From Clostridia bacterium (lineage in GTDB: Bacteria; Bacillota; Clostridia; Christensenellales; Borkfalkiaceae), in the NCBI GenBank assembly GCA_017545865.1, contig JAFWXO010000029.1, forward strand, positions 1 to 61,321: a stretch of DNA of 61,321 nt, in the 5' to 3' direction. Below are positions 1-61,321 of this stretch, one piece after another (within the stretch, counting starts at the first letter, position 1; every line of letters begins with the position of its first letter). A model generated the notes under the pieces. It made no database searches, was not told where the DNA came from, and saw nothing but the letters and a program-made list of their open reading frames with translations. Both the position numbers and the translations under genes were made by a program.

Positions 1-101
1 GTTGTTAAGAACGTTTATATAAAAAAGACCAATTTTACGGAAGAAAAATTTGATGTTTTTCATCACTTTTAGAACCTTAAAATCGTCAGTATTTTCCTAA
101 T

Positions 102-138
102 AAAAAACACCGTTGAACCTGATGAGGTTCAACAGTGT
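102..138 (-). terminator. Terminator downstream of tRNA-fMet
   Basis: Read on the minus strand, a stem built from GTTGAACCT and AGGTTCAAC with a 4-nt loop, extended by outer pairs, is followed by a run of six T. It lies just past the CCA end of the tRNA and fits an intrinsic terminator. Confidence 0.8.
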
Positions 139-144
139 CTCACT

Positions 145-222
<78 letters not shown>

Positions 223-238
223 ACGACTTTGTGCGTTT

Positions 239-267
239 ATCATACATAAATTATTACACTTTGTCAA
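239..267 (-). promoter_or_regulatory. Promoter of tRNA-fMet
   Basis: On the minus strand TTGACA is followed after exactly 17 nt by TATGAT, about 16 nt before the mature tRNA 5' end. It is a near-consensus housekeeping sigma promoter. Confidence 0.75.
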
Positions 268-325
268 GAGTTTTTAGCCCTTTTTACTAAATTTATTTTC
301 CTCTCGTTTCTTTTTCGTTAATTTG

Positions 326-354
326 TTGATTACCTTTTAATTTTATGTTATCAT
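326..354 (+). promoter_or_regulatory. Putative promoter of the SDR-tilS-mannoside genes
   Basis: TTGATT, a 17-nt spacer and TATCAT lie about 30 nt ahead of the SDR start. The match is fair, not strong. Confidence 0.45.
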
Positions 355-386
355 TATTTATATTATTACTCATATAAGGATTTTTT

Positions 387-1160
387 ATGAATATCGCTAT
401 TATTACCGGCGCTTCGTCTGGTATGGGTAAGGAATTCGTTATCCAAGCAGATAAACGATACGCCCTTGATGAAATTTGGGTTGTGGCTCGCCGTGAAGAA
501 AGGCTCGTCGCTTTGCAAAACGACGTGAAAGCAAAAATCGTTCCGCTTGCGCTAGACCTTACAAACCCCGAAAGTTTTTTAATTATCTCAAATAAGCTTG
601 AAAGCGAAAAACCTAACGTTAAACTCTTAGTTAACGCTAGCGGTTTTGGTAAAATGGCGGAATTTATAAACTCTAACCCCGTTTCTAACGCAGGCATGGT
701 AGACCTTAACCTTAAAGCGCTTATTTTGATGACTCAAACCGTTCTTCCCTATATTAAAGAAGGCGGTAAAATTATCGAAATGGGCTCGATGAGTTCTTTT
801 GAACCCGTTCCCCACCTTTCCGTTTACGCAGCAACAAAAGCTGGCGTTTTGAGTTTTACAAGAGCGCTTGCTCACGAACTCAAAAAGCAAAAAATCAAAG
901 TTTTGTGCGTTTGCCCGTACTGGGTTAAAACGGAATTTTTCGAGCGCGCAGGCGAAAAGGAAAACCTTAAAAAATTCGATATTTTATACGACGCGGACTA
1001 CGTTGTTAAAGTTGCGTATAAAACGATTGACAAAAGGCGCAAAAACTACGTTGTTCCCGGGAAATACGCTAAACTTTTAAGAATTATGGCAAAATTTCTA
1101 CCGCATAACTTTATGATGGCGGTTATGGATAAACTTTTCAAGTTTGAAAAAAATGATTGA
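387..1160 (+). CDS. Short-chain dehydrogenase/reductase
   Basis: A 257-residue classical SDR. The N-terminal Rossmann motif TGASSGMG is at about residues 8-15, the catalytic YAATK motif lies near residues 150-154 with the expected upstream serine (EMGSMSS), and an NASG-like segment (VNASGFG) sits between. It should be a soluble NAD(P)(H)-dependent oxidoreductase; the substrate cannot be read from sequence. AAGGA lies a suitable distance before the ATG. Its last codons overlap the tilS start, so the two are probably co-transcribed. The C-terminal segment after residue 220 is basic and hydrophobic (LRIMAKFLPHNFMMAVMDKL), which could mean loose membrane association. Confidence 0.85.
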   Translation: MNIAIITGASSGMGKEFVIQADKRYALDEIWVVARREERLVALQNDVKAKIVPLALDLTNPESFLIISNKLESEKPNVKLLVNASGFGKMAEFINSNPVSNAGMVDLNLKALILMTQTVLPYIKEGGKIIEMGSMSSFEPVPHLSVYAATKAGVLSFTRALAHELKKQKIKVLCVCPYWVKTEFFERAGEKENLKKFDILYDADYVVKVAYKTIDKRRKNYVVPGKYAKLLRIMAKFLPHNFMMAVMDKLFKFEKND

Positions 1161-2433
1161 TAAAACCTTACTAAAACACGGCGAAACGATAGCCGTTGCA
1201 TTATCGGGCGGGAAAGATAGCGTGTGCTTGTTGCACCTTTTGCTCTCGGTAAAGAGCGAACTTTCTTTGACCGTTAAAGCCGTGCACGTTAACCACTCTA
1301 TCCGTGGAATTGAAAGCGACCGCGACGAAATTTTCGTTAAAGACCTTTGCGAAAATTTAAACGTTGAACTTAAAACCTTTACCATTGACGCGCCAAAGTT
1401 TTCAGCCGAAAACAACCTTTCCTTAGAACAGGGCGCAAGAGTTCTCCGCTATCAAATTTTTAACGGCTTAATCTCCGAAGGCTTCTGCCAAAAAATAGCA
1501 ACGGCGCATCATAAAAACGACCATTTTGAAACGGTTTTGTTTAACCTTTTCCGTGGCTCTGCTCTTAAGGGTTTGACGGGTATTAAACCGCTAAACGATA
1601 AAATTATCCGCCCTATACGTCAACTTTCACAAAAAGAAATTGAAAATTACGTTTTTGAAAACGGCTTGAACTTCGTTGAAGACAGCTCAAATATTGACAC
1701 GATTTATACTAGAAATTATATCCGCAAAGAGATTGCGCCTAAAATTTTACAGCGCTTTCCCGACGCTCTCGATAGCGTTGAAAGGCTTTCAAAAATCGCT
1801 ACGGAAGAAGATGAGTTTTTAGATAGTTTAGCGTTAAATTCTCTCGTTGAAAAAGACGGAAAAATCTACCTTTCGTTATCGACGCCCAAAGTTTTATTTC
1901 ACCGCGCCGTGATTATTGCGATGAACAAACTTGGCGTTAAGAAAGACTACGAATATATTCACGTTTTGCAAGTGGAAAACTTAAAAACTTTGCAAAGCGG
2001 AGCGGTTGTAACTCTACCCAAAGGCGTTACGGCGACTAGGGAATACGGCGATATAATTTTTTCAAGCGAGCAGGCAGAGAAATCAAGCCTTGAAATTCCC
2101 TTTTCGGTTAGCAAAATTCAGTTTGAAAACAAAACGATTTTGATAACGAGCGAGAATATCGACAAGCCTTATCTTTTGTTCGACGGGGATAAAATACCTA
2201 AAAACTCGGTTATTCGCACCCGTCGTGACGGGGACGTTTTCACAAAATTCGGCGGTGGAACTAAAAAACTCAAAGAATATTTAATAGATAAAAAAATACC
2301 ACTTTCCGAGCGTGATGAACTTATCGTTATTGCAAGCGGAAAAACCGTTTATCTAATCGTTGGCGTTGAGATTTCAGACCTTGTTCGCATTGACGATAAC
2401 ACAACGAATAAACTAAAAATAAAACTCATATAA
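1153..2433 (+). CDS. tilS: tRNA(Ile)-lysidine synthase TilS
   Basis: A 426-residue protein predicted to ligate lysine to C34 of the CAU-anticodon tRNA-Ile using ATP, converting it to an AUA reader. The PP-loop ATP-binding motif SGGKDS is near the N-terminus (AVALSGGKDSVCLLHLL). The sequences HHKNDHFETVLFNLFRG and IRPIRQLSQKEIENY are typical of the N-terminal TilS domain. The C-terminal segment TRRDGDVFTKFGGGTKKLKEYL is the usual TilS C-domain. I chose the ATG at 1153 rather than an upstream TTG because it overlaps the SDR stop. The gene is essential in most bacteria. Confidence 0.95.
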   Translation: MIDKTLLKHGETIAVALSGGKDSVCLLHLLLSVKSELSLTVKAVHVNHSIRGIESDRDEIFVKDLCENLNVELKTFTIDAPKFSAENNLSLEQGARVLRYQIFNGLISEGFCQKIATAHHKNDHFETVLFNLFRGSALKGLTGIKPLNDKIIRPIRQLSQKEIENYVFENGLNFVEDSSNIDTIYTRNYIRKEIAPKILQRFPDALDSVERLSKIATEEDEFLDSLALNSLVEKDGKIYLSLSTPKVLFHRAVIIAMNKLGVKKDYEYIHVLQVENLKTLQSGAVVTLPKGVTATREYGDIIFSSEQAEKSSLEIPFSVSKIQFENKTILITSENIDKPYLLFDGDKIPKNSVIRTRRDGDVFTKFGGGTKKLKEYLIDKKIPLSERDELIVIASGKTVYLIVGVEISDLVRIDDNTTNKLKIKLI

Positions 2434-2442
2434 AGGAGAATT

Positions 2443-4254
2443 ATGGAATTTTTATTAGGCGTAAACTACTGGGCAAGCAACGCTGGGCTTTTTACTTGGC
2501 GCAATTTTGACGCGACAGTCGTTGAAAAAGATTTTAAACTTTTATCGGAAAACGGCGTTAACACCATTCGTGTTTTCCCGTCTTGGGACGTTTTTCAACC
2601 GATATCCGACTCTTACGGTTGCAAGGAAACTTTCCGTTTTAGAGTGGGCGAAACCCCCGTTGAATATACTGACTTTCCAAATAGCGGACTTTCAAAACCC
2701 GCTCTTGAAAACTTCAAAACACTTTTAACGTTAGCGGAAAAATACAACCTTAAAGTTATCGTTTCGCTAATTACAGGCTGGATGAGCGGAAGAAGGTTTA
2801 TGCCCGACGCTATTAAGCACTTAAACCCGATAACCGACCCAAAAGCCGTTAATTTCGAGTGCCGTTTTATCAAAGATTTTATTGCGGAAACCAAAAATTA
2901 CAAGCAAATTATAGCGTGGGAGCCCGGCAACGAGTGCAACGCGATGAGTTTGGAAAGTGACGAGAGCATAAATGAACTTTGGCTTTCGGCAATCACTAAC
3001 ACTATTCGCGCGGAAGATCCAACTCGCCCTATTTTTGCAGGTATGCACGGTTTATCGGCGGGCGGAAAATGGAAACTTGAAACGCTTGGGCTTTATACTG
3101 ACGTTCAAACCATTCACCCCTATCCGCAATTTACCCCTTACTGTTCAAAAGACGCGCTCAACGATATGCGCTCGGTATTCCACGCCGCTGCGGAGAACGA
3201 ATATTACGCGTCAATTTCTAAAACGCCGTGCATGGTTGAAGAAATCGGCTCGTTAGGCCCTATGTTTTTAAGCAATATTGTTAGCTACGTGGAAAAAGCG
3301 CTCGTTACGAGTTTTGCTTCCGGCTCAACAGGGTTTTTATGGTGGTGCGCGTTTGATCAAGACAAGTTTGACTTTTCGCCCTACGATATAGTTGCGATGG
3401 AACAAAACCTTGGCTTAGCAAACGTTGACCACACTCCAAAACCTGAACTTTTAAAACTCAAAGAAACGGCTAAATTCTTAAAAGAGTTAGGCTCTTTACC
3501 AAAGCCGAACGTTGACGCAACGGTAATTTTAAACAGCGGGCAAGACGAGTGGGCGATTGCTTACGGCTCGTATATGCTTGCAATTCAGTCAGGCTTAAAC
3601 GTTGACTTTATGTACGAAAATCAACGCCTTCCTAAACGCGATAATTACATTATCCCCTGCATTTCAGACCTTAACGGCATACCCAAACTTTTATTAGACG
3701 AACTCGTTTTAGAAGTTAAAAACGGCGCAAACTTATATATCACTTACGACGGTGGTTACGTTGGCAGGTTTGAAGAAATAACGGGGCTTAAAGTTGCGGG
3801 AAGATATGAAAAGCAAAAAACTATTTCTTATAATGGCGGTAGCATTTTAGCAGACGTTACGCTTAATCTTGATTGCGCAACGGCAAAACCCGTTATCTTA
3901 GCGGACGACGGTAGCGTTTTACTTAGCGAAAACGTTTTAGGCAAAGGCAAAGTGTTCTTCTTAAACGCTCCGCTTGAACGCGCTTACACTACTCAAAATA
4001 ACCCTGAAGAAACCGTCCTTTATAAACTTTATAAAGACGTTATCCCCGTAAAATACGCCCTTGATTTTAACGACAAAAAACTTGCCGTTTACCACTACGG
4101 CAACGACAAGGCAATGCTTATTAACTTTAACGATTACGCTGAGTTTAATATCCCAAGCGTTAAGATTAAAAAGGCAATAAACGCCGAAGTAAAAGGAAAC
4201 GTTTTAACGCTTACTAAATCTTACGCTTATATCGAATACGAGGAGATTTTATGA
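2443..4254 (+). CDS. GH5-like glycoside hydrolase, probable cytoplasmic mannosidase/mannanase
   Basis: A 603-residue TIM-barrel glycosidase with GH-A clan features: WEPGNE carries the predicted acid/base Glu at about residue 164, and MVEEIGS carries the predicted nucleophile near 266-267. The C-terminal ~230 residues look like a glutaminase-like/beta-sandwich appendage seen in cellulase-family proteins. There is no signal peptide, so it should act on oligosaccharides already inside the cell. It is followed with a 4-nt ATGA overlap by a sugar kinase and then phosphomannose isomerase, so beta-mannosides are the most likely substrate. Other beta-glycosides are possible. A clear GGAG site precedes the ATG. 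Confidence 0.8.
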   Translation: MEFLLGVNYWASNAGLFTWRNFDATVVEKDFKLLSENGVNTIRVFPSWDVFQPISDSYGCKETFRFRVGETPVEYTDFPNSGLSKPALENFKTLLTLAEKYNLKVIVSLITGWMSGRRFMPDAIKHLNPITDPKAVNFECRFIKDFIAETKNYKQIIAWEPGNECNAMSLESDESINELWLSAITNTIRAEDPTRPIFAGMHGLSAGGKWKLETLGLYTDVQTIHPYPQFTPYCSKDALNDMRSVFHAAAENEYYASISKTPCMVEEIGSLGPMFLSNIVSYVEKALVTSFASGSTGFLWWCAFDQDKFDFSPYDIVAMEQNLGLANVDHTPKPELLKLKETAKFLKELGSLPKPNVDATVILNSGQDEWAIAYGSYMLAIQSGLNVDFMYENQRLPKRDNYIIPCISDLNGIPKLLLDELVLEVKNGANLYITYDGGYVGRFEEITGLKVAGRYEKQKTISYNGGSILADVTLNLDCATAKPVILADDGSVLLSENVLGKGKVFFLNAPLERAYTTQNNPEETVLYKLYKDVIPVKYALDFNDKKLAVYHYGNDKAMLINFNDYAEFNIPSVKIKKAINAEVKGNVLTLTKSYAYIEYEEIL

Positions 4255-5132
4255 TACTTGCAATAGGCGAATTGCTCGCCGATATGATAGGAAACACCGA
4301 AAACGGCTCGTTAAATTTCAACGCTTTCCCCGGTGGCGCGCCGTTCAATTTGGCGGTTAACTCAAAGCGCCAAGGCGCAAACGTAAGTTTTATCAGTCGC
4401 GTTGGAAACGACGTTATAGGGCGGTTTTTAATAGAACAAACCAAAAAAGCAAACTTTGATAACGCAGATATTCAAATAGATAACGAAAGAAACACAACCC
4501 TTGCTTTCGTTTCGCTTGTTGACGGCGAGCGTGATTTTTCCTTCTACCGCCACGACACTGCGGACTTTAATATAGAGTTTGAAAAGATTGATTTTTCAAA
4601 GTATAATAGCCTTTCTATAATTCATCTTGGCTCGCTTATGCTCTCTGAGAAAAAGGGTGTTAAGTTTGCAAAAAAGGTAGTTAAAAAAGCAAAGGCGCTC
4701 GGCGTTAAACTTTCCTTTGACGTTAATTTTAGAAGTGACGTTTATAAAAGCGAACAAGTCGCTAAAACCGCTTATCTCCCCTTTATTAAAATTGCGGACA
4801 TCGTTAAATTTTCAGAAGACGAGATTGAACTTTTTACTTCGGAAAAAGACGTGTTAAAAGCAAGCCAAAAACTTGCAAAAAAAGATCAACTTATCTTAGT
4901 TACTTTAGGTAGCAAAGGCTCGTTCTATTACTACAACGGCAATCACGGAATAGTTCCAACTATTCCCGTTAAACCCGTGGACACGACTGGCGCGGGAGAT
5001 GCTTTCTTTGGAGCGTTCCTTGCAAATATTGAAAACAAACCTTTTACAAAACAAGAACTTGAAACTGCGCTTGCAAAGGCAAACGAAGCGGGCGCTCAAA
5101 CAACTCAATTTTTAGGAGCAGTAAAATTATGA
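4251..5132 (+). CDS. PfkB-family sugar kinase (fructokinase-like)
   Basis: A 293-residue ribokinase-fold kinase. The N-terminal substrate-binding GGAPFNLAVN segment is followed by the second PfkB signature DTTGAGDAFFGAF, with the predicted catalytic Asp at about residue 250. Length and motifs resemble bacterial fructokinases. The start codon overlaps the hydrolase stop (ATGA), and its own stop overlaps the phosphomannose isomerase start, so translation is coupled. With that partner it could phosphorylate fructose or mannose, feeding fructose-6-phosphate. Exact sugar specificity is an inference. Confidence 0.88.
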   Translation: MILAIGELLADMIGNTENGSLNFNAFPGGAPFNLAVNSKRQGANVSFISRVGNDVIGRFLIEQTKKANFDNADIQIDNERNTTLAFVSLVDGERDFSFYRHDTADFNIEFEKIDFSKYNSLSIIHLGSLMLSEKKGVKFAKKVVKKAKALGVKLSFDVNFRSDVYKSEQVAKTAYLPFIKIADIVKFSEDEIELFTSEKDVLKASQKLAKKDQLILVTLGSKGSFYYYNGNHGIVPTIPVKPVDTTGAGDAFFGAFLANIENKPFTKQELETALAKANEAGAQTTQFLGAVKL

Positions 5133-6193
5133 AAGACCTTATAAATAAACCTATATTTTTTGAAAGAAACAGAGTTTACCGCGTTTACACGGGCGGTATG
5201 CCGTACAAAGAGCTTTTCAACGACGGTTACGACGACGGTACGGACAACTTTTTCCCCGAAGAATGGGTTGCAAGTAACGTTAAAGCCATAAACGAAAAAT
5301 ATTTTGGCGAGCGTGACGGCGTTTCCGTTATCAAAGGCACGAAAATCTTCTTTGACGATTTGTTAAACGAATACCCCGCCGAACTTTTAGGCGGTAGAAA
5401 ATACGACTGCTTAGTTAAATTTTTAGATAGCGCGGTAAGGCTTCCTTTCCAAGCCCACCCAACCAAAGAGTTTTCAAGAAAACACTTTAATAGCGACTAT
5501 GGTAAAACTGAAGCCTGGCTCGTTGTTGGCAAACGCCCAGGTGGAAAACTTTATTTCGGTTTTAAAGATAAGATGACTAAGGAAGAACTTTCCGCCTTAG
5601 AAGAAAGAAGCGAAACGGAAAGAGATATTATGGGCACTCTCCTTCAAGGGGTTGACGCTAACGTTGGCGATATTTGGCTTATCAAGGCTGGGCTTATCCA
5701 CGCAATCGGCGCAGGTTGTACTATCGTTGAAATTCAAGAACCAACCGACTTTACTATCCAACCTGAAAGATGGTGCGACAATCATCACCTTTCTTATAAG
5801 GAAGAATATATCACGTTAGAAAAAGACGTTGCTCTCGACTGCATCAACTACGATATTTTCGGCGAAGAAGCAAGAAAATACGCCGAAGTTAACCCGCAAA
5901 TAACCGTTAACACGGATGGTTATATTAAAGAAGAACTCATCACTTATAACGACACGCCTTGCTTTGCGCTCAACCGCCATATCGTTAAAAACGGCGGAGA
6001 GTTCACTATGAACTACGCGCCTTCAGTTTACATTTGCATTGAAGGAAATGCCGTTATCAAAGGCGAAAATTACGAGAGAAAACTTAAAAAAGGCGAATAC
6101 TTCTTCTTACCGTTTAGCGCTGAAAACAAGTTTACTATATCGAGTGAAAGCGAAGCTGTACTCGTTGAGTGCTTACCGAGTAAACAAGATTAA
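5129..6193 (+). CDS. manA: Type I mannose-6-phosphate isomerase
   Basis: A 354-residue cupin-type phosphomannose isomerase that interconverts mannose-6-phosphate and fructose-6-phosphate. Zinc ligands are visible in QAHPTKEF (Gln and His). The GLIHAIGAGCTIVEIQEPTD stretch is typical of Firmicute ManA proteins. The C-terminal half forms a second cupin (VYICIEGNAVIKGE). It is the last gene of the hydrolase-kinase-isomerase operon and is followed at once by a terminator. The context says the operon routes mannose units to glycolysis. Confidence 0.93.
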   Translation: MKDLINKPIFFERNRVYRVYTGGMPYKELFNDGYDDGTDNFFPEEWVASNVKAINEKYFGERDGVSVIKGTKIFFDDLLNEYPAELLGGRKYDCLVKFLDSAVRLPFQAHPTKEFSRKHFNSDYGKTEAWLVVGKRPGGKLYFGFKDKMTKEELSALEERSETERDIMGTLLQGVDANVGDIWLIKAGLIHAIGAGCTIVEIQEPTDFTIQPERWCDNHHLSYKEEYITLEKDVALDCINYDIFGEEARKYAEVNPQITVNTDGYIKEELITYNDTPCFALNRHIVKNGGEFTMNYAPSVYICIEGNAVIKGENYERKLKKGEYFFLPFSAENKFTISSESEAVLVECLPSKQD

Positions 6194-6200
6194 AAGCAAC

Positions 6201-6229
6201 AAAAAACCGACCTATCGGTCGGTTTTTTT
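6201..6229. terminator. Bidirectional terminator between manA and M20 dipeptidase
   Basis: A CCGACC/GGTCGG stem with loop TAT(C) is flanked by A6 on the left and T7 on the right. It can stop transcription of both convergent genes. Confidence 0.88.
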
Positions 6230-7454
6230 ATTTAGATAATTCTTTTATCGCATCTTTATAAATAGCATAGCAAAGTTTTAAATCTTCAATTTTCATCCGC
6301 TCGTTTGGAACGTGGCAACAAAGGTCTTTTCCAAGTGACGGGCCAAACGCAACGCCAAGTTCTAGCGCCCTAGCGTACGTTCCACCACCCGTAGTTTGAG
6401 AAATTGCTTTCTCGCCCGTATGCTTTTCGTAAACGCTATTAAGCGTTTGAACGAGCGCTCCGTTCTTGTCGGCGTAAAGCGGTTTTTTGTGTTCTATAAC
6501 TTCATACTCGCCTATTTTTTTAAGCGCGCCGTCAACTTCTGAAAGGGTGTAGTGAACGGGGTAGCGAACGTCAACGAAAACTTCTACGTTTTCGCCAACC
6601 TTTTTAATTACGTTTGGCGAGAAGGTTAAAATTCCGCTCTCGTCTTTAAACTTTTCAAAAAGCCTACCGCTAAACAAGTTCTCGTAAACTTCCTCTCTAA
6701 ACAGTCCTTTTTCAACCAAGAATTTAAGCGCTTTTTTTATGGCGTTATCGCCAAGCTCAGGCGTTGAGCCGTGAGCGGACACACCGCTAAAATTATAATC
6801 TTGCCCGTCTATCGTTACTTGCGCCTTATCGCAAACCACGTTAATTCTATCTCCGCCTAAAACGCTTTTAACGGCTTTTGATATGGGGAAAGAGTATTTT
6901 ACGTGATAAATGCCCTTTTCGGCATAAGTTACGGGGAACTCCCCGTCTGGCGAAAAGCCTATTTTTGGCATAACGGCAACTTCGTTATAATGATCGATGC
7001 AACCCCAACCGCTTTCTTCGTCACAGCCGAGTATTAGTTTTATCTTTTTTGACGGAACGAAGCCTTCGTCTTTAAGTTCTTTCAAGGCAAAAAGGCAAAG
7101 CGCGGCAGCGCCTTTATCGTCAACAACGCCCCTGCCGTACAAATACCCGTCTTTTTCAACGGCAGAATACGGCGAAACGTTCCATAAAGATAGGTCGCCT
7201 TCGGGAACAACGTCTAAATGGCACAAAACGGCGAGCCCGTCACGGTCGTTTCCCGATCCGAAAACAACTTCGCCGATAAACCCGTCGTAATTTTTCGTTT
7301 CAAAACCCAAGTTTTCAGCGTCACTAAGCGCTTTTGAAAGCATTTTGGAAACGCCTTTTCCGAAGGGGGCGTTTTTAGTAGGTTTTGATTTAACGCTTTT
7401 TATTTTTATCCAGTCTTTTAAAACGCTTAAAGCGTTTGCAAAATAATCGTTCAT
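6228..7454 (-). CDS. M20 family dipeptidase (PepV/Sapep type)
   Basis: A 408-residue zinc peptidase that should hydrolyse dipeptides in the cytoplasm. Metal and catalytic residues appear in the family order: CHLDVVPEGD (His, catalytic Asp), GRGVVDDKGA (bridging Asp), GCDEESGWG (catalytic and metal Glu), SPDGEFP (Asp) and the final His in CCHVPNE. The inserted lid domain runs from about residue 180 to 330. The gene stands alone. Its -10 (TATAAT) ends 6 nt before the ATG with no room for a ribosome site, suggesting a leaderless transcript. Confidence 0.9.
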   Translation of the reverse strand: MNDYFANALSVLKDWIKIKSVKSKPTKNAPFGKGVSKMLSKALSDAENLGFETKNYDGFIGEVVFGSGNDRDGLAVLCHLDVVPEGDLSLWNVSPYSAVEKDGYLYGRGVVDDKGAAALCLFALKELKDEGFVPSKKIKLILGCDEESGWGCIDHYNEVAVMPKIGFSPDGEFPVTYAEKGIYHVKYSFPISKAVKSVLGGDRINVVCDKAQVTIDGQDYNFSGVSAHGSTPELGDNAIKKALKFLVEKGLFREEVYENLFSGRLFEKFKDESGILTFSPNVIKKVGENVEVFVDVRYPVHYTLSEVDGALKKIGEYEVIEHKKPLYADKNGALVQTLNSVYEKHTGEKAISQTTGGGTYARALELGVAFGPSLGKDLCCHVPNERMKIEDLKLCYAIYKDAIKELSK

Positions 7455-7460
7455 AAAAAC

Positions 7461-7466
7461 ATTATA
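7461..7466 (-). promoter_or_regulatory. -10 element for a leaderless M20 peptidase mRNA
   Basis: TATAAT on the minus strand, then GTTTTT, then ATG. The -35 region is weak. The predicted start of transcription falls at or next to the A of the ATG. Confidence 0.55.
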
Positions 7467-7498
7467 TACTATTTTTATAAAAATACATAGTTTTATAG

Positions 7499-7527
7499 TT
7501 AACTTTTTATTAAAAGTGTGTTACAAT
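7499..7527 (+). promoter_or_regulatory. Promoter of radC-gltX
   Basis: TTAACT, 17 nt, TACAAT, with a TG extended -10 (TGTTACAAT). It is divergent from the M20 peptidase promoter. Confidence 0.55.
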
Positions 7528-7557
7528 ATTTAAAAATAATCGTCATTAGGAATTTTT

Positions 7558-8268
7558 ATGGCACAAAAGGAAAATCTTCACGAAGGGCATAGAAAACGCC
7601 TACGCGAAAAATACGAGCAAGGTAAAGAGTTTTTTAAAGAACACGAACTTCTTGAAATGTTGCTTACCTATTCTATCGCAAGAAAAGATACCAACGCTCT
7701 CGCGCACAAACTTATCAATAAATTCGGCTCTTTAAATGAGGTGTTGAACGTTTCAACCAAAGAGTTAATTAGCGTTGACGGTGTTGGCGAACGCACGGCA
7801 AACTTATTATCGCTCGTTGGATATATCAGCGCGTTAAAACAAAACCCCTTAGAAAAAACAAAACTTAATAATATTGACTCCGTTAAAAAGTTAGCTGTTG
7901 AACTTTTCAAAGGTTTAGACCACGAAGTTTTATACGTATTCTATCTCGATTCACAAAAGAGAATTTTGGGCTCTACTATGCTTGACGATGGAAACGTGGA
8001 TAGCGTTTCACTTAACTATAACGAGATTTCAAACGCAATTCTTCGTTGCAAACCAAAATCGGCAATCGTTCTTCACAACCACTTCTCTAAGTACCCCGAA
8101 CCTTCCGAGGCAGACGATCTTGCTACCGCCAAACTTATAACGTTTTTAAACTACAATAAAGTAACGCTATTTGATCACGTTATCGTGAGCGGAGAAGAAA
8201 TTTACAGTTACTTTTACGACAATCGAATTCAAAAGATTAAAGAATATATCAAAAATAAAACTATTTAA
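7558..8268 (+). CDS. radC: RadC/JAB-domain protein
   Basis: A 236-residue protein with an N-terminal helix-hairpin-helix region (LISVDGVGERTANLL, about residues 70-85) and a C-terminal MPN/JAB domain. The metal motif is HNHFSKYPEPSEADD, matching the HxH...S...D pattern, although the usual HNHPSG has Phe and Lys at the P and G positions. The family is widely annotated as DNA repair protein RadC, but its real role is unsettled. It lies 11 nt upstream of gltX and is probably co-transcribed with it. Confidence 0.92.
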   Translation: MAQKENLHEGHRKRLREKYEQGKEFFKEHELLEMLLTYSIARKDTNALAHKLINKFGSLNEVLNVSTKELISVDGVGERTANLLSLVGYISALKQNPLEKTKLNNIDSVKKLAVELFKGLDHEVLYVFYLDSQKRILGSTMLDDGNVDSVSLNYNEISNAILRCKPKSAIVLHNHFSKYPEPSEADDLATAKLITFLNYNKVTLFDHVIVSGEEIYSYFYDNRIQKIKEYIKNKTI

Positions 8269-8279
8269 AAGGATTTTTT

Positions 8280-9713
8280 ATGAAAAAAGTTAGAACGAGA
8301 TTTGCACCCAGCCCCACGGGTTTTATGCATCTTGGTGGGCTTAGAACCGCCTTATACGCCTATTTATACGCAAAACATCACGACGGTGACTTTATTTTAA
8401 GAATAGAAGACACGGATAGGGAAAGATTTGTTGAAGGCGCGCTTGAAGTAATTTATTCTTCTCTCTTATCTTCAGGTCTTCGTTATGATGAAGGCCCTGA
8501 CGTTGGCGGAAACTACGGCCCGTACACTCAAAGCGAAAGAAAAGAAATTTATATGGAATACGCTAAAAAACTCGTTGAACTCGGTGGCGCGTATTACTGT
8601 TTCTGTTCTAAAGAAAGGCTTGAAACTTTAACGGATGAAAACGGAAACAGAAAGTATGATAAGCATTGTTTAAAACTTTCAAAAGAAGAAGTTGAAAAGA
8701 GAATTGCGAGCGGTGAAAGTTTCGTTATCCGCCAAAATATCCCCTTAGAAGGAACGAGCAGTTACGAAGATTTAATTTACGGCACGATTGAAGTTGACTA
8801 CGCTGAACTTGAAGATAACATCTTAATCAAGTCCGACGGTATGCCAACTTATAACTTCGCAAACGTAATAGACGATCACTTAATGGAAATCTCGCACGTT
8901 ATTCGTGGAACGGAATATCTTTCTTCCACCCCTAAATACAATCTTATGTACGACGCGTTCGGTTGGGAACGCCCCGTTTATATTCACCTTCCCACCATTA
9001 TGAAAGACGCTACTCGCAAACTTAGTAAGCGCTACGGCGACGCTAATTTTGACGATTTTATAAATAAAGGCTATATTGAAGAAGCGATAATAAATTACGT
9101 TGCTCTCCTTGGTTGGTGTCCTAAAAACAACGCCGAAAAAATGACTATTCCTGAAATGATTGAACTTTTCGATTTATCAGGCATTTCAAAATCACCTTCT
9201 ATTTTTGACGACGTTAAACTTCGTTGGCTCAACGGCGAATACTTAAAGGCGATGAGTGACGATGAGTTTTTAACCCGCGCAAAACCCTTCTTTGAAAAGA
9301 GCGAAGTTTCTAAACTTTACGATATTTCAAAGATTGCAAAGATTATAAAATCAAGAATTGAAATTTTATCGGATATTCCCGAAAAAGTTTCCTTCCTTGT
9401 TGAAAGACCGAGTTTTGATAGCGTTTTATACGAAAACAAAAAACAAAAGACTGACGCTACCGTTGCAAAACAAGTTTTACCGTTAGTTCTAACCGCGCTT
9501 TCGGAAATTGAAGATTTTTCAAACGATAATTTATTTAAAACACTTTCATCTTTATCTGAAACTCTTTCAATTAAATCACGCCAACTTTTCTACGTTTTAA
9601 GAATTGCTCTTACAGGCCTTGAAGTAACCCCCGGTGGCGCAACTGAAATCTTAGAAATTCTCGGCAAAGAAGAAAGTATTAAACGCGTTAAATCCGCCCT
9701 TGAACTTTTATAA
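8280..9713 (+). CDS. gltX: Glutamate--tRNA ligase
   Basis: A 477-residue class I aminoacyl-tRNA synthetase charging tRNA-Glu, and in many Firmicutes also tRNA-Gln for later amidation. The HIGH-type motif is in APSPTGFMHLGGLRTALY (residues about 8-25). The KMSKS counterpart is KLSKRYGD near residue 250. The C-terminal anticodon-binding domain covers the last ~150 residues. AAGGA precedes the ATG. A strong terminator follows. Confidence 0.96.
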   Translation: MKKVRTRFAPSPTGFMHLGGLRTALYAYLYAKHHDGDFILRIEDTDRERFVEGALEVIYSSLLSSGLRYDEGPDVGGNYGPYTQSERKEIYMEYAKKLVELGGAYYCFCSKERLETLTDENGNRKYDKHCLKLSKEEVEKRIASGESFVIRQNIPLEGTSSYEDLIYGTIEVDYAELEDNILIKSDGMPTYNFANVIDDHLMEISHVIRGTEYLSSTPKYNLMYDAFGWERPVYIHLPTIMKDATRKLSKRYGDANFDDFINKGYIEEAIINYVALLGWCPKNNAEKMTIPEMIELFDLSGISKSPSIFDDVKLRWLNGEYLKAMSDDEFLTRAKPFFEKSEVSKLYDISKIAKIIKSRIEILSDIPEKVSFLVERPSFDSVLYENKKQKTDATVAKQVLPLVLTALSEIEDFSNDNLFKTLSSLSETLSIKSRQLFYVLRIALTGLEVTPGGATEILEILGKEESIKRVKSALELL

Positions 9714-9732
9714 AATTTGATAAAAAACAATT

Positions 9733-9759
9733 AAAAACCGCCCAACAGGGCGGTTTTTT
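9733..9759. terminator. Bidirectional terminator gltX / SLOG gene
   Basis: AAAAACCGCCC and GGGCGGTTTTTT arms around a short loop, between two convergent genes. Confidence 0.88.
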
Positions 9760-10219
9760 ATATAAATATTACGTTTTTGTTTTTCTTTTTTGCGTAGTTT
9801 ACACAGTGTTTTGTTCCACCTATTTCAGCATACATATACGCAACGACTATTGAAGAATTATCCACCATATACATGTTTCTTTTTTGCATGCATCCGTCAA
9901 AATATTCTTCGCTTATAAAAACAACTTTATCCGCTTTTTCTATTGCGTTTTTATACTGCTCTTTTTGTTTACAAGTCCATAATTTATCTTGGTTTTTACA
10001 CGGCACGCAGGCAATAACGTCAATATTAAATTTCTTTTTGGTTTGCAAAATTTCAAAAACTTTTAAATCAAACCCTATCGCCATACCAACTAAAAAAGTT
10101 TTATATCCGTTGTTTATAAGTTTATCGATAACTTCACTTACTTTTTCATCGGAAAAATCTCTTTTCAAAACTCTATGCCCGGTAAAACAACAAGTTGTTG
10201 ATAAATCAAAATCTGTCAA
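9758..10219 (-). CDS. SLOG-family (YpsA/DUF1273-like) protein
   Basis: A 153-residue single-domain protein with the motif CFTGHR near residues 11-16 and a glycine-rich GMAIGFDL segment near 45-52. Together these define the SLOG/YpsA nucleotide-binding Rossmann fold. YpsA homologs influence cell division in some Firmicutes, and other SLOG proteins bind nucleotide-derived ligands. No catalytic function can be assigned here. The start overlaps the rsmG stop by 4 nt (ATGA), so it is translated from the rsmG message. Confidence 0.8.
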   Translation of the reverse strand: MTDFDLSTTCCFTGHRVLKRDFSDEKVSEVIDKLINNGYKTFLVGMAIGFDLKVFEILQTKKKFNIDVIACVPCKNQDKLWTCKQKEQYKNAIEKADKVVFISEEYFDGCMQKRNMYMVDNSSIVVAYMYAEIGGTKHCVNYAKKKNKNVIFI

Positions 10220-10899
10220 AGCGGTTTACTCCTTTCTTTTCCGTTTCCGCGCGGGTATTTATCGGGCGTGTTTTCTATTTTTTCAATAACGTAAATAACT
10301 CTTTCTCCTAATTCGTTAGAAAGATTGTATTTATATTCTTTTTTAAGTTTACCACCTAAAATTTTAACGGCGTTTTTAGCAAGGTCCATTTCATTATTAA
10401 CGCTTTTATAAGCGATAAAAACACCGCCTTTTTTAATAAGTGGCAAAGTGTACTCTGATAAAGTTTGCATATTTGCAACCGCTCTTGCGGTAACCACTTC
10501 AAAACTTTCTCTATAATTTTTATCTTTACCAAGATCTTCCGCGCGCTTATTTAAAACTACTGCGTTTAAAGAAAGTTTTTCAATCGCGTATTTTAAAAAT
10601 TCACACTTTTTACCAACGGACTCTACGAGAGTAAATTTTAAATCTTCCCTTTCTATCATAACAGGGATAGATGGAAATCCACCACCGCTACCTATTTCTA
10701 TAGCATTTGCGTTTTCAGGGAATAAAAAAGCGCCTTTTAAAGAATCTTCAAAATGTTTTATTTCAATCTCTTTATCATCTTTAATTGACGTTAAATTAAA
10801 CTTTTCGTTCCACTCTTTTAAAATATTTAAAAATAGTTTTAATTTTTCTTGTTTTTCTTCAGTTTTTAAAAAACCGTTACTTTTTAAAATCTCAAACAT
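10216..10899 (-). CDS. rsmG: 16S rRNA (guanine-527-N7)-methyltransferase RsmG
   Basis: A 227-residue SAM-dependent methyltransferase (GidB). The core EIGSGGGFPSIPVMIE motif holds the SAM-binding glycines. NLTSIKD near the N-terminus and VVTARAVANMQTL are family hallmarks. I start it at the ATG 6 nt after TATAAT; the upstream in-frame TTG lies inside the promoter. It is divergent from dnaN across a very AT-rich gap, as is common for rsmG genes near replication origins. Confidence 0.94.
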   Translation of the reverse strand: MFEILKSNGFLKTEEKQEKLKLFLNILKEWNEKFNLTSIKDDKEIEIKHFEDSLKGAFLFPENANAIEIGSGGGFPSIPVMIEREDLKFTLVESVGKKCEFLKYAIEKLSLNAVVLNKRAEDLGKDKNYRESFEVVTARAVANMQTLSEYTLPLIKKGGVFIAYKSVNNEMDLAKNAVKILGGKLKKEYKYNLSNELGERVIYVIEKIENTPDKYPRGNGKERSKPL

Positions 10900-10905
10900 A
10901 CGCTT

Positions 10906-10934
10906 ATTATAACACAAAATTATTAACTTTTCAA
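10906..10934 (-). promoter_or_regulatory. rsmG promoter, predicted leaderless
   Basis: TTGAAA, exactly 17 nt, TGT-extended TATAAT, then AAGCGT and ATG. It is an excellent promoter that places the transcription start at the start codon. Confidence 0.8.
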
Positions 10935-11244
10935 TTTTTTATTAACTTTAATTTTTCAACGTTGTTTATAACTTTGTTGATAATTTAAAAATTTTATTTT
11001 ACTTTCTAAAAACCGTTGATTTTTTACTTATTATTATATATAATATATATGTTAATTATATAATTATAGCGTTAATTTATCGTTTATATTTTTTTAACTT
11101 TTCAACTTTTTTTCAACTTCTTAAAATTTCTATTTTTTAGCATTTTAAGGTTATTTTTAAAGTTTTCAAGTTTTTTATAAACATATTAACGTTGCCTACT
11201 ATTATTACTATTTATATCTATAAAAATAAAGGAGAATATTATCT
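10935..11244. other. Very AT-rich intergenic region, candidate replication origin
   Basis: No gene is visible. DnaA-box-like 9-mers occur at 10975-10983 (TTATCAACA on minus, one mismatch to TTATCCACA), 10963-10971 (TTATAAACA on minus) and 11175-11183 (TTATAAACA on plus). The stretch around 11030-11070 is almost pure A/T and could be an unwinding element. It sits between rsmG and dnaN, near parABS. dnaA itself is absent, and gene strands do not switch clearly here, so the origin call stays tentative. Confidence 0.4.
11193..11221 (+). promoter_or_regulatory. Putative dnaN promoter
   Basis: TTGCCT, 17 nt, TATCTA, about 25 nt before the AAAGGAG-ATG of dnaN. The -10 match is moderate. Confidence 0.4.
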
Positions 11245-12345
11245 ATGAAATTCGTTGTAAACGGAAGTGAATTATCTGAAGCGGTTTCAAAAGTTGTTAA
11301 AGCAGTTTCAACAAAAACAACAAATCCAATATTAGAAGGTATTAAGTTAAAAGTAACGGGCGATGAACTTTCATTTTTAGCAACGGATACTGAAATTTCT
11401 ATTGAAAAAACTATTATTGCATCAACTTTTACCGAAGGTGAAACAGTTGTTCCCGGTAAAATGTTTGCAGAGTTTGTTAAAAAGATAGAAAATGAAGATG
11501 AAATAGAATTTACCTTCCTTGATAACCAACTTAAAATAAATTACGGTTCAAGCGAAGGTTTTATTCAAACTTTCCCTGCGGAAGAATTTCCTATTATAAA
11601 TAAAGATATAAAAGAAAAGTTTTTCTCAATTAAGCAAAAAGAGCTCAAAGAACTTATTTTAAAATCAAGTTTTGCATGTTCTCAAGACGAGGCAAGGCCA
11701 CTCCTTAAAGGATGCTTGCTTGAAATTGAAGATGATGAAATAACTTCCGTTGCGCTTGACGGGTTTAGGCTTGCTCTTTACAGAAAGAAAATTATTGAAA
11801 AGAGTGAAAATTTTAAAATTATCGTAAACGCTAGAACTTTAAACGAAATCGTAAGAATACTCGAAAACGATGAAGACGTTGTTACCATTATCGTTCAAAA
11901 GAACGTTTTAATGTGTGAAGTTAACGGAACTATTTTAATTTCTCGTTTATTAGAAGGCGAATACATTGATTATAGAAATATTATAAAGGAAGATTATTTA
12001 ACTTTAGTTAAAGTAAATAAAAATCAATTTTTAACTGCTATTGATAGAGCTTCCGCTTTAAATACTGACGTTAAAAAGATCGTTAAACTTGATATTAAAG
12101 AAAATTATATGTCTGTTTCGTCTTCAAGTGAAGCGGGCAAGATGAACGAAAACGTTATTATTAACCTTGAAGGTAAAGATTTAACTATTTCGTTTAACGC
12201 TAAGTTTATTATTGATAGTATTAAAGCTATTGACGATGAATTTATCAATCTTTACTTTAATAATAAGATAAATCCGTGCGTTATTAAGCCTTATTCCGGC
12301 AATGATTACTTATATCTTATAGTACCTTTAAGAATAAACGCTTAA
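11245..12345 (+). CDS. dnaN: DNA polymerase III beta subunit (sliding clamp)
   Basis: A 366-residue protein forming the dimeric ring that tethers the replicative polymerase. Three repeated clamp domains of about 120 residues are recognisable. Typical motifs include VSTKTTNPILEGIKL near residue 25, SQDEARPLLKG near 152 and the C-terminal IKPYSGNDYLYLIVPLRI. An AAAGGAG site precedes the ATG. Unusually, dnaA is not upstream, and the clamp is followed directly by rpmH-rnpA-yidD-yidC-jag on the same strand. Confidence 0.96.
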   Translation: MKFVVNGSELSEAVSKVVKAVSTKTTNPILEGIKLKVTGDELSFLATDTEISIEKTIIASTFTEGETVVPGKMFAEFVKKIENEDEIEFTFLDNQLKINYGSSEGFIQTFPAEEFPIINKDIKEKFFSIKQKELKELILKSSFACSQDEARPLLKGCLLEIEDDEITSVALDGFRLALYRKKIIEKSENFKIIVNARTLNEIVRILENDEDVVTIIVQKNVLMCEVNGTILISRLLEGEYIDYRNIIKEDYLTLVKVNKNQFLTAIDRASALNTDVKKIVKLDIKENYMSVSSSSEAGKMNENVIINLEGKDLTISFNAKFIIDSIKAIDDEFINLYFNNKINPCVIKPYSGNDYLYLIVPLRINA

Positions 12346-12350
12346 AAAGT

Positions 12351-12379
12351 TTGACAAAAGTTAAAATAAAAAGTATAAT
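12351..12379 (+). promoter_or_regulatory. Strong promoter of rpmH
   Basis: A perfect TTGACA, 17 nt, TATAAT sits just after the dnaN stop, about 40 nt before rpmH. High expression is expected for a ribosomal protein gene. Confidence 0.93.
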
Positions 12380-12421
12380 CTTTAAGCAACATTAAAATAA
12401 AACTTTAAGGAGTTTACAATT

Positions 12422-12556
12422 ATGAAAAGAACTTACCAACCTAAAAAAAGACAAAGAAGTAAAGTACACGGCTTCAGAAAGAGAATGGCTTCTAAAAACG
12501 GCAGAAACGTTTTAAAGAGAAGAAGAGCGAAAGGTCGTCATAAACTTTCCGCATAA
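12422..12556 (+). CDS. rpmH: Ribosomal protein bL34
   Basis: A 44-residue very basic protein starting [19 protein letters not shown] and ending AKGRHKLSA, which is the standard bL34 pattern. It is part of the 50S subunit. AAGGAG lies before the ATG. It is followed after 4 nt by rnpA, the universally conserved rpmH-rnpA order. Confidence 0.97.
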
Positions 12557-12560
12557 AATT

Positions 12561-12884
12561 TTGGAAACAAGACTTAAAAAACAAAAAGATTTTGACGCTG
12601 TTTTTAATAAAGGGGATAGAATTTATACTAAAACGGTTACTCTTTTATATATTAAGAAAGAGAGTTTTAAGTTTGGTATAAGTCTATCTAAAAAACACGG
12701 CAAAGCCCATTTAAGAAACTATATTAAAAGACTTATTAGGGCTTGCGTTCGTGAAGTTATTAAAGACGGCGTTAATCCATATTATATAGTCGTTTTACCA
12801 AAAGTTAGGGAAAATTACGTTTTCAGTGAAATTAAAAACGATATTTTTTATGCTTTAAAGAAAGGAAAAATAATAAGTGATTAA
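12561..12884 (+). CDS. rnpA: Ribonuclease P protein component
   Basis: A 107-residue basic protein that assists RNase P RNA in tRNA 5' maturation. The N-terminal RLKKQKDFDAVFNKG and the RNR-type signature LRNYIKRLIRACVRE are clear. The only reasonable start is TTG 4 nt after the rpmH stop, with no good ribosome site, so expression is probably coupled to rpmH. Its end overlaps yidD by 8 nt. Confidence 0.92.
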   Translation: METRLKKQKDFDAVFNKGDRIYTKTVTLLYIKKESFKFGISLSKKHGKAHLRNYIKRLIRACVREVIKDGVNPYYIVVLPKVRENYVFSEIKNDIFYALKKGKIISD

Positions 12885-13119
12885 GAAAATACTTTCTCTA
12901 CCTATAAAGTTTTACCGTAAAACTATTACTCATATATTGCCGTCGAAGTGTATCTTTAAGCCGTCGTGCTCGGAGTATGCTCTTGAAGCGCTAAAAAAGA
13001 GAAACGTTTTCGTGGCGATAGGTCTTATAATATGGCGAATACTCAGGTGCAACCCCTTATCTCAAGGCGGTTTTGATCCCGTGCCTGACAGCAAGAAAAA
13101 TTTAAAATGGGTTCTTTAA
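12877..13119 (+). CDS. yidD: Membrane protein insertion efficiency factor YidD
   Basis: An 80-residue protein with the family-defining CIFKPSCSEYALEAL and NPLSQGGFDPVP motifs. An N-terminal amphipathic segment suggests peripheral inner-face membrane association. It begins with GTG inside the rnpA end. It works alongside YidC, whose gene follows. Confidence 0.94.
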   Translation: MIKKILSLPIKFYRKTITHILPSKCIFKPSCSEYALEALKKRNVFVAIGLIIWRILRCNPLSQGGFDPVPDSKKNLKWVL

Positions 13120-13134
13120 TTTTTAATTAAAGAA
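13112..13134 (+). other. AT-only hairpin before yidC
   Basis: TTCTTTAATT and AATTAAAGAA can form a 10-bp stem with a 3-nt loop directly ahead of the yidC ribosome site (AAGGAAG). It may tune translation or be an mRNA processing site. No T-run follows, so it is not a terminator. Confidence 0.4.
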
Positions 13135-13146
13135 TTTAAGGAAGAT

Positions 13147-14403
13147 ATGGAATTATTAAACGTTTTAACAAAACTTCCTATTTCGGTATACGATGGAAAT
13201 TTAGGTAACGTTGAACTTACGGGTCTTACAAAACTCGTTGCAAACATTATCGATAAATTTTCAATCGGTGGTTATATCGCAATAGGTATTCTTTTATTTA
13301 CGCTACTTCTTAAAATTATTCCACTCCCACTTGATATTTACTCAAGAGTAGCAACCAAGAAGAACGCACTCCGTATGGAACGCATGCGCCCAGAACTTGA
13401 AAAACTTCAAAAACAATACGCAAACAATAAAGAACTTTATCAAAAAAAGATGATGGCTCTTTATAAAAAGGAAGGTTATTCCACTTTCGCGTCTTGTTTA
13501 CCAACGATTTTCACGCTCGTTTTCTTCATTTTGGTAATTTCGGCGTTCAATCAATACTCCGCTTATCATAAAGTTGACGTGTTTAACCAAATGGCAGTTT
13601 CTTACAGCCAAGAAATTAGATACGACGATAGAGTTAGCGTTTACGAGTGCACGGTTGACGGTGACGGTAATATTATTAGTCCTGACGTTGAAACCGCAAC
13701 CCCTATCGCTAAAGAAGATATTAAAGAAGAAAACAAACACTTATACGTTTATTACGTTCAAGACGAAGCTACTTTCAACGCCGTTATGAAAGACGCGCAA
13801 GACGCTGCCGCTGAAAAATATTTTGAACTTGCGGATAATCAAAAATTCCTTTGGGTTAGAAATATTTGGGTAGAAGACTTACCGTGGAAAAAGGCTTTCG
13901 TTAACAAGCAAACTTATAATAACGCAACGTTTACCTACTCTAAGGGTTGTTCTTGTAAAGGAACTACTATTGAATCAAGCATCAATAACGACCAAGTTTA
14001 CGATATTTTAACCGGATCTTCTCTTCTTGATGAAGAAAAAGCAAAACCCAACGGTTTCTTAATTTTGGTTGCTTTATCAATCGGTAGTATGTTCTTATCT
14101 CAAATCGTAATGAGCAAGTCGCAAAAAGCGCAACTTGAACTTCAATCGGTTGATCAAACTGCTGCTCAAACTAACAAAATGATGAAGTGGATGATGCCTA
14201 TTATGTTCGGTATTTTCTCGTTCATGTACACGGCGTCCTTCTCACTTTACCTTATCGTAAGCACACTCTTTAGTATGGTTTCAACAGTTATTATCAACAA
14301 AATCGTTGAAAGAAAGTTTGTAAAACGCGTTGCTCGCGAAGAAGAAGAAAAGTACAATAAAAGATACGCTCACATATTAAAAAACAAAAATAAAGACGAA
14401 TAA
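13147..14403 (+). CDS. yidC: YidC/OxaA-family membrane protein insertase with large insertion
   Basis: A 418-residue protein that inserts and folds membrane proteins. The hydrophobic span at about 41-62 is followed by the cytosolic MRPELEKLQKQYANNKELYQKKM hairpin (about 81-103). Another membrane span lies near 116-137, and further spans near 301-320 and 350-392. Gram-positive YidC proteins are usually 250-290 residues with a lipoprotein signal. This one lacks an obvious lipobox and carries about 160 extra residues between the second and third spans. The insertion is rich in acidic and aromatic residues with a CSC motif and should lie outside the membrane. The C-terminal tail is basic. Confidence 0.9.
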   Translation: MELLNVLTKLPISVYDGNLGNVELTGLTKLVANIIDKFSIGGYIAIGILLFTLLLKIIPLPLDIYSRVATKKNALRMERMRPELEKLQKQYANNKELYQKKMMALYKKEGYSTFASCLPTIFTLVFFILVISAFNQYSAYHKVDVFNQMAVSYSQEIRYDDRVSVYECTVDGDGNIISPDVETATPIAKEDIKEENKHLYVYYVQDEATFNAVMKDAQDAAAEKYFELADNQKFLWVRNIWVEDLPWKKAFVNKQTYNNATFTYSKGCSCKGTTIESSINNDQVYDILTGSSLLDEEKAKPNGFLILVALSIGSMFLSQIVMSKSQKAQLELQSVDQTAAQTNKMMKWMMPIMFGIFSFMYTASFSLYLIVSTLFSMVSTVIINKIVERKFVKRVAREEEEKYNKRYAHILKNKNKDE

Positions 14404-14415
14404 GAAGGTGTAAAA

Positions 14416-15210
14416 ATGGCTATATTTTACGGCAAGACCGTTGACGAAGCGATTGCAAACGCCCTTTCATCGTTAAACTTAGAAAAAGACCAAGTTGAAA
14501 TAACCGTTTTAGAAGAAGCGGCAAAAGGCTTTTTAGGCATCGGCTCGCACGACGCTAAGGTTGAAGTTTCTAAAAAGGTTGACGATGGCGAAAGAGCTGC
14601 AGATTTTCTTAACGGCATATTTGATATTTTAAAAATCCCCGCAACGACTAATCTTACTGAAAACGGAGATAAAATCGTTATTGATTTAATCACCACCAAC
14701 CCAACGGCTATTATAGGTTACCGCGGCGAAGTTTTAGATGCTCTTCAAACCTTAGCAGGCGCTGCCGCTAATATCGGGAAAGATGATTATAAGAAAGTTG
14801 TTGTAAACTGCGAAAACTATCGCGAAAAAAGAGAAGAAACTTTAAAGGTTTTAGCGCAAAGAGTGGCTGATAAGGCGGTTAAATACGGTAGAAAGTTCTC
14901 ACTTGAACCGATGAACCCCTTTGAAAGAAAGGTTATTCACTCTGCCCTTAGCGGTGATGAAAGAGTTAAAACCGAATCGGAAGGCGTTGAGCCCAACCGC
15001 TATATCGTCGTTATTCCTGAAAACTATAAAGAAGGAACTGACGTTGAGGTTTACGGCAAGCAAAAGCACTCCGAAAAAGAACGCGCGCCTCGTGGTGGCA
15101 ACAAGCGTTTTGACAAGCGTGACAAAAAAGAAAAAAGCGAAGTTATTCGCCTTGAAAAGAAAACTATCGGCTACGGCACGTTCCTTGGCAATAGCTTAAA
15201 AGAAGATTGA
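14416..15210 (+). CDS. jag: RNA-binding protein Jag/KhpB (EloR)
   Basis: A 264-residue protein with three parts: Jag-N domain (residues 1-50, FYGKTVDEAIANAL), a KH domain (about 80-150, with the loop IIGYRGEVLDAL) and an R3H domain (about 150-215, PMNPFERKVIHSAL). The C-terminal tail is charged. Homologs bind RNA and affect cell elongation and division in Firmicutes. Its position after yidC is the conserved yidC-jag arrangement. Two hairpins follow the stop. Confidence 0.93.
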   Translation: MAIFYGKTVDEAIANALSSLNLEKDQVEITVLEEAAKGFLGIGSHDAKVEVSKKVDDGERAADFLNGIFDILKIPATTNLTENGDKIVIDLITTNPTAIIGYRGEVLDALQTLAGAAANIGKDDYKKVVVNCENYREKREETLKVLAQRVADKAVKYGRKFSLEPMNPFERKVIHSALSGDERVKTESEGVEPNRYIVVIPENYKEGTDVEVYGKQKHSEKERAPRGGNKRFDKRDKKEKSEVIRLEKKTIGYGTFLGNSLKED

Positions 15211-15227
15211 TAACTTTATAATCGATT

Positions 15228-15275
15228 GCGGCAAACATTGATTGTTTGTCGCTTTATATTGCAAAAAAGCAATAT
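15228..15275 (+). terminator. Two hairpins after jag
   Basis: GCGGCAAAC/GTTTGTCGC (one G-U pair, 7-nt loop) is followed by ATATTGC/GCAATAT around A6. T-tracts are short and broken, so termination is likely partial and may allow read-through into the MATE gene. Confidence 0.45.
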
Positions 15276-15299
15276 TATAGTTTATTTAAGGATAAAACT

Positions 15300-16655
15300 A
15301 TGGTAAAAACGCATAAAAACGAAGTTAATATGACAACAGGCCCTATTTTTAAAGGGCTTTTACGAATAGCCGTACCAATAATGGTTATGAACGTTTTGCA
15401 AAGCCTGTTTAATATGATTGATATGTCAATGGTGGGAAGGTTTGTAAGCGACGGGGCTATGGGCTCGGTTGGCGCTTGCTCAACCCTTATCACTTTGATA
15501 ACGGGGCTTGTAATCGGCGTTGCAACTGGCTCTAACGTTGTTGTTGCTCGCCATATTGCAAAAAAGGATACGGAAAGCGTTGAAAAGGCGATAGGCACGT
15601 CGATAATGATTTCAATAGTTGGCGGTTTAATTCTCGTTTTGGTTGGTATATTCTTTGCTAAAACGTTTTTAAAGTGGATAAATACCGACGAGAGTTTGTT
15701 AGACGGCGCTATAACTTATTTCAGGCTCTATTTTATAGGTTGCCCTATCCTTTTATTATATAACTTCTCAGCGGCGATTCTTCGTTCTTCGGGAAACAGT
15801 AAAACCCCCATGTATTTTTTAACGCTCGCAGGCGTTATTAAAGTTGTAGCAAACTTTTTACTTTTAAAATACACTAATTTGACTATCGTTGGCGTTGCGG
15901 TTGCAACTATCGTTTCTTGGTCAGTATCTGGCGGACTTTGCTTTTACGTTTTATTAAAGGGCAACGGAACTGTTAAGTTTAAATGGTCAAGGCTTAGGTT
16001 TTACGGCTCTGAAGTTAAATCTATTTTACATATCGGTATTCCAACGGGTATTCAAACGGGAACTTACGCTATTGCAAACGTTATAATCGCCGCAACGGTT
16101 AACACTTTCGGCGCTCATGCAACTGAAGGCATCTCAATCGCTAATACCTTTGACGGAATTATCTATCAAATTGCAATCGCTCCAAGCTTAGCCGTTATGC
16201 CTTTCGTTTCACAAAACGTTGGTGTTAATAGTCCAAAACGCGTTAGAGAAACGGTTATTAAAGGTTGCGCGTTAGCGGTGGGAATATGCTCTATCTTTGG
16301 CGCGCTCTCGGCAATCTTTTCGGGCCTCCTTTCTTCACTTATCTCTAAAACCCCAGAAGTTATCGCTTACTCTAAACAAAAAATGGTTATAATATCAAGC
16401 ACCTATTTCCTGTGTGGCGTGCAAGACGTTTTTGGCGCAACCCTTCGCGGTATGGGTAAGCCTATTATCCCAACTATTACGTCACTCATATTCCTTTGTG
16501 GAATTAGATTTCCGTGGGTGTTTTTGATATTCCCACTTTATCCAAACTTAACGTTTTTATATCTCATTTGGCCGATCGGTTGGGTGTTAAGCATCATAAC
16601 GCTTGTTGTTGCGTTCGCAATATCTTTCAAAAAATTCAAACGCTCTTGCATATAG
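15300..16655 (+). CDS. MATE-family efflux transporter
   Basis: A 451-residue polytopic protein with about 12 hydrophobic spans in two halves. The FMGPIFKGLL-like start (TTGPIFKGLLRIAVPIMV) and the ILRSSGNSKTPMYF loop are typical of the Na+/H+-coupled multidrug and toxin extrusion family. I start it at the ATG preceded by AAGGA instead of an upstream TTG. Substrate unknown. It is only moderately similar to the two MATE genes near 46-48 kb. Confidence 0.88.
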   Translation: MVKTHKNEVNMTTGPIFKGLLRIAVPIMVMNVLQSLFNMIDMSMVGRFVSDGAMGSVGACSTLITLITGLVIGVATGSNVVVARHIAKKDTESVEKAIGTSIMISIVGGLILVLVGIFFAKTFLKWINTDESLLDGAITYFRLYFIGCPILLLYNFSAAILRSSGNSKTPMYFLTLAGVIKVVANFLLLKYTNLTIVGVAVATIVSWSVSGGLCFYVLLKGNGTVKFKWSRLRFYGSEVKSILHIGIPTGIQTGTYAIANVIIAATVNTFGAHATEGISIANTFDGIIYQIAIAPSLAVMPFVSQNVGVNSPKRVRETVIKGCALAVGICSIFGALSAIFSGLLSSLISKTPEVIAYSKQKMVIISSTYFLCGVQDVFGATLRGMGKPIIPTITSLIFLCGIRFPWVFLIFPLYPNLTFLYLIWPIGWVLSIITLVVAFAISFKKFKRSCI

Positions 16656-16686
16656 AAAAACCGCCTATAAGGCGGTTTTCTTTTTG
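16656..16686 (+). terminator. Terminator after MATE gene
   Basis: AAAAACCGCC/GGCGGTTTTC arms with a short TATAA loop and a following T5 run, immediately after the stop codon. Confidence 0.85.
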
Positions 16687-16731
16687 CTTTGTTTTTGATA
16701 AAAACACAGACAAAGTTTAGTTATAAGGCGT

Positions 16732-17253
16732 TTAAACGCCACCAAAAGCGGTTGCAACCCCGTTTATTATATCGCATGCAAGTTTTTCAACGAGCCACAT
16801 TCTAACGCATTGAAGGGCGTTTTTATCGTTTATATTATTTGAAACGATTCCTATTATTGAAACGTCGCCAACGAGCGGTAAGTTTTTGTTAACGCCAAGC
16901 CCCGGTTTTATGCCCTGATCGTAAATTTTAACTTGCCCAACGTCTTCCTTGTTTCCAACGGCAGCGTCGATAACGATAATTTTAGATAGCGGGTGCAACG
17001 TTTTTATCGTTTGAGAGATAATCGGTATCTCCTTTGCGGTTATCGGGCTATCAAGCGTTCCGTAAACGAAAGCTTTTCCGTCAAGTAGTTTTATAAGTTT
17101 TGTTCCAACGTAAGGCCCTAAACTATCACCAACAACCAAATCTGAGCCAATGCAAACGATAATGGGAATTTTTGAGTTATAGTTTTGCCGTAAACATTTT
17201 GATATTTCAAAGGAGTTATTTCTTTCTAATGAATTAAAAACGAATTTTATCAT
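16732..17253 (-). CDS. yyaC: Spore protease YyaC-like protein
   Basis: A 173-residue protein with the family motif CIGSDLVVGDSLGPYVGTKL near residues 33-52, an ATP-independent fold related to the GPR/HybD peptidases. YGTLDSPITAKEI and IDAAVGN are further conserved segments. YyaC homologs occur in endospore formers near the origin, as here. I use the ATG that follows TTTGGAAAT; the longer upstream frame is low-complexity and unlikely to be translated. It suggests a sporulating ancestor or host. Confidence 0.85.
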   Translation of the reverse strand: MIKFVFNSLERNNSFEISKCLRQNYNSKIPIIVCIGSDLVVGDSLGPYVGTKLIKLLDGKAFVYGTLDSPITAKEIPIISQTIKTLHPLSKIIVIDAAVGNKEDVGQVKIYDQGIKPGLGVNKNLPLVGDVSIIGIVSNNINDKNALQCVRMWLVEKLACDIINGVATAFGGV

Positions 17254-17326
17254 AGTGTAATTATTTCCAAAAAAGTTAATATTTATAAATAGATTGAAAA
17301 TAAACGCTATAAAATTCAAGTCAATA

Positions 17327-17355
17327 TTGACACTTTTTATTTTTAGTGATAAAAT
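17327..17355 (+). promoter_or_regulatory. Promoter of cvpA
   Basis: TTGACA, 17 nt, TAAAAT, located 33 nt before the ATG of the CvpA gene. Confidence 0.8.
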
Positions 17356-17387
17356 ATTTATACAATCAAACTTAATAGGAGAAAACA

Positions 17388-18116
17388 ATGTTTAACTTAC
17401 TTGCAATCTCGCCTGTAGTTGCTCTCGGTGGTTTAAACGTTGCCTTAATCGACCTTATCTTCTTCGGTTTAATGTTAATTGCCATTATAATCGGTATTGC
17501 AAAGGGTTTTTTGAGGCAAATTTTATCCATCTTAGGCATTATAGCGGCGATTGTTCTCTCCGTTATCCTTTGCAAGCACTTAGCAGGGCTTATTGAAAAC
17601 AAAATCCCGTCAATCACCAACGGTGTTTCCGGTATGGTTGAAAAAATCTTCGGCTTAAGTGGCGTTGCAACTAGCGGAACTAAAGAACAAATCATAGAAA
17701 CTCTTCAAACAACAAAAATCCCGTCTTTCCTTCACTCAATCGTAGCAAATTCTATTATTGAATCGGCAGGCGAACTCGGGCTTACGTCAGTTTTAACCAG
17801 ATGGGCGCTCGTAGCGATAAGTTTCGTAGTAATATTCATACTTTCACTTATTCTATTTGCCATCGTTAAAAAACTTTTCAAAGCATTAACCAGAATAAAA
17901 GCGGTTGGTTTTGTTGATAGAATACTCGGCGCGCTCTTTATGGCGCTTAAGTTTATGGTATTAGCGCTAGTTTTAGTAACCGTACTTTCTGTGTTTATCG
18001 ACATGAACTCCCTTTTATCCCCCGTTTTAGAAAGCGGAAAACCTGTAAAATCAGTGTTTAACTCGCTAATGACCGCAATTATGGACGCTCCGTTTATCCA
18101 AAAACTTTTAATTTAA
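17388..18116 (+). CDS. CvpA-family membrane protein
   Basis: A 242-residue protein with four predicted membrane spans: about 10-45, 50-65, 125-160 and 185-205. The segment ALIDLIFFGLMLIAIIIGIAKGFLRQ is the CvpA signature. CvpA proteins are linked to colicin V production or envelope stress in enterobacteria; their role in Firmicutes is unclear. It has its own promoter, an AGGAG site and a terminator, so it is monocistronic. Confidence 0.85.
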   Translation: MFNLLAISPVVALGGLNVALIDLIFFGLMLIAIIIGIAKGFLRQILSILGIIAAIVLSVILCKHLAGLIENKIPSITNGVSGMVEKIFGLSGVATSGTKEQIIETLQTTKIPSFLHSIVANSIIESAGELGLTSVLTRWALVAISFVVIFILSLILFAIVKKLFKALTRIKAVGFVDRILGALFMALKFMVLALVLVTVLSVFIDMNSLLSPVLESGKPVKSVFNSLMTAIMDAPFIQKLLI

Positions 18117-18121
18117 TATTT

Positions 18122-18155
18122 TAAAACCCGTTGTAATAGCAACGGGTTTTCTTTT
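18122..18155 (+). terminator. Terminator after cvpA
   Basis: AAAACCCGTTG and CAACGGGTTTT arms with a small loop, followed by CTTTT. Confidence 0.88.
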
Positions 18156-18353
18156 GCGTTTAATAACGCATATTAACGAGAAAAAGGATAAAAACACCAT
18201 ATATTGTGGTTTATTAAGGCTAAAACACAAGTATTTTAAAAGCGCGAGAATTAAAATTTAGCGTTAAACCTTAAAAAATAAAGCGCAAATCGTAAAAGTT
18301 CACATAAAAAACCTTAAAAACGGTGGTGCAACAACCATATTTAGCGTACAAAA

Positions 18354-18369
18354 TGTTTCACGTGAAACA
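18354..18369. promoter_or_regulatory. parS: parS centromere site 1
   Basis: TGTTTCACGTGAAACA, a perfect copy of the canonical ParB-binding palindrome, extended by one matching base pair each side. It lies about 3.7 kb upstream of parB. Confidence 0.97.
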
Positions 18370-18500
18370 TTGATTTTTAACCAAAAATTTTTACAGTGGA
18401 CTAAGAGAAAAAATAAGAAAATATCAAAATTTTAAAAATCTCAAAATGTGCGATAAAATCGTTGATTTTGGGTTTTTTATTGCTTAAAAACACCGCAAAA

Positions 18501-18516
18501 AGTTTCACATGAAACA
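18501..18516. promoter_or_regulatory. parS: parS centromere site 2
   Basis: AGTTTCACATGAAACA matches the canonical 16-mer except for positions 1 and 9. The centre is changed from CG to CA, so affinity may be lower than at site 1. Confidence 0.85.
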
Positions 18517-18560
18517 ATTTTTTTAAAGATATAATAGTGTTTAAATTTTTTTTGTTTATT

Positions 18561-18590
18561 ATTGTGCTAAATTGTGCCGTTTTGTGCCTA
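18561..18590 (+). repeat. Three 10-bp tandem repeats (TTGTGC core)
   Basis: ATTGTGCTAA, ATTGTGCCGT and TTTGTGCCTA follow one another without gaps. The 10-bp period puts the TTGTGC words on the same face of the helix, as for operators or iterons. The binding protein is unknown. Confidence 0.6.
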
Positions 18591-19040
18591 ACATCCTTTC
18601 TAAGTCACGCTATTTTTAAACTGCATGGCTCTACTCGGGCTTGTTTAGCGTGTGGTTGTGTTTTCTGGCGTTTCATAGCGGTATCTATGCGTTGTGTTCT
18701 TGCGTGGCGATAAGAGTGTTTAATTTTGCTTGGCGATTCAGCGGCAAACGTTTTTTAGAATAAACGCCTTTCGATATCGCTTTGTTTTCGTTTGGTGATA
18801 GGTTTGGTTTTAAAATGCAATTTTTTGCGATTGTGATTTAAGGCGTTTCCATATCGTTAGGTTGCGTTTTAGTTTTTGCTTGTTTTCTTTCGTTTTAACT
18901 TAATTTAGTTTAATTGTTCTTTTTCTCTTTGCGGGCTTTTATTAAATTTGACGTGAAAATGAAAATCTTTTACGCAACGGTAGAACTTACCATTTTGTTT
19001 TTCTGATGCTAAACTTTTGTGAAAAATTTTTTTAAAACCC

Positions 19041-19069
19041 TTGCTTTTTGGCGCTAAATATTATATAAT
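19041..19069 (+). promoter_or_regulatory. Putative ftsH promoter
   Basis: TTGCTT, 17 nt, TATAAT. It leaves a 5' leader of about 175 nt before ftsH. A second TATAAT at 19223-19228 lacks a good -35. Confidence 0.55.
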
Positions 19070-19249
19070 GCGCTTATAAGATTTTAAAATTATTTTAATG
19101 ATTTTTTAATAATTATTTATATATTCTTTGTGAATTATACATAATATTTGAGTGAAACCGTTGTTTTTTCGGTTTTGATGTGTTAAAATAGGCATTACCT
19201 ACTGAACTTTGTTCGGATACACTATAATTTATGCTTACAAGGAGTTTTA

Positions 19250-21283
19250 ATGAAGAAAAAAGGTTTTAAATGGTGGATAATAATTGCGCTAGTTGCAATT
19301 GTTGGCGCGATTGTTGTTTTCCGCGTGATTGACAGGATTACGGTTAAAGACGTAACTACTTCAGAATTTTTAAATTACGCTTGCATTAAAGTTGACGGCG
19401 CGGGTGACGTTGTTTACGATCCAACCTTAGCAGGTGATGACGAAGCGATTAAAATGGTTGTGGTTGACGATTATAATTTGACTGGTTATATTTACGCTAA
19501 CGGCAAGTTCGTTGAAAGATACACCACGAGTTACGGTCGTGGTTCGGAAAGCGAATTGTTTGGCGATAGGGTTTTGGATATTTTATCTGCAAACGGCGTT
19601 AAAATTGATTACACCGATCCCAACGCAGGCTCGTTCTGGTCTTCACTTATAATGCCGGCTATAATCGTTATTGCGGGCATTATCTTGATAACGGTAATGA
19701 GCCGTCAAGTAAACGGATCGAACAAATCTGCGCTTGATTTTGGCAAGACTAAAGCAAGGGTTAGCCAAAACTTAAAAGTTAGGTTTACCGACGTTGCCGG
19801 CGCTGAAGAAGAAAAGCAAGAACTTCAAGAAATCGTTGATTTCTTGAAAAACCCCAAAAAGTTTAGCGATCTTGGCGCAAGAATACCCAAAGGCGTGTTG
19901 CTCGTTGGCCCTCCGGGAACGGGTAAAACGTTATTTGCAAAAGCGGTTGCGGGCGAAGCGAACGTACCGTTCTTCTCAATTTCGGGTTCGGACTTTGTGG
20001 AAATGTTCGTTGGCGTTGGCGCATCGAGAGTTAGAGATTTATTCGCAACGGCAAAAAAGAGTATGCCTTGTATCGTGTTTATTGACGAAATTGACGCGGT
20101 AGGTCGTCACCGTGGCGCAGGCCTTGGCGGTGGTAACGACGAAAGAGAGCAAACCTTAAACCAACTCTTAGTTCAAATGGACGGGTTTGACGCTAACGAA
20201 GGCATTATCATCATGGCTGCAACCAACCGCGCCGATATTTTAGACCCCGCGCTTTTAAGACCTGGTAGATTTGACCGCCAAATTTACGTTAACGTGCCAG
20301 ACGTTCGCGGTCGTGAAGCAATATTAAAAGTTCACGCAAGAAACAAACCGCTCGCTCCCGACGTTAACTTTAAAGTGGTTGCGAGAATAACCGCAGGTTT
20401 CTCGGGCGCAGACCTTGCTAACCTTTTAAACGAAGCGGCTATCCTTGCTGCAAGAGCGGATAGAAAGTTCATTACTAATATCGACCTTTACGAAGCGATT
20501 AACAAAGTGGTTATCGGTCCGCAAAAAAAGAGCAGGGTTGTCACGGAATCGGATAAACGTATCACCGCTTATCATGAAGCGGGCCACGCAATTTTGGCGA
20601 GATTACTCCCCGGTTGCGACCCCGTTCAAGAAGTTTCAATTATCCCTCGTGGTATGGCGGCAGGCTACACCATGACAAGACCTGACGACGATAGCAACCA
20701 TATCGAAAAGAGCAAACTTTTAGACGATATCGTTATGACGCTTGGCGGTAGGGTTGCCGAAGAAATCATTATTAAAGATATTTCCGCAGGCGCGTCAAAC
20801 GATATAAGCGTGATAACTCAAAGGGCAAGAAAGATGGTTACCGAGTGGGGTATGTCCGATAGAATAGGGCCTGTAAACTACGGTAACGGCGATCAAATCT
20901 TTATCGGCAAAGATATGCAAACGAGAGCAGTTTATTCTGAAGAACTTGCAAAGATTATCGATGAAGAAGTTGAAAAGATTATCAAAACCGCTCACGAAAA
21001 GGCAACCAAGCTTTTAAAGGAAAACAAATCTAAACTTGATAATATGGCAAGGCTTTTAATTGAAAGAGAAACCATTTATCAAGAAGAAGTTGATATGATT
21101 ATGGACGGAAAGACCGCTCTTGAAATTATGGAAGTAATGGCTGGGCGCGACGGGCTTGACAAGGAAAACCCGTTCAGAAAAGTTGATTCCGTTTTAGCAT
21201 CTGAAATAAAGCAAGCGGAACAAAAGGTTGAACAAACCGAAGAAAAGTCAGAAGAAACGAAAGAAGAACCCAAAAACGAATAA
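19250..21283 (+). CDS. ftsH: ATP-dependent zinc metalloprotease FtsH
   Basis: A 677-residue membrane-anchored AAA+ protease that degrades damaged membrane proteins and short-lived regulators. Two N-terminal spans (about 7-27 and 128-150) flank an extracellular domain. The AAA module has Walker A GPPGTGKT and Walker [10 protein letters not shown], and the SRH arginines are in RPGRFDRQI. The zinc site HEAGH is near residue 442. The C-terminal tail is Glu/Lys rich. An AAGGAG site sits before the ATG. parA follows after 14 nt. Confidence 0.97.
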
Positions 21284-21297
21284 AAGGTGAGTAATTT

Positions 21298-22095
21298 ATG
21301 GGCAAAATAATATCTTTTTCCAACCAAAAAGGCGGTGTTGGCAAGACGACCACTTGCGTTAACCTTGCATCGTGCCTTGCAAAATACGGCAAAAAAGTTT
21401 TGATTATCGATATGGACCCGCAAGGCAACGCCACCACGGGCTTAGGCTTTAACAAAAGCGCAATCAAAAACTCGGTGTATAACGTTTTAATCGACGATAA
21501 AAGCGTTAAAGACGTTATCGTTCCAACTAAGATAGACGGGCTTGATATTCTCCCCGCGGGCATTGACTTGGCGGGCGCGGAAGTTGAACTCGTATACGTG
21601 AAAAACCGTGAAAAACGCCTTCAAGAAGAACTCAAAAAGATAGAAAAGTATTACGATTATATCGCGATTGACTGTCCGCCGTCGCTTGGGCTTTTGACGA
21701 TAAACGCGCTAACGGCGTCGGATAGCATTATTATTCCTATCCAGTGCGAATATTTTGCCTTAGAAGGTTTATCGCAACTTATGAACACCATAAAACTCGT
21801 TAAAAAGCACCTTAACAAAAAATTAGAGATTGAAGGCGTTTCGCTCACTATGTACGACGGGCGCGCCATCGTTTCCCGCCAAATCGCCGAAGAGATAAGA
21901 AAGTTCTTTGATAAAAAGGTGTTTAGAACGGTTGTTCCAAGAAACATTAGAGTATCGGAAGCGCCAAGCCACGGCGTTCCCGTAATGCTTCACGACCCTA
22001 AGTGCTCGGGCGCAAGGGCGTACGATGAACTCACAAAAGAGTTTTTACAAAACGAAGAAAAGGCTAAAGGAGAAAATGCAAATGAGCAACAATAA
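21298..22095 (+). CDS. parA: Chromosome partitioning ATPase ParA (Soj)
   Basis: A 265-residue deviant Walker A ATPase with KGGVGKTT at about residues 11-18. IDMDPQGNATTGLG and YIDCPPSLG-type (IAIDCPPSLGLL) Walker motifs are also present. It forms DNA-bound dimers and with ParB segregates origins. It lacks the N-terminal DNA-binding extension of plasmid type Ia ParA proteins. The parB start lies inside its last codons. Confidence 0.95.
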   Translation: MGKIISFSNQKGGVGKTTTCVNLASCLAKYGKKVLIIDMDPQGNATTGLGFNKSAIKNSVYNVLIDDKSVKDVIVPTKIDGLDILPAGIDLAGAEVELVYVKNREKRLQEELKKIEKYYDYIAIDCPPSLGLLTINALTASDSIIIPIQCEYFALEGLSQLMNTIKLVKKHLNKKLEIEGVSLTMYDGRAIVSRQIAEEIRKFFDKKVFRTVVPRNIRVSEAPSHGVPVMLHDPKCSGARAYDELTKEFLQNEEKAKGENANEQQ

Positions 22096-23002
22096 GGGTT
22101 TAGGAAAGGGTTTATCCGCTCTTTTTAGTTCAACTGAAGAAGATTACAAAAAGACCTTCGGCGTGACCGAAGAAGATATAAAAACGGGTGTTTTAGAAAT
22201 CAAACTTTCAGATATTTATCCAAACCCCTCTCAACCGAGAAAGATTTTCGATCCCAAGGCGCTTGATGAACTTGCATCGTCAATTAAAGTTAACGGCGTT
22301 ATTATGCCTATCGTTTTGAACGAAGACGGTAACGGCAAGTATATGATCATCGCGGGCGAAAGGCGTTACCGCGCGTCAAAAATTGCCGGCAAAGATAGTA
22401 TTCCCGCAATTATTAAAAATTACGACGAGCGAAAGATAAAAGAAATTTCTCTTATCGAAAACTTGCAAAGAGAAGACCTTAACCCCATAGAGTCGGCAAC
22501 GGCTATGAAACAACTTATGGACGATTACGGTTTAACTCAAGAAGAACTTAGCGAAAGAATCGGCAAGAGCCGTTCGGCAATCGCTAACACTTTAAGGCTT
22601 TTGAGTTTGGACGGACAAGTTATCAAAATGGTTTCCGATGGAAAACTCTCTCAAGGCCACGCGAGAGCGCTCGTAACGCTCCCTATCGACGCGCAAATTA
22701 AAATTGCCAAAAAATGCGTTGACGACGGTATGTCCGTTCGCGATATCGAAAGGGAAGTTAAAGATTATTTCAATCCCCCCGAAGAAAAGAAAAGACTTAG
22801 AGAAATTAAGAGAAAGCAAGACCAAAGCGCCGAACTTAAAGATTTAATTTCTCGTATGCAACAAGTTCTCGGCACGAAAATTCAAGCAATCGGCAACGAC
22901 AAAAAGGGTAGAATTTATATCGATTACTACACCACTGACGACCTTGATAGAATTTGCGACATCATAGAATTTTTGGAGAAAAATCAATCAAAAATTCGTT
23001 GA
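22082..23002 (+). CDS. parB: ParB/Spo0J partition protein
   Basis: A 306-residue CTP-dependent DNA clamp that loads at parS. The N-terminal NKGLGKGLSALFS is the ParA-interacting tail. The CTP-binding motifs are present (GERRYRAS near residue 97, ENLQREDLNPIE near 130), and the HTH covers LTQEELSERIGKSRSAIANTLRLL. The start is set by AAGGAG 9 nt before this ATG; another ATG 6 nt upstream is in frame. The last 13 codons are repeated, diverged but in frame, 60 nt downstream after the stop (see findings). Confidence 0.94.
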   Translation: MSNNKGLGKGLSALFSSTEEDYKKTFGVTEEDIKTGVLEIKLSDIYPNPSQPRKIFDPKALDELASSIKVNGVIMPIVLNEDGNGKYMIIAGERRYRASKIAGKDSIPAIIKNYDERKIKEISLIENLQREDLNPIESATAMKQLMDDYGLTQEELSERIGKSRSAIANTLRLLSLDGQVIKMVSDGKLSQGHARALVTLPIDAQIKIAKKCVDDGMSVRDIEREVKDYFNPPEEKKRLREIKRKQDQSAELKDLISRMQQVLGTKIQAIGNDKKGRIYIDYYTTDDLDRICDIIEFLEKNQSKIR

Positions 23003-23020
23003 TGCTTTGCAAAGCAAAAT

Positions 23021-23060
23021 ATCATTGAATACTTAGAAAAAAATCAGTCGAAAATTAGAT
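23021..23060 (+). repeat. Duplicated parB 3' end
   Basis: Translates to IIEYLEKNQSKIR followed by TAA, almost the same as the IIEFLEKNQSKIR tail of parB, with an offset of exactly 60 nt. Between the copies lies the palindrome TGCTTTGCAAAGCA. It is untranslated unless the TGA is read through. Confidence 0.8.
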
Positions 23061-23061
23061 A

Positions 23062-23088
23062 AAAAAAAGGAAGCGTCGCTTCCTTTTT
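23062..23088 (+). terminator. Terminator after parB
   Basis: AAGGAAGC and GCTTCCTT arms with a GTC loop, flanked by A and T runs. Confidence 0.88.
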
Positions 23089-23095
23089 AACTGCT

Positions 23096-24487
23096 ATGTT
23101 AAAGTTTACTAAATTTGAAGAAAAACATTTAAGGAAAATACAATCTTACACGAAAAATAGCCCGTATAACGTATGCGATTTATCCGCAGGCGTTCTCTAT
23201 ATGTGGAACGACGTTTACAATCTTTCTTTTTCTGAGTTTGACGAAACGCTCATTTTAAAATGCCATTTCAAAAACAAGATAACGGCGTTCTTTTTGCCGA
23301 TAGGTAAAAATTTTGAAGGGGCGATTAAAGAGATTGAAAGATACGCCGTTGAAAATTCTATCCCCCTAAAATTTATGTGCGTTGAAGAAGACTTTTTGCC
23401 GTTTTTTAACAACCGTTACGGCGAAAATTTGACGGCGGAATACGATAGAGATTTCAGCGATTACCTATACGACTATGAAAAACTGCTAACTTTAGTTGGT
23501 AAAAAGTTTAGCGGACAAAGAAACCATATTAACGCTTTCAACAAAACTTATCCTAACGCCAAGTTTAAAAAACTTACTAAAAAAGATCTTCCAAAAGTCA
23601 AAGAGTTTTTAAAGGAATATAAAAAGGAACACACGGGCGGTGGTAGAATTGAAAGAAACGAGTTTTTAAACACTTTAAAACTCGTTGACAATTTGCGCTT
23701 AGCAAACTACGAAGGCGGTTATATGCAAGTTGACGGCAAAATGGTATCCTTTTCAATCGGCGAATACGCGGGAAACTCGCTTATTATCCATATTGAAAAG
23801 GCTCTCAAAAACTACCGTGGCGTTTATCCAACCACCTTTAATAGCTTTTTAAAACTTTGCAAAAAAGACGGTATAACTAAGATAAACCGCGAAGACGATT
23901 CGGGCGATTTAGGGCTTAGAACTTCAAAAACGCAGTATCAACCGGAAAGGCTCGTTCACAAATATTTTATAGAGATAAAAAAACCTATGAAAATTAAAAC
24001 CCCGCCTAAAATAGTGGGCAATAGGGTGGTTTTATCAAAAATAACGGAAGAAGATAAAGATTTTTATTTTAAACTTTACACGGCAAAATCGCTTAACAAA
24101 TACTGGGGATACGATTATAATAAAGATATTGAAACCCCAACGCCCAACGCCTTTTACGAAATGCAAAAGCGTGATTTTAAAAACAAGGACAACCTTTGCT
24201 TGATTATCCGCGATAAAAAAACGGGTTTACCGCTCGGCGAAGGCGTGCTCCATAATTTTACCTATGACGGCAAGGTTGAAATAGGCGTTAGGCTTATTAG
24301 AAAATATCACGGCTTAGGCTTCGCGACCGAGAGCGTTAAACTGCTTATCGACTACGCGAAAACAGAGCTTAACTTAAACCCCGTTTCAAAGTGTTATATA
24401 AAGAACGAAAAGTCTTTTAAAATGCTTACTCGCGCAGGGTTTAAAGAAGAAAAAAGAGATAAAAAATTTATATATTTTAATATTTAA
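23096..24487 (+). CDS. DUF2156 (PG lysyltransferase-like) / GNAT acetyltransferase fusion
   Basis: A 463-residue two-domain protein. Residues 1-295 match the DUF2156 fold (double GNAT-like, related to phosphatidylglycerol lysyltransferase catalytic domains), with IHIEKALKNYRGVYPTTFNS and REDDSGDLGLRTSK as hallmarks. Residues 305-463 form a RimJ/RimL-type GNAT domain (GIGVRLIRKYHGLGFATES). The acceptor is unknown; aminoacyl or acetyl transfer to a small molecule, lipid or peptide is possible. The ATG follows the parB terminator with no ribosome site, so the start is less certain. Confidence 0.82.
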   Translation: MLKFTKFEEKHLRKIQSYTKNSPYNVCDLSAGVLYMWNDVYNLSFSEFDETLILKCHFKNKITAFFLPIGKNFEGAIKEIERYAVENSIPLKFMCVEEDFLPFFNNRYGENLTAEYDRDFSDYLYDYEKLLTLVGKKFSGQRNHINAFNKTYPNAKFKKLTKKDLPKVKEFLKEYKKEHTGGGRIERNEFLNTLKLVDNLRLANYEGGYMQVDGKMVSFSIGEYAGNSLIIHIEKALKNYRGVYPTTFNSFLKLCKKDGITKINREDDSGDLGLRTSKTQYQPERLVHKYFIEIKKPMKIKTPPKIVGNRVVLSKITEEDKDFYFKLYTAKSLNKYWGYDYNKDIETPTPNAFYEMQKRDFKNKDNLCLIIRDKKTGLPLGEGVLHNFTYDGKVEIGVRLIRKYHGLGFATESVKLLIDYAKTELNLNPVSKCYIKNEKSFKMLTRAGFKEEKRDKKFIYFNI

Positions 24488-24502
24488 AGGAAATTTAATA
24501 TC

Positions 24503-24994
24503 ATGCTAAAAGACACTTTTAATGCAAAGGCATTAACCCGCGCTGGAATAATCGGCGCGGTGTACGTCGTTTTAACCATGGCGCTTTTCCCGTTATCTTT
24601 CGGGGCGGTGCAGGTTAGAATTTCCGAAGGGCTTACCCTTCTTCCGCTTATCTTTCCAGAAAGCGTGTTGGGGCTCACCGTCGGATGTTTAATATCTAAC
24701 TTGTTTGGAAACGGCGTTATTGACGTAGTATTTGGAACACTTGCAACGTTTATTTCGGCAATTCTAACAAGGCTCGTTGCAAAAAACATCAAGAAAGATT
24801 TCTTGAAGATTTTGGTGGGAGGAATTTTCCCAGTCGTTATCAACGCGGTGGTAATTCCCTTTACTTTTTTGGCAATAACCGAGAGTTTTTCGGTATATCT
24901 TATATCCGCAGTTCAAATCTTTATAGGGCAAGCGCTCGCCGTGTACCTTTTCGGCGCGCCGATGTTTTACGTAATAAAAAAAGGTAGCAAATAA
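24503..24994 (+). CDS. queT: QueT-family queuosine precursor transporter
   Basis: A 163-residue integral membrane protein with about five spans. GAVQVRISEGLTLLPLIFPES and CLISNLFGNGVIDVVFGTLAT are the QueT signature. It is the substrate-binding component for a queuosine precursor and would need the shared ECF energising module encoded elsewhere. It follows the DUF2156-GNAT gene by 15 nt. No preQ1 riboswitch is visible upstream. Confidence 0.88.
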   Translation: MLKDTFNAKALTRAGIIGAVYVVLTMALFPLSFGAVQVRISEGLTLLPLIFPESVLGLTVGCLISNLFGNGVIDVVFGTLATFISAILTRLVAKNIKKDFLKILVGGIFPVVINAVVIPFTFLAITESFSVYLISAVQIFIGQALAVYLFGAPMFYVIKKGSK

Positions 24995-25013
24995 CGCTAC
25001 CTTAATTTATTTT
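24981..25013. terminator. Terminator between queT and DUF378 gene
   Basis: GGTAGC and GCTACC arms overlap the queT stop, with A7 on the left and T-rich sequence on the right. It could serve both convergent genes. Confidence 0.7.
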
Positions 25014-25215
25014 AAACTCTTTTAAACGGTTTGTACATAAGGGTGAAAAAGAGCACCCAAAGCCCCGCCAAGCCAACAAGCGAATAGATAATTCTCGGAA
25101 TTATACCCGCGCCAAGTAAAAAGGCAACGGGATTAAAGCCGAAAAGACCAACGCTTAGCCAAACGATTGCGCCAACGATTACCAGAATAAAAGCAATAAT
25201 ACTTGTAATCTTCAT
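25012..25215 (-). CDS. DUF378 small membrane protein
   Basis: 67 residues with two hydrophobic spans (about 5-25 and 38-58) separated by VGLFGFNPVAFLLGAG, which is the DUF378 signature. Function is unknown. GGGGG lies before the ATG as ribosome site. Confidence 0.85.
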   Translation of the reverse strand: MKITSIIAFILVIVGAIVWLSVGLFGFNPVAFLLGAGIIPRIIYSLVGLAGLWVLFFTLMYKPFKRV

Positions 25216-25256
25216 AAATACCCCCTTTACTTTAATTATGGGTGTATTTAAAATTT

Positions 25257-25517
25257 TTATACGTCAATATTTTCAAGCAAGAAAACGTCGAAAGAAACGC
25301 TATCGATAAAATCATCGGGCTTGAATTTAACGAAGTTGAACTGGTTATAACTATCGCTATGGTATTTGATAATTATCGGCGTTGCAATATCTAAACGTCG
25401 GCAAATCTCGCTAACGTGGAAGTAAAATTCGCTCGGATCATATTCCGCAACGTTTTTGTAAGTTAAACTTTTAATCGTTTTATGATTCTTGATAAGTTTT
25501 GCTGAAATTTGTACCAT
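25257..25517 (-). CDS. Conserved-looking 86-residue hypothetical protein
   Basis: I do not recognise the family. It is a small mixed alpha/beta protein, MVQISAKLIKNHKTIKS at the start and a Phe/Asp-rich C-terminus, without membrane spans or metal motifs. Coding support comes from a clean promoter, an ATG 6 nt after TATAAT (predicted leaderless) and a codon pattern like its neighbours. It is divergent from rex, with overlapping promoter regions. Confidence 0.65.
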   Translation of the reverse strand: MVQISAKLIKNHKTIKSLTYKNVAEYDPSEFYFHVSEICRRLDIATPIIIKYHSDSYNQFNFVKFKPDDFIDSVSFDVFLLENIDV

Positions 25518-25523
25518 ACGGCT

Positions 25524-25529
25524 ATTATA
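25524..25529 (-). promoter_or_regulatory. -10 of a predicted leaderless gene, overlapping rex promoter
   Basis: TGT-extended TATAAT on minus, then AGCCGT and ATG. On the plus strand the same DNA reads TATTAT with TTGCTG 18 nt upstream, a possible rex promoter. Confidence 0.6.
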
Positions 25530-25557
25530 ACACAAACTTTAAAAAAAGGAAACGAAA

Positions 25558-26178
25558 ATGGAAAATAAACAAATTTCCGAAAGGGTAATTGAAAGACTGC
25601 CAAAGTATTATAGGTACTTAAAAGATTTAAGTAGCAGTCAAATAGAGCGGGTTTCGTCAAAAACCATTTCAACGGCTCTCAATATAACCGCATCGCAAGT
25701 CCGCCAAGACCTTATGCACTTTGGCGGTTTTGGTCAAACGGGAATAGGTTACGACGTTGAGTTTTTAAAATCTGCCATGCAAGAAATTTTAGGGCTTAAC
25801 AAACGCCACACCGCAATCGTTATAGGCGGTGGTCGTATCGGTCAAGCGCTTATTAGTTACAAGGGTTTTGCCGACGAGAACGTTTTCGTTACCGCCGTGT
25901 TTGACGTTGAAACTGAACATTTAAAAACCCTTTCGGGCGTTTCCGTTTTAAACGTTTCGGAACTTGAAAACTATCTATCTCTCAACAAAACGGATATAGC
26001 CATTATTTCCGTTCAGAAAGAGTATGCCGAGCAAATGGCAAAGCGAGTTATTTCCCTTGGCGTTAAATCAATTTGGAATTTCGCCCCTATCGACCTTAAT
26101 TTTGGCGACGGCGTTGTTTGTGAAAACATAAACATGAGCGAAAGTTTAATGCGACTTATTTATAAGAGTTCAAGGTAA
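25558..26178 (+). CDS. rex: Redox-sensing transcriptional repressor Rex
   Basis: A 206-residue NADH/NAD+ sensor. The N-terminal winged helix (VIERLPKYYRYLKDL ... ITASQVRQDLMHFGGFG) is followed by a Rossmann domain with VIGGGRIGQALISY near residue 88. When NADH is low it binds TTGTTAAN4TTAACAA-type sites and represses fermentation and electron-transfer genes. A perfect site of this kind lies upstream of the malate/lactate dehydrogenase at 31.4 kb, making that operon a likely target. Confidence 0.95.
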   Translation: MENKQISERVIERLPKYYRYLKDLSSSQIERVSSKTISTALNITASQVRQDLMHFGGFGQTGIGYDVEFLKSAMQEILGLNKRHTAIVIGGGRIGQALISYKGFADENVFVTAVFDVETEHLKTLSGVSVLNVSELENYLSLNKTDIAIISVQKEYAEQMAKRVISLGVKSIWNFAPIDLNFGDGVVCENINMSESLMRLIYKSSR

Positions 26179-26181
26179 AAT

Positions 26182-26212
26182 AAACCCCGACGAAAAGTCG
26201 GGGTTGTTTTAT
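26182..26212. terminator. Bidirectional terminator rex / amidohydrolase
   Basis: AACCCCGAC and GTCGGGGTT arms with GAAA-type loop, between convergent genes, with T-rich right flank. Confidence 0.85.
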
Positions 26213-27108
26213 TATAAATTTAAAAGTTTTATTGCGTTTTTGTGAGTTACTTTATCGTATATATCTTTAGATATAACGTTGTTTGCAAGTAGCGAATTGA
26301 TAAAGTCAACGTGTGGGTATTTTACCGTTTTGTTGCACATATCCGTTCCAAAATAAAGCCTATCTTGAAATTCTGTAAAGAATTTTTTAGTGTATTCTAA
26401 ATTTCTTGATAACGCTTGAATAGGCGAGCCGTCAGACAAATCACAATGAAGGTTTTCATACCTTCTGAGTAGTACTGGAAGAACGCCTTCTTCACGGCTT
26501 TCCGTTCCGCGAACGCCAACTTGATCAGTTCCTTCAAAATTGAAAACGTAACCCCTTTCTGCCGGAGTTTGCAAACGGAAAAGTTCCGCCCAAAAACAAG
26601 GCCCGTGCCCAAAAATTTTAAGTTTGGGGAAGCGTTGGAGCGTTTGCTCTAAGCCGGGAAGCCCCGCATCGTCGTACAAGCCAAAGTCGCCGTCTTTTAC
26701 GATAGAACCGTCGTACACGATAGGCAGTTCCACGTCTTCAGCGGCGCGAAAAAGGTTTTGAACTTTCAAGTTTGTTATCTCTAAGTTTGGCATAACTTCG
26801 CCTATTCCTTTGCAACCCTTGTTTTTATAATAATCTAAAACTTTATGGAGCGGAGCGTTCGGCGAATTAGTCATCGCTCTAGGGTCTATATTACAGTAAG
26901 GAATAAATTTATCGGGATAGGCGTTACAAATTTCCAAAATCTCGTCGTTAGACTGCGGAAAATAGATTTCCGAGTTTACAACGGGGAGTAAAACCGCCTT
27001 ATCAATACCCATTTCCTTATTGATTTTTATAAGTTCTTCGGGGTTACAAAACGGCGTTACGAACGGAACGGGGTTTTTATAACAATGTGAGTGAATATCA
27101 ATAATCAT
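26212..27108 (-). CDS. Amidohydrolase-family (PF04909-like) metal hydrolase
   Basis: A 298-residue TIM-barrel protein. HSHCY near the N-terminus supplies the HxH-like metal site, GIGEVMP the next conserved acidic strand, FGHGPCFWAE a conserved His, and LYFGTDMC the final Asp. This is the pattern of the amidohydrolase-2/ACMSD group, which includes decarboxylases and lactone hydrolases. The substrate is unknown. No transport or pathway neighbour helps. Confidence 0.82.
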   Translation of the reverse strand: MIIDIHSHCYKNPVPFVTPFCNPEELIKINKEMGIDKAVLLPVVNSEIYFPQSNDEILEICNAYPDKFIPYCNIDPRAMTNSPNAPLHKVLDYYKNKGCKGIGEVMPNLEITNLKVQNLFRAAEDVELPIVYDGSIVKDGDFGLYDDAGLPGLEQTLQRFPKLKIFGHGPCFWAELFRLQTPAERGYVFNFEGTDQVGVRGTESREEGVLPVLLRRYENLHCDLSDGSPIQALSRNLEYTKKFFTEFQDRLYFGTDMCNKTVKYPHVDFINSLLANNVISKDIYDKVTHKNAIKLLNL

Positions 27109-27137
27109 AACAACACCAAAACAGTTTTATTTTCATT

Positions 27138-27166
27138 ATTATATAACAACTTGTTCTTTTTTGCAA
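27138..27166 (-). promoter_or_regulatory. Promoter of amidohydrolase gene
   Basis: TTGCAA, 17 nt, TATAAT on the minus strand, giving a leader of about 23 nt with only a weak GGTG ribosome site. Confidence 0.65.
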
Positions 27167-27171
27167 TACTT

Positions 27172-27199
27172 AAAAAGCACGGCGGTTGCCGTGCTTTTT
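27172..27199. terminator. Terminator after serS
   Basis: AAAAAGCACGG and CCGTGCTTTTT arms with a short loop, on the 3' side of serS (minus strand). Confidence 0.88.
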
Positions 27200-27212
27200 G
27201 ATTGATATTTAA

Positions 27213-28496
27213 TTATAACTTGATAATTTCTTGTCCGCCCATGAACGGTCTTAAAACTTCGGGAACGGTAATAGAACCGTCAGCATTTTGATATTGTTCA
27301 ACAAGAGCAGGGAATACACGGCTTGTTGCTAAGCCCGAACCGTTAAGGGTGTGAAGGTAATTAGGTCTACCAGTTTCCTTATTTCTATATCTCGTGTTGT
27401 TTCTTCTTGCTTGATAATCTCTTGCGTTAGAAACAGAAGATACTTCTTTGAAGATGCCCATTGACGGTATCCAAACTTCAACGTCGTAAGTTCTTGCCAT
27501 TGACGCAGAACAGTCGCCCGCTGCAAGTTTAGATAAGCGGAAGTGAAGCCCTAACTTATCCATAAGCGAGCAAGCCTTGTTAACAAGTTCTTCAAAAGCC
27601 TTGTCAGATTGTTCGGGAGTGGTGTATTGCACCATTTCAACTTTGTTAAATTGATGGCCTCTTATCATACCGCGCTCTTCCGATCTTGCCGAGCCTGCTT
27701 CTTTACGATAGCAAGGCGTGTAAGCAAAGAACTTAAACGGAAGTTTGTCTTCTTCAACGATTTCGCCTGCGTAAAGGTTAACGAGCGCCGTTTCAGCGGT
27801 GGGAAGCATAAATCTGTTCTTCTTTCTATCCTCGTCAACGTCAAGCCAGTAAACTTCATCGGAAAATTTGGGGAATTGACCTGCGCCAAAGCCACAGTTA
27901 TAAGAAAGTTGGTGCGGGGGAAGAATAAATTCATAACCGTCGCTTAAATGCTCGGAGATAAAGAAGTTTAAAAGCGCCCATTCAAGCCTTGCGCCGTCAC
28001 CACGGTAAGCCCAGAAGCCGTTACCTGCAAGTTTAACGCCGCGCTCGTAATCGATAAGCCCGTTTTTAACGCAAAGGTCAACGTGGTTTTGAACGGGGAA
28101 GGAAAATTCAGGCATCTTGCCGTAAACTTTAACGACTTCGTTCGCTTCTTTTTCGCCTGCAACCAAGTCTTCATCGGGCATGTTGGGAAGACAAGCAACA
28201 AAGTTGAAAATCTTTTCGGAAATTTCGTTAATCTTAGCGTCACCATCGGTAATCTTATCGCCGATTGCTCTCATTTCAGCAAAGATATTTTCAACGGGAA
28301 GACCTTGCTTTTTAAGTTTGGGAATTTCCGCCGAAACTTTGTTTCTTTCAGCCTTTAACGCTTCAATAGATTGAAGTAAAGCGCGTTTTTCTTTATCCCA
28401 AGAGATAAGTTCAGAAAAGTCAACGTCGCAACCTTTCTTTTTAAGCGAAGCTTGAACGTAATCAGGTTTTTCAATAATGAGTTTAATATCTATCAT
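27213..28496 (-). CDS. serS: Serine--tRNA ligase
   Basis: A 427-residue class II synthetase. An N-terminal coiled-coil arm (about 25-105) binds tRNA-Ser. Motif 2 is CYRKEAGSARSEERGMIRGH and motif 3 is LNGSGLATSRVFPALVEQYQ. A GGAG site precedes the ATG. It is divergent from the T-box/cysE operon, linking serine charging and cysteine synthesis by position. There is no T-box on its own leader. Confidence 0.96.
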   Translation of the reverse strand: MIDIKLIIEKPDYVQASLKKKGCDVDFSELISWDKEKRALLQSIEALKAERNKVSAEIPKLKKQGLPVENIFAEMRAIGDKITDGDAKINEISEKIFNFVACLPNMPDEDLVAGEKEANEVVKVYGKMPEFSFPVQNHVDLCVKNGLIDYERGVKLAGNGFWAYRGDGARLEWALLNFFISEHLSDGYEFILPPHQLSYNCGFGAGQFPKFSDEVYWLDVDEDRKKNRFMLPTAETALVNLYAGEIVEEDKLPFKFFAYTPCYRKEAGSARSEERGMIRGHQFNKVEMVQYTTPEQSDKAFEELVNKACSLMDKLGLHFRLSKLAAGDCSASMARTYDVEVWIPSMGIFKEVSSVSNARDYQARRNNTRYRNKETGRPNYLHTLNGSGLATSRVFPALVEQYQNADGSITVPEVLRPFMGGQEIIKL

Positions 28497-28525
28497 AAAA
28501 CTCTCCTAATCAAAAGTTTTTATTT

Positions 28526-28554
28526 AGTATATAACGAATAAAAAAATTTTGCAA
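28526..28554 (-). promoter_or_regulatory. serS promoter
   Basis: TTGCAA, 17 nt, TATACT on minus, about 30 nt before the start codon. Confidence 0.7.
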
Positions 28555-28592
28555 GCGTAAAACCGCCAAAAAAATTAAATGCGTTAAAATTA

Positions 28593-28621
28593 TTGCCTTT
28601 TTTTTGCCGTTGTGCTACAAT
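28593..28621 (+). promoter_or_regulatory. Promoter of the Cys T-box operon
   Basis: TTGCCT, 17 nt, TACAAT with a TG extended -10 (TGCTACAAT), just before the T-box leader. Confidence 0.6.
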
Positions 28622-28628
28622 AATTACA

Positions 28629-28860
28629 CAATATATAAACCGTTTCGGAAAAGAGTAACTTTTTTCCTTAGGCTAAAGAGAGTGGGGTTAGGTGAAAGCC
28701 CACGCCGAAAGTAAAAGTGAAAGTGCGTTCCGTTGTTAAGGGGGATTAACTATCCACGGGTAGCGCCGTTATAGGCTAAACGAGAGTATTTTTGATACTA
28801 AATTAAGGTGGAACCACGCTAACACGTCCTTATGTCTTTGGCATAAGGGCTTTTGTTTTT
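28629..28860 (+). ncRNA. T-box riboswitch, cysteine-specific
   Basis: The leader carries the T-box sequence AAGGTGGAACCACG at 28805-28818, the strongest hallmark. Its UGGA bulge would pair with a UCCA acceptor end, and tRNA-Cys has U at the discriminator position. A UGC (Cys) triplet lies in the probable specifier loop region (GAAAGTGCGTTCC, near 28725). A terminator stem CCTTATG/CATAAGG with a T-rich tail ends it. Uncharged tRNA-Cys should favour antitermination and expression of cysE-cysS. Confidence 0.93.
28828..28860 (+). terminator. T-box regulated terminator
   Basis: Stem CCTTATG...CATAAGG followed by GCTTTTGTTTTTT. It competes with the T-box antiterminator. Confidence 0.85.
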
Positions 28861-28871
28861 TAAAGGAATTT

Positions 28872-29501
28872 ATGAATAAAGCACTTAAACTTGATATTGA
28901 CGCGGCTATGCGCAACGACCCTGCGGCAAGGACTCGCTTTGAAGTTCGCCACACGTATTCGGGCATAAAAGCGCTTATAATGCACCGTAGGGCAAACTTT
29001 TTCTACCGCCACGGCTGGAAATTTTTGGCAAGGTATATTTCGCAAAAGGCAAAGCGCAAAACGGGCATTGAAATTCACCCCGCGGCAACTATCGCTCCGG
29101 GCGTGTTTATCGACCACGGCGCAGGCGTGGTTATAGGCGAAACGGCGGTAGTTGAAGAAGGCGTTGTAATTTACCAAGGCGTAACGCTCGGCGGTACGGG
29201 TAAAGATAAAGGCAAAAAGCGCCACCCAACCGTAAAGAAAGGCTCGGTAATAAGCGCGGGCGCAAAAGTTCTTGGCGGAATAACCGTTAACGAATACTGT
29301 AAAATCGGCGCAAGTTCGGTAGTACTGCAAGACGTTCCCGCATATTCTACGGTAGTGGGTATTCCCGGCAAGGTAATAAAGACCAACGGCAAAAGAATTG
29401 ATCAAGACTTAGAGCAAGATAAACGCGACCCCGTTATTGAAGAAATCAATCTTTTGAAAGAAAAAATCAAAGAACTTGAAAAAAAATTAGAAGGTAAATA
29501 A
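28872..29501 (+). CDS. cysE: Serine O-acetyltransferase
   Basis: A 209-residue hexapeptide-repeat enzyme converting serine and acetyl-CoA to O-acetylserine, the first step of cysteine synthesis. The left-handed beta-helix runs from about residue 65, with HPAATIAPGVFIDHGAGVVI and GETAVVEEGVVIYQGVTLGG. The catalytic His is in DHGAG. A charged coiled-coil tail ends the protein. It is the first gene after the Cys T-box and is separated from cysS by 1 nt. Confidence 0.95.
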   Translation: MNKALKLDIDAAMRNDPAARTRFEVRHTYSGIKALIMHRRANFFYRHGWKFLARYISQKAKRKTGIEIHPAATIAPGVFIDHGAGVVIGETAVVEEGVVIYQGVTLGGTGKDKGKKRHPTVKKGSVISAGAKVLGGITVNEYCKIGASSVVLQDVPAYSTVVGIPGKVIKTNGKRIDQDLEQDKRDPVIEEINLLKEKIKELEKKLEGK

Positions 29502-29502
29502 T

Positions 29503-30885
29503 ATGAAACTTTACAACACTTTATCAAGAAAGAAAGAAGAATTTAAACCGATGGACGGATCGGACACCGTTAGAATGTATTCTTGCGGTCCTACCGTATA
29601 TAACTACGCGCACATAGGCAATTTGCGCACGTACGTTTTTATGGACTTACTCCGCAGAGTTCTCCGCTTTGAAGGCTATAACGTTAAAGGCGTTATGAAT
29701 ATAACCGACGTTGGGCACTTGACTGACGACGGGGATAACGGTGAAGACAAGATGGAAAAAACCGCCCGTGAGCAAAAGAAAGACCCTTGGCAAATCGCAA
29801 AGTACTATACCGAGATTTTTATGAAAGACTTCGGTAGGCTCAATATCGGCGTTCCCGAAATCGTTTGCAAAGCAACCGATTATATCGGTGAAATGATTGA
29901 ATACGTTGAAGGCTTGGTTGAAAACGGTTACGGCTACGAAACTGACGACGGCATTTATTACGATATTTCAAAGTTCAAAGACTACGGTCAACTTTCCGGC
30001 AACACGCTTGACGATTTAAAGGCAGGCGCAAGAATTGAAGTTAACGACGGTAAAAGAAACCCTTACGACTTTGCTATTTGGAAAAAAGCGCCCAAGGAAC
30101 ACATTATGCAATGGCCTAGCCCTTGGGGTCAGGGTTATCCCGGTTGGCATATTGAATGTTCCACGATGTCAAGAATTCATTTAGGCGACGTTTTTGATAT
30201 TCACACCGGTGGCGTTGACCATATCCCCATTCACCACGAAAACGAAATCGCTCAAAGCGAAGGTTTAACGGGCAAAAACCCCGCTAAATTCTGGGTTCAC
30301 GGCGACTTTATGCTCGTTGACGGCGGAAAGATGAGTAAATCACTCGGCAACACTTACACGATAGATCAACTTATCGAAAAAGGCTATTCGCCTATGGTGT
30401 TTAGATTTTTCTGCTTAAACGCTCACTACCGCAAAAAATTAAACTTCACTTTCGACGGTATGGACGGGGCTAAAGTTTCTTACGAACGCTTATGCTCGGC
30501 GCTTTTAAAGCACAAAAATTCCCCCGCAAAAACGGACGAAGTCGTGCTTGAAAAATATAAAAAAGAATTCCTTGAAGATATCGGCGATGATTTAAACGTT
30601 CCCTCCGCTCTCGGCATTTTATTCACAATGGTAAAAGAGCCTGCGTCTAAAGATATTTACGATTTAGCGCTCGATTTTGATAGGGTGTTCGGTTTGAGCC
30701 TTGATAAAATCGAAGACAAAAAGTCCGATGATATTCCCGCAGAAATCATTGAAAAAGCCGAAAAAATGCAATCTGCGAGAGCCGAAAAGAACTGGGCGGT
30801 TGCCGACGCGTTAAGAGCGGAAATCGGAGAACTTGGTTATATCGTCAAAAACACTAAAGACGGTTACACCATTGAAAAGAAATAA
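29503..30885 (+). CDS. cysS: Cysteine--tRNA ligase
   Basis: A 460-residue class I synthetase. The zinc site begins with SCGPTVYN. The HIGH motif is AHIGNLRTYV, and KMSKS is exact in GGKMSKSLGN near residue 273. WHIECSTMS and GGVDHIPIHHENEIAQSE contain further zinc ligands. Co-transcribed with cysE under T-box control, so cysteine supply and charging respond together to uncharged tRNA-Cys. Confidence 0.96.
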   Translation: MKLYNTLSRKKEEFKPMDGSDTVRMYSCGPTVYNYAHIGNLRTYVFMDLLRRVLRFEGYNVKGVMNITDVGHLTDDGDNGEDKMEKTAREQKKDPWQIAKYYTEIFMKDFGRLNIGVPEIVCKATDYIGEMIEYVEGLVENGYGYETDDGIYYDISKFKDYGQLSGNTLDDLKAGARIEVNDGKRNPYDFAIWKKAPKEHIMQWPSPWGQGYPGWHIECSTMSRIHLGDVFDIHTGGVDHIPIHHENEIAQSEGLTGKNPAKFWVHGDFMLVDGGKMSKSLGNTYTIDQLIEKGYSPMVFRFFCLNAHYRKKLNFTFDGMDGAKVSYERLCSALLKHKNSPAKTDEVVLEKYKKEFLEDIGDDLNVPSALGILFTMVKEPASKDIYDLALDFDRVFGLSLDKIEDKKSDDIPAEIIEKAEKMQSARAEKNWAVADALRAEIGELGYIVKNTKDGYTIEKK

Positions 30886-30958
30886 TTTAAAACCCAAACA
30901 TAAAACGCGTTCGGTTAGGAAGTTCCTATTAGGGAATTTTAATAGTAAATAAAAGTGT

Positions 30959-31003
30959 AGCCCACCAAACTTTGCAAAAAGCAAAATATGGTGGGCTTTT
31001 CTT
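30959..31003 (+). terminator. Terminator after cysS
   Basis: AGCCCACCA and TGGTGGGCT arms enclose a second stem TTTGC/GCAAA, followed by TTTTCTT. Confidence 0.82.
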
Positions 31004-31035
31004 ATCCAAAAAAGATTAAGTTAATGTAGTTGTAT

Positions 31036-31286
31036 TTTTAGCCTTGTGGCTAAAAGTGATATGCAAAACAAGTTTTGCGTGATATTTTGACTTGCAGTCA
31101 AAGTGATATTAAATAAATCCACAACTTGCCGTCAGGCAAATATAACTGCCAAGGCAGTTGGCGTTCGCAACTAAAGTTGCTCGGCAACACCGCCGTAGGC
31201 GATATCACTTGCCGTTAGGCAAATATCACAAATCCGTTTACGGATTTATTTAGTTGCCGAATCCCTTGCAGGGGCTCGGCTTTGAG
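31036..31286. repeat. Hairpin array A (stem-diverse, linker-conserved)
   Basis: About ten short hairpins in a row without coding potential: TTTTAGCC/GGCTAAAA, GCAAAAC/GTTTTGC, TTTGAC/GTCAAA, TTGCC/GGCAA, ACTGCC/GGCAGT, GTTGC/GCAAC, TTGCC/GGCAA, AAATCCG/CGGATTT and a final nested stem. They are separated by GTGATAT in the first part and by its reverse complement ATATCAC in the second, so the array contains both orientations. It fills most of the 590-nt gap between cysS and the dehydrogenase. Confidence 0.8.
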
Positions 31287-31368
31287 CGCGTTTTTTTATT
31301 TATAAAAAATATTTAAAAAAATCACCGAAAAATGCGTTAAAACGCTATGCTATATAAAAAATTTGTGT

Positions 31369-31374
31369 TATAAT
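31369..31374 (+). promoter_or_regulatory. Promoter (-10) of the mdh operon
   Basis: TGT-extended TATAAT, about 100 nt upstream of the dehydrogenase. The -35 is weak. The leader then forms a stem from AGCGG-AAAA-GGG and CCCC-GTTTT-ACCGCT. Confidence 0.6.
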
Positions 31375-31439
31375 AACGTTGTACGTAGCGGAAAAGGGTA
31401 ATTTATGCCCCGTTTTACCGCTTTTGATTTTGTAAAACA

Positions 31440-31457
31440 TTGTTAATTTTTTAACAA
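31440..31457. promoter_or_regulatory. Rex operator
   Basis: TTGTTAATTTTTTAACAA, a perfect 18-bp palindrome identical to the clostridial Rex consensus TTGTTAAN4TTAACAA. It lies 19 nt before the dehydrogenase start and downstream of the visible -10, so Rex would act as a roadblock or on a closer promoter. Confidence 0.88.
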
Positions 31458-31476
31458 ATAAAAGCAGGAGAATATT

Positions 31477-32427
31477 ATGAAAAGAAAAATCACAATTATC
31501 GGCGCAGGCGCAGTAGGTTCTACTATCGGTTATCTTTTAGTTGCTCAAGGCACGGCATCTGAAGTAGTGTTTATTGACGTTAACAATGATAAGGCGCTTG
31601 GCGAAGCAATGGATATTTATCAAGCAACTCCGTTTCTAAACCCCGCAATCGTTAGAGCAGGTACTTATGAAGACGCTAAGGGTTCGGATATCGTTATTAT
31701 CACGTCTGGCGTGGCAAGAAAGCCCGGTCAAACGAGAATTGACCTTGCTCAAATCAACGTTAATATCATCAAGAGCATTGCTCCTCAAATCACAGCGGTT
31801 TGCCCCGATTCTTTATACGTTATCGTTGCTAACCCCGTTGACGTTTTGACTTATACTTTCCACAAGGTTACAAATATTCCCGCAAACAGAATTATCGGTT
31901 CGGGTACTAGCCTTGATACTGCAAGGCTTAGAACGAAGCTTTCTGAAATTTATAAAGTTTCTCCCTTGCAAGTAGATGCGGACGTTTTGGGTGAACATGG
32001 TGACACTTCTTTCGTTCCTTGGTCTAAAGTTAAAATCGCAGGCGTTAATATCGACGAGTACGACAAGGTTATCACCAACCCTGAAATGAAGGTTGAACCT
32101 TACGATAAAGAAGACGTTGCTGAATATATCAGAAAGTCGGGCGGTATTATCATTTCGAGAAAGGGCGCAACTTACAACGGCGTTGCCGCAGCGGTTGCTT
32201 ACATTTGCAAGTGCTTATATTCGGGCGTTGATACCGTCGTTTGCGTTTCCGTTTTATTAAAAGGCGAATACGGTATTGAAGACGTTTGCATTTCAATCCC
32301 TTGTGTTCTTGGAACTGAAGGTATCAAAACAACCCTTACTCCCACTTTAACTAAGGAAGAAACTGAAAAACTCGTTGCATCTGCTAACGCTATGAAGGAA
32401 GTTATTTCCGCCGTAAATTGTAAGTAG
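31477..32427 (+). CDS. Malate dehydrogenase-like member of the LDH family
   Basis: A 316-residue NAD-dependent 2-hydroxyacid dehydrogenase. GAGAVGST (residues 9-16) binds NAD. GSGTSLDTARLR and LGEHGDTSFVPWS resemble L-lactate dehydrogenases. Yet the specificity loop reads GVARKPGQTR, with Arg at residue 81 where lactate enzymes have Gln and malate enzymes have Arg. Together with fumarase and fumarate reductase downstream, this favours oxaloacetate-to-malate reduction. A lactate dehydrogenase cannot be excluded. It is controlled by a Rex box and has an AGGAG site. Confidence 0.82.
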   Translation: MKRKITIIGAGAVGSTIGYLLVAQGTASEVVFIDVNNDKALGEAMDIYQATPFLNPAIVRAGTYEDAKGSDIVIITSGVARKPGQTRIDLAQINVNIIKSIAPQITAVCPDSLYVIVANPVDVLTYTFHKVTNIPANRIIGSGTSLDTARLRTKLSEIYKVSPLQVDADVLGEHGDTSFVPWSKVKIAGVNIDEYDKVITNPEMKVEPYDKEDVAEYIRKSGGIIISRKGATYNGVAAAVAYICKCLYSGVDTVVCVSVLLKGEYGIEDVCISIPCVLGTEGIKTTLTPTLTKEETEKLVASANAMKEVISAVNCK

Positions 32428-32430
32428 ACC

Positions 32431-32582
32431 TTTTAGCCTCTGGCTAAAAATACCACTTTACGCTTCGCGTAAAATATAACTTGCCGACAGGCAAATACCA
32501 CTTACCACAAGGTAAATACCACTTTACGCTCTGCGTAAAATCTCACTTACCGCAAGGTAAATACCACTTGCCGTAAGGCAAA
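32431..32582. repeat. Hairpin array B
   Basis: Seven hairpins between mdh and fumC: TTTTAGCC/GGCTAAAA, TTTACGC/GCGTAAA, TTGCC/GGCAA, TTACC/GGTAA, TTTACGC/GCGTAAA, TTACC/GGTAA, TTGCC/GGCAA. Each is followed by a 7-nt linker: ATACCAC, ATATAAC, ATACCAC, ATACCAC, ATCTCAC, ATACCAC. Hairpins are 14 or 17 nt, so units are 21 or 24 nt. No coding potential. Confidence 0.92.
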
Positions 32583-32596
32583 TCAAAGGAGTTACT

Positions 32597-33962
32597 ATGG
32601 AATATCGTATTGAAAAAGACACGATGGGCGAAATGCAAGTCCCTGCGGATAGGTATTGGGCAGCCCAAACTCAAAGAAGTTATCAAAACTTCCGCATCGG
32701 CGGAGAAGTAATGCCACGCGAAATCACTCACGCTTTCGGCATACTTAAAAAGGCGGCGGCTTACGCTAACAATCGCCTTGGAAAACTTGATAATGAAAAA
32801 CTTACCGCTATATCTCAAGCGTGTGACGAAGTTATTTCGGGCAGTTTGAACGACCATTTCCCCCCTCGTTGTTTGGCAAACTGGCTCAGGCACTCAATCT
32901 AACATGAACGCCAACGAAGTTATCGCAAACCGCGGTAATGAAATCGCAGGCAAAAAACTTCTTCACCCCAACGACGATATCAATAAGAGTCAATCGAGTA
33001 ACGATACTTTCCCAACGGCTATGCACATTGCGGCGGTTATCGCAATCGAAGATAAACTTTTCCCTGAAATCGACGCGCTCATTGAAGTTTTTAAACGTTT
33101 AGAAAAGGAAAACGAAGGAATCGTTAAGAGTGGTAGAACTCACCTTCAAGACGCTGTTCCCGTAAGTTTCTCTCAAGAAATCAGCGGTTGGAGAAATATG
33201 CTCGAAAAAACTAAGGGCATGCTTGAACTTTCTCTCCCCGGTCTTAAAGAACTTGCGCTCGGCGGTACGGCGGTAGGCACGGGCTTAAACGCTCCCAAGG
33301 GTTTTGACGTTGCCGTTGCCGAAGAGGTTTCCCGCCTTACTGGAAAAACTTTCAAGACTGCTGAAAACAAATTCCACGCTTTAACCGCAAAAGACGAAAT
33401 CGTGTTTGCTCACGGCGCGCTCAAAGCGCTTGCTTGCGACCTTATGAAGATTGCAAACGACGTTAGGTGGTTATCTTCAGGTCCTCGTTGCGGTCTTGGT
33501 GAAATCTTTATTCCTGAAAACGAACCCGGCTCGTCTATAATGCCTGGTAAAGTTAACCCGACTCAATGCGAATCGATGACTATGGTTGCAGTTCAAGTTA
33601 TGGGTAACGACGCGGCAGTTGGCTTTGCATCGTCGCAAGGCAATTTTGAACTTAACGTGTTCATGCCCGTTATCATTTATAACTTCTTGCAATCGGCAAG
33701 GCTTTTAGCAGACGGTATTCGTTCGTTCAACTTAAACTGCGTTTCGGGCATTAGAGCAAACAAGGAAAAAATGAACCACAACCTTTACAACTCACTTATG
33801 CTCGTTACCGCGCTTAACCCCTATATCGGTTACGAAAACGCGGCAAAGACTGCTAAACTTGCTCACAAAGAAAACATAAGCTTAAAAGAAGCGTGCGTAT
33901 CGCTCGGTTTCTTATCGGCTGAAGAATTTGATAAAGTGTTCAAACCTGAACAAATGGTGTGA
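32597..33962 (+). CDS. fumC: Class II fumarase, interrupted by a +1 frameshift in a C6 run
   Basis: Two reading frames together give a full-length 454-residue fumarase that interconverts malate and fumarate. The first part (to codon ~88, ending GSLNDHFP) and the second (from [12 protein letters not shown]) match the enzyme exactly if one C is removed from the C6 tract at 32860-32865. The lost stretch then reads [13 protein letters not shown] in the proper frame. The signature [15 protein letters not shown] and the C-terminal PEQMV identify fumarase rather than aspartase. The extra C may be a sequencing error, a pseudogene mutation or a phase-variable tract. hdrB follows after 2 nt. Confidence 0.9.
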
Positions 33963-33964
33963 TT

Positions 33965-34747
33965 ATGAAATTTTGTTATTATCCGGGTTGTACCCTTAGA
34001 ACTAAAGCAAAACAATTAGATATCTACGCAAGAAAATGCCTTGAAAAATTAGGCGTTGACTTTGAAGAGATTAAAGAGTGGCAATGTTGCGGAGCGGTTT
34101 ACCCCGTTTCTAAAGACGAAGTTGCTACTAAACTTTCAGCAGTTAGAACTTTAGCAAGCGCTAAAGAACAAGGCGGAAAACTCCTTACCTTATGTTCTGC
34201 TTGCCACCACGTTTTAAAAAGAGTTAACTGCGATATGAAAAACGATGCAAACATCCGTTTAAAAGCAAACAACTATCTTGCTCTCGATGAAGAATACGTT
34301 GGCGAAACGGACGTTGTTCATTTCCTTGAACTTTTAAGAGATTACGTTGGCTTTGATAAAATTAAAGAAGCGGTGGTTAACCCCTTGAAAGGTCAAAAAA
34401 TCGGCGCGTACTACGGTTGTTTACTCCTTCGCCCAAGCGAAACTTTGGCGTTCGACAACCCCGAAAATCCGAGAATCATTGAAGATTTCATTTCGGCAAT
34501 CGGAGCAACGCCTGTAAATTACGCGTTCAAGAACGAGTGCTGTGGCGCGTACGTTTCCACCACTCAACAAGACTTAGCCGTTAAAAAGAGCCACAAGGTA
34601 ACCGATTCTGCAAAGGCAGCGGGCGCTGAAAAACTCGTTACGGCTTGCCCCTTATGTATGTATAATCTTACCGAAAATGGTAACGGCGAAGTTCCCGTAT
34701 ATTATTTTACCGAACTTCTTGCTGAAGCGCTCGGCGTAAAGGAGTAA
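33965..34747 (+). CDS. hdrB: Heterodisulfide reductase subunit B-like protein
   Basis: A 260-residue protein with two CCG domains. The first has GCT, WQCCGAVY and LCSACHH; the second GCL, ECCGAYV and CPLCMYN. These cysteines ligate the noncubane [4Fe-4S] clusters that form the catalytic site of HdrB in methanogens. No membrane span is visible. In this organism, which has no sign of methanogenesis, it may act on another disulfide or simply relay electrons. First of the hdr genes, translationally close to fumC and hdrC. Confidence 0.88.
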   Translation: MKFCYYPGCTLRTKAKQLDIYARKCLEKLGVDFEEIKEWQCCGAVYPVSKDEVATKLSAVRTLASAKEQGGKLLTLCSACHHVLKRVNCDMKNDANIRLKANNYLALDEEYVGETDVVHFLELLRDYVGFDKIKEAVVNPLKGQKIGAYYGCLLLRPSETLAFDNPENPRIIEDFISAIGATPVNYAFKNECCGAYVSTTQQDLAVKKSHKVTDSAKAAGAEKLVTACPLCMYNLTENGNGEVPVYYFTELLAEALGVKE

Positions 34748-34750
34748 GAT

Positions 34751-35137
34751 ATGGATAGAAAAGAACAAGCAAAACTTATAAGAGAAAGAAGTGGAACGGA
34801 CGTTAGAAAATGTATGAAATGCGGTAAGTGTTCGGGTAGATGCCCCGCTTACGCTGAAATGGATATCAAACCCCATCAGTTCGTTTCCTATATAGAAAAA
34901 GGCGAAGTTGAAAAACTTTTAGAAAGCAAATCGTTATACACTTGTTTAAGTTGCTTTGCGTGTGTTGAAAGATGCCCCCGTGGCGTTGCTCCCGCAAACG
35001 TGATTGAAGCCGTTCGCCAAGAAGTTATCAGGGCGCAAGGCGGAAATAAAGTTCAAGCGGAAAATATCCCCGCTATCGTTGACGAAGCAATTCCGCAACA
35101 ACTTCTCGTAAGTATGTTCAGAAAATTCAATAAGTAA
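34751..35137 (+). CDS. hdrC: Heterodisulfide reductase subunit C-like ferredoxin
   Basis: A 128-residue iron-sulfur protein with two [4Fe-4S] motifs, CMKCGKCSGRCP (about 18-29) and CLSCFACVERCP (about 63-74). This is the standard HdrC layout: it carries electrons between HdrA and HdrB. It follows hdrB by 3 nt and precedes hdrA by 13 nt. Soluble; no transmembrane segment. Confidence 0.88.
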   Translation: MDRKEQAKLIRERSGTDVRKCMKCGKCSGRCPAYAEMDIKPHQFVSYIEKGEVEKLLESKSLYTCLSCFACVERCPRGVAPANVIEAVRQEVIRAQGGNKVQAENIPAIVDEAIPQQLLVSMFRKFNK

Positions 35138-35150
35138 AAGGAAGAATATA

Positions 35151-37142
35151 ATGCAAAAGATTGGTGTATTTGTGTGTTGGTGCGGTAGCAATATCGCAGC
35201 AACCGTAGACGTTAAAAAAGTTGCGGAAGTTTTAAAAGCCGAACCCGGCGTTGTTATTTCCGAAAACTATCAATACATGTGTTCTGAAAACGGCCAAGCG
35301 CTTATCCGCAACGCCATTAAAGAACACGGCTTAACGGGTATCGTAGTATGTTCTTGTTCTCCAAGAATGCACGAAGCAACCTTTAGAAAGACTGCTGAAA
35401 GCGCAGGTCTTAACCCCTATATGGTTGAAATCGCTAATATCCGTGAACAATGCTCTTGGATACATAAAGATATTGAAGAGGCAACCGAAAAGGCTATCAT
35501 CTTAGGTAGAAGCGCAATCGCTAAGTTAAAACTTAACGCTCCGCTCACTTCCGGTGAAAGCGCGGTTGTTAAAAGAGCGCTCGTTATCGGCGGTGGTATT
35601 GCAGGTATTCAATCTGCTCTCGATATTGCCGAAGCGGGTTACGAAGTTGATATCGTTGAAAGCGCGCCGACTATCGGCGGTAACATGGCGAAACTCGATA
35701 AGACTTTCCCCACTCTCGACTGCGCGGCTTGTATTTTAACGCCGAAAATGGTTGATTGCGCTCAAAACGAAAATATCGACATTATGACTTTTAGTGAAAT
35801 CGAATCGGTTAAAGGTTTCGTTGGTAACTTTAAAGTTCAAATTAGAAGAAAGGCTCGTTTCGTTGACGAAAAGAAGTGTACGGGTTGTGGCGTATGTATG
35901 CAAAAGTGCCCGTCAAAGAAAGGCAAAAACGAGTTCAATATGGGGCTTAACAATCGCCCTGCAATCTATATTCCGTTTGCTCAAGCGATCCCCAACGTTG
36001 CAATCATCGACCCCGAACAATGCTTAAAACTCAAAAACGGCAAGTGCGGTCTTTGCGCTATGCAATGCCAAGTTAACGCTATCGACTATACTCAAAAAGA
36101 CGAGATTATCGAAAGGGAATACGGCGCTATCGTAGTTGCAACCGGTTATAAGCCCATTTCACTTGAAAACTTCAACGAGTATGGTTACGACACTTATAAA
36201 GACGTTGTTACTTCGCTTGAACTTGAAAGACTTATGAACGCAGCAGGCCCGAGTGACGGTCACTTAGTTCGCCCCTCCGACCATAAAGAACCCAAGGTTA
36301 TCACCTTTATTCAATGCGTTGGTTCAAGAGATACGTCTGGTTGCGGTAAGCCGTACTGCAGTAAGATTTGCTGTATGTACACTGCAAAACACGCAATGCT
36401 TATTCGTGAAAAATACCCTAACACCGAAGTTCACGTATTCTATATCGACGTGAGAACGCCTGGTAAGAACTACGACGAGTTCTTCCGTAGAGCAGTTGAA
36501 CAATACGGCGTTGACTATATCAAGGGTATGGTTGGTAAAGTTTACGAAGAAAACGGCAAACTTATGGTTCAAGGTTCTGACCTTATAAACAATGAACAAG
36601 TGGTTATCCCTTCAGACTTAGTAGTTCTTGCAGCGGCAATCGAACCCAACCCGTCGGTTAGAAAGATTGCAACGATGGTAACTGCAAGTATCGATACCAA
36701 CAACTTCTTAACCGAAGCGCACGCAAAACTTCGCCCAGTAGAAAGCCCGACGGCAGGTATTTTCTTATCGGGTGTTTGCCAAGGACCTAAGGATATTCCC
36801 GAAACGGTTTCTCAAGCAAGCGCTTGCGCGGCTAAGGTAGTTGGCTTATTATCTAAAGACAAACTTAAATGTAACGCTTGCGTTTCTCACAGTGACGAAA
36901 TGCTTTGTACGGGTTGTTCCGTATGCGCGAACGTTTGTCCTTACGGCGCTATTACTTACGTTGATAAAGAATTTAGAATCGGCGGTGGTAAAACCGAACT
37001 TAGAAGAGTTGCATCAGTTAACGAAGCGGTATGTCAAGGTTGTGGCGCATGTACGGTTGCTTGTCCTTCCGGCGCTATGGACCTTAAGGGATTTAGCAAC
37101 AAACAAATTATGGCGGAGGTAGACGCGATATGCAAGAGATGA
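35151..37142 (+). CDS. hdrA: Heterodisulfide reductase subunit A-like flavoprotein
   Basis: A 663-residue FAD and iron-sulfur protein. The N-terminal FVCWCGSNIAATVD segment is typical of HdrA. The FAD Rossmann motif GGGIAGIQSALDIAEAGYEV starts near 146. [4Fe-4S] motifs are CTGCGVCMQKCP (about 243), CLKLKNGKCGLCAMQC, and C-terminal CTGCSVCANVCP and CQGCGACTVACP. HdrA flavin is the site of electron bifurcation in characterised complexes. Combined with MvhD, HdrBC and an NAD(P)H-binding subunit, it should couple NADH oxidation to ferredoxin and a second acceptor. Confidence 0.92.
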   Translation: MQKIGVFVCWCGSNIAATVDVKKVAEVLKAEPGVVISENYQYMCSENGQALIRNAIKEHGLTGIVVCSCSPRMHEATFRKTAESAGLNPYMVEIANIREQCSWIHKDIEEATEKAIILGRSAIAKLKLNAPLTSGESAVVKRALVIGGGIAGIQSALDIAEAGYEVDIVESAPTIGGNMAKLDKTFPTLDCAACILTPKMVDCAQNENIDIMTFSEIESVKGFVGNFKVQIRRKARFVDEKKCTGCGVCMQKCPSKKGKNEFNMGLNNRPAIYIPFAQAIPNVAIIDPEQCLKLKNGKCGLCAMQCQVNAIDYTQKDEIIEREYGAIVVATGYKPISLENFNEYGYDTYKDVVTSLELERLMNAAGPSDGHLVRPSDHKEPKVITFIQCVGSRDTSGCGKPYCSKICCMYTAKHAMLIREKYPNTEVHVFYIDVRTPGKNYDEFFRRAVEQYGVDYIKGMVGKVYEENGKLMVQGSDLINNEQVVIPSDLVVLAAAIEPNPSVRKIATMVTASIDTNNFLTEAHAKLRPVESPTAGIFLSGVCQGPKDIPETVSQASACAAKVVGLLSKDKLKCNACVSHSDEMLCTGCSVCANVCPYGAITYVDKEFRIGGGKTELRRVASVNEAVCQGCGACTVACPSGAMDLKGFSNKQIMAEVDAICKR

Positions 37143-37570
37143 ATAACGAAAAGAAACCTTTAATCGTTGCGTTCTGTTGTAACTGGTGTAGTTACGCGGG
37201 CGCTGACCTTGCAGGCTCGTCAAGACTTTCTTACCCTGCAGACGTAAAGATTATTAGAGTTCCCTGCTCGTGCAGAGTTAACCCTATGTTTATTTTAAAA
37301 GCTTTCCAAAGGGGAGCAGACGGCGTTATTATTTGTGGTTGCCACCCCGGTGACTGCCACTATACGACCGGTAACTATTACGCTAGAAGAAGAATGAGTT
37401 TACTTTTCAGTATGCTCGACTATCTCGGCATTGAAAGAGAAAGAACTCGCGTTGAGTGGGTTTCGGCAGCGGAAGGCGCAAAATTCTCCGCCGTTATGAA
37501 CGACTTTGCGGGTAAAATTGCTGAGCTTGGCGAAAACAAGAGATTGGAGGATTTAAGATGCAAAGATTAA
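37130..37570 (+). CDS. MvhD/FlxD-like iron-sulfur subunit
   Basis: A 146-residue protein of the PF02662 family, with CCNWCSYAGADLAG at the start, VPCSCRVNP and ICGCHPGDCHYTTGN later. It holds a [2Fe-2S] cluster and passes electrons from a partner dehydrogenase to HdrA. It overlaps hdrA by 13 nt and the next gene by 13 nt, which shows a tightly coupled unit. No NiFe hydrogenase genes are nearby, so its partner is probably the flavoprotein downstream. Confidence 0.9.
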   Translation: MQEMNNEKKPLIVAFCCNWCSYAGADLAGSSRLSYPADVKIIRVPCSCRVNPMFILKAFQRGADGVIICGCHPGDCHYTTGNYYARRRMSLLFSMLDYLGIERERTRVEWVSAAEGAKFSAVMNDFAGKIAELGENKRLEDLRCKD

Positions 37571-38517
37571 AAACCGCTATGATTGAAAAGGCAACCGCGC
37601 TTTTAACTTCTGGCGAAGTATCAAAAGTTCTCGGCTGGAAGAAAGGCGAACTCGGCTTTGACGTTGAGCCTGCCGTATTTACGAGCGTTGACAGTTTAGT
37701 TGATTTTACTTACGATGCGTTCTGCGGCGCAAACCTTTCCAAGTATTTAGTAGAAGAAAGCAAAAAAGAAGGCAAGATTTTAGTTTTCTTAAAACCTTGC
37801 GACAGTTATAGTTTTAACCAACTTATTAAAGAACACAGAATTAAAAAGGAAAACGTTTATACCGTTGGTATTGAGTGCCAAGGCAAAGTAGATCCTTACA
37901 AACTCAAAGAAAACGGCATTGAATTCGTAACCGACGCTAGCGAAACGGTTGATACCGTTACCGTTAACGGCAAAGAATTCAAAAAGGAAGAAATTATCCT
38001 TGGAAAGTGCTTAACTTGCACCAAGAAACTCCTTTCTTATGACGACGTTATTTCCTTTAACGAAAAGCGCGAACCTTCTCTTGACCGTTTTGAAATGGTT
38101 AAAAAGTTAGAAGCGATGACCGCAGACGAAAGATATGCTTTTTGGAAAGACCAACTTTCCAACTGTATCCGTTGTAACGCTTGTAGAAACGTTTGCCCCG
38201 CTTGTACTTGTACTAAATGCGTTTTCGATAACGACAATTCGGGTATAGCAAGCAAGGCAAATAGCGATAGTTTTGAAGAAAAGATGTTCCACATCATAAG
38301 AGCGTTCCACGTTGCAGGCAGATGTACCGACTGTGGCGAGTGTTCAAGAGTATGCCCCCAGCATATCCCCCTTCACTTACTCAACAGAAAGTTTATCAGC
38401 GATATTGATAGACTTTACGGTGAATACCAAGCGGGTGAAGACACCGAGTCCAAAGGTCCGCTTACGAACTACACCACGGGCGACGTTGACCCGAGTGACG
38501 TTTTCGGAGGTAAGTAA
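37558..38517 (+). CDS. Iron-sulfur protein, FlxC/FrhB-like
   Basis: A 319-residue protein. The first ~150 residues resemble the F420 hydrogenase/dehydrogenase beta region (LKPCDSYSFNQLIKEHRIKK, GIECQGKVD). The middle has CLTCTKK. The C-terminal half carries CIRCNACRNVCPACTCTKC and CTDCGECSRVCPQ, two [4Fe-4S] clusters. Position and domain type fit the Flx (Flox) electron-transfer modules that accompany hdrABC in anaerobes. Its exact role in the chain is an inference. Confidence 0.78.
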   Translation: MQRLKTAMIEKATALLTSGEVSKVLGWKKGELGFDVEPAVFTSVDSLVDFTYDAFCGANLSKYLVEESKKEGKILVFLKPCDSYSFNQLIKEHRIKKENVYTVGIECQGKVDPYKLKENGIEFVTDASETVDTVTVNGKEFKKEEIILGKCLTCTKKLLSYDDVISFNEKREPSLDRFEMVKKLEAMTADERYAFWKDQLSNCIRCNACRNVCPACTCTKCVFDNDNSGIASKANSDSFEEKMFHIIRAFHVAGRCTDCGECSRVCPQHIPLHLLNRKFISDIDRLYGEYQAGEDTESKGPLTNYTTGDVDPSDVFGGK

Positions 38518-38520
38518 GAT

Positions 38521-39540
38521 ATGAAAAAGATTGCTTTATCAAATATCGACTTATTATATAAGGAAATCGCGGGCGCGCAAGAACTTTACCTTCCCGTAAA
38601 AGTTGCAGGCGCAACCAACTTCAAAAAGTTTGAAGACGGCGTTGAAGTGGATATCAAATCTTTACAAACGGTAAAATCTGCAAAAGATTTATTCTTCCCG
38701 CAAAGTGAAGATATGATGGAATTTAAAACTTCGGGTAAATCTATCGAAGTTATCGACGCAAGAAAGAAAGCCGAGCCTTTCGTTTTATTCGGCGTTCGCG
38801 GATGTGACCTTAAGAGTTTTGAAGTTTTAGACAAAGTGTTCCTTGCCGAACCCGTTGACACAATGTATCAAGCAAAGCGCGAAGCGGTAACCGTTGTAAC
38901 TCTTGCTTGTAACAACCCCGAAACTTCGTGTTTTTGTAAGGTATTCGGCGTAGACGCGTCAAATCCTAAAGGTGACGTTCAAGCCACTATCGTTAGCGAC
39001 GAAATGCACTTTGAAGCGCTTACTGAAAAGGGCGAAAAACTCTTATCGAGTTTGAAATGTTTAGAAGATTGCGAAGGTAAGGGCGTTGAAGAAGAAAAGG
39101 CTCAAATCAAAGAAAAAATCGACGCGTTGCCGTTTGTAAACCTTGACCTAACTAACTTCAAAGGCGAAAACCTTATGGAACTTTTCAACAGACCCGAGTG
39201 GGAAGAACTCTCCAAGGCTTGCTTAGGTTGCGGTACTTGCACTTTCGTATGTCCGACCTGTCAATGCTTTGATATTAGAGATTTCCAAACCAACGCAGGC
39301 GTTAAGAGATTTAGATGCTGGGACTCTTGTATGTATTCCGAATTCACCAAAATGGCGGCGGAAAACCCAAGAAAGAACCAAATGCAAAGATATCGCCAAA
39401 GATTTATGCACAAACTTTGCTACTTCCCGTCGAATAACGACGGCGAGTACGGTTGCGTAGGTTGCGGAAGATGCGTTAAGAAATGCCCGCAATCACTCAA
39501 TATCGTAAAAGTAATTAAAAAACTCGGAGGTAACAAATAA
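38521..39540 (+). CDS. AsrA/FlxB-like 4Fe-4S dicluster protein
   Basis: A 339-residue protein related to anaerobic sulfite reductase subunit A. LFGVRGCDLKSFEVLD near residue 98 and CNNPETSCFCKVF near 138 are family marks. The C-terminus has CLGCGTCTFVCPTCQC and CVGCGRCVKKCP, two [4Fe-4S] motifs. It abuts the FAD/NAD gene (stop and start overlap at TAATG). No sulfite reductase catalytic subunit is present, so it is read as part of an electron input module, not as sulfite reductase. Confidence 0.8.
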   Translation: MKKIALSNIDLLYKEIAGAQELYLPVKVAGATNFKKFEDGVEVDIKSLQTVKSAKDLFFPQSEDMMEFKTSGKSIEVIDARKKAEPFVLFGVRGCDLKSFEVLDKVFLAEPVDTMYQAKREAVTVVTLACNNPETSCFCKVFGVDASNPKGDVQATIVSDEMHFEALTEKGEKLLSSLKCLEDCEGKGVEEEKAQIKEKIDALPFVNLDLTNFKGENLMELFNRPEWEELSKACLGCGTCTFVCPTCQCFDIRDFQTNAGVKRFRCWDSCMYSEFTKMAAENPRKNQMQRYRQRFMHKLCYFPSNNDGEYGCVGCGRCVKKCPQSLNIVKVIKKLGGNK

Positions 39541-40367
39541 TGACTAACGAAGCGTTAATTCCCGTAGTCGGCGTGATTACGGATATCAGAAGAGACACCC
39601 CCGACGTTAAGACTTTCAGGGTGGTAACTCCCGACGGTAAAAAAGCATTTGAACATATGCCCGGTCAATGCGCAATGCTTTCTATCCCCGGCGTTGGCGA
39701 AGCGATGTTCTCTATAACTTCATCTCCAACGAACACCGAATTTATGGAATTTTCTATAAAGAAATGCGGATGCGTAACTTCTTGGCTTCACTCTTGTGAA
39801 GTAGGTCAAATGGTAACGATTCGCGGACCTTACGGCAACGGTTTCCCCGTAACCAAAGATTTCAAGGGTAAAAACTTACTCTTTATCGCAGGTGGTATCG
39901 GCTTAGCGCCACTCCGTTCGGTTATCAATTACGTTAGAGCAAACAGAGCGGACTACGGCACGGTAGATATCGTTTACGGTTCTCGTTCAATGGACGATCT
40001 CGTTGACTTTAAAGAAATTCAAGAAGAGTGGAAGAACGAAAAGGACTTCAACGTTTACTTGACTATCGACCGCCCCCAAGAAGGTTGGGACGGGCACGTT
40101 GGTTTCGTTCCTGCATACGTTAAGGAAGTTAATATCCCCACCGACAGAACGGCAGTTCTTTGCGGTCCGCCGATAATGATTAAGTTCACGCTCCAAGCCC
40201 TTTTGGAACTTGGCTTTGAAAAGACTCAAGTATTTACCACGCTTGAATTTAGAATGAAATGCGGTATCGGTAAATGCGGTCGTTGTAACGTTGGTGATAA
40301 ATACATTTGTAAAGACGGTCCTGTATTCCGTATGGACCAACTCGAAGAACTTCCTTCAGAGTACTAA
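39540..40367 (+). CDS. NAD(P)H-dependent FAD oxidoreductase, AsrB/FlxA-like
   Basis: A 275-residue ferredoxin-NADP reductase-type protein. The FAD-binding barrel comes first (GQCAMLSIPGVGEAMFSITS). The NAD-binding half has LFIAGGIGLAPLRSVI near residue 118 and VLCGPPIMIK. A C-terminal [2Fe-2S] loop CGIGKCGRCNVGDKYIC is like PyrK and AsrB. It should be the entry point of electrons from NADH into the Flx-Hdr complex. The frdB gene follows after 32 nt, within the same operon. Confidence 0.88.
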   Translation: MTNEALIPVVGVITDIRRDTPDVKTFRVVTPDGKKAFEHMPGQCAMLSIPGVGEAMFSITSSPTNTEFMEFSIKKCGCVTSWLHSCEVGQMVTIRGPYGNGFPVTKDFKGKNLLFIAGGIGLAPLRSVINYVRANRADYGTVDIVYGSRSMDDLVDFKEIQEEWKNEKDFNVYLTIDRPQEGWDGHVGFVPAYVKEVNIPTDRTAVLCGPPIMIKFTLQALLELGFEKTQVFTTLEFRMKCGIGKCGRCNVGDKYICKDGPVFRMDQLEELPSEY

Positions 40368-40399
40368 TAAACGGAAATAAGGACTAGGAGAAAAAAATT

Positions 40400-41074
40400 A
40401 TGGAAAAAATGGTAAACGTTTACTTTTTCGGTAAAAAATACGAAGTGCCCGCAAGCCTTACTATTATGAAGGCTATGGAGTACGCCGGTTATCAACTTGT
40501 TCGCGGTTGCGGTTGCCGTAACGGTTTCTGTGGCGCGTGCGCAACCCTTTATAGAATAAAGGGCAAAACTGAACTTAAAACTTGTCTTGCTTGTCAACAA
40601 CAAGTAGAAGAAGGAATGTACGTTGCAACTCTTCCTTTCTTCCCGCTCGTTAAACAAGTATACGATATTCAAAAAGTTAAACCCACCGAGCAAATTATGA
40701 TGCAACTTTATCCTGAAATTTATAGTTGTATCGGATGTAACGCTTGTACTAAGGCTTGCCCGCAAGAACTTAAAACTATGCAATACATCGCTTACGCTCA
40801 ACGCGGTGAATACGAAAAGTGCGCTGAAGAGTCTTTCGACTGTATTATGTGCGGTCTTTGCTCGTCAAGATGCCCGGCCGGCATTTCTCATCCGCAAGTT
40901 GCAATTTTAGCAAGAAGACTTTACGGCAAGTATATCGCTCCCGAGTGCAAACACCTTTTAGACAGGGTTGCCGAAATTAACGAAGGCAAGCACGACGAAA
41001 GCATGAGCGAAATTATGAACAAATCTCTCGAAGAACAAAAAGCGCTTTACAATTCGAGAGATATTGAAAAGTAA
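40400..41074 (+). CDS. frdB: Fumarate reductase iron-sulfur subunit, soluble type
   Basis: A 224-residue protein. The N-terminal plant-type [2Fe-2S] domain has CGCRNGFCGAC and CLAC. The C-terminal domain has CIGCNACTKACP and CIMCGLCSSRCP, both complete CxxCxxC motifs, so two [4Fe-4S] clusters rather than the [4Fe-4S]/[3Fe-4S] pair of quinone-linked enzymes. No membrane anchor gene follows. This suggests a cytoplasmic enzyme fed by an iron-sulfur partner rather than by quinol. Confidence 0.85.
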   Translation: MEKMVNVYFFGKKYEVPASLTIMKAMEYAGYQLVRGCGCRNGFCGACATLYRIKGKTELKTCLACQQQVEEGMYVATLPFFPLVKQVYDIQKVKPTEQIMMQLYPEIYSCIGCNACTKACPQELKTMQYIAYAQRGEYEKCAEESFDCIMCGLCSSRCPAGISHPQVAILARRLYGKYIAPECKHLLDRVAEINEGKHDESMSEIMNKSLEEQKALYNSRDIEK

Positions 41075-41089
41075 GGGGAGGGTTAAACA

Positions 41090-42697
41090 ATGTATTCTTA
41101 CACTCAAGAACAACTTGATTCTATCAAGAAAGTAGAAGCGACAAGACAAGAAAGACTTTCTAATCTTCACGCAAGAATGACCGCTGAACAAAAGGATGCG
41201 GTTTTAAAAGAATTCCACCCCGACTACATTGAAGGCGCTTACGAAACTTTAAAAGTAGGCCCGAACAAAGGCGAAAAAGTTCTTCACGAACTCGCTGACC
41301 TTTTACAAGGTAAGTCAAGGCTTGAACCCAAGAAAATCGACCTTAAAAACCCCGACTATGACGTTGACGTTTTAGTTATCGGCGGCGGTGGCGCAGGTTC
41401 TTCCGCAGCGATTACCGCTCACGCTAACGGCGCTAACGTTATGATCGTTACAAAACTTAGAATAGGCGACGCTAACTCTATGATGGCTGAAGGTGGTATT
41501 CAAGCGGCTGATAAGCCTAACGATAGCCCCGCTCAGCACTATCTCGATGCGTTTGGTGGCGGTCACTTCGCGGCTAAACCTTGCTTGCTTGAAAAACTCG
41601 TTAAAGAAGCGCCCGATGCTATTCGTTGGCTTTCTGATCTCGGCGTTATGTTCGATAAATATGAAAACGGCGAAATGGTTACCACTCACGGTGGCGGTAC
41701 TTCAAGAAAGAGAATGCACGCTTGTAAAGACTACTCTGGCGCTGAAATCATGAGAACTCTTCGCGATGAAGTTATGAACAGAGGTATCCCCGTTGTTGAC
41801 TTTACCGCAGCGATTGAAATTATCAAAGATAACGAAGGTAAAGCAGCAGGCGCAGTTTTACAAAATATGGAAACTGGCGAAATCTTAGTTGCTAAGGCTA
41901 AAACCGTTATTATCGCAACTGGTGGCGCTGGTAGACTTCACTATCAAGGTTTCCCAACTTCTAACCACTACGGCGCAACTGCCGACGGTTTAGTTCTTGC
42001 TTACCGTGCAGGCGCAAAACTCTTATACGCTGATACTTTACAATATCACCCGACTGGCGCTGCTGAACCCACTCAAATCTACGGCGCGCTAGTTACTGAA
42101 AAAGTTCGTTCACTCGGCGCTCAACTCGTTAATAAAGACGGTGAAGCGTTCGTATACTCTCTCGAAACGCGTGACGTTACTGCGTCTACCATTATTAGAG
42201 AATGTAAAGGTCGTGGCAACGGCGTTAAGACTACCGACGGTGAAGGCGTTTGGCTCGATACTCCGATGATTGATATTATCGGTGGCGAAGGCACTATTGA
42301 AAAACGTATTCCCGCAATGATGAGAATGTTCGGTAAATACGGCATTGATATTAGAAAAGAACCCATCTTAATTTACCCCACGCTTCACTATCAAAACGGC
42401 GGTATCGATATCAATGCTGACGGTCAAACCACTATGGTTGAAAACTTATACGTTGCAGGCGAAGCAGTCGGAGGTATTCACGGCAGAAACCGCCTTATGG
42501 GTAACTCTTTACTTGATATTATCGTATTCGGTAGAAACGCTGGTAAGTATGCAAGCGAAAAGGCAAAATCTGTTAAAGTTGGCAAACTTACTTTATCTCA
42601 CGTTAACGATTTCAACAAAGAACTCAAAGAAGCAGGCGTAAACACCGGTAAGTTATCTCCGCAATTATTACCTAACTACAAACGTCAAGACATGTAA
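41090..42697 (+). CDS. frdA: Fumarate reductase flavoprotein subunit, soluble type
   Basis: A 535-residue FAD enzyme predicted to reduce fumarate to succinate. VIGGGGAGSSAAITAHANGA binds FAD near residue 95. Catalytic-region motifs include HGGGTSRKRMHACKD, LQYHPTGA, SLETRDVTASTI (active-site Arg) and HGRNRLMGNSLLD. The position of the FAD-linking histidine of membrane FrdA (HTVAAEGG) reads NSMMAEGG here, so FAD should be non-covalent, as in thiol:fumarate reductase or L-aspartate oxidase. No nadA or nadC is nearby, which argues against aspartate oxidase. Confidence 0.87.
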   Translation: MYSYTQEQLDSIKKVEATRQERLSNLHARMTAEQKDAVLKEFHPDYIEGAYETLKVGPNKGEKVLHELADLLQGKSRLEPKKIDLKNPDYDVDVLVIGGGGAGSSAAITAHANGANVMIVTKLRIGDANSMMAEGGIQAADKPNDSPAQHYLDAFGGGHFAAKPCLLEKLVKEAPDAIRWLSDLGVMFDKYENGEMVTTHGGGTSRKRMHACKDYSGAEIMRTLRDEVMNRGIPVVDFTAAIEIIKDNEGKAAGAVLQNMETGEILVAKAKTVIIATGGAGRLHYQGFPTSNHYGATADGLVLAYRAGAKLLYADTLQYHPTGAAEPTQIYGALVTEKVRSLGAQLVNKDGEAFVYSLETRDVTASTIIRECKGRGNGVKTTDGEGVWLDTPMIDIIGGEGTIEKRIPAMMRMFGKYGIDIRKEPILIYPTLHYQNGGIDINADGQTTMVENLYVAGEAVGGIHGRNRLMGNSLLDIIVFGRNAGKYASEKAKSVKVGKLTLSHVNDFNKELKEAGVNTGKLSPQLLPNYKRQDM

Positions 42698-42731
42698 TTT
42701 TAATCCGTTATAAACTTCGCAAATCGGCTAT

Positions 42732-42923
42732 TTAGCCAAAGATTCCGTACAAGGAGTACGCGTACTTTGGCTATAATATCCGCCTTGCTTGTTTCTAACG
42801 TCTTAAAATGATTTTTATAGAAAAGTTAGTTTTTCGCGAGCCTTGTCTTGCTTGTTTCTAACGTCTTATATCATTTTTATTAAACTTAAACTTTAGCGTT
42901 CGACGGAAACGGCGAACGCTAAA
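42732..42923 (+). repeat. Hairpins and a 22-bp direct repeat between frdA and exporter
   Basis: The gap holds a perfect stem TAGCCAAAG/CTTTGGCTA with an inner CGTAC/GTACG stem (42732-42772). It also has two direct copies of CTTGCTTGTTTCTAACGTCT (42785 and 42847, about 63 nt apart), each followed by a T-rich tail. A perfect 11-bp stem TTTAGCGTTCG/CGAACGCTAAA (42892-42923) lies just before the ribosome site. No gene is present. They may adjust expression of the exporter relative to the reductase. Confidence 0.75.
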
Positions 42924-42952
42924 CTAATGCAAAATATTTCTTGGAGAAAATT

Positions 42953-44305
42953 ATGGAAAATCAAAACAAAAAGAGCCTTAAATGGCTTTGGATAACTATT
43001 GCAATAGTTATCGTTGGCGCTCTTGCAGGTTGGATTATCTTCAACGCGGTTAAAGCGGGCACGGTAACCAAAGTAGTAGGTTTTTCTTCTACTTTAGTTC
43101 TCTTTTGCCTTATCTTTATTATCGTTGCGCTCGGTTATTTACTCGGCGGTATCACGATTAAAGGCGTTAACTTAGGAACTGCAGGCGTATTCTTAGTTGC
43201 AATACTTTTCGGTTTCTTATGCACCTTAAATTTCGGCAACGTTCCCCTTCTTGGTAAATTCCACGTTCAAGCGGGCGATGCAGTCGTTGAAACGATGGGT
43301 GGTTCTATTCAAAACTTAGGTCTTATAATGTTCGTTGGCTCTGTTGGTCTTATCGCAGGCCCAAGTTTCTTTAAAAACCTTAAAAAGAACTTTAAAACCT
43401 ATATCGTTCTCGGCGCGGTAATCATTTTATCGGCAACGCTCGTTGCAGTTCTTTTCACTCTTGCAACGGGTTATAGTTCAGAATTCTGGGCAGGTATTTT
43501 ATCAGGCGCTCTCACCACAACCCCGGGTTTCTCCGCTGCGCAAGAAGCGGCAGGTAAGGGCAGTGAGTTCTACAACCAAATTTCTTTAGGTCACGCTATC
43601 GCATACCCCTTCGGTGTTGTTGGCGTTGTATTATTCGTTCAACTTATTCCCAAGTTCTTAAAATCTAACATGGATAAGGAAAGAGAACTTTTAAAAATCG
43701 GCGCGGAAGAAGAAGCAAAAGATTATTCGGGCTTATTCGAGTGCGAACCCTTCGGCTTAGTTCCCGTTGCTTTAACCGTTGTTTTAGGCTTACTCTTAGG
43801 CTCTATTAAAATTCCCCTTTTCGGCGGTTCGGCTTTCAGCCTTGGAACTACCGGTGGCGTTCTTATCATGGGCTTAATCTTAGGTCACTTTGGTAAAATC
43901 GGCAAACTTTCTCTCCAAGTTCCCGAAAGCACTTTAAAACTTTTAAGAGAATTCGGTTTAATGTTATTCTTGCTTGGCGCAGGCTTTGAAGGTGGCGTAA
44001 ACTTAGTTAGCGAACTTTCTAAACCCGGCACGGGCGCAATGTTCGTTGTTTGGGGCTTCGTTGGTGGCGCTCTCATGACAACCGTTCCCATGCTCGTTGG
44101 TTTCATCCTTGCAAAGTTCGTTATGAGAATTCCTCTTTTGAACGCTCTTGGCTCAATCACCGGCGGTATGACTTCAACTCCCGCTCTCGGAACGCTTATC
44201 AACACCGCTAAGACTGAAGACGTTGCTTCCGCTTACGCGTCCACCTATCCTATCGCTTTAGTTCTCGTGGTGCTTGCTTGTCAACTTATGATTACATTTA
44301 TTTAA
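42953..44305 (+). CDS. AspT/YidE-family exchanger, probable succinate exporter
   Basis: A 450-residue membrane protein of the aspartate:alanine exchanger family with about ten spans in two halves. The repeated motifs GALTTTPGFSAA and GGMTSTPALGTL are the family signature. There are no RCK/TrkA_C domains between the halves, unlike many YidE/YbjL proteins. Family members include AspT and the succinate exporter SucE of corynebacteria. Downstream of a fumarate reductase operon, succinate export or a C4-dicarboxylate exchange is the best guess. I use the ATG after GGAGA rather than an upstream TTG. Confidence 0.85.
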   Translation: MENQNKKSLKWLWITIAIVIVGALAGWIIFNAVKAGTVTKVVGFSSTLVLFCLIFIIVALGYLLGGITIKGVNLGTAGVFLVAILFGFLCTLNFGNVPLLGKFHVQAGDAVVETMGGSIQNLGLIMFVGSVGLIAGPSFFKNLKKNFKTYIVLGAVIILSATLVAVLFTLATGYSSEFWAGILSGALTTTPGFSAAQEAAGKGSEFYNQISLGHAIAYPFGVVGVVLFVQLIPKFLKSNMDKERELLKIGAEEEAKDYSGLFECEPFGLVPVALTVVLGLLLGSIKIPLFGGSAFSLGTTGGVLIMGLILGHFGKIGKLSLQVPESTLKLLREFGLMLFLLGAGFEGGVNLVSELSKPGTGAMFVVWGFVGGALMTTVPMLVGFILAKFVMRIPLLNALGSITGGMTSTPALGTLINTAKTEDVASAYASTYPIALVLVVLACQLMITFI

Positions 44306-44322
44306 AAACGTAAACAAAATAG

Positions 44323-44353
44323 AAAAAGTGTGCTTAAAATAAGCACACTTTTT
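44323..44353 (+). terminator. Terminator after the exporter
   Basis: AAAAAGTGTGCTT and AAGCACACTTTTT arms with an AAAAT loop. Confidence 0.92.
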
Positions 44354-44381
44354 AATTTTATTAAAAAAGTTTAGTTTTTCT

Positions 44382-44410
44382 TTGACAAGGGGTTAAAAGT
44401 AAAGTATACT
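44382..44410 (+). promoter_or_regulatory. glyA promoter
   Basis: TTGACA, 17 nt, TATACT, 34 nt before the glyA start. Confidence 0.85.
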
Positions 44411-44444
44411 AAATAAAGAAATAAAACCACAAGGGGTTAAAATT

Positions 44445-45683
44445 ATGTTTTTTAACAAGTTAAAAGAATTAGACGGTGAAGTTTTCGCTTCGGTTGATAG
44501 AGAACTTAAACGCCAACAACAAAATATCGAACTTATCGCTTCTGAAAATATCGTAAGCGAAGCAGTTTTACTCGCCGCAGGCACGGTGCTTACTAATAAG
44601 TACGCTGAAGGTTATCCAGGAAAGCGTTATTACGGCGGTTGCGTTTACGTTGACGAAGTTGAAGAAATCGCAAGAGAACGCGCTAAAAAACTTTTCGGCG
44701 CGGAACACGCCAACGTTCAACCCCACAGTGGCGCGAACGCAAACTTAGCGGTATTCTTTGCTTTATTAAACCCGGGCGATACCGTTCTTTCTCTTTCGCT
44801 TGCTAACGGCGGTCACTTATCTCACGGCTCACCCGTTAATATTTCGGGTAAATATTTCAATATCGTTCCTTACGAAGTAAGTTTAGACAAGCAAGTTTTA
44901 GACTACGATAAAATTCGTGAACTTGCTCTCGCTCACAAGCCCAAACTTATCTTAGCAGGCGCAAGCGCTTACGCAAGAGCGATTGACTTTAAAAAGTTTA
45001 GAGAAATTGCAGACGAAGTTGGCGCATACTTAATGGTTGATATGGCTCACATTGCAGGCCTCGTTGCCGCAGGCGTTCACGAAAGCCCCGTTCCGTATGC
45101 AGACGTTGTTACCACTACCACTCACAAGACTTTGCGCGGTCCTCGTGGCGGTATGATCCTTTGTAAAGAACAATACGCTAAGGCTATTGACAAAGCGGTG
45201 TTCCCCGGTACTCAAGGCGGTCCTTTAATGCATATAATAGCAGCAAAGGCGGTTGCTCTTGGCGAAGCGTTAAAACCGGAATTTAAAGAATATCAAATTC
45301 AAGTTGCTAAGAACGCTAAAGTTCTTGCTGATGCTCTCGTTAAAAAAGGTTTCAAACTCGTTTCGGGCGGAACGGATAACCACCTTATGCTCGTTGACCT
45401 TATTGACGCTGGTATTACTGGTAAAGAACTTGAAAGAAGGCTTGATGAAGTTCACATCACCTTAAACAAAAACTCTATTCCTAACGATCCTCAAAGCCCG
45501 TTCGTTACAAGCGGTGTAAGAATCGGTACTCCAGCCGTTACTTCTCGTGGTTTTAAAGAAAAAGAAATGGAAATGATCGCAGACTTTATCTACGACGTAA
45601 CCTTCAACTTTGAAGAAAAGAAAGAAGAAGTTAAGGCTAAGGTTATGGCGCTTTGCGAGAAATTCCCTATATACGAAGATTAA
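44445..45683 (+). CDS. glyA: Serine hydroxymethyltransferase
   Basis: A 412-residue PLP enzyme that interconverts serine and glycine and supplies methylene-tetrahydrofolate. The N-terminal [14 protein letters not shown] and [12 protein letters not shown] segments are standard. The PLP-binding Lys is in [15 protein letters not shown] near residue 227. The length is usual. It has its own strong promoter and an AAGGGG site. Confidence 0.97.
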
Positions 45684-45701
45684 CAACTAAACAAACCCTT
45701 T

Positions 45702-45743
45702 AACGATAAGAAACGCTGTTTCTTATCGTTAATTTATGCTTTT
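45702..45743 (+). terminator. Terminator after glyA
   Basis: AACGATAAGAAAC and GTTTCTTATCGTT form a 13-bp stem with a 3-nt loop; T7 follows about 10 nt later. Confidence 0.65.
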
Positions 45744-45766
45744 TTTAATAAAAACGGAGATTTTTT

Positions 45767-47164
45767 ATGAATAGTCGCGCGCGAAGAATTAAAATTCGCG
45801 GTTATATGAAAGGGAGAATTGAAAAAGATTTTACCCAAGGCCCGATTTTTAAGCAAATGATTATATTTGCCCTTCCTTTAATATTCATTAACATTTTGCA
45901 AATATTGTTCAACACGGCAGACGTTATCGTGCTTGGTATTTTAGTAGACGATACCGCCGTTGCCGCCGTTGGCTCAACGGGTTCGCTTATAAACCTTATA
46001 ACGTCGCTATTTATAGGCTTGTCGGTTGGCGTTAACGTTTTAGCGTCTAAATACCTTGGCGAGCACAACGAAGAAGGCGTTAGAAAAACGATAGGAATGA
46101 GCATAATTCTAAGCCTTATCTTTGGCGTTGCGCTCATATTTATCGGTTGGTTTGGCGCTGAGTTTTTCTTAAAACTTATGAAGAGCGACCCTGCCGTTAT
46201 AGGTCTTTCCACAAAGTACGTTCAAGTTTATTTTTTAGGTATTCCGCTCGTAATACTTTATAACTTTTTATCGTCGATAATGAGAGCGGCAGGCGATAGC
46301 AAACGCCCCCTTATTTACCTTTTAATCGGCGGTGTGGTAAACGTTGTTTTAAACGTGTTCTTTATAACGGTGGTTGGGCTTAAAGTTGAAGGCGTTGCAA
46401 TCGCAACGGTAGTTTCGCAAGGAATATCTGCGCTCCTTTGCTTAATTCAGTTATTAAAAGCCAAAGGCGTTGTAAAATTAAAGTTTAAATATTGCAGATT
46501 TTACAAGAAAGAACTTTTAGAAATTATCAAAATCGGCGTTCCGTCGGGAATTCAAAGTTCACTCTTTTCTCTTTCTAACGTATTTATTCAAAAAACCATC
46601 AACCTTTGCGGTCAAACGGCGATGTCAGGCTCGGCGTACGGCGTTCAGATAGAAGCCTACGTTTACGTTGCTATGAACGCAGTTTCCGTTGCGATAATGA
46701 GTTTCATTAGCCAAAACTACGGCGCTAAAAAGTTTGATAGAATATTCAAAACGATAGCCTACGGGTTAATAATAACTTCAACGCTCGGCTTAGCGCTCGG
46801 CGGAATAGGCACGATACTTTGCAAACCTATAGTTTCTGCAATATCAAGCGACCCAGAAGTAGTAAACTACGCGTTTAGTAGAATATTGTTAGTTTGTTTG
46901 CCGTACTTTTTATGCGGTGTTATGGAAATTTTCTCTTACACCATGCGCGCGCTCGGAAAGAGCACGACGAGTATGATAATATGTTTGCTCGGCTCGTGTG
47001 TGTTAAGAATTGTTTGGGTAAACGTTATGTTTGCGGTAATTCCAAGTTACACCTTAATTTTCGTTTCCTATCCTGCAACGTGGATAATAACGGCGGCTGC
47101 ATTGTGCTTAGTTCTTATGCCGATGCTTAAAAAACTTAAAATTCAAGCGAATAGCCAAAACTGA
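45767..47164 (+). CDS. MATE-family efflux transporter
   Basis: A 465-residue, 12-span transporter, with FTQGPIFKQMIIFALPLIF at the N-terminus and IMRAAGDSKRPLIYLLIGG in the loop between spans. It is closely related to the next gene (same GRIE-DFTQGP start), pointing to tandem duplication. A second ATG 39 nt downstream is also possible, but GGAG is placed for the first. Substrate unknown. Confidence 0.88.
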   Translation: MNSRARRIKIRGYMKGRIEKDFTQGPIFKQMIIFALPLIFINILQILFNTADVIVLGILVDDTAVAAVGSTGSLINLITSLFIGLSVGVNVLASKYLGEHNEEGVRKTIGMSIILSLIFGVALIFIGWFGAEFFLKLMKSDPAVIGLSTKYVQVYFLGIPLVILYNFLSSIMRAAGDSKRPLIYLLIGGVVNVVLNVFFITVVGLKVEGVAIATVVSQGISALLCLIQLLKAKGVVKLKFKYCRFYKKELLEIIKIGVPSGIQSSLFSLSNVFIQKTINLCGQTAMSGSAYGVQIEAYVYVAMNAVSVAIMSFISQNYGAKKFDRIFKTIAYGLIITSTLGLALGGIGTILCKPIVSAISSDPEVVNYAFSRILLVCLPYFLCGVMEIFSYTMRALGKSTTSMIICLLGSCVLRIVWVNVMFAVIPSYTLIFVSYPATWIITAAALCLVLMPMLKKLKIQANSQN

Positions 47165-47219
47165 AAAGATTTACATATTTTTTGGTAAATTTTACATAGA
47201 AATATAAAATTGTTTATGT

Positions 47220-47225
47220 TAAAAT
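47220..47225 (+). promoter_or_regulatory. -10 of second MATE gene, predicted leaderless
   Basis: TGT-extended TAAAAT, then AAAATT, then ATG. No ribosome site precedes the start codon. Confidence 0.55.
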
Positions 47226-47231
47226 AAAATT

Positions 47232-48659
47232 ATGGGTGTTTTTTATCACGCGCACAAAGTAGGGGCGCAACATAAATATCATAAAGGAAGAATAGAGCGG
47301 GACTTTACTCAAGGCCCGCTCTTTAAGCAAATAATAGCATTTTCTATCCCCATAATATTAACGAACGTTTTGCAACTCGTTTTCAACACGGCGGATATTG
47401 CCGTTCTCGGCGCGCTTTCAGAGGCTGGCGATAGAGCGGTTGCCGCGGTTGGCGCAACGGCTTCACTCGTAACGCTACTTACAAACCTTTTTATAGGTTT
47501 ATCAATCGGCATGAACGTTGTGGTTTCAAAAAAACTCGGCGAAAAAGATGAAAACGGGGTTAAAAAACTCGTTGGAATGAGCGTTCCTTTGAGCATAAGC
47601 ATAGGTCTACTATTAGTCGTCGTCGGGTGGACGGTTTCTCGCCCCCTTTTAATTTTAATGAATTGCGATGCTAACGTTTTAAACTACGCCGTTAAGTATA
47701 TGCGAATATATTTTTCGGGCATGCCACTCGTTATGTTATATAACTTCTTCTCGGCGATACTTAGAGCGTCAGGCGATAGTAAAAGACCGCTTATATATCT
47801 CGTTATCGGCGGAATTGTAAATATCGGCTTTAACGTGTTTTTCGTTCTCGTTTTAGGTATGGACGTTGAGGGCGTTGCAATCGCAACGGTAATTTCCCAA
47901 GGCGTTGCCGCAATTTTATGTATTATAAGGCTTTCAAACTCAAGCGGAGTGGTGCACTTCAAGTTTAAGTACGCAAAGTTTTATAAATCTGAGTTTTATG
48001 AAGTTATGAAGGTGGGAATTCCCGCAGGGCTTCGTTCTTGTATGTTTGCTTTGGCAAACGTGTTTATAACTTCAACCGTTAACCTTTTCGGCGAAGATGC
48101 TATGGCAGGCTCGTCGTATTCCTCTCAAGTTGAAAATTACGTTTCAACCGCTCTTCAAGCCGTTGCAACGGCAATAACCACCATAGTTAGCCAAAACTAC
48201 GGCGCAAAAAACGTTGATAGAATTAAAAAAACGGTTGTTTACGCCGTTCTTATCAACTTAACGGCGGGTTTAGTTTTAGGCTTTGGCGCGCTTGCTATTT
48301 TAAAACCCGTGGTTGGGTTTATAACCGACAATCAAACGGTTATTGATTTTGCATATAAGCGTTTTATAGGTATAGGCGTTTTCTATTCCCTTTGCGGTAT
48401 TATGAACGTTTTAAGTTATTCGCTAATGGGGCTTGGCAAAAGTTTCACAGGCATGATAATCGCGCTCTTTACCGCCACTATTTTTAGAATAGTTTGGCTT
48501 AACGTTTTGTATAGAATAACGGGCAACTTCACGGTAATATTCTCGGCGTTCCCAGCGTCTTGGATATTAACGATAATAGTTTACTTATTCGTTTTTATCC
48601 CGCTTTTTAAAAACATTAAACTTAGGTTTGAGTTGGAAAAAGAAAATCAAACGGCATAA
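47232..48659 (+). CDS. MATE-family efflux transporter (tandem paralog)
   Basis: A 475-residue MATE transporter with the same architecture as its upstream neighbour: FTQGPLFKQIIAFSIPIIL, ILRASGDSKRPLIYLVIGG. It has its own promoter, so the pair are separately transcribed despite the tandem order. The N-terminal 19 residues before GRIERDF are extra and histidine-rich (YHAHKVGAQHKYH). The transcript appears leaderless. Confidence 0.88.
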   Translation: MGVFYHAHKVGAQHKYHKGRIERDFTQGPLFKQIIAFSIPIILTNVLQLVFNTADIAVLGALSEAGDRAVAAVGATASLVTLLTNLFIGLSIGMNVVVSKKLGEKDENGVKKLVGMSVPLSISIGLLLVVVGWTVSRPLLILMNCDANVLNYAVKYMRIYFSGMPLVMLYNFFSAILRASGDSKRPLIYLVIGGIVNIGFNVFFVLVLGMDVEGVAIATVISQGVAAILCIIRLSNSSGVVHFKFKYAKFYKSEFYEVMKVGIPAGLRSCMFALANVFITSTVNLFGEDAMAGSSYSSQVENYVSTALQAVATAITTIVSQNYGAKNVDRIKKTVVYAVLINLTAGLVLGFGALAILKPVVGFITDNQTVIDFAYKRFIGIGVFYSLCGIMNVLSYSLMGLGKSFTGMIIALFTATIFRIVWLNVLYRITGNFTVIFSAFPASWILTIIVYLFVFIPLFKNIKLRFELEKENQTA

Positions 48660-48690
48660 AAAAAGGAGTTCGGTTGAACTCCTTTTAGTT
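48658..48690. terminator. Bidirectional terminator MATE / DUF4432
   Basis: AAAAGGAGTT and AACTCCTTTT arms with a CGGTTG loop between convergent genes. Confidence 0.88.
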
Positions 48691-48693
48691 TTA

Positions 48694-49785
48694 TTAGAAA
48701 CCAAGTTTTTTAATTTTTTCTTGCATTTTGTCCGCTTCTTCTTTAGTTAAGAAACCAGTTTGCATAGTGTAAGTAACGCTCTCGCCCTTATTAAGATAGC
48801 GTTGTTGATTGTTTCTTTGGCAGTAGAGTTTACCAAGGTGTTCGCTCGTTGCTGGGAGCACCATACCCATAGCGTCTTCATCGTCAGTTCTAGATATCCA
48901 TCTCGTACCGTAGGGAAGTTCAGAGGGCTTGTGGATAACGTAAGTTGCAGTACCGTCTGGGTTAACTTGCATAGTGTAAGCGTTGCCGTTTTCGTCAGCA
49001 GAGTATTTTGCGCACATAACGATTTCGGGGTGGTAAGATTGATTTTCACCACCAACGGTATCCATAAGGTAGGGGTTATTATCAAGCATATCAAGATAAG
49101 CGTTAGTTTTAGCGCCCGCTTCTTTGTTCCAGTAATTTTCGGGAACTTCGTGATTGATTTTGATTTGCTTTCTATCAGCGGTGTATGAAAGTTTTGCGCC
49201 GTCAACTGGGCGGTGGTTGATATGGCAAAGGTAATAGTATTCAAGCGGAACGTCTTTATTGTTGGTAAACGTAACCTTAACGTCTAAACAGGTTGCGTTA
49301 TCGTAAAGTTTAATAACGGGAACGAAATCGTAATTAAGTTCAAAGCAAGCCTTGTGCGTGTAAACGCCCGAAACTGCAATATAGTCACCCTTTTCATCAA
49401 CGCCCGTTTCCACGAAAACAGTTTGGTATTTAGCGATAGGAAGTTCGCCGTGGGGAAGGTGAGTATCTTCGCTGGTGGGGTTACCCATAGCGGTTAAACC
49501 GCAGTGCATTAAAAAGCAACCGTAAGATTCGCCGTAAACTTGCTTGCATTGAATAGGATCGGAATAAATTGACTTCATAGAAAGTTCTTTGCCTAAAAAG
49601 TCACAACTCCAAACCATTTGCCCCATGTAAGGAAGAATTGATGCAGAGCCCTTCGTATTTTTAATCTTTATTGCCTTAACGCCCGTTGCGTAAGTAAAAA
49701 TGCTAGCGGAAAGAGAGCCGAAGGAAACTATTTCTTTTTCCTTTTCAGACCATAAGTTTTCATATAAATAAGTTTTAGATTGCAT
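48694..49785 (-). CDS. DUF4432 family, aldose-1-epimerase-like protein
   Basis: A 363-residue protein of the galactose-mutarotase-like fold. CGLTAMGNPT, HLPHGELP and CHINHRP supply the conserved His residues, matching the DUF4432 pattern. It may epimerise or bind an unusual sugar. It is monocistronic with an AAGGAG site. The neighbours give no pathway. No signal peptide. Confidence 0.82.
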   Translation of the reverse strand: MQSKTYLYENLWSEKEKEIVSFGSLSASIFTYATGVKAIKIKNTKGSASILPYMGQMVWSCDFLGKELSMKSIYSDPIQCKQVYGESYGCFLMHCGLTAMGNPTSEDTHLPHGELPIAKYQTVFVETGVDEKGDYIAVSGVYTHKACFELNYDFVPVIKLYDNATCLDVKVTFTNNKDVPLEYYYLCHINHRPVDGAKLSYTADRKQIKINHEVPENYWNKEAGAKTNAYLDMLDNNPYLMDTVGGENQSYHPEIVMCAKYSADENGNAYTMQVNPDGTATYVIHKPSELPYGTRWISRTDDEDAMGMVLPATSEHLGKLYCQRNNQQRYLNKGESVTYTMQTGFLTKEEADKMQEKIKKLGF

Positions 49786-49911
49786 AAATATCTCCTTAAA
49801 ATTATTGTGGTTTTGTATAACAACTTTGTCGTTTTATTTCTTTTCTTTTTTAGATTATCGTTGTATAATGTAAACACGCAAACGAAAATCAGATATTTGT
49901 ATTGTATCACA

Positions 49912-49940
49912 TTGACAAATTAAAATCAACATGGTATACT
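49912..49940 (+). promoter_or_regulatory. Promoter of the cobalamin riboswitch operon
   Basis: TTGACA, 17 nt, TATACT, placing transcription start at about 49947, just before the aptamer. Confidence 0.87.
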
Positions 49941-49956
49941 AAATTCAATAAATATA

Positions 49957-50048
49957 TTAAACGCCAAGGGGTTTACCCGTAGGGGAAGTGTGGCGCAAAT
50001 CCACCGCAACAGTCATTGCCGTAAAAGTCGGAATACCTGCCGTTTAAT
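49957..50048 (+). ncRNA. Cobalamin riboswitch
   Basis: The B12-box-like core CCGCAACAGTCA is followed by AGTCGGAATACCTGCC, both typical of this class. GGGGAAGTGTGGCGCAAATCC supplies the preceding conserved helices. Outer pairing TTAAACG/CGTTTAA closes P1. High cobalamin should repress the two downstream transport genes. Confidence 0.92.
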
Positions 50049-50079
50049 GAATTTATCTTATCGTTTTGGACAAGGAAAT

Positions 50080-50140
50080 CGAGAGATAGCCAAACTATAT
50101 TTTTTTATATTTTGGCACGCTCTCTTTTCTAAAATAGAAA
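50080..50140 (+). terminator. Expression platform of cobalamin riboswitch
   Basis: GAGAG and GCCAAA arms pair with TTTGGC and CTCTC across a T-rich loop, followed by TTTTCT. The stem resembles a regulated terminator; the ribosome site AAAGGAG follows it. Confidence 0.6.
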
Positions 50141-50152
50141 GGAGATTTTTTT

Positions 50153-50551
50153 ATGAAAAAACTACTAACCTTATTACTTGTAACCGTAACCGCGCTTATG
50201 ATGTTTACCGCTTGCGGTAAAAAAGATCCGATCGTTATTGCAGAGTCGGACGAGTTCGTGGTTATAAACTGCCAAACGGATCAAGAAGATTTAACTTTGG
50301 CAAGTTATATGAACGGGCTTGACGATATTTTCGTTATCGAAAACGGCATGGTCGTTTCCATTAACGGCATTAAAAACGCTGCCGACTGGTCGCAGTGCTG
50401 GATGCTTTATACCGATGATGAAGAAATGTCCAACGTCGCTTGGGGAAAGATTGAGTACAAAGATAAAGTTTACGGCTCAGCAGCTTTAGGCGCTGATGAA
50501 CTCATTGTTAAAAACGGCAAAACTTATATTTGGGTATATCAAAAATTTTAA
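50153..50551 (+). CDS. DUF4430 lipoprotein, predicted corrinoid-binding
   Basis: A 132-residue secreted lipoprotein. The signal peptide (MKKLLTLLLVTVTALMMF) ends in the lipobox FTAC, with Cys20 as the lipid anchor. The mature domain (VVSINGIKNAADWSQCWMLY ... GADELIVKNGKTYIWVYQ) resembles DUF4430, a domain related to the transcobalamin C-terminal domain. Being under a cobalamin riboswitch and next to an ECF S component, it may capture cobalamin or a precursor outside the cell. That role is inference. Confidence 0.8.
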   Translation: MKKLLTLLLVTVTALMMFTACGKKDPIVIAESDEFVVINCQTDQEDLTLASYMNGLDDIFVIENGMVVSINGIKNAADWSQCWMLYTDDEEMSNVAWGKIEYKDKVYGSAALGADELIVKNGKTYIWVYQKF

Positions 50552-50553
50552 TT

Positions 50554-51078
50554 ATGAGAACGGCAAAAGAGATAGCCGTTGTAAGCTTGTTCGTAGCGTT
50601 GCTTATCGGCGGTCAACTTGCGTTAAGCATGATTTCGGGCATTGAAGTAGTAACCGTTTTAGCGGTAACTTTTTGTTATCGTTTTGGGTTTGTAAGGGGC
50701 GCGGTTGCGCTAACGGCGTTTTCGCTTCTTAGATGCTTTTTGTTCGGATTTATGCCTAACGTTATAATACTTTACTTACTTTTCTATAATATTTTAGCGC
50801 TCGTTTTCTCACTTTTGGGCAGGGCGTTTAATAGAAAAGTGAGCGTTAAGGCGATAGTTTGTTTAACGGTAACGGCTGTTATTTTCACGGTGTTTTTTAC
50901 CGCGCTTGACAACGTTGTTACGCCGATGTTTTACGGTTTTTCAAATAGGGTTTGGAAAATTTACGCCACGGCTTCTTTCGCAACCGTTATTCCGCAAATA
51001 ATTTGTACGGCTATAACCGTTCCGCTCCTATCCTATCCGCTCATAAAAATCTATAAAACGATAAAACTTCCGCAATAA
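50554..51078 (+). CDS. ECF transporter S component, probable cobalamin uptake
   Basis: A 174-residue membrane protein with about five or six spans (IAVVSLFVALLIGGQLALS first) and a small-vitamin S-component look (GFVRGAVALTAFSLLRCFLFG). I start it 2 nt after the lipoprotein stop, where there is no ribosome site, so translation is coupled. It must share an energising EcfAA'T module not seen here. The riboswitch makes cobalamin or cobinamide its likely cargo. Confidence 0.82.
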   Translation: MRTAKEIAVVSLFVALLIGGQLALSMISGIEVVTVLAVTFCYRFGFVRGAVALTAFSLLRCFLFGFMPNVIILYLLFYNILALVFSLLGRAFNRKVSVKAIVCLTVTAVIFTVFFTALDNVVTPMFYGFSNRVWKIYATASFATVIPQIICTAITVPLLSYPLIKIYKTIKLPQ

Positions 51079-51098
51079 ATTTGCGGAAGTTTTTTATT
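51063..51098. terminator. Bidirectional terminator ECF / AraC
   Basis: AAACTTCCGCAA and TTGCGGAAGTTT arms with T6 tail, between convergent genes. Confidence 0.9.
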
Positions 51099-51882
51099 TT
51101 AATATTTCCGAAGGGAGCGAGCCCATCGTCTTTTTATAAGTTCTTGTAAAATAAGAAACGTCTTTAAACCCACACTCGTCCGACGCTTTTTTTATCGTTG
51201 CCCCGTTGAGAATTAAGGTTTTTGCGTTCTGGCATTTTAAAAGGTTAACGTATGAAATTATCGAGTGCCCCGTAACCTTTTTAAACACGTGGCTTAAATG
51301 GCTTTTAGAAAAGTTTAAAACGGAAGAAAGCTCGTCAACCGTAAGTTTTCTATTAAAGTTGTTTTTAAGATAGTCAAGCGCAAGTTTAACCGTTTCAATT
51401 TGCTTGTCGCCAAAGTCGTTTTCGCTTCCCGTTTTTTCGGCGTGGTGGCGGTTTAGCGTTACGAATAAAGATAAGCAAAGGGCGGTTATCGCAACGGGCG
51501 AAAAACCGTCGCTTTTTTCATACTCTAAGATAATATCGCCAAAAATCTTTTGAATTTCTTCCGAGCGGATAAGCGGAGAAAATTGCGTTCCGCTTAAATA
51601 CAGTCCGTTCGCCTTAAAAAACTCGTCGTGCGCGATTAAAATATAATATGAAATATCGCTTGTGGGCGTTGCCGAGTGCACCACTTCCGAATTAACCGTA
51701 ACCAAATCTCCCTTTCTTGCAAGAAAAGATTTTCCGTTTAACGAAACGGATAACTCTCCGCTTAAAATGAACATAAACTCAACGGCGTTGTGAAAGTGAA
51801 GGGGAGTTCCCCTTTCGTGTTTCATTATAAAAAAGGGCTTGTCGCTTGGAAAGTGCGCCTTAGCGTCTTGAAAGTAAATCAT
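51094..51882 (-). CDS. AraC-family transcriptional regulator
   Basis: A 262-residue protein. An N-terminal cupin ligand domain (about 10-90, GTPLHFHNAVEFMFILSGEL) is joined to two C-terminal helix-turn-helix motifs (about 165-262; LTVDELSSVLNFSKSHLSHVF and KKASDECGFKDVSYFTRTY). It is divergent from the NagB-like pair, so it probably senses a sugar and controls those genes. A TTGACT-17-TAAAAT promoter ends 6 nt before the ATG, so its mRNA is predicted to be leaderless. Confidence 0.9.
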   Translation of the reverse strand: MIYFQDAKAHFPSDKPFFIMKHERGTPLHFHNAVEFMFILSGELSVSLNGKSFLARKGDLVTVNSEVVHSATPTSDISYYILIAHDEFFKANGLYLSGTQFSPLIRSEEIQKIFGDIILEYEKSDGFSPVAITALCLSLFVTLNRHHAEKTGSENDFGDKQIETVKLALDYLKNNFNRKLTVDELSSVLNFSKSHLSHVFKKVTGHSIISYVNLLKCQNAKTLILNGATIKKASDECGFKDVSYFTRTYKKTMGSLPSEILK

Positions 51883-51888
51883 AGTTTA

Positions 51889-51917
51889 ATTTTATAGCCG
51901 ATAAGAGAAAAAGTCAA
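51889..51917 (-). promoter_or_regulatory. Promoter of araC-type gene, predicted leaderless
   Basis: TTGACT, 17 nt, TAAAAT, then TAAACT and ATG on the minus strand. Confidence 0.75.
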
Positions 51918-52011
51918 ATAATTGCCGTATTTTTATAAATTTATTCAAAAATAAAGCACGAAAGTACCAAAGTAAAACTTTAAAACTGTGGAAATTATAA
52001 ATAAGTGGTGT

Positions 52012-52017
52012 TATAAT
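52012..52017 (+). promoter_or_regulatory. Promoter (-10) of NagB-like pair
   Basis: TGT-extended TATAAT about 32 nt before the ATG; TGGAAA 17 nt upstream is a weak -35. Confidence 0.55.
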
Positions 52018-52048
52018 AGAATTATAAAAATTATAAAGGAGTTAAACT

Positions 52049-53032
52049 ATGGCTTTCTATTCAAGTTTTAAGTTTGCCCCGGGCGAGTGGTTTCCCTATA
52101 AAGACCAAGCGTTTTTAGACGCGATCGTCAATGAAGACGTGTACGCTCGCCAAGGCAAAAATTTTGAAAACCCTGACTTTGAACTCAAAGTTGTTTTTGA
52201 CGTTCACAATTATTTTGCAATCGATTTAATGCAAAGAATTAGGCTTGCTAACCTTAAAAACGAAAAACTCGTTGCAATTCTTCCAAGCCCTGAAAACTCA
52301 ACTTATATAAGTTTAGCGTGCGCTCTTAATAGGCTTAAAATTAGTTGCAAAAACTTGCACGTATTTTTCTTGAACGAATACGCTAACGAAAAGGGCGAAG
52401 TTGCGCCTTGGCAAAGCCCGTATAGTAAGAGCGGTCAATTTATGAAAAACTTCTACGATAGGCTTGAAGATGAAATTAAAATGCCTATCGAAAATATCCA
52501 TTTTTGGACGAGCGACAATATCGAAACCTATTCCGATGAAATCGCAAAATTAGGTGGGGCAGACGTTTGCTACACTTATATTTCTTGGGCAGGCGGTATC
52601 GGCGTTATTGACGTTGAGTCTTTCCCCGCTAAATCTTTAGAAGAATTTAAGAATATGTCTTCAAGGCTCGTAACTCCCGCTCTTGAAACTATCGCGCAAG
52701 ACAGTTTGCGTGGTATGTTCGGTTTTGGTGGTGACGTGTCAAACGTTCCCCCGAAAGCCGTTTCCGTTGGTCCTAAGGATTTGCTTTTAGCAAAAGAGTG
52801 GATTGACCTTGAATATTTGGTTGGTTGCGCAGGAACTGGCACTCACCAAAAATTCCCGTTAAGGCTTGCCCTTTTCGGACCGCTCAGTCACCAAAATCCC
52901 CCTTCAATTATGCGCCTTGCAAAGGGCACTTGTTACGTTTGCCCCGAAGTTGCCGCTATGCCACAGAGCGCGCCTGATTTTACTGACCTTATTCCCGCGC
53001 TTGAAGAAATTGCAAAAAAGGAGGGTAAATAA
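52049..53032 (+). CDS. NagB/RpiA-fold protein, likely catalytically altered paralog
   Basis: A 327-residue protein similar to glucosamine-6-phosphate deaminase/isomerase-like proteins and to the next gene (FAPGEWFPYKDQAFL against FAPSAWWPLQDKEAL). Key positions differ: the acid in DEY is Asn109 (FFLNEYANEKG), and the catalytic-loop GH is GG (WAGGIGVID, Gly183 in place of His). It may be an inactive partner that forms a hetero-oligomer, or use another chemistry. GGAG precedes the ATG; the paralog starts 2 nt after its stop. Confidence 0.78.
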   Translation: MAFYSSFKFAPGEWFPYKDQAFLDAIVNEDVYARQGKNFENPDFELKVVFDVHNYFAIDLMQRIRLANLKNEKLVAILPSPENSTYISLACALNRLKISCKNLHVFFLNEYANEKGEVAPWQSPYSKSGQFMKNFYDRLEDEIKMPIENIHFWTSDNIETYSDEIAKLGGADVCYTYISWAGGIGVIDVESFPAKSLEEFKNMSSRLVTPALETIAQDSLRGMFGFGGDVSNVPPKAVSVGPKDLLLAKEWIDLEYLVGCAGTGTHQKFPLRLALFGPLSHQNPPSIMRLAKGTCYVCPEVAAMPQSAPDFTDLIPALEEIAKKEGK

Positions 53033-53034
53033 TT

Positions 53035-53964
53035 ATGGATAGAAAATTATTTGATTTTGCTCCTAGCGCTTGGTGGCCACTTCAAGATAAAGAAGCGTTA
53101 GAGCGTTGCCGTACCATTACTCGTGAAGAAATGGAATTTACCAATAAAAACGGTTATACTATTAAAGTCGTTCCTCATCCGTCAAGCGCGGTAGCGTGCG
53201 AACTTTTCGACTGGATTTACAAATCTGACGTCGAGGATAAAAAGACGGTTATCGTTTTCCCTAACTCTTGGAAAAACATTTACACTTCCGTTGCTGAAAT
53301 GTGCAATAAGTTCAACGTTTCCGCTCGTAACATCCACGCTTTCTGTATGGACGAGTATGCCGATGAACACGGCAACGTTGCTCCTATCACTTGGTATCGT
53401 TCGCTCGGCGGTCACTTTATGAGCGAGTTTTATATGAATTTTAGAGAAGACCTTCGCCCCCCGCTTAAACAAATGCACTATTATACCAACGAAAATATCG
53501 CTCACTATTCCGATATGATTGCCGAAGAAGGTAACGGCGGTGCAGACCTTATCGTTTCCGCTACCGGTTGGATAGGTCACACGGCGTTTATCGACCCCTT
53601 AACTAAAAAGTTTAGAGCTGAAACCTTTGAAGAATTTATCAACTTAAAGGCAGGTTACGCTGATAACCACCGCTTAACAACCGCTCAAAACTCTGGTGGC
53701 GCGGCTGCGCTTTGGCACACTCCTAGTTACTCCGTAACTATCGGCCCGTGGGACGTTGTTCACGCTCGCAACCACTTAGAGCGCCACGACCTTGAAAGTA
53801 TGGGTGGCTATTCCGCATGGGAACGTATGATTTCAAGAATTCAACTTTACGGACCTGTTTGTAAAGAAGTTCCCGCAAGCCTTTACCAACTTAGCAAAGG
53901 TGTAATTTACGTTAGTGAAGATACCGCTCGTCCCTTTGTTTCTACTAATCTTAAAGATTTTTAA
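53035..53964 (+). CDS. NagB/RpiA-fold glucosamine-6-phosphate isomerase-like protein
   Basis: A 309-residue member of the same group with DEY (Asp106 in CMDEYADEHG) and the loop WIGHTAFIDP (His182), the expected counterparts of NagB catalytic residues. It may isomerise or deaminate a phosphorylated amino sugar, or act on a phosphogluconate-type substrate. It follows its altered paralog, and both sit across from an AraC regulator and beside Entner-Doudoroff genes. Substrate not assignable. Confidence 0.8.
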   Translation: MDRKLFDFAPSAWWPLQDKEALERCRTITREEMEFTNKNGYTIKVVPHPSSAVACELFDWIYKSDVEDKKTVIVFPNSWKNIYTSVAEMCNKFNVSARNIHAFCMDEYADEHGNVAPITWYRSLGGHFMSEFYMNFREDLRPPLKQMHYYTNENIAHYSDMIAEEGNGGADLIVSATGWIGHTAFIDPLTKKFRAETFEEFINLKAGYADNHRLTTAQNSGGAAALWHTPSYSVTIGPWDVVHARNHLERHDLESMGGYSAWERMISRIQLYGPVCKEVPASLYQLSKGVIYVSEDTARPFVSTNLKDF

Positions 53965-53972
53965 TTCGTTAC

Positions 53973-54041
53973 TTTACGCTTTGCGTAAAATGTCACTTGC
54001 CGTCAGGCAAATACCACTTTACGCTCTGCGTAAAATCTCAC
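53973..54041. repeat. Hairpin array C
   Basis: TTTACGC/GCGTAAA, linker ATGTCAC, TTGCC/GGCAA, linker ATACCAC, TTTACGC/GCGTAAA, linker ATCTCAC, then a terminator stem. Stems and linkers match array B although the two lie over 20 kb apart. Confidence 0.9.
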
Positions 54042-54042
54042 T

Positions 54043-54074
54043 AAAAAAGCGTAGGCTATCCTACGCTTTTTTTA
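54043..54074. terminator. Bidirectional terminator after NagB-like pair
   Basis: AAAAAAGCGTAG and CTACGCTTTTTT arms with a short loop; it is the last stem of hairpin array C. Confidence 0.9.
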
Positions 54075-55322
54075 CGCTCCTTTTATTCTGCCTATCTCGA
54101 TATTGTCCTTTTTTCTATCCCTAAGTGCTTTTTCGGGGTGGGGCGCTTCTTCAAACCTAACGTCTTCCCCGTGTTTTTTAATGCTTAAATCAATTACTTT
54201 GTGCGCAGGGTCGCCAAGCGCGTTTCTAATAACCGATTTTTGATATTGATCGAAAGTGTTGTTCTTTTTAAGGTCGTCAACGCTTAAATAGTTTTCTTTT
54301 TGAGAAGTAAGCCTTACGCCTTTTAAAACTTCGCGAATATACTCTTTGTTGCCCTTGAACGATAAAAGTTCGGGAAAATCAAGTTCTATTAAAACTTCGG
54401 CGTAATGCTTGCCTTCGTACTTATACAAAAGTTCGGCAACCTTTTTAAGGTGAATAAGTTCGTCGCGATAGTGTTCTTCCCAAATAGATTTTAAATATTT
54501 ATCTTTTTCGTCCACGTAACAAGAATAGTATAAATAGCACTCGGTATATTCGTGCATTAAAGCGCACTCAAGCCAAGTACAGCAGGGGTCTTTCAAACTT
54601 TCGTAACCCGAAACGTGCTGTTCTTCAATCATAGCAATTTCCGCATACATTTTTCTTCCCTTGTCGTTTTTGTAAAACGAGCCTACGTTCATATAGTAAT
54701 TCATAGTTTGTTGTTCGGCGGCGGTTATGATGTTTACGTTGAGTTTAGTGATAGGGTCGGCAAGGGTGAAGTTTAACGGCTTTCTAATATCGTCAAAGGG
54801 GTGGCGGTGTTCGGCAACGGTGGGTCTACCAGGCGTAATTTCCGTATACGAGCCAACGAGATTTTTATAGTTTTCCCTTTCGTCGAGCGATAAAAGGTTA
54901 GTAAAGCGATACAAGTGGTCAAAGTCTTCAAGTAGCGCAAAGTCGAGTTGATTTTTAACGGAAAAGTCTTTTTCGCGCTTAGCAAGTATCGCCGTTAAAT
55001 CAATGGCTAACTGCTCGTAAGAAAGCGTTGTTTCAAGTATCGTTTCACTTAACGGTTTAAGGGAAGAAATTCTCTTTTGTTGCTGTTGCTCAACGCGCCT
55101 AATTTCCGCAAGTTCACGGCGGAGTTCGTTGTTTGAGGTGTGCCTTGCAAATTGATGGTAAAACCAGTTAGACTCAAATTCCGTTCCGTTCATTAAAATA
55201 ATTCGCGTTTTAGAATAGGGGTCTGTTTGGTACTTGTCGTAAGGCTTTAAAGCAAGGTTAGTTAAAGAATAATACTTTACTTTGTCGGTAGTTAAATTTT
55301 CAAACGGGTTTACTTTATTCAT
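54072..55322 (-). CDS. Unknown protein with ferritin-like diiron motifs
   Basis: A 416-residue helical protein I do not recognise. Spaced Glu and ExxH motifs suggest a four-helix diiron site: AAEQQTMNYY (about 203), EEQHVSGYE (about 233-236), LECALMHEY (about 252-258) and DELIHLKKV (about 288-291). A further pair, SYEQLAIDL and EDFDHLYRF, lies earlier. This is the ferritin/rubrerythrin pattern, though the protein is much longer. No signal peptide or membrane span. It is divergent from the Eda-KdgK genes. The start follows GGAG. Confidence 0.7.
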   Translation of the reverse strand: MNKVNPFENLTTDKVKYYSLTNLALKPYDKYQTDPYSKTRIILMNGTEFESNWFYHQFARHTSNNELRRELAEIRRVEQQQQKRISSLKPLSETILETTLSYEQLAIDLTAILAKREKDFSVKNQLDFALLEDFDHLYRFTNLLSLDERENYKNLVGSYTEITPGRPTVAEHRHPFDDIRKPLNFTLADPITKLNVNIITAAEQQTMNYYMNVGSFYKNDKGRKMYAEIAMIEEQHVSGYESLKDPCCTWLECALMHEYTECYLYYSCYVDEKDKYLKSIWEEHYRDELIHLKKVAELLYKYEGKHYAEVLIELDFPELLSFKGNKEYIREVLKGVRLTSQKENYLSVDDLKKNNTFDQYQKSVIRNALGDPAHKVIDLSIKKHGEDVRFEEAPHPEKALRDRKKDNIEIGRIKGA

Positions 55323-55390
55323 AGTCAATCTCCTTTTTTCCTATTGTTTCCAAAAATAAAAAATAATATTCTAAAACCCCTTTTCTATAC

Positions 55391-55418
55391 TTTACAAATT
55401 TTTTAAATATGTTAAAAT
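55391..55418 (+). promoter_or_regulatory. Promoter of eda-kdgK
   Basis: TTTACA, 16 nt, TGT-extended TAAAAT, 29 nt before the Eda start. Confidence 0.65.
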
Positions 55419-55447
55419 ATTTATAGTAATATTCTAAGGAGCGAATT

Positions 55448-56029
55448 ATGGACGTTAAAGTAGTACCAGTAGTGGTAATTAACGATATTGAAGAAACTAT
55501 CCCAACGCTTTCCGCTATGTGCGAAGGTAACCTTCCCGTAGCAGAAATCACTTTTAGAACGGCTTGCGCTGAAGAAGCGATTAAGCTCGGCGTTAAAACT
55601 TTTCCCGATATGTATATCGGCGCAGGCACGGTTATCAATCTTGATCAATGCAAAAAGGCAATTAACGCAGGCGCAAAATTCATCGTTTCACCGGGCCTTT
55701 CTGAAGAAGTTGCAAAGTACTGCAAGAAAAAGGGCGTTACTTATTACCCCGGTTGCGTTACCCCCACGGAAATTATGAAGGCTATTGAACTCGGTATTGA
55801 AGTCGTTAAATTCTTCCCCGCAAACGTTTATGGCGGTCTTAAAGCAATCAAGGCGCTTGCAGGTCCGTTCAAGCAAATCAAGTTCTTGCCAACCGGTGGC
55901 GTTAGCTTAGAAAATCTTAAAGAGTTTTTAGATTACGATAAGATTTTTGCCGTTGGCGGTAGCTGGATGATGAAAGGCGATATCAAGGCAAACTGCCTTG
56001 CAATAGATAAAGTTATTAAAGGAGAATAA
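55448..56029 (+). CDS. eda: KDPG/KHG aldolase
   Basis: A 193-residue class I aldolase splitting 2-keto-3-deoxy-6-phosphogluconate to pyruvate and glyceraldehyde-3-phosphate. AEITFRT contains the catalytic Glu. IGAGTVINLDQC is conserved, and the Schiff-base Lys is in VVKFFPANVYGG near residue 120. LPTGGVSLENL binds phosphate. It starts a two-gene operon with the matching kinase. Confidence 0.93.
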   Translation: MDVKVVPVVVINDIEETIPTLSAMCEGNLPVAEITFRTACAEEAIKLGVKTFPDMYIGAGTVINLDQCKKAINAGAKFIVSPGLSEEVAKYCKKKGVTYYPGCVTPTEIMKAIELGIEVVKFFPANVYGGLKAIKALAGPFKQIKFLPTGGVSLENLKEFLDYDKIFAVGGSWMMKGDIKANCLAIDKVIKGE

Positions 56030-56034
56030 AATTT

Positions 56035-57057
56035 ATGGCAAAAGTTGTAACTTTTGGTGAACTTATGTTAAGATTAGCCCCCGAAGGCTATTACAGATTT
56101 TTACAAGCAGAAAAATATCTCGCAACTTTCGGTGGCGCTGAAGCAAACGTTGCGGTATCCCTTGCAAATTACGGGGTTGACGTTGCTTTCTGCTCAAAAC
56201 TTCCCGAACACGAAATCGGTCAATCGGTAGTAAACTCTCTTAGAAAGTTTGGCGTTGACTGTTCAAAAATCGTTCGCGGTGGCGAAAGAGTTGGCGTTTA
56301 CTACTGTGAAAAGGGCGCTTCGCAAAGACCGAGTAAGGTTATTTACGATAGAGCGTATTCCGCAATCGCTATGGCAAAGCCCGAAGATTTCGATTGGGAC
56401 AAGATTTTTGATGGAACTGAGTGGTTTCACTTTACAGGTATCACACCCGCTCTTTCCGATTCTATGGCGGAAATCACTTTAACCGCTTTAAAGGAAGCAA
56501 AAAAGAGAAATATCACCGTTTCAACCGACCTTAACTACCGCAAAAAACTTTGGTCTAAAGAAAAGGCTGGTAAGGTTATGGCCAAGCTTTGCCCCTACGT
56601 TGATTACTGTATCGCTAACGAAGAAGACGCGAAGGACGTTTTCGGTATCGAAGCCGATAACACCGATATCAACAGCGGTAAACTCAACCGTGAAGGTTAT
56701 ATCTCCGTTGCTAAAAAACTTACCGATAAATTTAACTTCAAAGGCGTTGCAATCACTTTAAGAGAAAGTTTATCTGCTAACGATAACAACTGGTCGGCTA
56801 TGCTTTACACGGGTGGCGAAGCGTATTTCAGCAAAAAGTACGCCGTTCACATCGTAGACCGCGTTGGCGGTGGCGATAGCTTCGGCGGTGGTTTAATTTA
56901 CTCGTTATTAAACAACTATTCCGCTCAAGAAACAATCGAATTTGCAGTTGCCGCAAGTTGCTTAAAGCACTCTATCGAAGGCGACTACAACTTAGTTTCC
57001 GTTGACGAAGTTAAAAAACTTGCCGGTGGCGATGCCTCTGGTCGTGTTCAAAGATAA
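56035..57057 (+). CDS. kdgK: 2-keto-3-deoxygluconate kinase (PfkB family)
   Basis: A 340-residue ribokinase-fold kinase. FGGAEANVAVSLANYGVD and the C-terminal DRVGGGDSFGGGLIYSLL, with its catalytic Asp, are clear. The gene sits 5 nt downstream of the KDPG aldolase, making KDG phosphorylation the natural role. Together they handle uronates or gluconate-derived KDG. Confidence 0.92.
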   Translation: MAKVVTFGELMLRLAPEGYYRFLQAEKYLATFGGAEANVAVSLANYGVDVAFCSKLPEHEIGQSVVNSLRKFGVDCSKIVRGGERVGVYYCEKGASQRPSKVIYDRAYSAIAMAKPEDFDWDKIFDGTEWFHFTGITPALSDSMAEITLTALKEAKKRNITVSTDLNYRKKLWSKEKAGKVMAKLCPYVDYCIANEEDAKDVFGIEADNTDINSGKLNREGYISVAKKLTDKFNFKGVAITLRESLSANDNNWSAMLYTGGEAYFSKKYAVHIVDRVGGGDSFGGGLIYSLLNNYSAQETIEFAVAASCLKHSIEGDYNLVSVDEVKKLAGGDASGRVQR

Positions 57058-57083
57058 AAAAGTGGGCTTTTGCCCACTTTTTA
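57057..57083 (+). terminator. Terminator after kdgK
   Basis: AAAAAGTGGGC and GCCCACTTTTT arms with a TTTT loop. Confidence 0.9.
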
Positions 57084-57136
57084 GTTATACGTAAACTAAG
57101 TTTGCGTTATATGCTCGTAAATAAGCGTTAAGAATA

Positions 57137-57266
57137 TTTTCTATATAGAAAACAATCTATAGCGCAAAACACCGTTTTGCATTTAGCGTTGCGCAAGCAA
57201 CATTTAGCTACTCAGTAATTTAGCGTTTGCAAAGCAAACATATAACTTTCTTTAGGCGAATATAAC
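57137..57266. repeat. Hairpin array D, ATTTAGC linker type
   Basis: GCAAAAC/GTTTTGC, ATTTAGC, GTTGC/GCAAC, ATTTAGC, TACT/AGTA, ATTTAGC, GTTTGC/GCAAAC, ATATAAC, a decayed unit ending GGCGA, and ATATAAC. A palindrome TTTTCTATATAGAAAA precedes it. Same build as arrays A-C but with a second linker type. It occupies the gap between kdgK and yqzL. Confidence 0.82.
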
Positions 57267-57306
57267 TTTCATAAATTGCCCACAATAGTAAAACAAGGGG
57301 GTGTTT

Positions 57307-57468
57307 ATGAACGACACGAACGGCAACGGCGGTAGCAACAATAATTTTGACAATCTTGATAAAATTTGTTGGGGTTTGTTTGAAAAAACGGGGCATATCG
57401 GTTACTACTTTTTGTATAACAAAGCAAAAGACAATAGAAAAACTCACTTAAAAAAAGAGAAGGAATAA
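57307..57468 (+). CDS. yqzL: YqzL-like small protein
   Basis: 53 residues: an Asn/Gly-rich start, then DKICWGLFEKTGHIGYYFLY, which resembles the W..F..TG.i..Yll core of YqzL, and a Lys-rich tail. YqzL is found directly upstream of recO in many Firmicutes, as here, with stop and start overlapping (TAATG). Function unknown. GGGGG lies before the ATG. Confidence 0.8.
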   Translation: MNDTNGNGGSNNNFDNLDKICWGLFEKTGHIGYYFLYNKAKDNRKTHLKKEKE

Positions 57469-58202
57469 TGGATATAGTTATTAACGCCATAGTGTTAAAA
57501 TCGGTTGATTATAAAGATAACGATAAGATTTTAACCTTATATTCCCCTGAAAAAGGGAAAATAACCGCAGGCATAAAAGGGGTTAAAAAGTCGGGAGCGA
57601 AACTCAAGTTTGCTTCCGAGCCTTTTGCGCTATGCGAATTCGTTCTTGCCGAAAGGGCGGGGCGTTATACCGTTATCGGCGCAACTTACATAGAGAGTTT
57701 TTTCAATTTAAGGCTCAACCTTTTAAAGTATTACGTATCTTCCGTCGTTTTGGAAATTATGAACTTATTAACCCCCGAAAACGAGCCCGACGCGGAACTA
57801 TTTTCACTCGCCGTTAACACGGTAAAATATATCAATTATCAAGACGCGGAAGTCAATGCTCTCTGCGCTTTTATGCTTGAATTCGTGGCTTTTCTCGGTT
57901 ACGGTATTGAAAAAATAAATTGTAGCGGTTGCGATTGCATTGCTACGGGCAGAGTGTTTTTCTCGGCAAAGTTTGCCCAGTTTTACTGTATGTCTTGTTA
58001 TCCTGGCGACGGGATCGAAATAACGCTTGAAACTTATCAATCGCTCTATAAGATTTTCAACAAACCGCTCAGCAAAGTGGTGGAAGTCGAATTGCAACCG
58101 AAAAGCGCGTTAAAACTGTTTAAATTCTTAAATTATTACCTTTCTTTAAAAACGGAATCTACTATAAAATCGGCAAGCGCGCTCGTTGAGTTTTTATCAT
58201 AG
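57468..58202 (+). CDS. recO: DNA repair protein RecO
   Basis: A 244-residue recombination mediator that with RecR loads RecA at gaps. The N-terminal OB fold begins INAIVLKSVDYKDNDKIL. The zinc site is CSGCDC...CMSC near residues 148-177. AAGGA sits before the overlapping ATG. It is translated with yqzL. Confidence 0.93.
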   Translation: MDIVINAIVLKSVDYKDNDKILTLYSPEKGKITAGIKGVKKSGAKLKFASEPFALCEFVLAERAGRYTVIGATYIESFFNLRLNLLKYYVSSVVLEIMNLLTPENEPDAELFSLAVNTVKYINYQDAEVNALCAFMLEFVAFLGYGIEKINCSGCDCIATGRVFFSAKFAQFYCMSCYPGDGIEITLETYQSLYKIFNKPLSKVVEVELQPKSALKLFKFLNYYLSLKTESTIKSASALVEFLS

Positions 58203-58266
58203 ATTAACGATTGTTCGTCGTGTGCGTACACACATAAATAAAATACGGCTAATGGCGTTCAAATAG

Positions 58267-58295
58267 TTGCTAAAAGTAGGAAAATAATGTATTAT
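58267..58295 (+). promoter_or_regulatory. ppdK promoter
   Basis: TTGCTA, 17 nt, TATTAT, about 60 nt before the ppdK start. Confidence 0.55.
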
Positions 58296-58354
58296 GATTA
58301 ATGGAAATAGAAAATTAAGATAAAAATTAGAAATCTTTTATATAAGGAGAATTT

Positions 58355-60985
58355 ATGAAATACACTTACTTATTTAGTGAAGGTAACGGCAAAATGCGTA
58401 ATCTTCTCGGTGGTAAGGGCGCAAACCTTGCGGAAATGACTGGTCTTGGAATGCCCGTTCCCCGTGGTTTTACTATTACAACCGAAGCATGTACTCAGTA
58501 CTACAAAGATGGCAAGAAGATTAACGATGAGATAACTGCTCAAATTAACGAATACGTAGAAAAATTAGAAGAAATCACCGGTAAAAAGTTCGGCAGTATG
58601 GAAAATCCATTACTCGTTTCCGTTCGTTCTGGCGCAAGAGCGTCAATGCCGGGTATGATGGATACCATTTTAAACTTAGGCTTAAACGACGTGGTTGTTG
58701 AAAGATTTGCTGAAAAGACTGGCAACCGCCGTTTTGCATACGATAGTTACCGTCGTTTCATCCAAATGTATAGTGACGTTGTTATGGAAGTTGGTAAAAA
58801 ATACTTCGAAGAACTCATTGATGAAATGAAGGCTAAAAAGGGCGTTACCCTTGATACTGAACTTGATGCAGACGATCTTAAGGAACTTGCAAATCAATTC
58901 AAGGCTGAATATAAAAACAAACTTGGCACTGATTTCCCGTCTGACCCCAAAGAACAACTTATGGGCGCAATCAAAGCGGTATTTAGATCTTGGGACAACC
59001 CCCGTGCTATTTACTATAGACGTATGAACGATATCCCTGGCGATTGGGGTACTGCGGTTAACGTTCAAGAAATGGTATTCGGTAACATGGGCGACACTTC
59101 TGGTACTGGCGTTGCTTTCTCTCGTAACCCGTCTACTGGCGAAAAGGGTTTATACGGTGAATTCCTTATGAACGCTCAAGGGGAAGACGTTGTTGCCGGC
59201 ATTAGAACTCCGCAAACTATCGACCAACTTGAAAAGGCTCAACCTGAAGTTTACACTCAATTCGTTTCTATCGTTAATAAACTTGAAAAGCATTATAGAG
59301 ATATGCAAGATATGGAATTTACCATTGAAGAAGGCAAACTCTTTATGCTTCAAACTCGTAACGGTAAGAGAACTGCTGCTGCTGCGCTCAAAATCGCTTG
59401 CGATTTAATTGACGAAGGTATGATTTCCGAAGAAGAAGCGGTTTGTATGATCGATCCTAAACAACTTGACGCGCTCTTACACCCGCAATTCGAAGCAAAG
59501 AAATTAAAAGAAGCAATCCCCGTTGGCCAAGGCTTAGCAGCATCTCCGGGCGCAGCGTGCGGTAAAGTTGTGTTTACTGCAGACGACGCTACTGCTTGGG
59601 TTACTGAAAAGGGCGAAAAAGTTATTCTCGTTAGACTTGAAACTTCCCCTGAAGATATTGAAGGTATGCATTACTCCGAAGGTATCTTAACCGTTCGTGG
59701 CGGTATGACTTCTCACGCAGCGGTAGTTGCTCGTGGTATGGGTACTTGTTGCGTATCAGGTTGTAGCGATATCGTTATGAACGAAGAAGAAAAAACCTTC
59801 TATCTTGGCGGTAAAGTGTTCAAGGAAGGTGACGTTATTTCTATCGACGGTTCTACCGGTAAGATTTACGGAGAAGCAATTCCCACCGTTGAAGCAACCG
59901 TATCTGGTTACTTTGGCAGAATTATGGAACTTGCAGACAAGTATCGCAGATTAGAAGTAAGAACCAACGCCGACAATCCGACCGACGCTAAGCAAGCAAG
60001 ACTTTACGGCGCTGAAGGTATTGGTCTATGCCGTACCGAACACATGTTCTTCAACCCCGATAGAATTTCCGCTATGCGCGAAATGATCGTTTCTAAAACC
60101 GTTGAACAAAGAGAAAGAGCGCTTGCTAAACTTCTTCCCATGCAACAAGGTGACTTTGAAGAACTTTACGAAGCAATGGAAGGTAACCCCGTTACTATCC
60201 GTTTCTTAGATCCCCCGCTTCACGAATTCGTTCCAACAGCCGAAGAAGATATCGTTGCTCTTGCAAAAGAAATGAAGATGGAAGTTGAAGAACTCAAAGC
60301 AATCATTTCTTCGCTTCACGAATTCAACCCGATGATGGGTCACCGTGGTTGCCGTTTAGCAGTTACTTATCCTGAAATTGCTAAGATGCAAACTCAAGCG
60401 GTTATTCAAGCGGCTATTGCCGTTTCCGACCGTCATCCCGAATGGACTATCGTTCCTGAAATTATGATTCCGCTCGTTGGCGAAATCAAGGAACTTGCTT
60501 TCGTTAAACAAATAGTATGCGACACTGCTGAAAAGTGTATTGCAACTGCTGGCAAGGCAATTACCTACAAAGTAGGTACTATGATTGAAATTCCCAGAGC
60601 AGCCCTTACTGCAGACGAGATTGCAAAAGAAGCAGAATTCTTCTCGTTCGGCACTAACGACTTAACTCAAATGACTTTCGGTTTCTCTCGTGACGATGCT
60701 GGTAAGTTCTTAAATTCTTACTACGATAACAAGATTTACGAAAGCGATCCGTTCGCTCGTTTAGACGTAACTGGCGTTGGCAAACTCGTTGAAATGGCTT
60801 GCGTACTTGGTAGACAATCAAGACCTGGCATTAAACTTGGTATTTGTGGTGAACACGGTGGCGATCCTTCAACTATTGAATTCTGCCACAAAGTAGGTTT
60901 AACTTACGTTTCTTGTTCTCCGTTCAGAGTACCCATTGCTCGTTTAGCCGCCGCTCAAGCTAATATCCGTAATCCTAGGGGCTAA
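58355..60985 (+). CDS. ppdK: Pyruvate, phosphate dikinase
   Basis: An 876-residue enzyme that interconverts PEP, AMP and PPi with pyruvate, ATP and Pi. The N-terminal ATP-grasp domain (GGKGANLAEMTGLGMPVPRG) is followed by the swivelling His domain with GGMTSHAAVVARGMG. The C-terminal TIM barrel binds PEP and ends with GICGEHGGDPSTIEFC. The length is standard. In anaerobes it often works in glycolysis with PPi, and here it could also supply PEP for the oxaloacetate-to-succinate branch. An AGGAG site and a downstream terminator frame it. Confidence 0.97.
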   Translation: MKYTYLFSEGNGKMRNLLGGKGANLAEMTGLGMPVPRGFTITTEACTQYYKDGKKINDEITAQINEYVEKLEEITGKKFGSMENPLLVSVRSGARASMPGMMDTILNLGLNDVVVERFAEKTGNRRFAYDSYRRFIQMYSDVVMEVGKKYFEELIDEMKAKKGVTLDTELDADDLKELANQFKAEYKNKLGTDFPSDPKEQLMGAIKAVFRSWDNPRAIYYRRMNDIPGDWGTAVNVQEMVFGNMGDTSGTGVAFSRNPSTGEKGLYGEFLMNAQGEDVVAGIRTPQTIDQLEKAQPEVYTQFVSIVNKLEKHYRDMQDMEFTIEEGKLFMLQTRNGKRTAAAALKIACDLIDEGMISEEEAVCMIDPKQLDALLHPQFEAKKLKEAIPVGQGLAASPGAACGKVVFTADDATAWVTEKGEKVILVRLETSPEDIEGMHYSEGILTVRGGMTSHAAVVARGMGTCCVSGCSDIVMNEEEKTFYLGGKVFKEGDVISIDGSTGKIYGEAIPTVEATVSGYFGRIMELADKYRRLEVRTNADNPTDAKQARLYGAEGIGLCRTEHMFFNPDRISAMREMIVSKTVEQRERALAKLLPMQQGDFEELYEAMEGNPVTIRFLDPPLHEFVPTAEEDIVALAKEMKMEVEELKAIISSLHEFNPMMGHRGCRLAVTYPEIAKMQTQAVIQAAIAVSDRHPEWTIVPEIMIPLVGEIKELAFVKQIVCDTAEKCIATAGKAITYKVGTMIEIPRAALTADEIAKEAEFFSFGTNDLTQMTFGFSRDDAGKFLNSYYDNKIYESDPFARLDVTGVGKLVEMACVLGRQSRPGIKLGICGEHGGDPSTIEFCHKVGLTYVSCSPFRVPIARLAAAQANIRNPRG

Positions 60986-61040
60986 GAATTAGCGCCAAAA
61001 AGCGGTAAAAATTCAAATTTTAATTAAAAAATAAGGTTTT

Positions 61041-61077
61041 AGTAGTCATTCTTCTCGGAGAGTGACTACTTTTTTTC
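61041..61077 (+). terminator. Terminator after ppdK
   Basis: AGTAGTCA and TGACTACT arms with an inner TTCT/AGAG stem, then T7. Confidence 0.9.
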
Positions 61078-61196
61078 TCTTAAAAATCTCTTGCAAAGTC
61101 AAAAATCGGTCAAAAAAACGGGGTGGTTCCTCAAATTTTACATTTTTCTGTATCTACCGCTATGGGTAAAAAAGGGCGACAAAAAGGAGGTTTTTT

Positions 61197-61321
61197 ATGA
61201 AAAATTACAAATTAATCATTGAATATTACGAAAAAGGCAATAAACAAGAGCAAATCGCTACCCTTTGCAGTTGTTCTCGAATGACTGTTTTTACTGTGCT
61301 AAAGCGTTTTCGAACTCTAGA
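61197..61321 (+). CDS. 5' part of a probable IS21-like transposase (IstA), cut by window end
   Basis: The first 41 residues, MKNYKLIIEYYEKGNKQEQI then ATLCSCSRMTVFTVLKRF, form the N-terminal helix-turn-helix common to IS21 IstA transposases. GGAGG precedes the ATG. Sequence from about 61110 may belong to the left end of the element, but the terminal repeat cannot be confirmed without the right end. Another HTH transposase family is possible. Confidence 0.65.
   Translation, partial: MKNYKLIIEYYEKGNKQEQIATLCSCSRMTVFTVLKRFRTL

Follow-up and report, generated by a model that had tools for sequence, protein, structure and literature searches.

A Clostridia operon that probably couples succinate formation from fumarate to the splitting of NADH electrons

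What does a soluble fumarate reductase do when its genes are joined to those of a complete Hdr-Flx module? This question is raised by the gene set mdh-fumC-hdrBCA-flxDCBA-frdBA-exporter in the window, that is, the whole 61,321-nucleotide stretch of DNA, from an uncultured gut Clostridia bacterium, that was analysed. The open reading frame (ORF) list and profile searches establish this set as a genuine operon lying on the + strand throughout, and the encoded enzyme probably bifurcates NADH electrons as it reduces fumarate to succinate. Its parts are as follows.

31477..32427, + strand: mdh, lactate/malate dehydrogenase family (Pfam Ldh_1_N and Ldh_1_C)
32597..33962, + strand: fumC, class II fumarase, two ORFs through a frameshift at 32860-32865
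33959..34747, + strand: hdrB, two CCG domains (two noncubane cluster sites)
34751..35137, + strand: hdrC, two 4Fe-4S
35151..37142, + strand: hdrA, FAD and 4Fe-4S protein, presumed bifurcating site
37130..37570, + strand: flxD / mvhD (Pfam FlpD, 187.6 bits)
37558..38517, + strand: flxC, ferredoxin-like; C-terminal part resembles FdhB of Hdr-formate dehydrogenase complexes
38521..39540, + strand: flxB, sulfhydrogenase-beta-like
39540..40367, + strand: flxA, FAD/NAD(P)H-binding and 2Fe-2S, sulfhydrogenase-gamma-like
40400..41074, + strand: frdB, 2Fe-2S domain and two CxxCxxCxxxC motifs, without a CCG domain
41090..42697, + strand: frdA, fumarate reductase flavoprotein
42941..44305, + strand: AspT-family transporter, possible succinate exporter (Pfam Asp-Al_Ex, 215.7 bits)
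44323..44353, + strand: terminator-like hairpin of 14 pairs, closing the operon (consensus scan)

The gene order and families that an earlier note had assigned to one strand were borne out by the ORFs and family matches. The overlaps and short gaps that it described hold from hdrB to frdA, where neighbouring genes overlap or lie no more than 32 nt apart, but not for mdh-fumC (169 nt) or frdA-transporter (243 nt). Its fumC is indeed a class II fumarase, but is broken in the window into ORFs of 101 and 352 aa by the frameshift, which falls at a run of C. Both parts share one frame, 306 nt apart, in 6/6 loci in view from the same genus. A programmed frameshift was rejected on this ground, and the break at the C run is more likely due to an error of sequencing or a mutation of the strain. 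As had also been claimed, the operon holds no frdC/frdD or other membrane anchor gene, judged by its ORFs and a family search, and no hydrogenase gene by family search.

Family searches found all seven subunits of the complex, HdrA, B and C and FlxA, B, C and D, encoded together. In HdrB, nine cluster cysteines are present in 107/107 rows and the tenth in 106, and both CCG sites are complete. These family matches and cluster sites support the HdrABC-Flx type of the module, and entry of NADH at FlxA is likewise counted as supported. HdrA, which keeps its FAD and ferredoxin domains, aligns over residues 3-659 with 5odc_A, a bifurcating HdrA, and its Lys413, invariant in 111/111 rows, is aligned to 5odc Lys409, a residue with a role there. 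The retained ferredoxin domains and this Lys argue against a plain NADH:fumarate reductase, in which electrons would run from Flx to Hdr to FrdAB with no ferredoxin coupling and for NAD+ recycling only; seven surplus subunits would also be costly in a reaction that requires none of them. Control by Rex would suit such simple recycling, and extra reduced ferredoxin has no obvious respiratory use, the genome having yielded neither Rnf nor a NiFe large subunit, but on balance we consider a plain reductase unlikely.

FlxABCD-HdrABC is reportedly, from work by Ramos in 2015, an NADH dehydrogenase/heterodisulfide reductase. All seven of its subunits are shared here, and the difference lies in the joined frdBA; because Flx-Hdr is joined to these genes, the high-potential acceptor is probably fumarate and not a disulfide. 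The reading that we favour, with somewhat better than even confidence, is that the operon encodes the oxaloacetate-to-succinate branch together with a soluble bifurcating NADH:fumarate/ferredoxin oxidoreductase. NADH would deliver electrons to FlxA, and FlxB, FlxC and FlxD would relay them to the HdrA FAD. From each electron pair, one would go to ferredoxin over the HdrA ferredoxin domain, and the other would travel from HdrC to HdrB to FrdB and on to FrdA, where fumarate would become succinate, perhaps to be exported by the AspT-family carrier. The net reaction would be 2 NADH + Fd(ox) + fumarate -> 2 NAD+ + Fd(red) + succinate, and the gap between the potentials of fumarate (+33 mV) and NAD (-320 mV; PMC5861303) leaves room for ferredoxin reduction. 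The genes, their cluster and active-site motifs, their linkage and the Rex site are read from the sequence; bifurcation, ferredoxin as second acceptor and the HdrB-to-FrdB step are what we infer from homology.

On its sequence features, FrdAB is classed as neither Tfr nor quinol:fumarate reductase. FrdA is like the FrdABCD enzyme in its FAD-domain fold and its active-site residues, which are invariant across aligned rows, but carries Asn129 at the FAD-linking His site (Asn in 134/135 rows, His in one, L151), and FrdB has two cubane motifs and no 3Fe-4S-type motif. Membership among the quinol:fumarate reductases was ruled out by this missing His and by the lack of anchor genes in the operon. 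The best NCBIfam match of FrdA is TfrA, at 335.7 bits against a cut-off of 718 and over model positions 6-427 of 546; unlike methanogen TfrAB, FrdA has an N-terminal extension of ~89 residues and lacks the SdhA C-terminal domain. FrdB scores 42.5 bits against the TfrB model (cut-off 385 bits), over the 2Fe-2S part at positions 19-94 of 488, and has no match to the CCG domain, which in TfrB oxidises the thiols. The missing CCG domain and the TfrA score below cut-off rule out Tfr membership. The C-terminal part of the TfrB model matches HdrB at 43 bits, far under the curated cut-off. HdrB-like proteins partner FrdB/SdhB in both Tfr and MFR (8-methylmenaquinol:fumarate reductase, SdhABE), where such a subunit stands beside SdhB. 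HdrB matches the MFR SdhE model at 138.2 bits against a cut-off of 500, which rules out membership of that family. Neither this genome nor any of the 61 genomes of a panel gave a MenD match over cut-off.

These features also bear on a two-step route in which Flx-Hdr would reduce a disulfide, of a protein or of a small molecule, with the resulting thiols then reducing fumarate as in methanogen Tfr. Both disulfide-type cluster sites are kept in HdrB and TfrA is the best match of FrdA, as this route would predict, and a kindred idea with a DsrC-like protein is published for tubeworm symbionts (available part of PMC11636981). We regard it as quite improbable, given that FrdB has no CCG domain and that the ORF list of the operon contains no disulfide-carrier gene. 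The reductive direction assumed in the earlier note is supported by the fumarase, a GTP-PEPCK and the loss of the FAD-linking His; E. coli mutants of this His keep fumarate reduction and lose succinate oxidation. Reverse operation, with succinate oxidation and reduced ferredoxin together yielding NADH, has in its favour that bifurcating enzymes are reversible in principle, but it sits poorly with a His missing in nearly every row and with mdh, fumarase, GTP-PEPCK and exporter all suiting the reductive direction, and is highly improbable.

Inside the class, the linkage of Frd with Hdr is near absolute: among 391 genomes surveyed, this type of FrdA occurs in 54, this type of HdrA in 57 and both in 53. 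A genome_contigs scan gave 305 stretches with some FrdA relative, and 80 were kept, with 75-96% identity along almost all of the protein; these include the named strains Eubacterium coprostanoligenes ATCC 51222 (L136) and Merdimmobilis hominis An559 (L133). The adjacency of hdrABC, flx and frdAB is conserved across genomes, with the nine-gene order from hdrB to frdA intact in 19/20 relatives' loci, 61/80 named genome_contigs loci and 40/53 class loci, three sets that have genomes in common, and this conserved order is far beyond chance. Among the 33 loci without the full order, 32 have at most 6.3 kb of contig upstream, and the remaining one (L211) is rearranged and still holds the gene set together. 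A relative of the transporter follows frdA in 115 of the 145 loci having at least 2 kb of room. L209 has a DASS carrier instead of this exporter, and L210 and L211 have a fumarase of unrelated type, replacements that speak for the favoured reading.

Outside the class, FrdAB is modular. The 39 loci there divide into 16 with hdrA and flxD, four with hdrC-hdrB alone and 19 with no hdr in view, and FrdAB is therefore evidently able to work with other donors. The pattern that would have told against the earlier note, FrdAB lying mostly apart from hdr/flx, is not seen within the class, but beyond it those 19 loci show no hdr gene in view. Coevolution was scored by mutual information with APC over 102 rows, made up of the window and the 101 distinct loci among 113 with all nine proteins, at an effective number of 74. 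Of 36 protein pairs, HdrC-HdrA, HdrA-FlxD and FrdB-FrdA came out on top, while HdrB-FrdB ranked 32nd at a low power that placed the known contact HdrB-HdrC 16th and the likely contact FlxB-FlxA 25th. The scores of FrdB with FlxD and with FlxA exceeded its score with HdrB, and this result and the 19 loci with no hdr in view are what would be expected if FrdAB were fed straight by ferredoxin, NADH or Flx, with Flx-Hdr merely co-regulated. Such direct feeding is nevertheless rather improbable in view of the linkage within the class, the cohesion of the rearranged L211, and the four outside loci in which hdrC-hdrB lies immediately before frdB-frdA with hdrA absent from view. This hdrCB-frdBA unit supports the predicted electron flow from HdrB to FrdB, which the coevolution count does not support.

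The idea of bifurcating fumarate reduction by such an operon is not new, having been put forward in print for a cultured relative, Pseudoclostridium thermosuccinogenes (PMC7282089). In the available part of that paper, which cites the preprint 10.20944/preprints201912.0288.v1, a 'succinate operon' comprises a fumarate hydratase, a Flx-Hdr complex, two fumarate reductase genes and a possible succinate transporter (tags RS03365, RS03360-30, RS03325-20 and RS03315, with seven for the complex if tag numbers rise in fives). Its authors propose that fumarate reduction is coupled to ferredoxin, and the operon is up ~4-fold under CO2 limitation, with significance not reached by every subunit. Compared by locus tags alone, the order of fumarase, flx/hdr, two frd and transporter is the same; the differences are that mdh is not named in that operon in the part available, and that organism and habitat are other ones. 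In tubeworm symbionts and Thioflavicoccus, a rearranged rTCA cluster carries tfrAB amid flxABCD-hdrABC, and direct electron transfer is suggested (available parts of PMC6315080 and PMC11636981); that cluster, likened here by its description, differs in serving carbon fixation with korABCD and in its TfrAB type. The open-licence literature searched yielded no biochemical test of a Flx-Hdr-Frd complex or purified enzyme, and no relevant paper on succinate/fumarate reductase in E. coprostanoligenes. Added here are the class linkage, the FrdAB type, the Rex operator, the modularity outside the class, and the finding of no Rnf, NiFe hydrogenase or MenD.

Where would the reduced ferredoxin go? A profile search found no Rnf in the genome. 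The best RnfC-like match reaches 193 bits against a cut-off of 245.95, and its gene adjoins a glycyl-radical enzyme and apparent microcompartment/propanediol-type genes (neighbours named by eye); it was rejected as Rnf on this neighbourhood and score, and is read as PduS. At E <= 1e-10 the genome gave no match to PF00346, the NiFe hydrogenase large subunit, and a hydrogenase-linked Hdr was rejected for the operon on this result and on the lack of a hydrogenase gene within it. With no Rnf, NiFe hydrogenase or MenD found, energy gain via Rnf is unsupported here, and it is more likely that reduced ferredoxin ends as H2, through a group-B [FeFe] hydrogenase, or in biosynthesis. The suggestion that the enzyme conserves energy is thus weakened; as to its working without a quinone pool, the operon has no anchor gene and no MenD over cut-off was found in the genome.

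Regulation of the operon is indicated by two features upstream of mdh.

25558..26178, + strand: rex, redox-sensing repressor (NCBIfam NF003990, 242.7 bits, cut-off 233)
31440..31457, + strand: Rex-operator-like palindrome TTGTTAA-N4-TTAACAA (perfect match, 19 nt before mdh)

The rex gene is the sole PF06971 match of the genome and lies 5.3 kb upstream of mdh, with other genes between. Using the operator consensus from PMC8457756, a scan allowing up to 2 mismatches found 2 sites against 2.05 expected, the mdh site alone being perfect. Rex-like sites are present in 19/99 distinct operon heads, against a mean of 0.25 in shuffles, and the other 80/99 have none at the same stringency. This excess over the shuffle level points to control of the operon by NADH through Rex, whose repression would be lifted at high NADH. 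The operator and the linkage of rex speak for the favoured reading.

A wider hypothesis, which we hold tentatively and judge a little short of an even chance, is that HdrB acts as an electron wire into FrdB and not as a disulfide reductase, that the soluble complex of nine different subunits spends fumarate to make reduced ferredoxin, that the hdrCB-frdBA unit can be transferred as a cassette and has been combined with Flx, with other Hdr inputs or with no such input, and that Rex switches it on at high NADH. As the two named strains are among the carriers, the proposal is testable. If it is true, HdrB would gain a role beyond disulfide chemistry, many uncultured gut Clostridia would make succinate by a quinone-free enzyme that also gives reduced ferredoxin and hence H2, and the redox and energy balances of gut and rumen succinate and H2 would change.

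The operon lies on contig C32 of a 1.59-Mb genome in 33 contigs and reads, on a single strand, mdh, fumC, hdrB, hdrC, hdrA, flxD, flxC, flxB, flxA, frdB, frdA and an AspT-family transporter gene. From hdrB through frdA the genes overlap or are separated by at most 32 nt, with gaps of 169 nt between mdh and fumC and 243 nt between frdA and the transporter gene. Open reading frames and family matches across the operon confirm the gene names of the earlier note, which overlooked a break in fumC: at six consecutive C (32860-32865) its coding sequence passes from one frame to another. The corresponding halves fall in a single frame, 306 nt apart, in all six same-genus loci in view, and the frameshift at the C run may be a sequencing error or a mutation. 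The features flanking the genes are:

31440-31457, 19 nt 5' of mdh: perfect Rex-operator sequence, a predicted site from the consensus match
44323-44353, 3' of the operon: terminator-like hairpin of 14 pairs

Intergenic clusters of short perfect hairpins with arms of 7 (e.g. TTTACGC..GCGTAAA) and AT-rich linkers were also observed at 31037-31162, 32432-32541 and 53973-54067, including a cluster in the mdh-fumC gap.

Among the Flx subunits, FlxA has matches to families that bind NAD, FAD and 2Fe-2S, FlxB is similar to sulfhydrogenase beta (9nez_B), FlxC resembles, chiefly in its C-terminal part, FdhB of solved Hdr-formate dehydrogenase complexes, and FlxD is MvhD-like. Proteins with at least 45% identity and at least 85% coverage were extracted (152 FrdA, 150 FrdB, 121 HdrB and 124 HdrA) and, after duplicates and length outliers were dropped, gave alignments of 135, 134, 107 and 111 rows, respectively, including the window. 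The alignment of HdrA with 5odc_A spans residues 3-659 and pairs Lys413, present in 111/111 rows, with Lys409, a position that we take to lie beside the bifurcating flavin. HdrB has ten cluster cysteines, nine of them in 107/107 rows and Cys11 in 106 (one gap). FrdB combines a 2Fe-2S domain, in which Cys37 is kept in 132/134 rows and Cys62 in 124/134, with two CxxCxxCxxxC motifs whose eight cysteines are present in every one of the 134 rows. In FrdA, His320, Glu337, Arg361, His433 and Arg468 are invariant (135/135 rows) and, by alignment to 1nek_A and the residue roles that we assume for its active site, would be active-site residues. The FAD-linking histidine is replaced by Asn129 in 134 of 135 rows, with His in locus L151, and the 39 loci outside the class likewise all have Asn here. 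In addition, FrdA carries an N-terminal stretch of about 89 residues ahead of the FAD domain, the SdhA C-terminal family was not matched in a family search, and the TfrA model is covered only up to position 427 of 546.

In methanogen thiol:fumarate reductase (Tfr) and in 8-methylmenaquinol:fumarate reductase (MFR), an HdrB-like part serves the FrdB/SdhB-like part. Electron transfer from HdrB to FrdB is supported here by three observations: HdrB is the sole CCG protein of the operon, the TfrB and MFR SdhE models match it with scores under the model cut-offs, and four loci (L238, L242, L249 and L253) place hdrC-hdrB ahead of frdB-frdA with no hdrA in view. Opposing this transfer, the coevolution count ranked HdrB-FrdB 32nd of 36 protein pairs, with higher scores for FrdB with FlxD, FlxA and HdrA. 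We read these higher scores as noise from strongly conserved proteins, a real signal being possible.

Close FrdA proteins (72-96% identity) were found in 21 of 60 relatives, own genome not counted; any FrdA match at E <= 0.001 occurred in 40 of 61 genomes, those beyond the close set being distant relatives, e.g. aspartate-oxidase-like, at no more than 37%. Across 391 class genomes, own included, FrdA was detected in 54 (E <= 1e-90) and HdrA in 57 (E <= 1e-100), and comparison of both lists placed them together in 53. HdrA occurred without FrdA in G082, G092, G097 and G125, and FrdA without HdrA only in G131, where the operon is cut by the contig end (L193). The hdrABC-flx-frdAB adjacency that the earlier note proposed to check proved conserved, with the full order from hdrB to frdA in 19/20, 61/80 and 40/53 loci of the relatives, genome_contigs and class sets, which have genomes in common. 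Of the 33 loci without it, 32 have insufficient upstream contig and one is a true rearrangement (L211), in which frdBA precedes hdrBCA-flxDC and a tartrate-dehydratase/class I fumarase-type pair lies 5' of frdB. The genome_contigs set holds the best 80 of 305 stretches encoding some FrdA relative, out of 330 with a pattern match; many of these 80 have titles that refer to ruminant gut samples, and two belong to named strains.

The site ahead of mdh matches the clostridial Rex consensus, as given in the part of PMC8457756 available to us. At up to one mismatch, sites turn up within 400 nt in 22 of 108 operon heads, versus 4 sites elsewhere in 2.0 Mb; with duplicates removed, 19 of 99 heads have one, whereas 60 dinucleotide shuffles averaged 0.25 and never exceeded 1. 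The site is perfect in all six same-genus heads in view in the relatives' set. A Rex homologue, always on the operon strand, accompanies 20 of the 153 loci fetched (28-38% identity to the Rex of the window; some matches are incomplete, and some of the loci duplicate a single genome), at 39-225 nt upstream of the operon in 9 and 126-1460 nt downstream of frdA in 11. The window's own rex (25558-26178) is non-adjacent, 5.3 kb upstream of mdh. As 80 of the 99 heads have no such site, the predicted Rex control either is not universal or has a different motif. Separately, a T-box leader (28633-28834, 101.8 bits) precedes two + strand ORFs that by eye resemble genes for serine acetyltransferase and cysteinyl-tRNA synthetase.

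The window's system is a member of an already proposed kind. Such an operon is described for Pseudoclostridium thermosuccinogenes in the accessible text of PMC7282089, and in tubeworm symbionts Flx-Hdr has been suggested to feed a thiol-fumarate reductase (PMC6315080, PMC11636981, in the portions available). The literature searched yielded no biochemical test of this kind of system, and the available portions of the published descriptions do not mention its spread, the Rex link, the non-Tfr anatomy or the hdrCB-frdBA unit.

In this genome, H2 or biosynthesis is a likelier fate for the electrons of reduced ferredoxin than Rnf, as the RnfC match is under the cut-off and a group B [FeFe] hydrogenase, the only [FeFe] enzyme, is present (585.8 bits, cut-off 450). 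According to the part of PMC12578642 seen, gut Bacteroides use group B enzymes to re-oxidise ferredoxin. The RnfC-like protein was rejected as Rnf and is probably PduS: it lies on contig C29 (L213:4643-16874) in a stretch read by eye as a glycyl-radical enzyme, its activase, a PduS-like gene and other microcompartment- or propanediol-like genes. Across the panel, operon and Rnf tend not to co-occur: RnfC exceeds its cut-off in 6 of the 22 close-FrdA genomes versus 25 of the 39 others, a raw count over related genomes. MenD exceeded the cut-off in 0/61 panel genomes (weak matches in 28, none in the window's genome), and PF00346, present in 2/61, had no match in the window's genome. GTP-PEPCK is present and ATP-PEPCK was not found in the genome; for pyruvate:ferredoxin oxidoreductase, one 413-aa frame matches positions 2-403 of 1167, with a score under the cut-off. 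With completeness listed at 94.85% and contamination at 4.41% for the assembly, such absences are no proof. The window also encodes a protein of the pyruvate phosphate dikinase family (58355-60985), which may belong to the PEP metabolism that surrounds the succinate branch.

Finally, a phylum search found FrdA in 39 of 398 genomes, the 38 beyond our own all labelled outside the class (54-64% identity) and, with a second copy in G532, giving 39 loci. The earlier note would have been contradicted by FrdAB lying mostly apart from hdr/flx; this does not hold in the class (both in 53 genomes), whereas outside it 19 of the 39 loci show no hdr in view, some with short upstream flanks (L235, L231, L252), 16 have hdrA and flxD near frdA, and 4 have hdrC-hdrB only. 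Neighbours among the 19 include malic enzyme (L246, L258) and pyruvate carboxylase (L233). NapC-type cytochromes lie near frdBA in two others of the 19, L230 and L261; immediately 5' of frdBA in L230 (9354-11691), an FMN-binding ferredoxin-like protein is accompanied by two NapC/cytochrome c7-like proteins, and this FrdBA is possibly a family member wired to cytochromes. In the L227 group, flxA and flxB were undetected in the fetched stretch. L227:7451-10678, which lies 5' of frdBA and next to hdrCBA and flxD, encodes a protein of 1076 aa in which an HdrA-like part is fused to a pyridine-nucleotide oxidoreductase, and a second HdrA-like region is likewise seen in L228, L229, L234, L236, L239, L244 and L248; might the fused protein of L227 serve the same fumarate reductase as an alternative input module? 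As these neighbourhoods vary, FrdBA is a module for which more than one electron source is possible; in the window's class it is locked to Flx-Hdr.
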